In this document: positions 1 to 35,543 of the stretch, piece by piece
Layout: every line of letters starts with the position of its first letter
Numbering within the stretch: the first letter of the stretch is position 1
IMG/VR virus record: IMGVR_UViG_3300029448_000163
Location: 1-35,543 of that record
DNA from: a virus
Strand: one strand, 5' to 3'
Length of the DNA stretch: 35,543 nucleotides
The notes under the pieces: model-generated
The model's input: only the letters and a program-made list of their open reading frames with translations
Databases searched by the model: none
Told to the model about the DNA's origin: nothing
Translations under genes and position numbers: made by a program

Positions 1-31
1 TATCTGCTAAATGTGCAATTGTTTTAATCAT
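1..31 (-). CDS. 5' end of a probable gp47/SbcD-like recombination nuclease (partial)
   Basis: Only the first ten codons are in the window; they read MIKTIAHLAD and run off the left edge. The start is convincing: a GGAG (complement of 39-42) lies 7 bases before an ATG at 31, and this ATG overlaps the end of the preceding phosphomannomutase-like gene. The sequence I-A-H-L-A-D is how SbcD/Mre11-type metallophosphoesterases, including T4 gp47, typically begin (hydrophobic strand, H-L-x-D, then a metal-binding DxH), but the decisive DxH would lie outside the window. A gp47 homologue would suit its place after resolvase and primase. The gene start is well supported; the function is an inference from ten residues. 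Confidence 0.5.
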   Translation of the reverse strand, partial: MIKTIAHLAD

Positions 32-770
32 TCAATGACTCCAATATTTCTTTTGTATGTTCCCAACCTTTTGTGTGATACCAATCACATATTTCCGTAT
101 TATCCATCAATTCTGCTAATGGATAATCATTACCATAATTTTCAATACCATCACCTATAAAAATATATTCACTGGGTGGTACTAATCTTTCTTGTTCTAT
201 TACATTAAGAACTTGTGATTTATCCATTCCTTTGGGATAGATGTCTATTGATATTTGTCCACCGACTACTGCATCTATACCAGGATAAGTTCCTTTTATT
301 TCCATACATGTTATATTTCTTTCACCCATTCTTTTATCCCATTCAAAATAGTCTTCTCTCTGTTCTTGTGTACAATCTCTACCCACAACACTAAAATTTA
401 CCATTGAACCTCTATCTTCAATGTGATTACCATAACGATGAGGATATTGACTTTTCAATACTTTTCTTTCTAAAGATTCGATTAAATCTTTAGGTGGATT
501 AAATTTATTTGAATATATTAAATCAGCACTTTGAATTGGAACACTTGGATTTGGTAACCAAAACTGATTTCCACAACAAGTAAATATTCCTTCAGCTTCA
601 ATATCATACATACACATTTGTTCTTGTAGTTTAGGTAAATCACTACCTGTAACTAAGTAAAACTTGTTTTTCTTTATCCATTGTTTAAAAAACTTTTGAA
701 ACTCTTCTGTCATTGGTTGTCTTGATGGTGTTAATGTCCCATCTACATCGAATATAAATATTCTATCCAT
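24..770 (-). CDS. Eukaryotic-type phosphomannomutase homologue (HAD superfamily)
   Basis: A 248-residue HAD-fold protein, almost the length of human PMM1/PMM2 (about 250). HAD motif I is FDVDGTLTPSRQ with nucleophile D8 and acid D10; the following Arg in T-P-x-R-Q is a substrate-phosphate ligand in human PMM. Motif II is TGSD (T41), motif III is K184 in GMDKSQVL, and motif IV is GDG at 206-208 with ND at 214-215. The stretch around residues 117-150 (EDRGSMVNFSVVGRDC, then the E/R-rich helix ending WDK) matches the PMM cap region (EFRNGMLNISPIGRSC). The family interconverts mannose-6-P and mannose-1-P for GDP-mannose. The start overlaps the primase stop by 8 bases. The family is clear; catalysis and use of mannose are inferred. 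It could instead act as a sugar phosphatase. Confidence 0.8.
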   Translation of the reverse strand: MDRIFIFDVDGTLTPSRQPMTEEFQKFFKQWIKKNKFYLVTGSDLPKLQEQMCMYDIEAEGIFTCCGNQFWLPNPSVPIQSADLIYSNKFNPPKDLIESLERKVLKSQYPHRYGNHIEDRGSMVNFSVVGRDCTQEQREDYFEWDKRMGERNITCMEIKGTYPGIDAVVGGQISIDIYPKGMDKSQVLNVIEQERLVPPSEYIFIGDGIENYGNDYPLAELMDNTEICDWYHTKGWEHTKEILESLND

Positions 771-1683
771 ATAACCTACCTTTTATTATATCTGAAAATT
801 TTGATTGTTGAGTTGTATTGAGTAATTCCCAAAACTTTGTAAAACCTAATTCTGAAGGGTCTTTGTCTTTCATATTTAATAAGTATGTAGAAATTCCATA
901 ATCCATTAAAAACTTACTTAACTTGATTGCATCTTGTCTTGCGTCTTCATCGAGAGCAACATAAATCTTTTTAACTTGTTTTTCTACTAATCTCATAACT
1001 AATGTTTTACTTGGAAACTTACCTAATAAAGGAATAGCATTATTTCTAATAGCAATAGCATCAAATACACCCTCAACTAATATAATGGGTTCATTCCAAT
1101 TAACGAACATTTCAAAACATACTGTATCCTTTGACATTGGTGGATTCTTGTATTTAAACTTTGAATTAGGAAACATATCTCTTGCTATAAAATAATTCAA
1201 TTTACCATCGGCATCGTAACTTGGAATAATGATACGATTAGAATAACCATTTGATGAACAATAACCCATAGAATAACGAAGAATATCTATTCCACCTATT
1301 CCTCTCTTCTTTAAATAACTTATAGCATTTGTATATAATGGGTCGGTTGAGGGTTTCCAAAGTGGTTGATAACATTGTGGTAATGAAACATTGTATTCTG
1401 TTTTTTTATCTTTTTCGTATTTAACACCTTTATAATCACCAAGTATTCTTAATACTTCAGATACAATTTGTTTAGGTGCATTTATCTTTCTTAACAATAC
1501 TCCAATTTTATGCCCACCAGCATTACAAACCCAACAATGCCACTTTTGGGTGTCAAAGTTTACTTGTAATTTCTTTTTGTGATGATTACAGAAAGGACAA
1601 TGAAAAGCACTTTCACCATTTTTCATTTGGTAACTTTTCATTAATACTTTTTCTAACAATGTGACTAATTCGTATTTATACAT
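763..1683 (-). CDS. DNA primase (zinc finger plus TOPRIM, T4 gp61-like role)
   Basis: 306 residues, DnaG-type architecture in short form. The N-terminal zinc-binding domain has C29-x2-C32 and C50-x2-C53 within HCPFC...WHCWVC, the CHC2 primase finger. A central basic segment (about 110-190) contains YDADGKL and R/K-rich strands expected of the catalytic core. The TOPRIM domain shows the invariant E204-G in ILVEGVFDAI, the acidic D245-E-D247 in YVALDED, and the closing DPSEL at 275-279. It would make RNA primers for lagging-strand synthesis with the phage helicase, which is not in the window. No Shine-Dalgarno precedes the ATG; instead a sigma70-like -10 box ends 7 bases upstream, so the message from that promoter would be nearly leaderless. 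Confidence 0.88.
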   Translation of the reverse strand: MYKYELVTLLEKVLMKSYQMKNGESAFHCPFCNHHKKKLQVNFDTQKWHCWVCNAGGHKIGVLLRKINAPKQIVSEVLRILGDYKGVKYEKDKKTEYNVSLPQCYQPLWKPSTDPLYTNAISYLKKRGIGGIDILRYSMGYCSSNGYSNRIIIPSYDADGKLNYFIARDMFPNSKFKYKNPPMSKDTVCFEMFVNWNEPIILVEGVFDAIAIRNNAIPLLGKFPSKTLVMRLVEKQVKKIYVALDEDARQDAIKLSKFLMDYGISTYLLNMKDKDPSELGFTKFWELLNTTQQSKFSDIIKGRLYG

Positions 1684-1690
1684 TCAATAC

Positions 1691-1719
1691 AATATACGAA
1701 AGATTTATGAATAAATCAA
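1691..1719 (-). promoter_or_regulatory. Sigma70-like promoter before primase, overlapping the end of ruvC
   Basis: Read on the minus strand: an A-tract and AAGCTTGA, then -35 TTGATT (1714-1719), a 17-base spacer, and -10 TATATT (1691-1696). The -35 overlaps the stop codon of the RuvC gene. The A-tract/AGCTTGAYTTAT/TATATT arrangement recurs before the DUF262 gene at 35225-35254. Transcription would start at or next to the primase ATG. Confidence 0.5.
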
Positions 1720-2225
1720 GCTTTTTTTGCAAAAAGTGACATAACCAATCCATCGTACATATCGATATTTCTCTTATCCCAATTTCCTCGTGCAGTTTCT
1801 TTACACCATTTTTTAGTATTGTACATTTTTTCTATTTCTTGTTTTACAAAGTCTTTTGCTTTTAACCCTTTAACTCTTGCTTTTCCGAATACATTTTTTC
1901 TAGCAGTCATTGGATTTATACTATGAACTTTAAAATCAAAGTTTTCCAACATAAAACATAGTATAGCATTAAACTTAGCTAACTTGATAATAACTTGTTG
2001 TGAAGTTCTTCCACCAGCGAATCCTGATAAATTATCTTCAATGTTAATATCATTAACATTATTAAAATACGAAACTTCGTTCAATTTTCCAAGTACTTTT
2101 TCAACTTTATCTTTGGGTGTTTTTTCTTTTTTGATGTCGATGAATCCCATATCGAGAATCTTCTTATCTTGTGTGAATGCATATCCGACACAAGTCGTTG
2201 ATGCATCTAATCCTAATGAAACCAT
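1716..2225 (-). CDS. ruvC: RuvC-like Holliday-junction resolvase
   Basis: 169 residues, the length of bacterial RuvC (about 170). The RNase H-fold catalytic acids sit at the expected places: D7 in GLDASTTCVGYAF, E63 in INIEDNLSGF, and D155/D158 in NIDMYDGLVMSL, which parallel E. coli D7, E66, D138 and D141. The segment SINPMTARKNVFGKA (103-116) matches the conserved P-x-x-V-K-x-x-x-x-G region of the family. It would cut branched replication intermediates so the genome can be packaged; T4 uses the unrelated endonuclease VII (gp49) for this. The AAGGA ribosome site is 6 bases before the ATG and the gene follows the last structural gene by 8 bases. The end of the gene doubles as promoter sequence for primase. 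Confidence 0.85.
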   Translation of the reverse strand: MVSLGLDASTTCVGYAFTQDKKILDMGFIDIKKEKTPKDKVEKVLGKLNEVSYFNNVNDINIEDNLSGFAGGRTSQQVIIKLAKFNAILCFMLENFDFKVHSINPMTARKNVFGKARVKGLKAKDFVKQEIEKMYNTKKWCKETARGNWDKRNIDMYDGLVMSLFAKKA

Positions 2226-2233
2226 TTATTTCC

Positions 2234-3481
2234 TTATATGTCTAATTTTATTTTAAATGATGTATTAATTTTTTTACTCTTTTTTATAGGTTTATTTAAT
2301 TTAGCTTGAATTATAGGTTCAGATAAATCTCCATTTTGATATAAATTTATTGTTGTGATATATGGATGAAATAAACTACCTGTAAAATCTTTTGATAAAT
2401 ATGGTGTTGATAGTTTTAATTCTCCTGCACCACTTATTGGACTTCTTAATGTGTAATTCATGGAATGATTAAATTCTTGTGGTAATAAAGTGACATTATA
2501 TTCATATGTAGTTATAGTATTTGATGAATCTAATTGTATTTGATAATTTGTTCCAATATCAGAATAATTTATAGCAGCTGTTCCACCACTAAAACCTGAA
2601 GAAGTTGTGAAAGCACCCGCACCTGAGATAGCTGGTAAATTATCAGTTGTATTAAGTGGTCTTCGATTAGTTAATAAATTTGCAGAATTTGACATTGTAA
2701 TAACATTACCAACAGATGAAGCACTTATATGAATACCACCAAATACATCATTTATTTTTCTAGCACCTGAAGCTGCTGTATTAGCTGTACTTGAACCACT
2801 TCCAAAAAATTTAATAGTGGCCGTATCAGTCTCCGTTGAACCCGTTGATATAAATTGTATAGATGTGGATAAATCACTACCAGTTATAAAAAAATGATCA
2901 TGTCCGGGAGGAGTAGATGAATTAACATATTTTACACTTGCAATAGATGGTGTATGTGAATATGAAGATGTTTCAGTTACTACAGCTAATCCTTGATTAT
3001 AAAAAATATTACCAACATAATTTTCTGAAGAAGATTGATTATTTGTACTATGAGATACTGTGTTGTCAACAGCATAAAGATTACCAAAACCATCATCCTT
3101 TATAACAACGCTTGAGGCTTTTGAAGTATCTGTTAGTTTAAAGCTTCCTTCTTTAATCTTCTCACCATAATATGTTGATGGTATTGTAAAAATACTTTGA
3201 CTTGGATAGCCATGAAATTTTGTTAAAAATTGTGTACTAAATGGGTCATTTACAGATAGGTTTCTTCCTGGATGTGCAAATTTATGTTCTCCTACATATT
3301 TAGGTGAACCACTTGTATAGAATAAAACATTTAGAGAATCCCAATAGCTACTACTTATTGAACCTGAAACTACTTTTATAGACTGTATTCCAAGTGAAGA
3401 TGTAATTAAATTGTGAGTATAATGTACAACATTATTTTCAACTACAGTAGATGATTTATTAATCTCTCCGAATACATGCAT
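2234..3481 (-). CDS. Virion structural protein with C-terminal ITTIxLY motif
   Basis: 415 residues, low-complexity in Ser, Thr, Gly and Asn (many GSG and SSS runs), predicted mostly beta, as in phage fibre or appendage proteins. No enzyme motif is visible. The last 45 residues (PYITTINLYQNGDLSEPII...KPIKKSKKINTSFKIKLDI, discontinuous) resemble the end of the neighbour at 3494-4612. The shared pattern is a YITTI/FISSV strand, LYN, a small loop, then P-(I/L)-K-K and an alternating I-K-(I/V)-K-L tail. That suggests a common attachment or trimer-end module. The ribosome site is weak (GGG 5 bases before the ATG), so it may depend on coupling to the gene 12 bases upstream. Precise role unknown. Confidence 0.7.
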   Translation of the reverse strand: MHVFGEINKSSTVVENNVVHYTHNLITSSLGIQSIKVVSGSISSSYWDSLNVLFYTSGSPKYVGEHKFAHPGRNLSVNDPFSTQFLTKFHGYPSQSIFTIPSTYYGEKIKEGSFKLTDTSKASSVVIKDDGFGNLYAVDNTVSHSTNNQSSSENYVGNIFYNQGLAVVTETSSYSHTPSIASVKYVNSSTPPGHDHFFITGSDLSTSIQFISTGSTETDTATIKFFGSGSSTANTAASGARKINDVFGGIHISASSVGNVITMSNSANLLTNRRPLNTTDNLPAISGAGAFTTSSGFSGGTAAINYSDIGTNYQIQLDSSNTITTYEYNVTLLPQEFNHSMNYTLRSPISGAGELKLSTPYLSKDFTGSLFHPYITTINLYQNGDLSEPIIQAKLNKPIKKSKKINTSFKIKLDI

Positions 3482-3493
3482 GGTAGCCCATTA

Positions 3494-4612
3494 TTAATAA
3501 GTTAATTTAACTTTAATTGTTGCTTCTGATTGGAAGTTTTTCTTCAATGGACTTGATAGATTACCAACTGCAACCATATCACCAGCGTTATTATATAATT
3601 GAACTGATGAGATAAATGTCTGTGGATTACCTCTCATTTTTGAGTGTCTTAACTCGTTTAATGAACCTGAAACAAATGTTGGGTTATTTGAGAAATTACA
3701 ATGTCCAGACCTAACTCTACAAAAATATTGAGCACTTATTTGGTCTTCTTCATCTCTAAATGAAAGTTTAGCATCTGAACCACTTAAACAGTTTATAAAT
3801 CTTACAGCTTGATCTGAATCAAGATTTGTAGTTGCAGGAGTAGCAAACCCAGCATATGAAGCTGAACCAAATTGAACTTTTTCAGATACTGTATCATCAT
3901 TACCAGGTATTGAAGAAGATAATTCTTGTTGACTAAATACCATAATTCCCATATCAGGATAATAAAAACCATAAGTTTTTACAGATGCTGCTTTTACAAC
4001 AGTTCCAAGTGTTCCACTTACAATATTATATCTATCACCAGCTGGTGTAGATATAGGAGAATCGTTGACACTATCATCGGTTAATTCAACAAGTTTACCA
4101 GAAGCTTCAGCTATAGTAGTAGATGAACCAGATAAAGCTACAGTCCAATTACCTTTGTTCAATCTATCTTTGTGATTAGTTCTTCTTGAACTAAGAATAA
4201 ATATTTCAGAATCTTTTCCAGTTGTAATGGATGCTTCTGAAGGAGCTGTTGTTAAACTACTATTTCTTGATATAAAGAAACCACCTGTTACTTCAGTTGG
4301 TGTTAACAACATACTAGCAAATTGTTTATAAATAGCTTCCGATTCTGATTTTGTGTTTGTTTCAACACTGTGTCCATACCCATTAGTACTACCGAAAGCG
4401 ACATTAAATTCTTCTGTTGTTGCTGCTCCAGTTTTGGAAATTCCGAAAAAGTATTTTTCATTATCTCCAGATAATGATGATGAAACTACACTTGAACCTA
4501 AAAGTTCTGTAGAACCATCTGAGAAATAAGGAGAAGTAACTTTTTCTGTAGAAGTTATTTTATCCATACCCTCCGTTGAATCTAATTGTATATTTGTAGC
4601 AACTATTGGCAT
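3494..4612 (-). CDS. Virion structural protein, paralogous C-terminus to the next gene
   Basis: 372 residues, rich in Ser, Thr, Gly and beta-branched residues, with no catalytic motif or membrane segment. The C-terminus (TFISSVQLYNNAGDMVAVGN, then LSSPLKK and IKVKLTY) shares its pattern with the gene at 2234-3481, so the two probably descend from one structural module. An AGGAG site 8 bases before the ATG fixes the start. It lies between two other structural genes, 18 bases after the previous one, in the unit that begins near 5323. I do not recognise a named family. Adapter, neck, or fibre-associated protein are all possible. Confidence 0.7.
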   Translation of the reverse strand: MPIVATNIQLDSTEGMDKITSTEKVTSPYFSDGSTELLGSSVVSSSLSGDNEKYFFGISKTGAATTEEFNVAFGSTNGYGHSVETNTKSESEAIYKQFASMLLTPTEVTGGFFISRNSSLTTAPSEASITTGKDSEIFILSSRRTNHKDRLNKGNWTVALSGSSTTIAEASGKLVELTDDSVNDSPISTPAGDRYNIVSGTLGTVVKAASVKTYGFYYPDMGIMVFSQQELSSSIPGNDDTVSEKVQFGSASYAGFATPATTNLDSDQAVRFINCLSGSDAKLSFRDEEDQISAQYFCRVRSGHCNFSNNPTFVSGSLNELRHSKMRGNPQTFISSVQLYNNAGDMVAVGNLSSPLKKNFQSEATIKVKLTY

Positions 4613-4630
4613 TTTCTAATCTCCTATTTA

Positions 4631-5323
4631 TTATCCCTTACCACCACTTGATAGAAGTGCAGTTTGATTTTTATCTATATTGTTTATTATTCTAGCCTGT
4701 GCATATGCACCACTCTCATTGTCCATTACAGTTATTATTGTTTCTCTTCCTATTTCATCTTGTTGAATTGGAACTAAATGAAAACTGTCTCCTGAAAAAT
4801 GATATTCTTGAGCATGTGGAATGTTTTCTGAATGTAAGTGTATACGACTTGTTCCACTTATTGAACCTCTCATAGTACCACCCCTAACTGAAAATAAATC
4901 TGGATTTGGAAGTATTAAAGTCATACCCATCCCTTGACTTGGAGTATAACCAGTTAACTTAACAGGAATTTCACCATTAGCTTCATCACCTGGATCGAAT
5001 GTTTTAACTTCACCATTAAGTGTATCCATATTTGCTAAAAGTAAAGCAGGAAGAGCTACTGTATTTTGATTTAAACTTATTAATCTATTTCTAAGATTGT
5101 GTTCCGCATGAACACTAGCTTCTATCATAGGTAAGTTTTCAATAGCCTCACCATAATAAGCAGAACCACTTGGGTGATCTGCATTCCAAAGTGAATAATC
5201 GACTCCTGTATCTGAAACAGTAAATGATGTGATATTTAAATTACCACCATCTTTTAAAATTTCTCTACCTCTTTTTGTAAGAACAGCATCTACTGTTACT
5301 GATGAATTGTCTAAAAATCCCAT
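4631..5323 (-). CDS. Virion structural protein, first gene of its unit
   Basis: 230 residues. The N-terminus MGFLDNSSVTVDAVLTKRGR, followed by a segment on the pattern NxxITSFxxSDxxxDYxLW and then HPSGSAYYGEAIENLP, is a pattern I associate with a conserved structural protein of large marine myoviruses, but I cannot assign it a T4 number. No enzyme motif is seen; the C-terminal half is beta-rich and ends in a short Gly/Ser tail. The start is secured by TAGGAG 8 bases upstream. It opens a run of three structural genes after an 83-base gap carrying a 20-base repeated element, so it is probably first on its own transcript. Role inferred from neighbours only. Confidence 0.7.
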   Translation of the reverse strand: MGFLDNSSVTVDAVLTKRGREILKDGGNLNITSFTVSDTGVDYSLWNADHPSGSAYYGEAIENLPMIEASVHAEHNLRNRLISLNQNTVALPALLLANMDTLNGEVKTFDPGDEANGEIPVKLTGYTPSQGMGMTLILPNPDLFSVRGGTMRGSISGTSRIHLHSENIPHAQEYHFSGDSFHLVPIQQDEIGRETIITVMDNESGAYAQARIINNIDKNQTALLSSGGKG

Positions 5324-5360
5324 ATTAATTTCTCCTAATTGTAAGTATTGTCATACTCTA

Positions 5361-5380
5361 ATTCATATATAAATATTAAA
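5361..5380. promoter_or_regulatory. 20-base element shared with 29784-29803, probable late promoter
   Basis: The bases ATTCATATATAAATATTAAA occur identically here and at 29784-29803, the two longest gaps between head-to-tail structural units. The copy lies 38 bases before the ATG at 5323. On the plus strand it contains TATAAATA (5368-5375), the T4 late consensus, but pointing away from the genes; in the gene direction it reads TTTAATATTTATATATGAAT. Position suggests a promoter for the minus-strand genes; orientation is uncertain. Confidence 0.45.
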
Positions 5381-5406
5381 AAAATTAAAAAAATGTACTA
5401 TTTTTT

Positions 5407-8400
5407 CTAATCATATATAATTCTTCCTGATCCACCCAATTTACCTTTATTATTTACAACTTTAATTTCGTTTTCACCACCAGTTACTTTAACACTATAG
5501 AATGAAGCTGATGAAACATCATCACTATTTCTATGATATATATTTGAGCCAGTGTTTGTTATATTTTGTGTACCCTCATACATTTTTGCTTTAAATGGAT
5601 AACTAAATTTAGCTATGTGATTTGATGGTAATGTTATTACTCCAGTAGAAGATGTCAAAAAGTATTTTGTTTTACCTAAAGCTCTACCAGTTTGATTTCC
5701 TACAGTACCACCCATCAAAGATTCATATGTTGAATTTTTATAAACACCATCATCTAAAAGTTCTCTATTATAAATTCTTGATTGATTTGAAAAATCATCT
5801 GAATGATTAGAACCACTATCCTTAGATGAAGAATAATACTCAACATCACCTATAGCACGAAACACATATCTTGTCTCTATATGTCCAACATTAAAATAAC
5901 CAGGTATAATCGAACCCCCATCAAAAGATGAAGAAATTAAATCTTGGTCAGTACTCGATGAAAAATCATTACTAAATATTATTGGTGTATTTCCTTTTGG
6001 ACCAAAACCAGATTGAGTAAGTTCCAGTTTACCTGAAGCTGTTAATACATTATGGCCAAGCAAATTAGGATATTTAAATAAATTAAATTTATCAGGCCCA
6101 TGTCCATTTGAAGAGGTAATAGCTGCTAATAAATTTACCAACAATGAACCTGAATTTGTTCCAGGTGAACCTGTTACAAAATGTACAGATGATGAATCAG
6201 AACTAAGTGCACCATTTGTAGTAATTGATGTATCCCCAACCGCACTAGCAGTTGCAATAACATATGTTTTAGTTAGTAAATTCGAACCAGTGTCAAATGA
6301 TGTTATTGTAACTTTCATACCATGTGAACCAGAGTTATTAAAATTAAATGTATATGAACCAGTGGTTATAGATGATGTTATCTTAGAAGCCATATTTAAA
6401 AAATGTGTATCACTTCCTGTAACATGACCTTTTCCCCAAGAATCATGAATGTTTACAAAGGACTTATTAGCTCTTGAAGCATAATCGATTGAACCTGATG
6501 TTGGGAAAATAATTTTTGAACCAGTAAGTCTAATATTAGAGTTAGAGCTTCCAGTGTCAGAAATAGTAATAGAACCACTGTAAGGATATTCAACCTTAGA
6601 GCCTGAAATTGAATATGATTGTGATACCATTATTGAACCACTTTTTGGATACTCGATTGAAGAGCCAGTTATTGAGTATGATTGTGATACCATTATTGAA
6701 CCACTATATGGCATAATAATCTCTGAACCCGTTATTGAATATGATTGTGATACCATTATTGAACCACTATAAGGATAAACCACAGAACCAGTTTCTACTA
6801 TTAAATCAGTAACAGATGTTGAACCTGATTTTGGTAATTCAATAGAACCAACACTTGAGAATCCAGATTTATAATCTGTATTTTTTGTTATTTCTATACT
6901 TCCAGTAAATAAATTTGGATTTGCTTCAACTGAATGTTTTTCTCTTTCATATTTTTGTTTTTCTAATATTGTTGGTTTTATTATCACACCCATATTTGAA
7001 TTTCTGTCACTAAATGTTGAACTAGCAGGAACAACTGATTTTATAGCTTCAATAACAGAATGATTAAACATATTTTCCATAGCCCTAATAAAATCATTGG
7101 AATTATATTGTATTGGATGAGAATCAAAAAATTCTTTTCTTAAATCATCAAATTCACTATATGATGATGAATACATAGCTTGAGGATTACCATAGTATTT
7201 TTCAAAATTAAATGTATCCATATTATTTAATATATAATCATTAATTCTATCTTGTGGAGAACGATTCATTTCTAATCGTTTAGAGATTACAATTGATGGT
7301 CTATTACCATCATCCACATTTAGAGGTTTAATTGGTGATATTTCAGGACTCAAATTTCCTCTGACTTTTACTTTTGGATTTACTATTATATGTTTATCAA
7401 TTGCTTTACTCGATGCATTATCTTGTAATCCAAATTTTATAACATTAACATAATCAAAACCATAAAGTGCTGAACTACCAGAAATCAATGAACCTGATAT
7501 TTGGAACGAATAATCTTTATATGTAGTTGTTGGTGCTGAGTCAATTAAGAACATATTTTGAGTAGAACTTGATATAGAGGAACTATTATAATTTTCAGCT
7601 AATTTAAAATGATAAACTAATTCTTCTCTATGAGAACTAATTGAGTTACCAACAGAAGAAAATTTATTTAGTGTATGTTGTCTAAACCTTGAAATACTTA
7701 ATGGGGTTGACCAAGCTTTTATTTCTGCTAATGAACCACTCATAGTCTCACCAATATATAAATTAGATGAAGTTATGGTATCAAGACCTCTAAAACTACC
7801 AGTATGTGGCCAGTTTTCATTAGCTCTATAATTACTATCAACGGAACTTCCACCACTAACTGACATGGTTACATAATTGTATAATTTTATTCTATTTTTA
7901 TCTTGTAAAGAAACATGCAACCTATATTCGTTTGTACCACTACCACTAATACTTGAAGACATTCTTTGTAACATTACATTCCATAACTGTCCAGCAGCTA
8001 ATTTAGAATAAGATGTTGACATTGAAACCGCATTACTTGCTATAGCAGATGAACCTGTTTCTGAATTATTTAATCTAAATTCAAATGATGAACTAATACC
8101 ATCCGTACTTGGAACTAATCTCAAGTCCCAAAGTGTTTCAGCACCACTACCACTTGACTCTAATATTGTTTGTGTATTAGTTGTTTTTTTATGTTTGTAT
8201 ACAAACTCAATGGTGTTTGGATTAGCATCATCCATCCACCACTTTGTTCTAATAGTTCTTTCGGGTTTATTTTGTAACATATAACGATACAATTTTTGTT
8301 TTCTTTCTGTAAAGCCGATACTTCCACTTGACCTAAGTAAATCTATATCTACACCAGTTGATGTAGGTGGATTATTAGTTAAGACAATTTGGTTTTGTTC

Positions 8401-11349
8401 TTCAGTCGAACCTCCAAATTCTTGTATCTTTAATACTTCCGATGGATAACCATAGACATTTAATAAAGCTGTAACTGAGTTTTGTGTTCCTTTTGTTTTA
8501 TAAATGTATAATAAATTATTAAGTGTTTTTCTCCAAGTATCGTTTTTAATCTTATCAATAGATGTTACAGAACTTAAAGCTTGACCTAATGTTTCTGATA
8601 AATCACCAGTAAATGGATTTATAGCTTGCCAACCCATATTATCTAATAATAATGGATAAGTGCTTTCAGGAGGAGAATTGTCTTCTTTGTAACCTCTCTC
8701 ATGTAGTGTTCCTAAACTATCAATATGATTTTTTATAATATCATATTGTTCTCCTTGAAGTGATAAGAAATCTTTAAAATCTCCATAATCGGAACTTTCT
8801 TGAATATAAAGAGGTAAATTGTTTTCAAATGAATTAATATTATCTGTGTCAAATTGTTCAGATTGTGTTACTGCATTGTTAAACCAATCAACCCACGCAG
8901 TTGAACTTGTATGATAAAGTTGACTAAATGGTTGAGCTTCACTTGGGTTATTAAATGAAACTTTTACATCAGCTATATATGATGCTGATAAAAATCCATC
9001 ATCTATTATACCATCATCTCCTTCACCCGCAAATGAGCCCGAAGTATAATTTATTCTAAATAGTTCACCCGCAGGCATACAAGCACCAATTAATGGATTA
9101 CCAGATTCAGTTATGACAGTCAGAGGATAAACTCCGCTACTATCGAATATTTGGTTTGAACCTGTTTTTACACTACCACTTAATATTTCATATTCATTTG
9201 AAGCCGCTGTCCAAGTTTCAATGTTGTCTATATCATATCCAATCCCACTATCATCACCTGTTGGTATCCAATAAGATTGAGAAACTTTAAATATAAATCT
9301 TCTATATTCACTACCAGTAGGAGAGTTATTTAGTATATCAGTTGAATGAAAAGCACCTTGTGGTAATGGTTCACCTTCTATTTGTTGACCATTATGATTG
9401 TTTAGAGGACCTTTAATATCTGTTACCATACTCTTCATTAAATATGATAAATAAATTGAACCACTATAATTAAAAAATGGTTTATCGTGAACTTTATATT
9501 TGTCTGTGAATAAATCAACATAATCAGATTCAATTGCACCTTCCAAACCATCTAGCCTTTTATCAGAAAATTTATAGATAACTTCAAAACCATCGTGTTG
9601 ATTTAAAGTAATAGCTTCACCTTTATCAGTTTGTTGAGTAACAGGTGTACTATCTGCATAATTTTTACCAACACCTGGAGCCGAAGCAGTTGAATTACTC
9701 TGACCATCAAAATATAAAAACTTTTCATAAGGTGTAAATGAATTTATTTCATCATTAATTTTATCAAATAATGTTTCACGGATTTGTACAACAGAACCAG
9801 AATCTCTAAATGGATTAATAGCATTTGGTGTACCCAATGATTCCGATATTTCTCCATAATAATTTTGTATTTTTTGAACTTTTGATTTAAAGTTTTCTAA
9901 TTTTATTTTAGCAGAACCAAAATGTGTATGGTTTTCAAATTCATTATAATTAACTTTTACATTTGGATAACTATAATCACTTGAAGATATTTGATTTTGT
10001 AAAGTAATGTTTTGTATTGAAGATGACAATTCATTATAATTTTCGAAAGTATTTTCACCATCTGGATTTATCCAATTTTCTTGTGGGTCTGGATTTAAAC
10101 CATCACCAAAAAATACATCAGCTACATCAGAGAAATAATAAACTTCTTCAACTTGAGTTGTTAAAATTTCTTTTTCAATTGTAATAGTTGATAAAGCAGG
10201 TACGATACCTGATAATGGTTCATATAACTTTAATATTATTGATTGATTAAATCTTCCATCTGTTTTATCATCAAACTCATAATTCATTATTGGGATATGT
10301 TCACCATTCCCGAAATTTAAAAAATGTTTAAAAGCATAACCACCTGTACCATCATTAAACTGATTTGTCAATTCTGATATTATTGGGTCATCTTTTCCAA
10401 TGTCTTGTGATATTAATTTTACTCTGACTTCTTTTCTTGAAGTTGAAATTTCTTTTATAATAAATTCATAATGTGCGTTTGGAGATGGTTTAACTTGATT
10501 TAAAAAATCTAATTGAACTTTATAATTTCCTTCAGGTAATCCATACTGATTAAATATTTCATTTGGTTTTACATATATACTATTATCAACATCGTTATAA
10601 TAAGTTTTAAAGTCATTAAATAAATCTACATTTGTGTATTCTTCTACAACAATGTTGTCTATTAAAAAATTTATTTCTTCACCAACGGAATTATTAATCT
10701 GAAAAACAGCATTAGGATAATCACCATCAGCCACAAATATTGCTGTGTTTACTCCGTTCTCAACAGTAAATGATTGAATTAAATTTGCACCACCACAAGT
10801 TCCTTTAAGTGAAACTGTTGGATACACATCTTCTGTCATCTCCGTAGAAAATTCAAATTGTACTCTATACTTTACACCCGCTTTAAGATTGATAGGGTTT
10901 GTTGTTGAGTTTGTACAAAATATACAAAAACTTGGTGGGTTATCACCTTCAGGTATTAAACCATCACTAAATAAATTTAAAGCTTGACTAGCAGGATCTA
11001 TTTCAGCAATATCGTAGGGGTCTGTTGAGTGGTCTTCCCAATATTGTAAACCACTTCTGAAATTTCCATTAATTACTAAGTTAGTATTACCTAATACTCT
11101 TTCTTCAATTGTATCAAGGTTACCACTAAAAAATGGTGTAACATTAATATTAAATGGTAGTGTTTCTAATGTAGAATAAAATACCGCAGGAGAATTATCT
11201 TCCAATCTAACAATGTTTGTAATACTTTCAGTTGGATATACAATTAACCTAACATAATCATATGAACCAGGTAAACCAAATTCCGCATCTACTTGACTAC
11301 CTATTAACTGATAATCCGTCTCATTATAATCTTTTTCAAACTTTGGCAT
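5407..11349 (-). CDS. Giant baseplate-associated adhesin (CBM, P2 gpI-like, LamG, repeats)
   Basis: 1980 residues, a multidomain virion protein. A CBM4/9-like jelly-roll lies at about 88-240 (starts NLVINGNFRSGLQYW, ends FLIDNIVVEEY). A segment at about 934-984 (WRKTLNNLLYIYKTKGTQNS, then a turn ending YGYPSEVLKI) resembles the KTKGT helix-turn of P2 gpI-type tail proteins that anchor fibres to baseplates. A LamG/concanavalin-like domain covers about 1030-1235, ending in the typical SLAEIKAWSTPLS. Residues 1525-1587 are three 21-residue tandem repeats. The rest is Ser/Gly-rich beta structure. The ribosome site GGGAG lies inside the last codons of the upstream gene, 10 bases before the ATG, so translation is coupled. 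Likely role: receptor binding at the baseplate rim. Domain calls are by eye. Confidence 0.78.
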   Translation of the reverse strand: MPKFEKDYNETDYQLIGSQVDAEFGLPGSYDYVRLIVYPTESITNIVRLEDNSPAVFYSTLETLPFNINVTPFFSGNLDTIEERVLGNTNLVINGNFRSGLQYWEDHSTDPYDIAEIDPASQALNLFSDGLIPEGDNPPSFCIFCTNSTTNPINLKAGVKYRVQFEFSTEMTEDVYPTVSLKGTCGGANLIQSFTVENGVNTAIFVADGDYPNAVFQINNSVGEEINFLIDNIVVEEYTNVDLFNDFKTYYNDVDNSIYVKPNEIFNQYGLPEGNYKVQLDFLNQVKPSPNAHYEFIIKEISTSRKEVRVKLISQDIGKDDPIISELTNQFNDGTGGYAFKHFLNFGNGEHIPIMNYEFDDKTDGRFNQSIILKLYEPLSGIVPALSTITIEKEILTTQVEEVYYFSDVADVFFGDGLNPDPQENWINPDGENTFENYNELSSSIQNITLQNQISSSDYSYPNVKVNYNEFENHTHFGSAKIKLENFKSKVQKIQNYYGEISESLGTPNAINPFRDSGSVVQIRETLFDKINDEINSFTPYEKFLYFDGQSNSTASAPGVGKNYADSTPVTQQTDKGEAITLNQHDGFEVIYKFSDKRLDGLEGAIESDYVDLFTDKYKVHDKPFFNYSGSIYLSYLMKSMVTDIKGPLNNHNGQQIEGEPLPQGAFHSTDILNNSPTGSEYRRFIFKVSQSYWIPTGDDSGIGYDIDNIETWTAASNEYEILSGSVKTGSNQIFDSSGVYPLTVITESGNPLIGACMPAGELFRINYTSGSFAGEGDDGIIDDGFLSASYIADVKVSFNNPSEAQPFSQLYHTSSTAWVDWFNNAVTQSEQFDTDNINSFENNLPLYIQESSDYGDFKDFLSLQGEQYDIIKNHIDSLGTLHERGYKEDNSPPESTYPLLLDNMGWQAINPFTGDLSETLGQALSSVTSIDKIKNDTWRKTLNNLLYIYKTKGTQNSVTALLNVYGYPSEVLKIQEFGGSTEEQNQIVLTNNPPTSTGVDIDLLRSSGSIGFTERKQKLYRYMLQNKPERTIRTKWWMDDANPNTIEFVYKHKKTTNTQTILESSGSGAETLWDLRLVPSTDGISSSFEFRLNNSETGSSAIASNAVSMSTSYSKLAAGQLWNVMLQRMSSSISGSGTNEYRLHVSLQDKNRIKLYNYVTMSVSGGSSVDSNYRANENWPHTGSFRGLDTITSSNLYIGETMSGSLAEIKAWSTPLSISRFRQHTLNKFSSVGNSISSHREELVYHFKLAENYNSSSISSSTQNMFLIDSAPTTTYKDYSFQISGSLISGSSALYGFDYVNVIKFGLQDNASSKAIDKHIIVNPKVKVRGNLSPEISPIKPLNVDDGNRPSIVISKRLEMNRSPQDRINDYILNNMDTFNFEKYYGNPQAMYSSSYSEFDDLRKEFFDSHPIQYNSNDFIRAMENMFNHSVIEAIKSVVPASSTFSDRNSNMGVIIKPTILEKQKYEREKHSVEANPNLFTGSIEITKNTDYKSGFSSVGSIELPKSGSTSVTDLIVETGSVVYPYSGSIMVSQSYSITGSEIIMPYSGSIMVSQSYSITGSSIEYPKSGSIMVSQSYSISGSKVEYPYSGSITISDTGSSNSNIRLTGSKIIFPTSGSIDYASRANKSFVNIHDSWGKGHVTGSDTHFLNMASKITSSITTGSYTFNFNNSGSHGMKVTITSFDTGSNLLTKTYVIATASAVGDTSITTNGALSSDSSSVHFVTGSPGTNSGSLLVNLLAAITSSNGHGPDKFNLFKYPNLLGHNVLTASGKLELTQSGFGPKGNTPIIFSNDFSSSTDQDLISSSFDGGSIIPGYFNVGHIETRYVFRAIGDVEYYSSSKDSGSNHSDDFSNQSRIYNRELLDDGVYKNSTYESLMGGTVGNQTGRALGKTKYFLTSSTGVITLPSNHIAKFSYPFKAKMYEGTQNITNTGSNIYHRNSDDVSSASFYSVKVTGGENEIKVVNNKGKLGGSGRIIYD
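6589..6777 (-). repeat. Three in-frame 63-base tandem repeats
   Basis: Units at 6715-6777, 6652-6714 and 6589-6651 encode 21 residues each on the pattern (Y/M)P(Y/K)SGSIMVSQSYSI(T/S)GS plus three variable residues. A 27-base core starting at 6616, 6679 and 6742 is identical in all three. Degenerate partial units flank the array (about 6565-6588 and 6490-6520), ending in FPTSGSI. The 21-residue period fits a repeated beta-hairpin shaft. Near-identity at DNA level points to recent expansion by slippage or recombination. Confidence 0.9.
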
Positions 11350-11351
11350 GT

Positions 11352-14192
11352 TTATAAAGCTCCCTCATTGGTATCTTTTTTAGGTACTTTAATAAATGAA
11401 TCTCTTCTCATAGGTTTACCTTTTTTTGTTTTTTTAATTTTATAATCACCAATCAATAATCCTTTATGTCCATTACCACTTGAATCGTCTACAGATTTTC
11501 CAAGTACCGAACCATTATTCAATTCTACAGTACAATGATTTCTAGCATAATAATCTGTTATGTCATCTATAAATATCGTATCGGCAATATTTCTACTGTA
11601 TTTTTTATTTAACTGAGAACCATCCCACCAAGTAAAATTATCATATGGGTGATTTATTAAAGGAGTTGGAAATCCATCATACAAAATACATTCATATACT
11701 AAATACTCTGTAATGTTACAAGCGTGATTTCCTTCATCATCAGCAGGATCAAGAACAATAGCTGTTGTACCTGGAAAATAATAATTACAAGCTTTTTGTG
11801 GAGTTATACAATTAGCGTTACCACATATAGTCATATCTGTTTGTAAATCCCACCAAGAACCATTATCATCTAAGCATAGATTATCTGGATAATCTCCGTC
11901 AGCCCATTCAGAGTTACCATACTTTTCAGCTGTTGCATTAAACTCCCCGTTTATACGAACTTGATTTATTAACTCATAATCAGGATCAAATTCTGGTTCA
12001 TACATATTTTCATTGTTGAAACCTAAATGATAGTGCATATCAAACACACCACGATTAAAAAATCTAACTTGTTCTAAATCTATTTTTTCAACATTTTTTC
12101 CTAACTCATCATTTTTTTCTGCCTCAAAAAGAAAATATTCATCAATTATTTCGTTTTCACCAATTTTACCACCTTGTAAAGTATTTTCCACACTTCTTAA
12201 ATATTTTGAGTGGCTACTAAGTCCCCCAACAACAGGTACAGTATATGGCCAAGGAATAGTTACATAATCATTTCCACCTAACTCACCAAAATCAGGATAA
12301 GAATTTTTAGGAATATCTAAAAAATGTCTAACTGTTACAAGTTTCCACCGTATTGGTTCAGCATTATAAGGTCTTTGAGAATTTATTTCATAGTTAAACA
12401 TTAAAAGTCTTATTGTTTTTATACCAGGAGTAGTATAACTATGTCTCAATGATTTCCTACCAACAATTCCAGCTTTATATAAATTATCATCTTGTTTTTT
12501 TACAAGTTGTTCAAAATCTAATGGATAATCATCCAACACTTTTTCCCATTCTTCAAATTCATTTTCAAAGTCATCCCATGTGATTACAAAATAAGCATAA
12601 CCAATGTTCAAACCTTCAGGTAACATAAGAGTTCTATCAACAATCTCTTCACCATCTGTGAAAGTCTGTTTAGCTTCTCCAACCGAAATGTCTAATTCAA
12701 TTGTAGTTGGTGATGAAGATTTAATTCTATTTTTTTCATCCTCGTAATAAGCTTGTAATTCGTGTTGGTCATCAATCAATGTTACAGTTGACAATGGAGT
12801 CCAATCACTAAACAAACTTGTTGATTCAGTAATTCCCAGTCTTGAAGTAAAAAATATTTCATTTGTTGGTGATAATTTTAAAAATCTTTCATCCAAATTT
12901 TCTAAATCTACACGAGGTTGAGGTTGTGTTACTTGTTCTAAAAAATTCTGATAATCAGCATTTACATTAACATCATCGTAACCAAATGTATTTATTGTAA
13001 CTTTCAAACTTGTAATTGTTTGAGCTACAGCATATTGTCCTGTCTCATCCATAATTAAAGAATCATTTTCACCAAATTCAAATGCTGTTTCTTTTCCAAA
13101 AATATCACCCTCATCAGTATAATAAAATAAATCACTTTGATTTATTTTGTAAGTTTGTATTCTATCATTTCTTGAAAAATCATTACCACCACCAGGTTTA
13201 GATGCATCACCTTTATGTTCAATAGAAATCCAAATTGGATTATATTGTCCATCTTGTTGAAAACAAGCTGAAATTGCATTTTCAGTTCTTGTAGAAGCAG
13301 GTAATCCACCACCCTTACCACCACCTTGATGAAAATCTGGTATAATTCCAATTCCTCCTGGAGATTGACCTGTAGGTGGCGGGTCATCACTATCTTCTTC
13401 ATCAGGTGGGGGAATAATATTAAAAGCACCGATGTAATAATCTACATCACTCCAACTTACATTTGGGTGATTTACAAAAGCATCATATTTTGTCGTTAAA
13501 AAAGTTCCACCCTCAGATAATAAACCCGCATCATTGTATATAGGATAGTCTCCTGTAGGGTTACCATCTTCATTAAATTGAACCGCATTTAGATTTGTCA
13601 TCAAAACATATCCTTCAAGTTCACTTACAGGACCAGGATCAGATGTTTGGCCAACACTACTGATATATTTATTCATAACTGTAGCACCCTCACCAGCATC
13701 TTGTCTAGCAGAAGTTCCAGACCTCCACAAATCATTTCTATATTCACTCCAACTTTTTAAAGTTCCATCTTCATTATATGGATTTCTATATGGAGTTTCA
13801 TCTTCAGCAGTATTATCTGGATTTACTTGGTTTACTGGCGTTCCATAGTTACTAAATATATACATTCTAATTCTTCTATCTTTTATTCCATATTGAATAC
13901 CAGGTCTTCTAGCTAATACCAACTCATCAATTCTAAAGAAAGTATCCGAAGAATACTTTAAATAATCTTGGGCAGAACCATCAGGATACTCTATCATAGA
14001 ATCTACAATAGCTTTGTTTACAGGATGGTCTTCATGAGCTGTATATAAATCTTTATCTATAAACTTATCCCAGTATTGTGGAACACTATCAGATAATTCG
14101 TGATCTAAATTATTATTATTTGATAAAAACAAATATCTTCCGTATAAATTATAACCAGGTTTATTTTTAAATATTCTTTTTTTATTAGCCAC
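11352..14192 (-). CDS. Large adhesin-like structural protein with module shared with the 2457-residue neighbour
   Basis: 946 residues. The N-terminus is basic (MANKKRIFKNKPGYNLYGRY). A Pro/Asp/Gly-rich hinge at about 259-300 splits the protein. The C-terminal half carries a PKD-like segment (about 538-630), then VPVVGGLSSHSKYLRSV (about 652-669), VRFFNRGVFDM (about 706-716), a Cys-bearing segment, and VDDSSGNGHKGLLIGDY (about 900-916). All of these have counterparts in the same order in the gene at 14192-21565. The start is GTG: its G is the last base of the upstream TAG stop, with GGAG 7 bases before it. The end encodes GAL through GGAGCTTTA, which serves as ribosome site for the next gene. 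Probably a fibre or spike; no enzyme motif seen. Confidence 0.75.
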   Translation of the reverse strand: MANKKRIFKNKPGYNLYGRYLFLSNNNNLDHELSDSVPQYWDKFIDKDLYTAHEDHPVNKAIVDSMIEYPDGSAQDYLKYSSDTFFRIDELVLARRPGIQYGIKDRRIRMYIFSNYGTPVNQVNPDNTAEDETPYRNPYNEDGTLKSWSEYRNDLWRSGTSARQDAGEGATVMNKYISSVGQTSDPGPVSELEGYVLMTNLNAVQFNEDGNPTGDYPIYNDAGLLSEGGTFLTTKYDAFVNHPNVSWSDVDYYIGAFNIIPPPDEEDSDDPPPTGQSPGGIGIIPDFHQGGGKGGGLPASTRTENAISACFQQDGQYNPIWISIEHKGDASKPGGGNDFSRNDRIQTYKINQSDLFYYTDEGDIFGKETAFEFGENDSLIMDETGQYAVAQTITSLKVTINTFGYDDVNVNADYQNFLEQVTQPQPRVDLENLDERFLKLSPTNEIFFTSRLGITESTSLFSDWTPLSTVTLIDDQHELQAYYEDEKNRIKSSSPTTIELDISVGEAKQTFTDGEEIVDRTLMLPEGLNIGYAYFVITWDDFENEFEEWEKVLDDYPLDFEQLVKKQDDNLYKAGIVGRKSLRHSYTTPGIKTIRLLMFNYEINSQRPYNAEPIRWKLVTVRHFLDIPKNSYPDFGELGGNDYVTIPWPYTVPVVGGLSSHSKYLRSVENTLQGGKIGENEIIDEYFLFEAEKNDELGKNVEKIDLEQVRFFNRGVFDMHYHLGFNNENMYEPEFDPDYELINQVRINGEFNATAEKYGNSEWADGDYPDNLCLDDNGSWWDLQTDMTICGNANCITPQKACNYYFPGTTAIVLDPADDEGNHACNITEYLVYECILYDGFPTPLINHPYDNFTWWDGSQLNKKYSRNIADTIFIDDITDYYARNHCTVELNNGSVLGKSVDDSSGNGHKGLLIGDYKIKKTKKGKPMRRDSFIKVPKKDTNEGAL

Positions 14193-17100
14193 TAAAATGC
14201 TCCATTTTTTGTAGATTTTTTCATTCTACTTAAATTTTTAGTTTTTTCAATTTTAAGTGTTTCATTATCAAATAATGGTCTAAAATCATTAATAGGAAAA
14301 CCTTTATTATTATTACCACTTTTATCATCGAGTACATTAGTATCAATTTCTTCACTGTTAATTGAAATTTTTAAAGCAGAATCGTGGTATTTATCGTCTG
14401 TTATTGGCCCCTCAAGAGGTAATGGTATATTTTCATATGGATATTCAGGAGGGTCTGTAAAGCTACCACCTTGATTAAATTTAGGTAATACAGGATAATA
14501 ATACCTATATCCTAATTCTGGATGAAATCCATCCCATCCTTGTTCTGAAAGTGGGTCAACATTTACAGATGTTGGATTTCTATAATATGAGCTCGATTTT
14601 AAACCCAATCCATCATTTGTTAGTTCTTGTTTTTCTTGAGATGTTAAATCAACCCAATTGGGTGGCATCTCAACAGCACCAATAAGTATATCAGAAATGT
14701 GTATAGATATATCTTCTCTACCCAGTATATTCCAATATGAAAGATCAAGTTGATTAATTTGTTTATCTTTAATTTCTTGACCTAATTCAGAACTAATATC
14801 AAATTCTTCAAAGTAAGTTGGAAATGGTAAAGTGCTTAAATAACCATCACTGGTATCTCTATAATATTTTAATCCTTCTCTACCTTGATGAGTTGTAAAC
14901 TCTGATTGAATTATATCAAAATCTTTAGGAATAATATTTTTCCAATATCTTGGTGAACCAGGATTTCCAGGATGAAGTAATGACCTCATATTTCCTTGTC
15001 TATTAACATCATCACCTCCAAGTAAATCATCAATACACATACCATTAACACAAGTTCCCCCCTCAAAACATATTCCTAATAAAGCACTGAAAACCACACC
15101 TTCAAGCCATTTACAAGTTCCTGGAGGAGGGCCATCAGTGAATACTTCCACATAACACGATTCGTCACAAAAAGAGGAACAAGCAGCTGAAGCTCCATCA
15201 CCATATACATCGTCACAAAAAGGCGTTTCTGGATCTGGACATACATAACAAACAACAGTTCCATGTTCGTCACAACCTGTGGTTACATTTTGTAACTGAT
15301 CATTACGTTGTAGGCATGTTTCATATGAAGTACCACCAACACACATATTAGGAAAACTTTGATATGGTGATTCTTTACAAGGACAATCGTTTGGATAACC
15401 CTTTTCATCTACATCCTCAGGATCACATTCACCACCAACATTCTCACCACCTTGACACATCTCACCTACACAAGATCTGTTACCACATTCAGCACATTCT
15501 TCTGAATATGGGTCGTTATTTTCACCATATTCTCCATTCTCACAAACTGCGTTCCAAGACGGATTACCATAAAATACACAACCCGAACATATACCAGCAC
15601 CATCCTCATCTTGATTTGTGAAATCACAAGTATATTGGTGTTGAATACAATCAGGTTGCTGATAATGATTATATTCAGAACAGTGTTCATCAGAATAACA
15701 AGGCATTTTTACAAATGTATCCCCACATGATACGGTACAAACATTATCTATACAATAACTATTAAATCTAAAAAATAACTCCTGGTCAAAATAATCAACT
15801 ATTTCATCACCATATTGTTTACATTCAGCAGTATGATAACATGTACCACCCGCTAAAACTTCACCAAATGGATAATAATTCATATCAGTTCCACCTGATG
15901 GAGATGGACAACCTAAATATGGTATGGTTAGAGTATCACCCGTATCCATTTCATATTCACGACCATCATAATAATTTTCTGGATTTAAAGAGTAACTATT
16001 AGCTAATACAATGGTTAAAACATCACCCTCATAAATTTGAAATTCTTGTGTAGCATATGGAGAAGCATCATACCACCACTCATCTATAGAATCCCACTCG
16101 GCAGCTGGTGAATTTACAAATATTCTCTCACCATTTAGTCTTACATCCATTTTTTCACCTGGACCTATCAATCTTGTAAGAAGAGTATTAGTGTCAACTG
16201 TAATTGGTGGACCAGGAATATCTGATTGCCAAATTATAACTCCTTCATATTGTGAAGTACAATGGCCATCCCCACAATCAACACCCATCCCAGTATTCAT
16301 AACTGCATCAATTTGTTCACTCATACCTAAAGTCCAATTCCAAACCCACATATCTTCAGTAAGTACAGAAGCAGTTATAGCTTCAAACTCTAATTCATTA
16401 TTTTCAGGATAAATACATGGTAAACTCCCCTCATAGTTACAAGCTTGATCATCTAAACAAGTAGTTACTATTGGGTCGTCTGATTCAGCATAATCTTCAG
16501 GTAAAGCACCTTCTCCAATTCCATCACCACCTGCAGTCCAATTATCAATTGGTTCTTCGTAATTTGGGTCTATGAATGTTTCATATTCTGTACTATTGTG
16601 TGGAACAAACATTTCCCATAGTTCTCTTGGTTTATTAAAATATCTTATGTTTGTTATGTCAACATCACCAATTGTACTACCAAGTTCATCAGGAAATGTA
16701 TTACTTATACCACTAAAAACTAAATCTCCATTACCATCAGGTTCAGTATATCTCTCTTGTTCAAAAGTAGGTAAAACTTGGAAAAAATCTTTGTTGCTAG
16801 AATCCATTTTATTTAAAGCTAGTTCTGTTTTTAATCTATCACCAATATATTTAAATGATGTTTGGATTTGTTCGTCTTCTAATATACCTAAATTTCTTTT
16901 AATTGATTTATAATAAATACTATTTTTTGAATATCCTCCTACAATAGGATATGTGTTTTCATAAGGAATAAATGAAAATCCTTCTGAACCAAAATATGTA
17001 AAGTCTTCTTCACGACCAGTACTAACATTTATTGTAAGAGTGAATCTTCTATTATGAACTACACCAATTGGTGTATTGTCTTTATCATATTTAAGTCTTA

Positions 17101-20100
17101 TCATATATCCTGTAATATCGTATATACCACCCTCTTCGAAAGTATGATATATCATTTCGTTATCACCCAATTGTAGTGGTTCATTGGTAAATTCTTTTGG
17201 ACTACCATCACCCCAATCAACATCAAATAAATAAAACATACCTTTTCTAAAATCGTTAAATACAGGATGAGTTTTACCAAATACATCTTCTTTAAAATAT
17301 CTTGGATAAAAATAAAATTGAGCTTCTAATGGAGCTACAGTATCTAAGTAAGCTTCCAATTGTTCAGGTATTGTTGGGTCATAATATTTTGTTAAATCAC
17401 CTTTACCATACCTAGCTGTTGCTAATTTTTGTCTGACATCAACATCAGGAACAAATTCATATGATTCTTTAACTTCAAAATTATCTAAATAAACAGTCCC
17501 TCTAAACTCATTTCCTGCTTGTACAAAAAATGACATATCTCTAACATTTTCAAAAGAATCTATATAATTCTGAGTAATATTAAAAGTAAATTCTTTCTTT
17601 TCCCAAACATTTAGTGCATCGTTTTTAAATCTATGCATACAACCAAATAAATCAAATGTCTCAGTTGTATTAGCATCTTCCCAATTACCAAATGAATTAT
17701 AGTAACCTTGAGCATCCCAATAATTATCATTATGAATAATTATATTTTCTGTTGGTTGTTGTTGGACATGACTTGAACAAAAATAACGCTCTTCAATTGG
17801 TTTATCAAGTCTCCACATATCATAAGTACAATATGGGTAGTTGCCTTCGGGACACATACGGTTATTTCCATGCCACTCAGTATCAGGATTGTATATGGAA
17901 TGATACCAATGTATGTCTGGTTCACCATCTTCATTAAAATCTTGATTATAAGAACTATTATTAAATTCAGGATCATAACAACTTGGTGTATCTTCCCAAT
18001 GAAATTGGAACATAGGTACACTTATACATTTTCCAGCTTCACCAATATTACCTTGATCGTCTTTAGCTGAATAAATTGGCATGCCATATTCCTGATAATC
18101 ATCATATTGTTGAAAAGATGGAGTATAACTTGGTGGAGATATTATTCCAGAACAAGACAATTTATAATGGGATTGGTTTCCACCATCACCAATTCCACAA
18201 TTATCAAAATAATTTACAGGATTACCCTGATCAGTTAATCCACTATTTTCAGGTAAAAGTTCTGTTGCTAGTCTCCAATAATAACATGGGGGACGATCAC
18301 ACTGTGCATGATCATCAGGTAGTATATCCGGAACAAACGCAAAACCACAATCGTCCCAATATCCACCTCCACCTCCAAAGTCGTAAGTTATAGATCCCAA
18401 ATAGTCATCATGGAATCCTAAATTACTAGCTTTCATAACACCAGATTCCACTTCAGGTGGATTTACCGATTCATATAAATCATCACTCATTGTTTTCATA
18501 TAAAAACTAACATTTAAAGAAGTAAATGGATTTAATAAACCAGCATTTATATTCCTATCAAATATTTTTTGTGATTGGTTTATTGTTCTATATTGATTTT
18601 CGTTTCTAAGCTCTAATACTCTATATGTATTTTTTACTGATATATCTTGGTCAGGTTCTAAATTATTAGCATTAGTTAATAAGTCTTCTATGTTATCCCA
18701 TTTACTATCAGCTTGAAATTTTAAACACTTGTTATAAGAGAGACATTCACTATTACCTCTAACCCACCTTGCCCATTGGAAATCATGTTCTATTGAAGCT
18801 ATTTCTTCACCAACATAACCATCACCCGTTGGGTCACCATCACCACTATATAGAGATATACCAGAGTTATTCCATTCATAGTTAACATTTGGATAAGCAT
18901 ATAAGAAAGCACCACCATAAGCAGGAAAATCATCAGATGGTTCATAGGTTGGTGATTGTATAAATCTCGCTAGTCTTTCGTCTGTTGGGTCGTTACCAAA
19001 ACCAGTATCAAGCCTCTCAACAGTTCCATTATAAGCTATGTGTTCCCAACTATCTGGATAATAAATGTTTTTGGTTGATTCACCATCAAGCCAAGTATCC
19101 CATTTTAGTTCATGTATAGCTCCTGATTCTCCGATACCCGTAGAATTTCTAACTAAATTATTTATTGGAAGTTGTGTAAATGTATCATCAACAATAGATG
19201 ATTGAAATTTATCTGATAATTTATTATCGTTTACAGTAGAAAATAGTCCAAGTGATGGTCTTTCATCGGCATCAGAAGCATAAAATAAATCAGAGTTATT
19301 AGTTGTATAAGTTTTACAAGCTTCTTCCCCATTACGATATATAAAATTACTTTGTGATAAATCACCTCTACAAGTAACTGAAGTAATCCAAACAAAATCA
19401 GCCGAATTACCACCACCACCAGCATCATTAGACTCCCACGGCATTACAATCCAACCCCAATCATCACCATAAGGAAGATTTGGAGTATCCCAATAAACCA
19501 TAATTCTATCAATATTGGGTTCAGTAATAGTTACTATATTGTCTAAACATTTATAATATTTTAAATTATCATCTTCCCCTACAAATTCTGCTTTATAATC
19601 AGTTGGTAAATATGACATATCCCACCAAGCTGGCCACATTTTATAATCATCATTATAGTGGTAATCAGATTCATTATAACCTGGATTACTATGTCGAGAA
19701 CAATCAGCACCAACTGGTGTAAGACCATATACGCTAGCACAACATTCTCGTGAACTTGCGGCACCAGCATCGTGTCTCATGTCATCAATATTAGCATAAT
19801 TATTACAATTGTCAGTTCCATCAAATAGTCCCCGTTGTTGATTACACCAGTCTTCCCATGAATATTCACCAATTACAACTTCAGTATCAGGGTCAGCATC
19901 TTCAAAGTATAAATCAGGATAAGGCCCATAACACCTATCATCACTCTGCCTTATACCTATATAGCCACCCTCTTCGTCACCAATATGTCTACCATAATTT
20001 GGAGAATATTCTGCATTTGTTGTGTAGGCAATATACCCATCATTATAACCTTGTTTAAGACAATATTGAGTTAGTGTATCATCAACTATATTTTCAACAT

Positions 20101-21565
20101 CCCAAAAACCAATGTTGTATTCTTGTGAATAGTAATCTAAATCCATCCAATCAAAACCAGGATTTTCCTGTTGTTGTTGAAATATAGCATTATTTTGTTC
20201 TATCGTAAGGTGTTGAATATCAGAGCCAGGTAAAGTTGGATTTAAAAATTCTGTCTCTGTTGTTTCACCAATGTAGTCTGGTGGTGTTAATAAAGGAACT
20301 CCACCACCCTGTGTTGAAGCTACTGTAACATAACTACCATCTTTACAAACTGCTCTCAACTCATCAAAGTTATATAGTGGAATTTCAAATTCTGTATTAC
20401 AGTCTGCTGTTTGTAAAACATCATATATTTCTTCAGTACCATAAAAAGGAGTTTGGTTTACATCATAATAAAAACCATCACCAGATAACTCATCTACTTC
20501 ATATTCTTGTTGCATCGGTGGATTTACCTCTGTAGGATAAAGTTTTTCTGCACCCAAATAAAATAATTCTGTAAATGATTCGTCACAAGGTAAATCACCA
20601 TAAAAAGCTCTTGAGGTTGGAGTTTGGTAAGCTATGTCTATTTTATATTTAGTTCCAGCCTCTAACGAATCATTTTTTTGAACATGCCTTACTAAAATTT
20701 TATAAAGATTAGCGTCTCCATCAAATTCAGATAAGTCTACATGGAAAGGAACTCTTGATGGGTCACCCTCATAACTTCCATTTTCTAAATTAGTAGTGTA
20801 GTCCCCATATGAAAACCCAACCCCATCAGCTGATATATCTGGTCCTTCTGCTGCTAATCTTAGTTCTCCACCAATTCCATCATTTATAAATAAACCAAAT
20901 GAATCATTAAAGTGAACACAAAATCTATATATTCCTGTCTCTTCCATTGTAATGTAAGACCTCATCTCAGCTAGATTATAGTTGGGGTCTTCATTTCCAG
21001 AGAATGGACTTGTATTTCCCGCAAAGTCAAAATTAAAACTTGAAATTTGTTGATTACTATAGGGTGAAGCGGTTATTGTTGCACCACTACCATCATCATA
21101 TCCCCAAACATTTGGTTTCCATACATCAGGCCAACCTGAACCAGGACTTGGATGTTGAAATGGTTCTGTTACTTTAGTAGCACCACCATGAGTTTCACCA
21201 TTGTCCAATCCCTCTTGATACCATGGCAAAACATTTGCATTTGTAAGACTTTCTTCATCAGCATTACCATCTACATCTCCACCAAGATACCTAACATTAA
21301 CAGCCCCATTATTGAAGCAATGACCTAAACCACCAGTTCCACCATATGATTCTGGCCCAGTAGAAGCAAAAGGGTCTTGACAATAAACATCATCGACAAT
21401 ACTTTGGTTTGGTAATAACATTATTTCGAGGTGACTACAAGCTTGTCTGTAGTCTTCTAATAAATTAATTCCACTAAAAGGATCATAAGGATCAGACAGT
21501 GTCTGTTCAATGGTAACACCAAATATTCCATAGTCTTCATTTTGTTCTGGCCAATCAAACGCCAT
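14192..21565 (-). CDS. 2457-residue adhesin (PA14-like, CBM-like, PKD, cysteine-rich domains)
   Basis: The largest gene in the window. A PA14-like beta-sandwich lies at about 150-325 (key strand YITMEETGIYRFCVHF, then LFINDG). A CBM4/9-like fold seems split: LNVSFYMKTMS near 1015 and the closing TVYLDNFEVKESYEF near 1365, with roughly 300 residues inserted. A PKD domain sits at about 1440-1515 (VDWGDGSP, later HTFEEGGIYDITG). Then come YPIVGGYSKNS, ITNIRYFN (about 1635), an ACNYEGSLPC motif (about 1705), a segment at about 1900-2180 with some 33 cysteines, and LDDKSGNNNKGFPINDF (about 2411-2427). The last features recur in the 946-residue neighbour. These folds bind sugars or proteins on cell surfaces, so a receptor-binding role is likely. 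Cysteine pairing would need oxidation outside the cytoplasm. AAGG lies 9 bases before the ATG. Confidence 0.78.
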   Translation of the reverse strand: MAFDWPEQNEDYGIFGVTIEQTLSDPYDPFSGINLLEDYRQACSHLEIMLLPNQSIVDDVYCQDPFASTGPESYGGTGGLGHCFNNGAVNVRYLGGDVDGNADEESLTNANVLPWYQEGLDNGETHGGATKVTEPFQHPSPGSGWPDVWKPNVWGYDDGSGATITASPYSNQQISSFNFDFAGNTSPFSGNEDPNYNLAEMRSYITMEETGIYRFCVHFNDSFGLFINDGIGGELRLAAEGPDISADGVGFSYGDYTTNLENGSYEGDPSRVPFHVDLSEFDGDANLYKILVRHVQKNDSLEAGTKYKIDIAYQTPTSRAFYGDLPCDESFTELFYLGAEKLYPTEVNPPMQQEYEVDELSGDGFYYDVNQTPFYGTEEIYDVLQTADCNTEFEIPLYNFDELRAVCKDGSYVTVASTQGGGVPLLTPPDYIGETTETEFLNPTLPGSDIQHLTIEQNNAIFQQQQENPGFDWMDLDYYSQEYNIGFWDVENIVDDTLTQYCLKQGYNDGYIAYTTNAEYSPNYGRHIGDEEGGYIGIRQSDDRCYGPYPDLYFEDADPDTEVVIGEYSWEDWCNQQRGLFDGTDNCNNYANIDDMRHDAGAASSRECCASVYGLTPVGADCSRHSNPGYNESDYHYNDDYKMWPAWWDMSYLPTDYKAEFVGEDDNLKYYKCLDNIVTITEPNIDRIMVYWDTPNLPYGDDWGWIVMPWESNDAGGGGNSADFVWITSVTCRGDLSQSNFIYRNGEEACKTYTTNNSDLFYASDADERPSLGLFSTVNDNKLSDKFQSSIVDDTFTQLPINNLVRNSTGIGESGAIHELKWDTWLDGESTKNIYYPDSWEHIAYNGTVERLDTGFGNDPTDERLARFIQSPTYEPSDDFPAYGGAFLYAYPNVNYEWNNSGISLYSGDGDPTGDGYVGEEIASIEHDFQWARWVRGNSECLSYNKCLKFQADSKWDNIEDLLTNANNLEPDQDISVKNTYRVLELRNENQYRTINQSQKIFDRNINAGLLNPFTSLNVSFYMKTMSDDLYESVNPPEVESGVMKASNLGFHDDYLGSITYDFGGGGGYWDDCGFAFVPDILPDDHAQCDRPPCYYWRLATELLPENSGLTDQGNPVNYFDNCGIGDGGNQSHYKLSCSGIISPPSYTPSFQQYDDYQEYGMPIYSAKDDQGNIGEAGKCISVPMFQFHWEDTPSCYDPEFNNSSYNQDFNEDGEPDIHWYHSIYNPDTEWHGNNRMCPEGNYPYCTYDMWRLDKPIEERYFCSSHVQQQPTENIIIHNDNYWDAQGYYNSFGNWEDANTTETFDLFGCMHRFKNDALNVWEKKEFTFNITQNYIDSFENVRDMSFFVQAGNEFRGTVYLDNFEVKESYEFVPDVDVRQKLATARYGKGDLTKYYDPTIPEQLEAYLDTVAPLEAQFYFYPRYFKEDVFGKTHPVFNDFRKGMFYLFDVDWGDGSPKEFTNEPLQLGDNEMIYHTFEEGGIYDITGYMIRLKYDKDNTPIGVVHNRRFTLTINVSTGREEDFTYFGSEGFSFIPYENTYPIVGGYSKNSIYYKSIKRNLGILEDEQIQTSFKYIGDRLKTELALNKMDSSNKDFFQVLPTFEQERYTEPDGNGDLVFSGISNTFPDELGSTIGDVDITNIRYFNKPRELWEMFVPHNSTEYETFIDPNYEEPIDNWTAGGDGIGEGALPEDYAESDDPIVTTCLDDQACNYEGSLPCIYPENNELEFEAITASVLTEDMWVWNWTLGMSEQIDAVMNTGMGVDCGDGHCTSQYEGVIIWQSDIPGPPITVDTNTLLTRLIGPGEKMDVRLNGERIFVNSPAAEWDSIDEWWYDASPYATQEFQIYEGDVLTIVLANSYSLNPENYYDGREYEMDTGDTLTIPYLGCPSPSGGTDMNYYPFGEVLAGGTCYHTAECKQYGDEIVDYFDQELFFRFNSYCIDNVCTVSCGDTFVKMPCYSDEHCSEYNHYQQPDCIQHQYTCDFTNQDEDGAGICSGCVFYGNPSWNAVCENGEYGENNDPYSEECAECGNRSCVGEMCQGGENVGGECDPEDVDEKGYPNDCPCKESPYQSFPNMCVGGTSYETCLQRNDQLQNVTTGCDEHGTVVCYVCPDPETPFCDDVYGDGASAACSSFCDESCYVEVFTDGPPPGTCKWLEGVVFSALLGICFEGGTCVNGMCIDDLLGGDDVNRQGNMRSLLHPGNPGSPRYWKNIIPKDFDIIQSEFTTHQGREGLKYYRDTSDGYLSTLPFPTYFEEFDISSELGQEIKDKQINQLDLSYWNILGREDISIHISDILIGAVEMPPNWVDLTSQEKQELTNDGLGLKSSSYYRNPTSVNVDPLSEQGWDGFHPELGYRYYYPVLPKFNQGGSFTDPPEYPYENIPLPLEGPITDDKYHDSALKISINSEEIDTNVLDDKSGNNNKGFPINDFRPLFDNETLKIEKTKNLSRMKKSTKNGAF

Positions 21566-21566
21566 T

Positions 21567-23207
21567 TTAGTCTACCTTATAACCACGAGCTCGTAGTAAG
21601 TCTGTTTTTGATATGATTTCTACTTTACATTTATTACCCATATTAGAATGATTCGTATACCCAGTATCAATAATATTGTTTCTCCAAAAGTAAGGAGTTC
21701 TTCCACAATCAGGAGTTTCACCAACCTGTAAACATTCAGTGTATTCTTTATTTACACCATCTGCACCTGTACCACTTACTATATGCTCATCTTCCTCAAC
21801 ATCAGGATTAAAAGTTGCTACTATAAAATACCACTCAGTAAAATCTTCAGGTATCCAAGTAGTTGACATTAAACCTAAATCATAATCTGAATCTAAAGCA
21901 AATCCTGGAACATCGGTTGTTTTTTGTCTTCCTAATACCCCTACATGTGAATCTCTTAATTTATCACCATCTTTTATAACAAGTCTAACAAATCTTTCAG
22001 TATCACTTTTGTTGAAATAATTATTTTCTAATGCTATTTCTTCAGCATATTCTCCCCAAGTTCGAAAATCAGGTTCCCCAATAGGGTCAGCTGTATCGTA
22101 TGTAATATTTGTTACTTCGTCTCTCCCTAAAGTATAAGTTTCTAATCTAAATCCAAAGGGGTTTTCTCCTCGTGTTGGGTTACCAAAATTAAACAATGTG
22201 CCACTTGAAGTTTTATCTAAAAATCTAACCCACATTGTGATTGTAAATCCTGTTTCTAAATAATCTTGTGTAATTGGATTTAATCCCTCAACATAATCTT
22301 GAGTTGTATTTCTTATAATAATACCTTGATTTGGATTTCTAAATTTCAAGTATCCACTGGATTCTAATTGATATTCTGGTCTTTCATCTTCAATTGGTAT
22401 GTCACCCTCAATAATATCAGTTAAATAAGGATAAATGGTGTTATAAATATCTTCAAGAGTTTTATCTTCATTTAAATCATTCATATTATTTCTAATTCTT
22501 GTTATAAATGAGTCTTCCTCAGCAATAGTAGCTTGTTCAGATTCTTGTGTAGCTGATATACTATTGTCGAGATAATATAGTTGGTCTCTAGTCCAATTAC
22601 CCATTGGGTCTCTATCAACAGCACCATCACCATCTTCATCAAAAACAGGAATAGTACCAGATAATAAAGTATTTAATTCAGTAAATAAAAAATCTATTCT
22701 TTCTTGTCTTGTTAAACCAGTTGGTATTAATTCATAAATATTTGTATCTAAATACTCATTAGCTTGATTTGGGTCTATAACTGTTTGTTGTTGTTTAATA
22801 TTTACAAATTGACTTACATTTAAAGGATTATTAGAACTATCTGAAAGTAATGATGTAATGTCATATTGATTTGCACCATCTACATATAAAACAATTCCTA
22901 TCACACCAGCACCCAAATCAGATAATATTACATCAATTTGGTTTATCGTAAAGTTATTTTCGTTAAAACTATCTACAATTTCATTTAATGTTATACCAGC
23001 ACCATCATCTGAAAGATTAATTAAATCTTCTTCATTAGCCTTTACATCCTTTTGAAACAAGACAAGTCTATCTGAGTTACCCCTACCTAATGATATTAAT
23101 CCATTCTTTATTGTTTTTTGATTTTGTTCAACCAAATCAGAATTTACAAATTCACTTTGTATTAGACTTTCGGCTATCTTATCTAAAATTTCTTCTAATG
23201 TAACCAT
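21567..23207 (-). CDS. LamG-like structural protein
   Basis: 546 residues. The first 280 are mostly helical and acidic, with a calcium-loop-like DEDGDGAVDRD at about 190-200. Residues about 285-490 form a LamG/concanavalin-like jelly-roll: GYLKFRNPNQGIIIRN, then FTITMWVRFLDKTSSGTLFN and, near the end, EWYFIVATFNPD, which are the hallmark strands of LamG_3-type domains. The short C-terminus VEIISKTDLLRARGYKVD is charged and may be a docking tail. The start has GAGGAG 7 bases upstream, embedded in the last codons (Arg-Ser) of the previous gene. It lies between a DNRLRE-like protein and the giant adhesin, so it probably belongs to the same receptor-binding assembly at the baseplate edge. Confidence 0.75.
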   Translation of the reverse strand: MVTLEEILDKIAESLIQSEFVNSDLVEQNQKTIKNGLISLGRGNSDRLVLFQKDVKANEEDLINLSDDGAGITLNEIVDSFNENNFTINQIDVILSDLGAGVIGIVLYVDGANQYDITSLLSDSSNNPLNVSQFVNIKQQQTVIDPNQANEYLDTNIYELIPTGLTRQERIDFLFTELNTLLSGTIPVFDEDGDGAVDRDPMGNWTRDQLYYLDNSISATQESEQATIAEEDSFITRIRNNMNDLNEDKTLEDIYNTIYPYLTDIIEGDIPIEDERPEYQLESSGYLKFRNPNQGIIIRNTTQDYVEGLNPITQDYLETGFTITMWVRFLDKTSSGTLFNFGNPTRGENPFGFRLETYTLGRDEVTNITYDTADPIGEPDFRTWGEYAEEIALENNYFNKSDTERFVRLVIKDGDKLRDSHVGVLGRQKTTDVPGFALDSDYDLGLMSTTWIPEDFTEWYFIVATFNPDVEEDEHIVSGTGADGVNKEYTECLQVGETPDCGRTPYFWRNNIIDTGYTNHSNMGNKCKVEIISKTDLLRARGYKVD

Positions 23208-23210
23208 TTA

Positions 23211-24362
23211 TTAACTCCTCTTAACTATAAATTCAAAGTTATCATCAAATATCTGTTCTTGCCCATCATCTGTTTTTAATTTTAATTGTATTTTATAAAC
23301 TCTATCAGGATAAAAACCATCCAACCATTGATTGAAATATGGACTTTCAGCATCACAACTCATTGATGTGTAAGAACTAAATGGAACTATATATTCATCA
23401 GTTGCAATATCTTTAATCGCATATGAACCACTACTATCAGGTATAACTGAACCAGTTACAGTTTGAACTGATGTATTAAAAGTTTTTTGAATATATCTTT
23501 TTCTTGCACCAACTCTAAACTTAACTCTTTCACCCTGTCTATAACTTCCTCTTAAATTTTTCATATAAAGATAATTATCAACTAAACCACTCATTGTAAG
23601 TTCAGTTAAACTACCAGTAGTACTTCCTGTTGGTATTATGTGATCGTCCCATCTAACTTCAAGTTTTGGTTCAAATATCGTATGTGTATTTCTTGAAAAG
23701 AATTTTAAATGTCCTGTAGTTGTATCATCTGTTTCTTGGCTACCACTAAAACGGATTAACATTCCATAATTTTGAACTTGGTGGTCACTTGGTCTAACAC
23801 CACCCAACCACATATTTACCATATCAGTAACATCAACATTAATATCAGGAGATTCATTAGAAAAAGATTGGACAGATGAACTAACAGGAGCTCCTAGTCC
23901 AGAAATAGCAGAACCTGTTACCACTGATACTCCAGCAGAAGTCCAAGTTGTTGCACTCGAACCCATCTGATTAATACGATTTTCCCAACTACAACCATTA
24001 ACATTTTTTGGTCTATTACCAAACTTACCAGTACCCTCTGTCCAAGATTGTGATATTGGTTGAATAGCTAATTTGTAGTCCGTTGTTATTTCGGAATTAC
24101 CTTCAGCTTCATATAGTCTTAAAAAAAACTTTGGACTTGTGATTTTACCATCTGCAATTGATTGAGACATTTCTGTAAAGTCAGTCCCGCTAAATTGTAT
24201 TAATGCTCTTGATTGAAAATCAAAAGCATCATTATAAAATTCTTTTTTGACTTCAAGTATTTGGTCTCTTCCAAAGTTTTGGTCTTTGAAAGAAGTTCCA
24301 TCTATTTTACTACTACCACTTGAAATCCAAGTATCTTGTGTTGGAAAAATAAAATGATGCAT
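23211..24362 (-). CDS. DNRLRE/CBM96-like baseplate-proximal structural protein
   Basis: 383 residues. The first 245 follow the DNRLRE (CBM96) pattern: FPTQDTWISSG at the start, then NFGRDQILEVKK, RALIQFSG, FFLRLYEAEG, the SWTEGTGKFGNRP strand, INVDVTDMVNMWL, and FFSRNTHTIFEPKLEVRWDD. In bacteria this fold is found on surface and secreted carbohydrate-binding proteins. The last 120 residues form a second beta domain ending FEFIVKRS. The ATG overlaps the gp6 stop (TAATG) with GGGAGG 8 bases upstream, so it is translationally coupled to gp6. That coupling and the order gp25-gp6-this gene suggest it attaches to the baseplate wedge, perhaps in the place of T4 gp7/gp8-type parts. Sequence similarity to those is not apparent. 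Confidence 0.72.
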   Translation of the reverse strand: MHHFIFPTQDTWISSGSSKIDGTSFKDQNFGRDQILEVKKEFYNDAFDFQSRALIQFSGTDFTEMSQSIADGKITSPKFFLRLYEAEGNSEITTDYKLAIQPISQSWTEGTGKFGNRPKNVNGCSWENRINQMGSSATTWTSAGVSVVTGSAISGLGAPVSSSVQSFSNESPDINVDVTDMVNMWLGGVRPSDHQVQNYGMLIRFSGSQETDDTTTGHLKFFSRNTHTIFEPKLEVRWDDHIIPTGSTTGSLTELTMSGLVDNYLYMKNLRGSYRQGERVKFRVGARKRYIQKTFNTSVQTVTGSVIPDSSGSYAIKDIATDEYIVPFSSYTSMSCDAESPYFNQWLDGFYPDRVYKIQLKLKTDDGQEQIFDDNFEFIVKRS

Positions 24363-26650
24363 TATCTAACCCTCCCTTGTATATTCTGATTTGGATTCTT
24401 TAATTCAAAAACTGCTGGAGTCGTTGGTAATGGTGGTCTAATAATTGTACCATCGTCAGACAATGCGTTTTTGAAATCATATTTGTATCCATATCCAGTT
24501 GTACCACCATCAGCTGTTACATAAGCACCTTCACCCCCATTGTGGTTTGAGTCATACGAATATGTATAAGTTGGAGTAATTTCATTATCAGTTGTTGGAG
24601 TGTCAAAGAAATAATCTGTTTCTTGTGTAATGGTTACATGTCCAATGGAACGAACACCCTCAACGCCCATCAATTCAAATTCTAAATTACTTTTGTAAAT
24701 CGGTTGATTAAATTGCATTTTGTTTATATTAAAATAATCTTTAATTGTTTGAATACAATTTAATTTAACTTGTTGTTTGTCAGCATATTTTTCAGCTATT
24801 ACATCAAAGAATACACCAAAGTTTACAACATACCCATCATTAATTGTTATAACATCTGTCATTAATTTAAAGTTTTGTAAGTATGAACTAATATTACTTG
24901 TTAAAGTTTTTGGTAAATTATCGTATACCCCACCTGTAGCTACAGTATCTTCTATATGAGGATTACCAGTTAATTGTTTTTTATTATTATATGCAAGAAC
25001 ATAAATGTTTATTGACGCTAAATGAACCCAATTAACAGAAGCTAATTCGTTTAATGTTGGAATTTCAATATCTTGAACACCTTGCCCTTCGTACTCAGCT
25101 GTCCCTTGCAGTTGATTATGTACTTCAATCAAACCGTTCAGAACTGTAATATTAACTGCTTCTCCACTTAAAATTGCGTCTGTAATATTTCCAATTTCAG
25201 CATTGAAATCTGTAGAATAATCAGTGAATTTTTGTGAAAGTGTTTCTAAAGTTCCTTGAAATTCCGTTTCATTGAATGTCTCCTCACCATATTCAGCATT
25301 TCTAGAAACATATGCTTTAGCTATATTTCCATATTTACCTGGTATGTTTAGAACTCTAGCTTCATAATCCTCTTTTGTAACACATCTATTTTGTGTCGAG
25401 AAAAATGCTTTAGCTTTTTCTCTTATTTCTATAGAATCTTCTTCATCTTTACCACCACGAGCTGGAGTAGAGTTTGTAACTGATTCTATTTCGGCATCAG
25501 TATTGTTACCAATTGAAGTTGGACTTGGTTTCGTTGTTAACATACCAGCATTAACATTAGAAGTAATTCCCCCACCCACTCTATAAGTTACAGTTAAAGT
25601 TGTGTTGTTTGGTGTTTCACCGAGAGTTGAATACTCATTACCAAGTAATGGATTAATTGATTGATTTAAATCATTTGTTTGTCCTGGAACAACAATTCCA
25701 ACTTGCTCCATATCAATGTATCCTTGATCAACACCATCAATACCATTCTTCAATACACCATTACCAAATACAAGAGATGTAGTATTATCTGTATTTGTCT
25801 CACGGACAAATCTTTTTGGTGTATGTATGTAAGATAAAGAATATGGTACAGCTAAATCTTCTATAGTTTGGGTTTCTAAATTTTGATAAGCACTTGTTCT
25901 ACCTTCATCAGTCCAGTGTTTTGATATTGGAACTTGATCTTGAGCAAGAAAGTCAACTTCATACCAATTACTACCATTGGAATCAACACAAGAGATAATA
26001 TCAATTACATTAGTATCGGGTATTGTAATTCTTTTAAATTTTTCAGGAACTCCAATCTGAAATGTTTTTGTTTTTTGTTTACCACTTACTGCACGGACAG
26101 TTCTTTCTAACATATAAGTTTCAGCTAAACCACTATCTGCATTGGTAGTTTTAATTACCGAAGTATCAGCTGGTTCAGATCCTGTTATAGTAAAATCAAT
26201 TGGTTCTATTGTTGAAAAAATTATGTTTGAATCAGTTGATGATGGTACTTCAACACCAACATCAAAAGCTCCAGCATCAGAATAATCAACTTTAGATTTA
26301 TCATCAGCTGCATTAACTTCAGATTTAAAAGTTAAATCAACATAGGCTGGAACAATAGGTTTAACTTTGTAACCAAACATTTTAGCCATTGTAATTATGT
26401 TTCTTCTTTCTTCTGCTAATGGTAATAACATCTCACGATATTGTTGGTCGATATAAAAAGATAGTACATCACCAACATAAGCATTCATTTCCAATAACAT
26501 CATACCAGGTGATGTTTCATTAAAATCACGGTATGTATCTGGAAAATAAGATTTAGCATAATTTATTAACGATGATTTTAATGATGCAAAATCTTTATTT
26601 AAATAATTTACATTTGATTCTTTAAAATTGTTTTTACCATATGTTGGCAT
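24362..26650 (-). CDS. gp6: Baseplate wedge subunit gp6 (baseplate J-like)
   Basis: 762 residues, somewhat longer than T4 gp6 (about 660). The N-terminus has the family signature: NYLNKDFASLKSSLINYAKS (15-34), then YFPDTYRDFNETSPGMMLLE, and a helix with MNAYVGDVLSFYIDQQYREM leading to MFGYKVKP. The central part contains a VTYRVGGGITSNVNAG strand and the hinge helix ending NRCVTKEDYEARVLNIPG (about 420-437), both typical of gp6/J proteins. gp6 dimers form the inner ring that joins the wedges around the hub in contractile tails. It lies directly after gp25, as in many T4-like phages. GGAG is 7 bases before the ATG. The C-terminal 60 residues are Gly/Tyr-rich and less conserved in style. Confidence 0.92.
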   Translation of the reverse strand: MPTYGKNNFKESNVNYLNKDFASLKSSLINYAKSYFPDTYRDFNETSPGMMLLEMNAYVGDVLSFYIDQQYREMLLPLAEERRNIITMAKMFGYKVKPIVPAYVDLTFKSEVNAADDKSKVDYSDAGAFDVGVEVPSSTDSNIIFSTIEPIDFTITGSEPADTSVIKTTNADSGLAETYMLERTVRAVSGKQKTKTFQIGVPEKFKRITIPDTNVIDIISCVDSNGSNWYEVDFLAQDQVPISKHWTDEGRTSAYQNLETQTIEDLAVPYSLSYIHTPKRFVRETNTDNTTSLVFGNGVLKNGIDGVDQGYIDMEQVGIVVPGQTNDLNQSINPLLGNEYSTLGETPNNTTLTVTYRVGGGITSNVNAGMLTTKPSPTSIGNNTDAEIESVTNSTPARGGKDEEDSIEIREKAKAFFSTQNRCVTKEDYEARVLNIPGKYGNIAKAYVSRNAEYGEETFNETEFQGTLETLSQKFTDYSTDFNAEIGNITDAILSGEAVNITVLNGLIEVHNQLQGTAEYEGQGVQDIEIPTLNELASVNWVHLASINIYVLAYNNKKQLTGNPHIEDTVATGGVYDNLPKTLTSNISSYLQNFKLMTDVITINDGYVVNFGVFFDVIAEKYADKQQVKLNCIQTIKDYFNINKMQFNQPIYKSNLEFELMGVEGVRSIGHVTITQETDYFFDTPTTDNEITPTYTYSYDSNHNGGEGAYVTADGGTTGYGYKYDFKNALSDDGTIIRPPLPTTPAVFELKNPNQNIQGRVR

Positions 26651-26664
26651 AATTTATCTCCACT

Positions 26665-27153
26665 CTAATAAGAACCACCAGTTGTCAATGATTCACTTTC
26701 GTTTATTTGTCCAGAAAAATCCATAGTAACTGAATCCAATGTATTTGGATCTTGTTTGATATTGAAAATAATTTTCACTCTAATTTCATTTGAACCAACT
26801 ACAATATCATCCTCTTTTCTAAAAATTTTTATATCTCTAACCTCAACAAAGGGCAACCAAAGTTCTAATTGGTCTAATATAGCATTTTGTACACCAAGTA
26901 GGTTATCACTTGTTATATGTTCAAACAATAATCGTCTTAAATTTAAACCTAAATTGGGTTGAAAAACTCGTTCACCTCTATGAGTATTTAATAAATTTCT
27001 TATATTGTTTTTTACAGCTTCTATAGTTGTAGATGAAGATGCAAAATATCCCTCAAAACTATCACCCCTACGAATTGGTAAATCAATACCAATTTTTACA
27101 CGAGTGTCATTGTCTTCAATATAAGGTTTTCTCGATGTGTCTTTAATAGCCAT
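26665..27153 (-). CDS. gp25: Baseplate wedge subunit gp25 (GPW/gp25 family)
   Basis: 162 residues, slightly longer than T4 gp25 (132). The family core is clear: INNLLNT-type helix (about 50-57), then HRGERVFQPNLGLNLRRLLF (58-77), and a helix-strand pair with ILDQLELWLPFVEVRDIKI (about 92-110). gp25 joins gp6 and the sheath-facing part of the wedge and shares its fold with type VI secretion TssE. The ATG overlaps the stop of the gene upstream (TAATG) and a GAGGG lies 9 bases before it; gp6 follows after 14 bases. The extra N-terminal 25 residues are polar. Confident by motif and by position next to gp6. Confidence 0.92.
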   Translation of the reverse strand: MAIKDTSRKPYIEDNDTRVKIGIDLPIRRGDSFEGYFASSSTTIEAVKNNIRNLLNTHRGERVFQPNLGLNLRRLLFEHITSDNLLGVQNAILDQLELWLPFVEVRDIKIFRKEDDIVVGSNEIRVKIIFNIKQDPNTLDSVTMDFSGQINESESLTTGGSY

Positions 27154-27701
27154 TATAATAATCCCTCAATATCTTCTCTAAATAATTTTACAGTTGTATA
27201 AACTCTTTGTCCATCTTCATCTTCAACATCAAAACCTTCCCGTGAATCTGGATCTTCTCCTATGTAAACATAACCAGCACCCTCTAAACCACCATCATCT
27301 TTCCCCAAATCTAAGCCAGGTAATGTTGAACCACCTTTAAGTAATGGTTTTATAGCTTGTTTTAAGGCTGATTCGAGGGGTTTGATTAAAGCTGCACCTC
27401 CTGGTATTTTTTTTATTGCATCCAATATTGGAGCTTTATCCCCTAATAAAGTTTGTTGTTCTACATCAACAGCTTGGTCTGGTGTCTTGAGTGTTTCGAC
27501 TACAACAGGTGCATTTAATTTAGTTACTCTAAATTCAGCTTCTGTTAAGAAGTTTACAATTGCTTCTTTTATTATTTCCGCTTCAACTTCTATAGAAGAA
27601 CCCTTTTCACTGTCAACTTGAGCAGTGGGGGAATCAACTTTAGCAGCTGCTATTTTAGCATTTATTATACCCTGTTTTAAACCTAATGGATTAATAGCCA
27701 T
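27153..27701 (-). CDS. Baseplate-cluster protein of unknown function
   Basis: 182 residues. The first 90 residues alternate helix and charged strand (EIIKEAIVNFLTEAEFRVTK is the clearest helix), followed by an Ala/Leu/Pro helix (about 95-125), a Gly-rich turn, and an acidic C-terminus with EDPDSREGFDVEDEDGQ. No signal peptide, membrane segment or enzyme motif. Its position between the hub-like gene and gp25, with its stop overlapping the gp25 start, argues for a baseplate or tail-assembly role. The ribosome site is weak (GGAA), suggesting coupling to the gene two bases upstream. I do not recognise the family. Confidence 0.65.
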   Translation of the reverse strand: MAINPLGLKQGIINAKIAAAKVDSPTAQVDSEKGSSIEVEAEIIKEAIVNFLTEAEFRVTKLNAPVVVETLKTPDQAVDVEQQTLLGDKAPILDAIKKIPGGAALIKPLESALKQAIKPLLKGGSTLPGLDLGKDDGGLEGAGYVYIGEDPDSREGFDVEDEDGQRVYTTVKLFREDIEGLL

Positions 27702-27703
27702 AA

Positions 27704-28078
27704 TTATTTTCCGTATTTTTGTTTTTGTTTTTCGTCAGTTTTTTTCAAAACTTCTCTATAGTCTTTGTTAAGAAATTGAGACATTGGGTCACTTGATGGA
27801 ACTTGTTGTGGTGATGTATTCATCATATCACCATATTGCCTACCAACTAATTCATTCATTCTATCTGATGTGAACTCACTACCTCCCAATGTTTTCCATT
27901 CACCATCTTGAGCTGTTTCATTCAATACATCATTCAATACCGAATTTTTTGAAAAGCTTTTCTTTTCTTGTATTGGTTTAGTTGTTTGAGTTGGTTGTTT
28001 CAATTCAGTTATTACTTCTTGAATTGCCATAGCAACTTCTTCTCTAACTATTTGTCTTATTGTTTTTTTCTTTTTCAT
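27704..28078 (-). CDS. Small basic-helix protein in the baseplate cluster, unknown function
   Basis: 124 residues. A lysine-rich amphipathic helix (MKKKKTIRQIVREEVAMAIQ) opens the protein. A polar, probably disordered linker rich in Gln/Thr/Pro follows, then a middle segment (GEWKTLGGSEFTSDRMNELV) and a charged Lys/Gln tail. No catalytic motif. GAGG lies 6 bases before the ATG. It sits between the gp5-like hub gene and another small gene, so an assembly or hub-associated role is possible; it could equally be a scaffold-like accessory. Function not assigned. Confidence 0.62.
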   Translation of the reverse strand: MKKKKTIRQIVREEVAMAIQEVITELKQPTQTTKPIQEKKSFSKNSVLNDVLNETAQDGEWKTLGGSEFTSDRMNELVGRQYGDMMNTSPQQVPSSDPMSQFLNKDYREVLKKTDEKQKQKYGK

Positions 28079-28090
28079 ATTATACCTCGT

Positions 28091-29356
28091 TTAGTTTTCC
28101 TCTAACTTATGTTTCGCACTTAAAATATTTTTTAATTTTAATTTAAGTTGTTCCATTTTACTTTTTAATGGTACACCACCACTAGCTAATGGTACAGGAA
28201 AATACATATTAGATTGTGCATCACCTAAAGTCCCACAAAGTTCTTCTAATATTTCTAATAGTTTTTCTCCAAAAACCATTGATTGCATATTTTTTTTATT
28301 TGGGTCACCTAAATATGTTTTTTCTGATTCTATGATTAAATTTTCATTAGTTGTTATTGCTAAATGTCTTCCTGAACCAATGTGAATATCGTTATGTGAT
28401 GAAATATAAATATCTTCAAGTCTTGTATTAATAGTTATCCGTTCAGAATTAAATAATATTTGACTTTTATCGTATTTATAAATATGTTCATTAACATCAC
28501 TATTCCCGTTAACACTTGAAACTAAAGTTCCCATTTTTCTGTTAGTTTTATCTGCAACTAAATTATCAGATGATAAAATAAATTCAGGTATTAATTTTCC
28601 TTTTTGACCACTACCATCATCTAAATTTGGGTCGAAGTAACTACCAAAATGTTGTGCTAAAGTACCATTTCTTGTTAAACTAATTATACCAGAATCACCA
28701 ATACTTTCAAAAGCATTTTTTGAATTTCTACTATTGGAAATAAAAATATAACCACTATTACTTCTACTACCAACTCTTATACTACTCCCATGCCTACCCT
28801 CTATAATGGTATCACCTGTCGTTTCATTAACAGCATCACCAAAGTCCAATTTAACTTTTCTTTTTTTCTGTAATCTTGAAAAATCAACTTCTTTATTAAA
28901 GTTTGGACTTTCACCTTTTTCTAATCTCCTACTGGTTTCTCCTAAGACATCATCCTCACCAAGATTTATTTCTGGATTATAAGATGGGTCATCATTCCAA
29001 GTAGGACTATTATTAGCAGTATTCAAAGGGCCCATATAATATCTAGTTTTACCTATGGTACATAACAACACAGGATCTCCTTTTGATGGAACATCGGTTA
29101 TACCTCTAAGTAATGGATAATACCTATATTCTTCACCAGTGTTGGTTCTTTGTGCTTTAAATGTTTTATCTGTCATATGGGGTAAAGCTATTATACTATT
29201 TATAGTGTTAGCTCCATTATATCTTAAACTACTATCAGAATGTACTACTTCAACTGTATATCCCGGAACAAATTGTATGTAGAAAGGAACAGGATATTTT
29301 ACCCCACCAAATCCTTTAATTGTTTTTCCTGGAACTGTAGTATATATTGAAGCCAT
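28091..29356 (-). CDS. gp5-like baseplate hub/spike protein without a lysozyme domain
   Basis: 421 residues. The N-terminal 130 residues look like the OB-fold of T4 gp5/VgrG-type hub proteins (YPVPFYIQFVPGYTVEVVHS, later LRGITDVPSKGDPVLLCTIG and TRYYMGPLN). The C-terminal part has short repeating strands, LEDIYISSHNDIHIGSGRHL and AITTNENLIIES (about 309-342), as in the triple-stranded beta-helix of spike proteins. A helical tail follows. T4 gp5 has a lysozyme between these parts; here the middle is only about 170 residues, Gly/Asn-rich, with no E-D-T lysozyme site visible. The protein would form the tip that pierces the outer membrane. GGAG lies within the last codons of the upstream gene. 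Fold call by eye. Confidence 0.7.
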   Translation of the reverse strand: MASIYTTVPGKTIKGFGGVKYPVPFYIQFVPGYTVEVVHSDSSLRYNGANTINSIIALPHMTDKTFKAQRTNTGEEYRYYPLLRGITDVPSKGDPVLLCTIGKTRYYMGPLNTANNSPTWNDDPSYNPEINLGEDDVLGETSRRLEKGESPNFNKEVDFSRLQKKRKVKLDFGDAVNETTGDTIIEGRHGSSIRVGSRSNSGYIFISNSRNSKNAFESIGDSGIISLTRNGTLAQHFGSYFDPNLDDGSGQKGKLIPEFILSSDNLVADKTNRKMGTLVSSVNGNSDVNEHIYKYDKSQILFNSERITINTRLEDIYISSHNDIHIGSGRHLAITTNENLIIESEKTYLGDPNKKNMQSMVFGEKLLEILEELCGTLGDAQSNMYFPVPLASGGVPLKSKMEQLKLKLKNILSAKHKLEEN

Positions 29357-29761
29357 TTAACTCTCCGTAATATTTGGATTTATTGTTTTATTTTTTATAC
29401 CTTCAAGTCTACTCTGTTCATTATTTAAATCATTTACAGTATCTTGAAGTGTCTCCATTAATTCTTCTTTTTCTGATTCTGATAGTAACATTGACTCATC
29501 ATCACCACCTTGTGATTTAGATATGATTCTTTGTAATACACCAGCTAACTTGACTAGGTGTTCATCATTTTTAACAGCGGTATCCATATATTCCTTTATA
29601 ATAGGAGCTACCATAACCACATCATCTATAGTTGTAATGAATCCGTGTATCTCTGATATTAACAAATCTATTTGAACTTTACGCTTTGTCGTGTTTTCGT
29701 AAATATCTTTTGTTAAGTCTTGAAAGGTTTTCCCCTCGAATATTTCTTTTTCATTTGACAT
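29357..29761 (-). CDS. Small helical protein opening the baseplate operon
   Basis: 134 residues, almost entirely helical with heptad-like leucine/isoleucine spacing at about 20-80 and an acidic helix at 95-125 (SESEKEELMETLQDTVNDLN). No cysteine, no membrane segment, no enzyme motif. It abuts the hub-like gene: its last codons (Thr-Glu-Ser) contain the ribosome site of the next gene. AGAGGAG lies 5 bases before its ATG. It is the first gene after the terminator at 29824-29856 and the 20-base element at 29784-29803, so it probably starts the structural transcript. A chaperone or small baseplate part would fit; the family is not recognised. Confidence 0.65.
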   Translation of the reverse strand: MSNEKEIFEGKTFQDLTKDIYENTTKRKVQIDLLISEIHGFITTIDDVVMVAPIIKEYMDTAVKNDEHLVKLAGVLQRIISKSQGGDDESMLLSESEKEELMETLQDTVNDLNNEQSRLEGIKNKTINPNITES

Positions 29762-29783
29762 ACAATCTCCTCTGAATGTATTT

Positions 29784-29803
29784 ATTCATATATAAATATT
29801 AAA
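29784..29803. promoter_or_regulatory. 20-base element shared with 5361-5380, probable late promoter
   Basis: Identical over 20 bases to the copy at 5361-5380. It lies 23 bases before the ATG at 29761 and 21 bases beyond the terminator at 29824-29856, where a new transcript should begin. It contains TATAAATA on the plus strand (29791-29798), opposite in direction to the genes it precedes. Confidence 0.5.
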
Positions 29804-29823
29804 TTTGTAAGAAATTGTCTGAA

Positions 29824-29856
29824 ATAAAAAAACCCACTTTGAATTGGTGGGTTTTA
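29824..29856 (-). terminator. Intrinsic terminator after the late sigma gene
   Basis: On the minus strand an AAACCCAC arm (29847-29854) pairs perfectly with GTGGGTTT (29830-29837) around a 9-base loop, and the 3' arm runs into a run of seven T. It lies 20 bases beyond the sigma factor stop and separates that operon from the baseplate operon. A shorter T run on the plus side could make it weakly bidirectional. Confidence 0.85.
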
Positions 29857-29876
29857 ATATATACTATTTTAACATG

Positions 29877-30617
29877 TTAAAAAAATGAACCAGATGAATC
29901 AATCATAATAGTCCCATTTTTATGATATTTATTAACAAGTTTTTTATAATGTTTTTTTAATACATTTACAACTGATGTTATGTGAGCTGTTTCTACATCC
30001 GTCATTTCTCTAATTAATATGTATAGAGCTTTTTTATTAAAGTTTTCTATCTCTTCTCGTGCTTTTATTAAATCAACGATAGCATATCCTATTTTTAAAT
30101 CCCTATCTTTTTTAAAAATAGTGTTTAGATTTTTATCAAAATATTCAACGATTTCGGTAGTAAAAGAACCATAATCATAATCCATATCTTTAAGGTTTTT
30201 TTCTCTATCTAATACATCCATACCATCGTGACTTTTTAATTTTTTATAATTGTTATTGTTATGTAAAATCAAATAGTTTTTAGCCACTACTGAAAAGTAA
30301 CTAAATGCTTTTGAACCTTTTGTATGGTCATATTTGTGAATATTCATTACCATAAATGCCACCACTTCGTGTTTGACATCTTCAAAAGGCATATCAAAAT
30401 AAGTAAACTTAAATGTATTAATTATATTTTCAGCTAATTTATCAAAAGCTGCGTGTATTCTTGTTCCATAAATTAAATTTCTTTCATTGTCATTAGTTGA
30501 TGAGTTATATTCAACAACTGCGTTTTGAACCTCTTGTCCAAAATAAACTTTTCGTTTTTTCTTTTTAACTATTTTTTTAATCTCTGCTTTTACATCATTG
30601 ACTTTCTTTTTTGGCAT
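29877..30617 (-). CDS. gp55: Late transcription sigma factor (T4 gp55-like)
   Basis: 246 residues from ATG 30617. I chose this start because GAGGAG lies 7 bases before it and the protein then begins MPKKKVNDVK; an in-frame ATG 33 bases further upstream lacks such a site. A Lys-rich N-terminus precedes the sigma region-2 core: two helices (IHAAFDKLAENIINTF and EDVKHEVVAFMVMNIHKYD), followed by HTKGSKAFSYFSVVAKNYL, matching the D-x-x-(K/R)-G-x-x-F-x-x-Y/W core that binds RNA polymerase and melts the -10 region. gp55-type factors direct host polymerase to late promoters. Region 4 is absent, as in gp55. The gene overlaps its upstream neighbour by 23 bases and is followed by a terminator. It may act on the shared 20-base element downstream. 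Confidence 0.82.
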   Translation of the reverse strand: MPKKKVNDVKAEIKKIVKKKKRKVYFGQEVQNAVVEYNSSTNDNERNLIYGTRIHAAFDKLAENIINTFKFTYFDMPFEDVKHEVVAFMVMNIHKYDHTKGSKAFSYFSVVAKNYLILHNNNNYKKLKSHDGMDVLDREKNLKDMDYDYGSFTTEIVEYFDKNLNTIFKKDRDLKIGYAIVDLIKAREEIENFNKKALYILIREMTDVETAHITSVVNVLKKHYKKLVNKYHKNGTIMIDSSGSFF

Positions 30618-30879
30618 CTTGTGTCTCCTCTGATTCGAATATACCATCAAGTGATAACTGAATCTGTTTTAGTTGTTCAAAGAAAAAACCTGTTTCATCA
30701 TCTGATTCATAATGACCTTTAGCATCGACAAGTTTCATTTTATCTGTTGCAAATTTAATTACTTGTTGAATCTGTAAAATAAATTCCTCATATTGTGTTA
30801 TTCTTCGTAATGAATAAAATAATAATGTAGATGAAGCTACACTAATTATGAAGAATAATATTGTTAATAACCACCACAT
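30595..30879 (-). CDS. Small N-terminally membrane-anchored protein
   Basis: 94 residues. Residues 3-22 form one hydrophobic segment (WLLTILFFIISVASSTLLFY) followed by basic residues (RR at 25-26), as in an N-in or signal-anchor protein; the rest is a charged amphipathic helix and acidic tail that would extend from the membrane. AGGAG is 6 bases before the ATG. It overlaps the sigma factor gene and follows the HD gene by 9 bases. Function unknown: possible roles include superinfection exclusion, a lysis accessory, or membrane tethering. Phage small membrane proteins are too diverse to choose. Confidence 0.68.
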   Translation of the reverse strand: MWWLLTILFFIISVASSTLLFYSLRRITQYEEFILQIQQVIKFATDKMKLVDAKGHYESDDETGFFFEQLKQIQLSLDGIFESEETQDAKKESQ

Positions 30880-30888
30880 ACATCTCTC

Positions 30889-31626
30889 CTAATTAAACAA
30901 TTCATCAAATTTATTTTTGAGATTGTCCACTTGTTTTTGTTCATCTTTTGTTTTTGGAACTTTTGTATTTATTGGCTCATCATTTGATTTATTCCACATA
31001 TCACCTTCTATATAAGTCGCCATCATATCTGCTTGGTGAAGTATATGTGCCATATTAGACTTTAAAGAGAAGTCTGGATTATAAGTCATTAAATAAGATT
31101 TATTAGCATCATCATATAAACCATCCGTTAATTTAATCCCAATGTATTCTTTGTCTGTAACTTTAACACTAAAATGTTGAAGTAACCATAAAGCTCTATC
31201 AGGCACTTTCATATATTGAAGAGATGGGTTATGTGAATAAATTTTACCTTGATTTTTTCTATGCCAATCTGATTCGTTTGGTATATAATAATCGTTATCT
31301 AAATCTCCAACTTTACCAAAGTCGTGGTGCATAGCTGCAAAAACTAACTCCTCGTCTGTGAAGTTTATATCGGCTCCATTTTTTTCCCATAATTGTTTTA
31401 CTTCAAGTGAGTGATTTATCACATGAAGAATATGTTCAACATATCCACCAGGCATAGGATTATGAAAATGTTCTCTTCCACTAGCTGGTGCAAACATTAT
31501 TCTTTCTTTAAAGTAATCGTACATCTTTAAAAGATTTTCTCGTCTATCATCACCGATATGTGAATCAATAATCTCTATTAATGTATTCCAATTTATTTGT
31601 ATTTGTTCTGCTGATAATTTTCTCAT
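30889..31626 (-). CDS. HD-domain phosphohydrolase
   Basis: 245 residues. The HD metal-site residues are visible: H65 in GGYVEHILHV, H101-D102 in AAMHHDFGKVGD, H151 in WLLQHFSV, and D200 in HILHQADMMATYIE. The APASGREHFHNPMPGGYVEH approach resembles the start of HD nucleases/phosphohydrolases such as YhaM-type enzymes. The family removes phosphates from nucleotides or cleaves phosphodiesters; the substrate here is not deducible. In a phage it could adjust nucleotide pools or remove a host alarm or second-messenger nucleotide. Its ATG overlaps the stop of the glycosyltransferase (TAATG), with GGAG 8 bases upstream inside that gene's last codons. The C-terminus after 210 is Lys/Glu-rich and helical. 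Confidence 0.82.
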   Translation of the reverse strand: MRKLSAEQIQINWNTLIEIIDSHIGDDRRENLLKMYDYFKERIMFAPASGREHFHNPMPGGYVEHILHVINHSLEVKQLWEKNGADINFTDEELVFAAMHHDFGKVGDLDNDYYIPNESDWHRKNQGKIYSHNPSLQYMKVPDRALWLLQHFSVKVTDKEYIGIKLTDGLYDDANKSYLMTYNPDFSLKSNMAHILHQADMMATYIEGDMWNKSNDEPINTKVPKTKDEQKQVDNLKNKFDELFN

Positions 31627-32963
31627 TATTTTACTCCATAACCATATTTGGTAAATTTAACTTTTGTTTCGTTTCTTAATTTATTTCTATAAGCATCGAA
31701 TGGTATTCTTACTCCCCAATTTAAATATGCTTTTAATTCTCTTTTAGTTACATAACCTTTTTTAATAATATAGCTTACTATTTTTTTGTAAGATTCTGTT
31801 TTTTCTTTTATTTGTTTTAATTTTTTTTCTGCTAATAAAAAATGTTCATTGTATTTTTTTATAGTTATATCCCAAGTATTTTCTTTAGCTGTTTCTTTTG
31901 ATTTTTTAGAATATTTTTTTCTGTAATTTTCATCGTCAAGTATTTTATTTATCTTAACCATAAACTCATTATCGTCAGTAAAATATATTCCACTATCCTT
32001 TATTGTTTCAGAATAATAATTTTCATTTAAAAATATATAAGGTGTTCCAACACTCATACCATCTGCTGCTGAATTAACCCAACCTTTGTGATATGATTTT
32101 CCACATACACCAACCCAACATTTTGATAACTCAGTAAAGTAACCTTGTCTATTAAACTTATCTATAGATATATATTCTCTATCTTGAGTATCTGCTAAAG
32201 GCACCCATACTTTAAAATCTTGTCTTTGTTTCCAAAGTTTATCCATTTGTTTTAAAAACCAGGGGTAACTCTTATATGTATTTGGTCTATGATTAAATAC
32301 AATTATTTTTTTATCTGTTGATGGTTGTTTCCGTTCACCATCTACATTATCCCAACCCCTATATAATGGTTTGATTATTTTTTTCATTTTACTAACTTGT
32401 TCTTTATTTAAAAAATTAGAAGCATGATTTATAATTTCATCTTTTAAAGCTTGAGAATTTACACCACAACTATTCATTTCTAAAATACCATTGAAGTTAG
32501 CTCTTAACATACTCATATCATATTTAGCAGTCGCTGGTATTTCTATGTAACCACAATACCCAAAAAATATTGGTTTACAATTGGTTACATTATAAAATAA
32601 ATTTTTAAGTCGTAGTGTATGTTCAGGAAGATATGTATAAACAAAATCCCAATCTTTATTTTTCCAATCAATTATTTCCAACAATCTTTTCGTATCAAAG
32701 TGACACCTCATTGTGTTAGGATAACTTGGTTGATTGTAAATAACTTGTTCAGTATTTTTATATTGGAAACCTGGCATAATTTCAGGAGTCAATACTGTAA
32801 AGTGAATATCGGGTCTTAATTTTGTTAGGTGTTCTAACACCCTTGACATTATAATGTAATAACTATCTTTGGTAAAATCTTTCTGATAAGTTATATTTGG
32901 ATATACTAAACATCTATATTTATATTCTACCAGACTATCTGCATCTTCCATAAATTTATTCAT
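31626..32963 (-). CDS. GT-B glycosyltransferase with basic C-terminal extension
   Basis: 445 residues. The N-terminal Rossmann-like half has YKYRCLVYPNITYQKDF and a DWDFVYTYLPEHTLRL strand-helix. The second half has IIVFNHRPNTYKSYPWFLKQ (about 225-245), FKVWVPLADTQ, and the nucleotide-sugar site region CWVGVCGKSYHKGWVNSAAD then GMSVGTPYIFLNENYY (about 280-318), as in GT1/GT4-like enzymes. The last 55 residues are very basic, with KKGYVTKRELKAYLNWGVRI shaped like a helix-turn-helix. That tail raises the possibility that the acceptor is DNA, as with phage base glucosyltransferases, but protein or glycan acceptors are also possible. The ATG overlaps the DUF262 gene by 8 bases with GGAGG 12 bases upstream. 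The donor sugar is unknown. Confidence 0.75.
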   Translation of the reverse strand: MNKFMEDADSLVEYKYRCLVYPNITYQKDFTKDSYYIIMSRVLEHLTKLRPDIHFTVLTPEIMPGFQYKNTEQVIYNQPSYPNTMRCHFDTKRLLEIIDWKNKDWDFVYTYLPEHTLRLKNLFYNVTNCKPIFFGYCGYIEIPATAKYDMSMLRANFNGILEMNSCGVNSQALKDEIINHASNFLNKEQVSKMKKIIKPLYRGWDNVDGERKQPSTDKKIIVFNHRPNTYKSYPWFLKQMDKLWKQRQDFKVWVPLADTQDREYISIDKFNRQGYFTELSKCWVGVCGKSYHKGWVNSAADGMSVGTPYIFLNENYYSETIKDSGIYFTDDNEFMVKINKILDDENYRKKYSKKSKETAKENTWDITIKKYNEHFLLAEKKLKQIKEKTESYKKIVSYIIKKGYVTKRELKAYLNWGVRIPFDAYRNKLRNETKVKFTKYGYGVK

Positions 32964-35208
32964 TATTAAGATAAACCTCCATCATATCTTTCCACATATC
33001 AAGTGTTTGTATACTCTTTTTCCATCCCAGTTTTTCTTTTACATTGGATGTAGTATTACTTTTAGTTTTCATCATATCTATTAAAGTATTACAAGCATCA
33101 ATGAATGTACCATCTGTTTCAGTATCTATAATATTTTTTTGTGGGTTATCAGAAATAAATTGATTAAATTCAGGACTTAGAGGAAACCAATATTTTAATT
33201 CCTTGTGTGGGTTATCACTACTTCTGAAATGTAAATGATGACTATGAAAATTATCTTTAGTAACAGGTTTACAACTATGTGGACATATATATAGATAATC
33301 ATCCGTATGTTCTAATACTTCTTCAAAGTATGTTTCAGCTTCAGACCTAGACCACAATGATTCATCCATAGATTGTATATATTCAGAAATAATAGTTTGA
33401 AAGTTTGATACTCCATAATTCTTAAATAAAAAGTTTCCTCTATTTTTTGTTCCTCGTTTTTGGCCAATCTTACTGACGTGACCATTTATTTTATCCTCTT
33501 GGGCTTTCACAATATCATCAAATGTATTTATCATACAATCTAATTTACCAATAATCCAATCTTCAAGTTTAAACTTTTTTAAATAACTGTGTAAAGATAA
33601 TGTTGAGAACACTACAAATTGGTCATGATATTTTACTTTGTGTAATTCTAAACAATCACTGTAGTATTTAAAATCTTTAAGTTCTTTTAACACATCTACA
33701 GGTGTTACATCTTCATTAGGATATTTATTTTTAATTTTTTTAATTTCATCAGTATGTGGTTTTTTTAATTTATCAAGACACTTAGCCCACCTAATTACTC
33801 GATTTAAAAAATCATCAGAAGTTGTCAATAGAGCTATCTTTAAAATATTTTCTACAAACTCAACAAAGATTTTTTTATCATCTATAACTAAATTAGAAAA
33901 TCTCTCAATCCAAAAGTCATACATTTTAGGTTTAATACCATATGTTGTCCAAGCACTATTGTCAAATGGTTCTCCACCCCACAATTCCGAATCCGTTGGA
34001 TTACACTTTACATCAAACTTATATATTAGTTTTTGTTCACCATCATCATTAGCAATCATTTCTCTCTTTACCCTTGACAATATCATTTGATAAACATAAA
34101 TTAAATATTGATCAAAATTCATTTGATTTTGTTCATCGGAAGAAGTATCATATGAAAACTTTTTGGTAATACCTGATGGGAAATCAACTTCTTTTCTATT
34201 AAAAAATGGAATGTGTGGAACTACATCTGATAAATAACCAACCAACGAATCAGATATAGTTAACTTACTACCAAATAATAATTCAGAAAACTCTGTTTCT
34301 GATAAGTCAGACTTTACTCTTTGTGTTGTTGAGTGACTTGAAACATGTTCATTTAGTTTCCTAAATAAAAGAGAAGCAGTTTTGGAATCACATAAATGAA
34401 GATTACCATAAACTATCATTTTTTCTTTATCTTCAAAAACACTTTTCATTTCAGGTTGGTGATTTATTAATTGTTCAAAGTTAAAAGATTCCCCATCAAA
34501 TGTGTTAACAAATTGGTCAAATGATTTCCAAACATCGGGCCATAAATTTTTATCAGTAAACAATGTCTCTTTTTCTTGAAGTGCTTTTTTGAGAGATTGT
34601 ACAGAAAATGATTTTCCAAAAAACATAAAATCTACAACTAACAATAATCTATGTTGACCATCATAAACATATATTTTTTGTTTATAATCTTTATCAGTTT
34701 TTACTACAAAGGTAACTTCTGGTTTTTTAGAACCTTTTAATATATCAAGTAATTGTTCTAATTGATATACCTCAGTTTGTCTTTCTGCTTTAGTTTGTTC
34801 TTTAGGCCTGACAAAGTAAAAATTATCGTCTTTTTCAGAAACTACAAAATTAGGATTATCAAAGTTTTTAAAACAATCTTTTATTGAACTATCTGTTAAA
34901 TCGATATGCATTCTATACTCACCAGCCTCATTGTTACAAGCGAATTGTTTCAATGAATTTCTAATTCTAGCGTTTAATTCTTTTCTTGATAATTTTTTAA
35001 ATTCAATAAGTTCATTTGATTTAAAAGTTTCTTTTATCATAATCTTTTCTATTTCTCTTCTTTGTTTATGATTTAAACGGGGAACTTGTTTTACTTCCAT
35101 AGCCCCATTATCATCTATAAATTTTTCTACATTATTATTCATTATTACTCCATTATTTGTTTTAGCATTTAATATTTTATTTTTATATCTATCTGATGTT
35201 TTTATCAT
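32956..35208 (-). CDS. DUF262 (DGQHR) plus HNH-like nuclease, GmrSD-type architecture
   Basis: 750 residues. The DUF262 signature D183-G-Q-H-R187 lies in VYDGQHRLLLVVDFM, and the second DUF262 hallmark, LLFRKLNEHVSSHSTTQRVK (about 277-296), matches the F-x-x-(I/L)-N-x-x-x-x-(L/S) motif. Near the C-terminus a C642-x3-C646 pair, HSHHLHFR (655-662) and later N residues in FPLSPEFNQFISDN resemble a zinc-type HNH site preceded by the usual W-S-x-x-E-A-E helix. DUF262 plus a C-terminal HNH is the layout of GmrSD-type modification-dependent restriction enzymes, where the DGQ(Q/H)R domain binds nucleotide. The first ATG (35208) has AAGGAG 9 bases upstream. A second ATG at 35142 (728 residues) has GGAG 5 bases upstream and fits the promoter position better. 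The nuclease call is an inference. Confidence 0.7.
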   Translation of the reverse strand: MIKTSDRYKNKILNAKTNNGVIMNNNVEKFIDDNGAMEVKQVPRLNHKQRREIEKIMIKETFKSNELIEFKKLSRKELNARIRNSLKQFACNNEAGEYRMHIDLTDSSIKDCFKNFDNPNFVVSEKDDNFYFVRPKEQTKAERQTEVYQLEQLLDILKGSKKPEVTFVVKTDKDYKQKIYVYDGQHRLLLVVDFMFFGKSFSVQSLKKALQEKETLFTDKNLWPDVWKSFDQFVNTFDGESFNFEQLINHQPEMKSVFEDKEKMIVYGNLHLCDSKTASLLFRKLNEHVSSHSTTQRVKSDLSETEFSELLFGSKLTISDSLVGYLSDVVPHIPFFNRKEVDFPSGITKKFSYDTSSDEQNQMNFDQYLIYVYQMILSRVKREMIANDDGEQKLIYKFDVKCNPTDSELWGGEPFDNSAWTTYGIKPKMYDFWIERFSNLVIDDKKIFVEFVENILKIALLTTSDDFLNRVIRWAKCLDKLKKPHTDEIKKIKNKYPNEDVTPVDVLKELKDFKYYSDCLELHKVKYHDQFVVFSTLSLHSYLKKFKLEDWIIGKLDCMINTFDDIVKAQEDKINGHVSKIGQKRGTKNRGNFLFKNYGVSNFQTIISEYIQSMDESLWSRSEAETYFEEVLEHTDDYLYICPHSCKPVTKDNFHSHHLHFRSSDNPHKELKYWFPLSPEFNQFISDNPQKNIIDTETDGTFIDACNTLIDMMKTKSNTTSNVKEKLGWKKSIQTLDMWKDMMEVYLNNE

Positions 35209-35224
35209 TTATATTATCTCCTTT

Positions 35225-35254
35225 AATATACAACCTTTTAGCAATATAAGTCAA
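35225..35254 (-). promoter_or_regulatory. Sigma70-like promoter before the DUF262 gene
   Basis: Read on the minus strand: a run of about 11 A and AGC, -35 TTGACT (35249-35254), an 18-base spacer, and -10 TATATT (35225-35230). It resembles the promoter at 1691-1719 in the A-tract, AGCTTGAYTTAT and TATATT. The expected start point is near 35218, inside the ribosome site of the first ATG, which favours the second ATG at 35142 on this transcript. Confidence 0.55.
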
Positions 35255-35265
35255 GCTTTTTTTTT

Positions 35266-35543
35266 TTATCTACCAACTTCACCTAAATATTTTTCTTTAC
35301 ATTGTTCCCAAGTCATCCCCATTATATCTCCATAGAATAGTATTTCAGGTTTAATTCTATTGTCATTAAACAATGTTGTGTATCTTCTGATAGCTTTTGG
35401 TTTCCACCAAGAATTAATTCTATCATAATCCAAAACATATTTTTGTTTCATTACTAAATCTTTATCTTCAATTTCATTTCTTAAATAATTTAATCCATTC
35501 TCATACATATTAGCAAAGAACACACCTCGTTTAAATCCGTGTT
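35266..35543 (-). CDS. 3' end of an unidentified gene (partial)
   Basis: The reading frame is open to the right edge (the codons read HGFKRGVFFANMYENGLNYL and on), so the GTG at 35523 is unlikely to be the true start. The visible 90-odd residues are polar with several aromatics (INSWWKPKAIRRYTTLFNDN) and end KEKYLGEVGR followed by TAA. No signature I can name. A 57-base gap with a promoter separates it from the DUF262 gene, so it probably ends the previous unit, though no hairpin terminator is visible, only an A-tract. Confidence 0.7.
   Translation of the reverse strand, partial: HGFKRGVFFANMYENGLNYLRNEIEDKDLVMKQKYVLDYDRINSWWKPKAIRRYTTLFNDNRIKPEILFYGDIMGMTWEQCKEKYLGEVGR

Follow-up and report, generated by a model that had tools for sequence, protein, structure and literature searches.

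A late promoter variant with the core TATTTATA probably serves a large group of T4-like phages that encode a gp55-like sigma factor

Introduction

Two identical 20-base elements in a 35.5-kb fragment of a virus record (35,543 nucleotides, hereafter the window) appear to be late promoters that read in the direction of the genes behind them. Their core would be TATTTATA, recognised by the phage's own gp55-like sigma factor, and we put the probability of this reading at nearly 0.9. The 20-mer is very probably the late-gene start signal in a large group of T4-like phages. The evidence consists of the sequence identity of the two copies, their conservation, a fixed orientation before genes (late genes above all), association with a sigma clade, a gp55 profile and a predicted sigma-2 fold. 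The transcription start, recognition by the gp55-like sigma and the late timing are what we infer from it.

The late promoter of phage T4 is a box at -13 to -6 of the transcription start, with no conserved -35 element. As in that promoter, TATTTATA would lie about one turn of the helix ahead of the transcription start; its distance from the start codon is typically 20-55 bases. The sigma factor of the window, bound to the core RNA polymerase of the host, would recognise it. When both are read in one direction, TATTTATA and the T4 word TATAAATA agree at six of eight bases, and the only difference is that the central AA has become TT. Because TAT..ATA is self-complementary, this change is the same as reversing the word, and TATTTATA therefore looks like a reversed T4 box. 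A first-pass annotation of the window had recorded TATAAATA within both copies on the strand opposite to the genes and had offered two explanations. Either this phage has a gp55 that recognises another motif, read along the genes, or the boxes are promoters of antisense transcripts. The choice between them is settled by the relatives of the phage; the window alone decides neither.

The element and its surroundings in the window

The main genes of the window all lie on the minus strand. Besides the gp6-like and gp25-like baseplate genes (Table 1) they include a primase gene and a RuvC-like gene. A check of both copies agreed with the earlier description of an identical 20-mer ahead of the genes at 5323 and 29761. 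It reads ATTCATATATAAATATTAAA on the plus strand and TTTAATATTTATATATGAAT on the gene strand, and TATAAATA is indeed present on the plus strand in both. The copies begin 38 and 23 bases past the start codons at 5323 and 29761, so that 37 and 22 bases intervene. From the geometry of T4, transcription would start near 5362 for copy 1 and near 29785 for copy 2. The window holds only two families of direct repeats of at least 20 nt, the 20-mer among them, and repeated 20-mers occurred in none of 30 dinucleotide shuffles. By itself the word TATAAATA is not overrepresented, with 13 matches in the window where 9.4 are expected. Its minus-strand matches, in the gene direction, are at 1673, 28473, 29197 and 32917. 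All four lie within open reading frames (ORFs), and therefore no ordinary T4 late promoter is visible in the window.

On the gene strand, the end of the sigma gene is followed by an intrinsic terminator, the element, a ribosome-binding site (RBS) and the gene at 29761. The terminator folds at -12.9 kcal/mol (z -2.78); with a loop of 9 it escaped a simple scan that allowed loops of up to 8.

Table 1. Coordinates of the element, neighbouring signals and relevant genes (window positions unless another sequence is named)
Feature	Coordinates	Strand	Basis
Copy 1, putative late promoter of the gene at 5323	5361..5380	-	identical 20-mer; exact TATTTATATATG ahead of the gene's homologs in relatives
Copy 1, candidate core box TATTTATA (TATAAATA on +)	5368..5375	-	
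Copy 2, putative late promoter of the baseplate operon that begins with the gene at 29761	29784..29803	-	identical 20-mer; relatives
Copy 2, candidate core box TATTTATA (TATAAATA on +)	29791..29798	-	8-mer enrichment in relatives
RBS AGGAGA of the gene at 5323	5331..5336	-	read in sequence
RBS AGAGGAGA of the gene at 29761	29766..29773	-	read in sequence
Intrinsic terminator between sigma gene and copy 2	29826..29855	-	9-pair stem, then U run
Gene of copy 1, function not assigned, conserved in immuto and Mel-JY01	4631..5323	-	
Gene of copy 2, function not assigned, heads operon with gp25-like and gp6-like genes	29357..29761	-	
Baseplate wedge gp6-like protein, query for finding relatives	24362..26650	-	PHROGs 219, 10646, 6
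Baseplate wedge gp25-like protein	26665..27153	-	PHROGs 261, 43
Predicted gp55-like late sigma factor, 246 aa (P0001)	29877..30617	-	gp55 profile comparison; sigma-2 fold
Sigma homologs in immuto, Mel-JY01, LR756508	L101:15815-16513, L100:15265-16035, L102:19983-20693 (L101 = immuto)		

Two sites resemble sigma-70 promoters, in scans where chance matches of this kind are common. TTGACT/TATATT (35254-35225, minus strand) lies ahead of the gene at 35208, and TTGATT/TATATT (1719-1691, minus strand) ahead of the gene at 1683. Both are probably host-type promoters, and such promoters look like a class separate from the TATTTATA element. An A-run and AAAGCTTGA are common to the two sites, before the -35-like hexamer. 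AAAGCTTG occurs in 8 upstream regions of the marine group of relatives and in none reversed. The 1980-aa gene at 5407-11349 contains three copies of an 83-nt repeat, 63 nt apart, at 6569-6777, as in repetitive fibre or adhesin proteins.

Conservation in relatives

Relatives were found with the gp6-like protein, and 80 of 289 loci were kept. The product of the gene at 29761 has 49 matches in these loci and the window. We used the 34 homologs that have enough upstream sequence and left out 15 that are cut off. Exact TATTTATATATG stands ahead of the homolog in all 34 relatives, 25 of them distinct. The full records from which 40 of the 80 loci come have 52 exact TATTTATATATGAA, every one oriented like the gp6 gene. 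One relative of 69 kb carries five TATTTATATATGAA, each ahead of an operon head. An origin of the 20-mer as a repeat or mobile element was rejected, since there are two copies only, both intergenic, and homologous sites are kept in relatives. Many relatives also have TTTATATATG within the gene that follows gp6, where it seems to belong to a conserved coding sequence; it was not counted as a promoter.

Copy 2 is adjoined upstream by the 17-base stretch CAATTTCTTACAAATTT (29804-29820, minus strand), in which 14 of 17 columns are invariant in 25 distinct relatives. As regards a -35 element, no upstream block is common to the sigma clusters described below, but the 17-base block is kept at the promoter of the 29761 gene.

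Enrichment across the sigma clade

Genes were delimited with a simple ORF caller, and all 8-mers ahead of them on the gene strand were counted and compared with the background of the genome. TATTTATA is among the top four 8-mers in the marine group (26 forward and 4 reverse, 1.1 expected), in Flavobacterium phage immuto (20 and 7, 0.8 expected) and in Microcystis phage Mel-JY01 (9 and 2, 0.9 expected). As a control, the same code returned TATAAATA forward in T4 (16 forward and 7 reverse, 0.6 expected), and likewise in S-RIM8 (6/2), RB43 (5/0) and OC (6/1). Neither word is clear in the upstream 8-mer counts of Cr30, Moby and phiN3. The 484-kb phage LR756508.1, which has a relative of the sigma factor, gave only 3 forward TATTTATA against 0.3 (40-200 kb), and its late box may be different or placed elsewhere.

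Two scans with the sigma family each found 552 relatives in 599 stretches, and 80 were kept. Pooled with the earlier loci, and with the window, immuto, Mel-JY01 and part of LR756508, they make up 210 sequences, of which 162 carry the sigma factor. In 158 it has at least 150 aa, and there are 120 distinct cores in 7 clusters. Among 664 upstream regions of this sigma clade, 155 have TATTTATA forward and 10 have it reversed. By downstream gene family, it is forward only in 44 and reverse only in 5 (p = 8e-9). With one region per cluster and family, it is forward in 48 of 407 regions, against 6.3 expected (300 shuffles: SD 2.6, maximum 14), while the count of gene-direction TATAAATA is what chance would give (9 of 407, 8.6 expected).

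Late genes of a complete phage

The complete phage immuto has TATTTATA ahead of its terminase, portal, tail sheath, tail completion, baseplate hub and tape-measure genes. The box precedes 13 of 50 genes in a late list that we drew from the annotation, compared with 9 of 175 other ORFs (p = 8e-5). The other 37 genes of the list have no box within 60 bases, and operons may explain many of them. The major capsid gene has none in the preceding 90 bases. An early-type motif, TATATTTAGG, is found at 0 of the 50 late-list genes and 13 of the 175 other ORFs, and is probably of the host sigma type.

Sense or antisense reading

The antisense explanation holds that the elements are true T4 late boxes on the opposite strand, which drive transcripts into the 1980-aa gene and the sigma gene. 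It draws on the fact that the plus-strand 8-mer is exactly TATAAATA. Strand counts alone are blind to the difference because TATAAATA and TATTTATA are complements, and a test of position backs the sense reading only modestly. For gaps of 60-300 bases, in a range of 18-45 bases before the start codon that was picked after the medians were seen, there is modest clustering of ATATTTATA (17 of 30 versus 9.7, p = 0.003) and of TATTTATA (18 of 38 versus 12.2, p = 0.03). Clustering before start codons is absent in gaps of at least 80 bases. A sense/antisense test on minus-strand genes had 21 regions with 3 TATAAATA and 1 TATTTATA, too few for use. Against antisense promoters, the element is associated with the gene behind it and that gene's RBS, copy 2 lies between a terminator and an RBS, and virion genes of immuto have the element ahead of them. 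Antisense boxes would also leave the clade without a sense late box, as gene-direction TATAAATA is at chance, whereas T4, S-RIM8, RB43 and OC all have their late box in the gene direction. We consider antisense promoters very improbable.

Four points favour the sense reading: the association of the element with the gene behind it, the terminator, the lack of a gene-direction T4 box and the T4 controls. The first of the two original explanations, a different motif read by gp55 in the gene direction, is strongly supported by the recurrence of the element, in one orientation, ahead of many unrelated genes and above all of late ones, throughout the clade of the gp55-like sigma factor.

Other explanations of the box

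The working box could instead be the neighbouring TATGAATA or TATGAATT, one or two bases off that of T4, with TATTTATA as flanking A+T sequence. TATGAATA directly follows TATTTATA in copy 2 and in some sites of the marine group, where TATnnATA has GA 8 times and TT 32 times. But copy 1 carries TATGAATT rather than TATGAATA, and outside the marine group TATTTATA recurs without the neighbour (GA once and TT 49 times, with one region per group), which makes this explanation extremely unlikely. It is just as hard to credit that the element is a site of a host sigma factor or a phage activator: an activator might bind the nearly unchanged 17 bases ahead of copy 2, but this stretch is absent from the other promoters of the 69-kb relative, the box tracks the sigma clade across marine contigs and phages listed with Flavobacterium and Microcystis hosts, and the host-type promoters differ from it (TATATTTAGG in immuto, TTGACT/TATATT in the window).

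The gp55-like sigma factor

The proposed reader of TATTTATA, P0001, is by profile and structural model a distant gp55-like sigma factor. Its relatives share 40% (immuto), 44% (Mel-JY01) and 43% (LR756508) with it. They are hypothetical proteins in immuto and Mel-JY01, and the stretch of LR756508 carries no annotation. Comparison by hhalign with ten gp55-family proteins gave 96.9% for a profile of 10 sigma members and 95.8% for 53 members. As controls, 11 other families of the window, three of them with only two members, gave at most 2.9%. The family phrog_234 matches 7 of 53 sigma members at E 0.1 (best 2e-4), and in immuto the sigma homolog is the only match of the genome (E 0.008). At 0.01 there is no phrog_234 match in Mel-JY01, LR756508, G002 or G041. 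A search of P0001 against PDB sequences gave nothing relevant.

A structure predicted from 53 sequences has a pLDDT of 80.9; an earlier one, built from 19 close relatives, reached 48.9 and was set aside as poor. The helix predicted to correspond to region 2.3-2.4 spans residues of about 104-128 in P0001. Residues 21-124 of the predicted structure superpose on sigma-S domain 2 (2.8 A over 96 residues, Z 10.1) and on the Pribnow-box domain of sigma-C (2.2 A over 84, Z 8.5). Foldseek alone found no match for the model at E 0.001. Helical bundles can reach such Z values by arrangement alone, and therefore the sequence profile weighs more than the fold.

P0001 is about 60 residues longer than T4 gp55 (246 versus 185 aa), and four helices are predicted at 139-234, past the sigma-2 part. 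A sigma-4-like C-terminal domain is a lead. Pfam searches with the C-terminal 100 residues of 10 members gave weak, mixed matches, none over the cut-off (Trp-repressor in 3 of 10). The last residues of the sigma factor are GSFF or GSIF in the two largest clusters only. Members of the gp55 family have a C-terminal motif that binds the sliding clamp, together with a gp45-type clamp in the genome. The profiles PF02916, PF09116 and PF00712 gave nothing over the cut-off in the complete immuto and Mel-JY01 or in LR756508 and G041, while T4 and S-RIM8 match PF09116. S-RIM8 itself fails PF02916; diverged clamps can therefore be missed, and the absence of a clamp is weak evidence. The DNA polymerase of immuto is of family A, with no family B match, and those of Mel-JY01 and G041 are of family B. 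One speculative and rather unlikely arrangement is that the sigma of this clade has, beyond its gp55-type sigma-2 part, an added helical domain at the C terminus that may take over the sigma-4-like role of gp33, and that this sigma reads TATTTATA independently of a T4-type clamp. Expression of late genes would then no longer be coupled to the replication clamp.

Implications

With TATTTATA, a large group of marine, Flavobacterium and Microcystis phages would gain late promoters, and their unannotated sigma factor a name. Within this clade, a search with the T4 word TATAAATA would miss the late promoters or place them on the opposite strand. Natural pairs of sigma factor and box that are two bases apart would make the specificity determinants of gp55 directly testable by domain swaps. 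In a passage of a review of T4 late transcription, reading of the late promoter by gp55 segment 2.4 is called speculative (PMC2988020). A search of the literature, mostly from outside subscription journals, brought up no description of TATTTATA as a phage late promoter.

Comparison with known systems

The system resembles that of T4 in having one short A+T box before late genes and a gp55-related sigma factor in the genome. It departs from the strict T4 consensus in that the central AA of TATAAATA is TT in TATTTATA. The sigma factor also differs, with its extra C-terminal helices and greater length, and no T4-type clamp was detected in immuto and Mel-JY01. The cyanophage S-RIM8 (Kyanoviridae) likewise has its late box in the gene direction, as found with the same code, but keeps TATAAATA and has a T4-type clamp C-domain. 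Of 131 upstream regions in Sphingomonas phage PAU, 37 contain TATACATA on the gene strand and 1 has it reversed; this motif is possibly another lineage-specific TATnnATA box. PAU thus shares the TATnnATA word and its gene direction; its central pair is AC, it is a candidate motif only, and the PAU sigma factor is very distant. According to the review cited above, KVP40, 44RR and S-PM2 have related late consensus boxes, and the box of Aeromonas phage Aeh1 is changed to a/gC at -13/-12 (PMC2988020). Aeh1 is thus a precedent for lineage-specific change of the T4 late box, but here it is the two central positions that are changed. As a late promoter, the TATTTATA box would be a lineage-wide variant of a kind already known.

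What the first reader, a model, noticed from the sequence alone, without database searches (positions are those of the whole stretch)
32956..35208. Phage-encoded DUF262-HNH protein with GmrSD-like architecture
The sequence shows DGQHR (183-187), the F-x-x-L-N motif, and a C-terminal Cys/His cluster that looks like HNH. In cellular genomes this layout belongs to modification-dependent restriction enzymes (GmrSD, BrxU) that attack phage DNA. Finding it as the first gene of a phage operon whose next gene is a glycosyltransferase suggests a modify-self/cut-others pair: it could degrade host or rival phage DNA while the phage's own DNA is protected. This pairing is inference.
Basis: partly seen in the sequence, partly recalled or inferred. 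Interest (0 to 1): 0.72.

Follow-up and report, generated by a model that had tools for sequence, protein, structure and literature searches.

The report
Swappable phage DNA-cutting gene beside glycosyltransferase
A virus of bacteria carries a probable DNA-cutting enzyme resembling bacterial anti-phage restriction enzymes; in related viruses the same spot, always beside the same sugar-attaching enzyme, holds a series of different DNA cutters, as if the cutter were an exchangeable weapon and the sugar enzyme its constant partner.

Summary
The ORF is real (32956-35208, minus strand, 750 aa) and the quoted motifs are there. It has no Pfam, NCBIfam, PADLOC or PDB match. Only two full homologues were found, both directly upstream of the same glycosyltransferase (GT); DGQHR, F..LN and the Cys/His cluster are invariant in all three. 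Profile comparison links residues ~140-370 to GmrSD_N (DUF262/ParB fold) proteins, far above shuffled controls. The C-terminal HNH reading is motif-level only: it is not above shuffles, and the middle Asn position is Tyr. AlphaFold failed (pLDDT 40).
The main result lies outside the coordinates. In related T4-like viral contigs the slot upstream of this GT is hypervariable. About two thirds of non-redundant occupants are ParB/DUF262-type proteins, most with a recognisable nuclease domain of one of three kinds (HNH, GIY-YIG, PD-(D/E)XK); others are Mom, DNA methyltransferases or nothing. Contigs 95-97% identical on both flanks carry unrelated nucleases with exact junctions. Blind searches with two slot nucleases found most full-length relatives again beside this GT, also in other genome locations. 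A DruA-family gene is a third frequent partner.
Best reading: phage-borne restriction-like nuclease with a constant modification shield. Rival: homing endonuclease hotspot. Self-modification is unproven; no hydroxymethylase was found.

The parts
32956..35208 (-). P0001, 750-aa DUF262/ParB-like protein with C-terminal HNH-like Cys/His cluster
   Evidence: full homologues only in L043 (=L017) and L060, 45-46% identity
34648..34662 (-). DGQHR motif, residues 183-187 (putative NTP-binding motif of the ParB/Srx fold)
   Evidence: sequence; invariant in 3 of 3; aligned to DGQQR of GmrSD_N proteins
34351..34365 (-). FRKLN, residues 282-286 (F-x-x-L-N motif)
   Evidence: sequence; invariant positions in 3 of 3; aligned to F..LN of DUF262 slot proteins
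33163..33285 (-). HNH-like segment, residues 642-682: C642, C646, H657, H658, N682; Tyr673 at the usual middle Asn
   Evidence: invariant in 3 of 3; same C-x15-H register as the HNH of L118 but score within shuffle range
31626..32963 (-). Partner glycosyltransferase, GT-B/GT4-like, with a C-terminal small helical/winged domain; constant partner of the slot
   Evidence: Pfam Glycos_transf_1 1.7e-6; AF2 pLDDT 80; Foldseek MshA/BshA E about 1e-13; 557 or more relatives in viral contigs
35225..35254 (-). Sigma70-like promoter TTGACT-18-TATATT in front of the slot gene
   Evidence: number of sites in the region is at chance; TTGACT lies 9-22 nt after the DruA stop in 7 of 38 distinct loci with unrelated slot genes, about 0.1 expected
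35266..35541 (-). 3' end of a DruA-family (DUF4338, GNAT-like) gene, conserved upstream neighbour
   Evidence: phrog_19197 1.1e-4; full-length homologue in L033 Pfam DruA 6.7e-23; DruA in 17 of 20 related records
30889..31626 (-). HD-domain phosphohydrolase-like gene, conserved downstream neighbour of the GT
   Evidence: phrog_28876 6e-12; HD 4.6e-4; present in most loci

Best explanation
P0001 is a divergent DUF262/ParB-fold protein, most likely an NTP-dependent DNA endonuclease working like the Type IV restriction enzymes GmrSD/BrxU. It is one allele of a swappable nuclease slot fixed directly upstream of a GT, and often downstream of a DruA-family gene, in T4-like phages. Proposed action: the N-terminal ParB-type domain senses DNA using NTP and the C-terminal HNH-like domain cuts competing phage or host DNA early in infection. 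The phage's own DNA is spared because the constant partners (GT, perhaps the DruA-family GNAT) modify it in a way that blocks any nuclease, which is why nucleases of unrelated catalytic types can be exchanged freely beside the same GT. Shown by computation: the DUF262-like domain, the slot, the swap, the linkage to the GT, and conservation of the motifs. Inferred: DNA cleavage, the target, GT acting on DNA, and self-protection.
For: DUF262 domain: hhalign A3 against A4 E=1.9e-4; N-terminal score 37.7 against shuffled 14.1 +/- 2.8, reversed 12.8; A4 members hit GmrSD_N up to 8.9e-12 and HNH 1.8e-10. Slot: of 61 non-redundant ORFs directly upstream of the GT, 21 belong to the DUF262-HNH cluster, 9 to ParB + PD-(D/E)XK, 7 to GIY-YIG + ParB, 3 to the P0001 family, 4 more by motif only, 5 are Mom and 3 DNA methyltransferases. 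Swap: L132 and L149 are 94.6% and 96.7% identical on the two sides, but one has DUF262-HNH and the other ParB-PD-(D/E)XK, with the junction 3 nt before the GT start codon. At 75-90% GT identity only 84 of 323 pairs share the slot family. Blind linkage: 12 of 22 DUF262-HNH hits and 7 of 11 ParB-PD-(D/E)XK hits lie directly upstream of this GT, also between RNase H and DNA polymerase genes. Modification context: DruA in 17 of 20 records; Mom and TAGT in or beside the slot.
Against: No dCMP/dUMP hydroxymethylase, thymidylate synthase or ThyX in 16 related records, so the base the GT would glycosylate is unknown; the records are fragments. GT fold neighbours are small-molecule and polysaccharide GT4 enzymes. 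The GT also occurs with an empty slot (gaps of 15-42 bp in L039, L065, L099). HNH of P0001 is not statistically supported and lacks the middle Asn. No usable fold model of P0001. The blind queries came from GT-linked loci, so part of the linkage is descent.
Confidence: 0.5

Rival explanations
1. The slot is a homing-endonuclease hotspot: the nucleases are selfish genes that cut slot-empty relatives near the DruA-GT junction and spread with flanking DNA, perhaps with a side benefit of excluding co-infecting phages.
For: Nuclease types in the slot (HNH, GIY-YIG) are classic homing types; L073 slot protein matches phrog_314 homing endonuclease 3.4e-7; empty sites exist; exact allele replacement with conserved flanks; precedent for a homing endonuclease acting in interference competition (PMC11620839).
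Against: The added domain is ParB/DUF262 of the restriction type; proteins are mostly 390-750 aa; the slot also takes Mom, methyltransferases and a GHKL ATPase; the nuclease+GT pair recurs in other genome locations.
Confidence: 0.25
2. P0001 is not a nuclease but a ParB/Srx-type NTPase acting in counter-defence or nucleotide/regulatory control, as proposed for DndB-like proteins; the C-terminal cluster is a zinc or structural domain.
For: HNH not above shuffles and middle Asn replaced by Tyr; DndB, a ParB-superfamily protein, has been claimed to be a regulator (PMC10853773).
Against: H657, H658 and N682 are invariant in a recognisable C-x15-H register; neighbouring alleles of the slot carry clear nuclease domains.
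Confidence: 0.15
3. Generic accessory-gene hotspot in phages: contents are unrelated in function and the GT neighbour is coincidental.
For: Slot also holds a TnpB-type transposase, and PhoH or ribonucleotide reductase genes are neighbours in some contigs.
Against: Strong excess of ParB/DUF262-type nucleases (at least 33 of 53 non-redundant in GT-seeded loci) and blind re-discovery of the GT beside them in different backbones.
Confidence: 0.1

Closest known systems
GmrSD / BrxU (Type IV restriction, DUF262 + DUF1524/HNH)
   Same: ParB/Srx-type DUF262 domain with DGQ[Q/H]R and F..N motifs; single chain with a long helical middle and a C-terminal Cys/His (HNH-like) region
   Different: Phage-borne; no Pfam hit of its own; C-terminal region is not DUF1524 and lacks the middle Asn; linked to a GT and a DruA-family gene and swapped with ParB + PD-(D/E)XK and GIY-YIG + ParB proteins
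DGQHR/DndB-like ParB-superfamily proteins
   Same: DGQHR pentapeptide and F..N motif
   Different: Added HNH-like C-terminus; genetic partner is a GT and not a Dnd operon
Free-standing phage homing endonucleases (T4 Seg/Mob type)
   Same: Intergenic, mobile, HNH or GIY-YIG nucleases, exact allele replacement in relatives
   Different: ParB/DUF262 fusion, larger size, linkage to DNA-modification-type genes
T4 alpha/beta-glucosyltransferases and TAGT enzymes
   Same: Phage GT next to a restriction-like nuclease; a TAGT gene occurs at related loci (L073, L101, L147)
   Different: This GT is GT4-like, nearest to MshA/BshA; no hydroxymethylase found; DNA as acceptor not shown

Membership tests
GmrSD (Type IV restriction) | DUF262/GmrSD_N domain with DGQQR-type motif and F..N | tested here: met
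   No direct Pfam hit, but profile-profile match to GmrSD_N proteins with both motifs aligned, far above shuffles
GmrSD (Type IV restriction) | DUF1524/GmrD with (E/D)H..., NL..., N (E/D-H-N-N) | tested here: not met
   No DUF1524 match; HH in place of (E/D)H and Tyr673 in place of the middle Asn
GmrSD (Type IV restriction) | NTP-stimulated cleavage of modified DNA | not testable with these tools
   Needs biochemistry
HNH endonuclease | Statistically recognisable HNH (beta-beta-alpha-Me) domain | tested here: inconclusive
   Score 15.3 against shuffled 11.6 +/- 2.0, maximum 16.7; no Pfam hit; model unusable
HNH endonuclease | Cys/His/Asn ligands conserved in homologues | tested here: met
   C642, C646, H657, H658, N682 invariant in 3 of 3
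Homing endonuclease | Occupied and empty alleles at one site with conserved flanks | tested here: met
   Empty slots L039, L065, L099; exact swap L132/L149
Homing endonuclease | Cuts the empty site and copies itself in | not testable with these tools
   Needs a coinfection or cleavage assay
Modify-self/cut-others pair with the GT | Physical linkage of nuclease and GT across independent backgrounds | tested here: met
   12 of 22 and 7 of 11 blind hits directly upstream of the GT
Modify-self/cut-others pair with the GT | Pathway for a glycosylated base | tested here: inconclusive
   PF00303 and PF02511 absent in 16 fragment records; PF12851 search had no working control; TAGT in 1 of 20

The most novel reading that the evidence does not exclude
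A phage-borne restriction-modification-like module in which a constant glycosyltransferase (with a DruA-family GNAT) shields the phage genome and an interchangeable ParB/DUF262-type nuclease, of at least three catalytic kinds, attacks unshielded rival or host DNA.
Probability: 0.4. Interest if true: 0.88.

Novelty: new variant of a known kind. Interest (0 to 1): 0.7.

Why it matters
If right, lytic phages carry a weapon and shield architecture normally known from bacterial defence, with the weapon exchanged as a cassette while the shield stays. That would make phage-phage competition and the role of phage DNA modifications directly testable, and would explain why DUF262/ParB nucleases and DruA-family genes sit in viral genomes. 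Even as a homing hotspot, a site taking ParB-nuclease fusions of three catalytic kinds would be unusual.

Tried and rejected
1) Direct family searches of P0001: nothing in Pfam, NCBIfam, PADLOC or PDB; PHROG hits weak and over short stretches only.
2) tblastn of P0001 and of the GT in named phages: no match. P0001 profile in GTDB genomes: none.
3) AlphaFold of P0001 on its 3-sequence alignment: pLDDT 40, so no fold search was run on it.
4) The promoter scan alone is at chance (50 found, 48 expected); only its recurrence across loci means anything.
5) TET/JBP search: no control rang, so uninformative.
6) Profile comparison of P0001 with the L037/L028 and L102 groups: no match.
8) 'GT specific to this gene' was rejected: the GT occurs with many different slot genes.

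Full report
OBSERVATION. The ORF at 32956-35208 (minus) is intact, 750 aa. DGQHR 183-187, FRKLN 282-286 and the C-terminal cluster C642-C646-H657-H658-N682 are present. No Pfam, NCBIfam, PADLOC or PDB family matches it; PHROG hits are weak and cover short stretches. Its stop overlaps the GT start by 8 bp. The window is an IMG/VR virus record of 35.5 kb from a T4-like myovirus (gp6- and gp25-like baseplate genes, primase, RuvC-like resolvase).

HOMOLOGUES. Direct searches in viral contigs, named phages and GTDB genomes found nothing at first. Going through the neighbouring GT gave full-length homologues in L043 (=L017) and L060, 45-46% identical, each directly upstream of the GT. A specific pattern scan found only these two. 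The motifs are invariant in all three.

DOMAINS. A profile of the three proteins aligns to eight DUF262-HNH proteins from the same slot with E=1.9e-4 (probability 47%), DGQHR on DGQQR and FRKLN on F..LN. For the N-terminal region the score is 37.7, against 14.1 +/- 2.8 (maximum 20.6) for 40 column shuffles and 12.8 reversed. Of the slot proteins, seven match Pfam GmrSD_N, best 8.9e-12. I therefore accept a DUF262/ParB-type domain. The C-terminal HNH gives 15.3 against 11.6 +/- 2.0 (maximum 16.7): the register C-x15-H is right (CPHSCKPVTKDNFHSHH on CDYTGEPLKFADAVGDH), but it is not significant, and the position of the middle Asn is Tyr673 in all three. HNH is likely but unproven. AlphaFold gave pLDDT 40 and was not used. 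GmrSD motifs and the ParB/Srx assignment are described in PMC4619093; broad modification-dependent cleavage by BrxU in PMC13390438.

THE SLOT. At least 557 viral stretches encode a relative of the GT; 80 loci were kept. The gap between the DruA-family gene and the GT is empty in some (15-42 bp; L039, L065, L099) and in others holds one or more genes that differ from phage to phage. In 61 non-redundant ORFs directly upstream of the GT, 40 fall in four families: DUF262-HNH (21), ParB + PD-(D/E)XK (9), GIY-YIG + ParB (7), P0001 (3). Four more (L029, L115, L104, L106) resemble these by motif only. Restricted to GT-seeded loci the count is 33 of 53. Some members are fragments at contig ends. Others are Mom (5), DNA methyltransferases (3), an HNH-helicase and a GHKL ATPase. 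The GIY-YIG and PD-(D/E)XK readings rest on a PHROG homing-endonuclease hit (3.4e-7), a weak Pfam GIY-YIG hit (0.03), a ParB PHROG hit (9e-4), and the conserved D...EIK motif in alignment A10.

SWAPPING. L132 and L149 are 94.6% identical over 3.9 kb upstream and 96.7% over 2.7 kb downstream, yet carry unrelated slot genes (DUF262-HNH against ParB-PD-(D/E)XK). The downstream junction lies 3 nt before the GT start codon. Over all pairs with GT identity of 75-90%, only 84 of 323 have the same slot family; even at 99% GT identity a swap is seen (L103/L104). The window's nearest GT relatives L028 (83%), L029 (80%) and L045 (71%) all have different slot genes. The window, L029 and L045 share the promoter and the first residues (MIKTS[DN][RK]YK[NQ]K) before diverging, so exchange can occur just inside the ORF.

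LINKAGE. Searching with slot nucleases, without using the GT, 12 of 22 DUF262-HNH hits and 7 of 11 ParB-PD-(D/E)XK hits lie directly upstream of the GT, and three more have it about 0.9 kb away. Several are in other genome locations, such as between the RNase H and DNA polymerase genes (L127, L132, L149) or after DNA polymerase and DruA (L128). DUF262-HNH hits without the GT also exist (L126, L133-L136, L138-L142), the last four matching only the N-terminal part. DruA is in 17 of 20 related records; DUF4338 is described as a GNAT domain in PMC10853773.

MECHANISM. Shown: divergent DUF262-type protein; swappable nuclease slot; constant GT; frequent DruA neighbour. Inferred: NTP-dependent DNA cleavage, rival or host DNA as target, GT acting on DNA. 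A constant GT with nucleases of different catalytic types is easiest to explain if the modification blocks all of them. Against this, no hydroxymethylase, thymidylate synthase or ThyX was found in 16 fragments, and the GT resembles small-molecule GT4 enzymes. A homing hotspot remains the main rival (25%); precedent for homing nucleases in interference competition is PMC11620839.

NOVELTY. In the open literature searched I found no description of this slot or of the GT/DruA/nuclease association; the search was limited to open papers. I file it as a new variant of a known kind (DUF262/ParB nucleases), not as a GmrSD member, because the GmrD half was tested and not met.

Noticed in passing
window 31626-32963, C-terminal about 55 aa: The GT ends in a conserved small helical/winged-like segment (TKrdi...LnWGvRisFsgYRNrLRnE) that could bind DNA; conserved in most GT relatives.
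   Followed up: partly
window 35266-35541 and homologues: A DruA-family (Druantia/DUF4338) gene is a near-constant member of these phages, although DruA is known from bacterial defence.
   Followed up: partly
L033:7384-7995, L054, L058, L063, L087, L127: Mom-family genes, sometimes two in tandem, sit in the same slot or just beside it.
   Followed up: partly
L146:3097-3963, L073:5187-5990, L101:3-752: TET-associated glycosyltransferase (TAGT)-like genes at the same locus, a hint of DNA glycosylation.
   Followed up: partly
L037:7482-8595: The DruA-family gene is split by an apparent frameshift in this contig.
   Followed up: no
window 14192-21565 and 5407-11349: Giant ORFs of 2457 and 1980 aa with no family match, one with a Cys-rich stretch; probably tail fibre or adhesin genes.
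   Followed up: no
window 29877-30650: Conserved gene after the HD gene looks by eye like a T4 gp55-type late sigma factor; no family hit.
   Followed up: no
L092:4175-5374: A TnpB/OrfB-type IS605 gene on the opposite strand lies in the slot of this contig.
   Followed up: no
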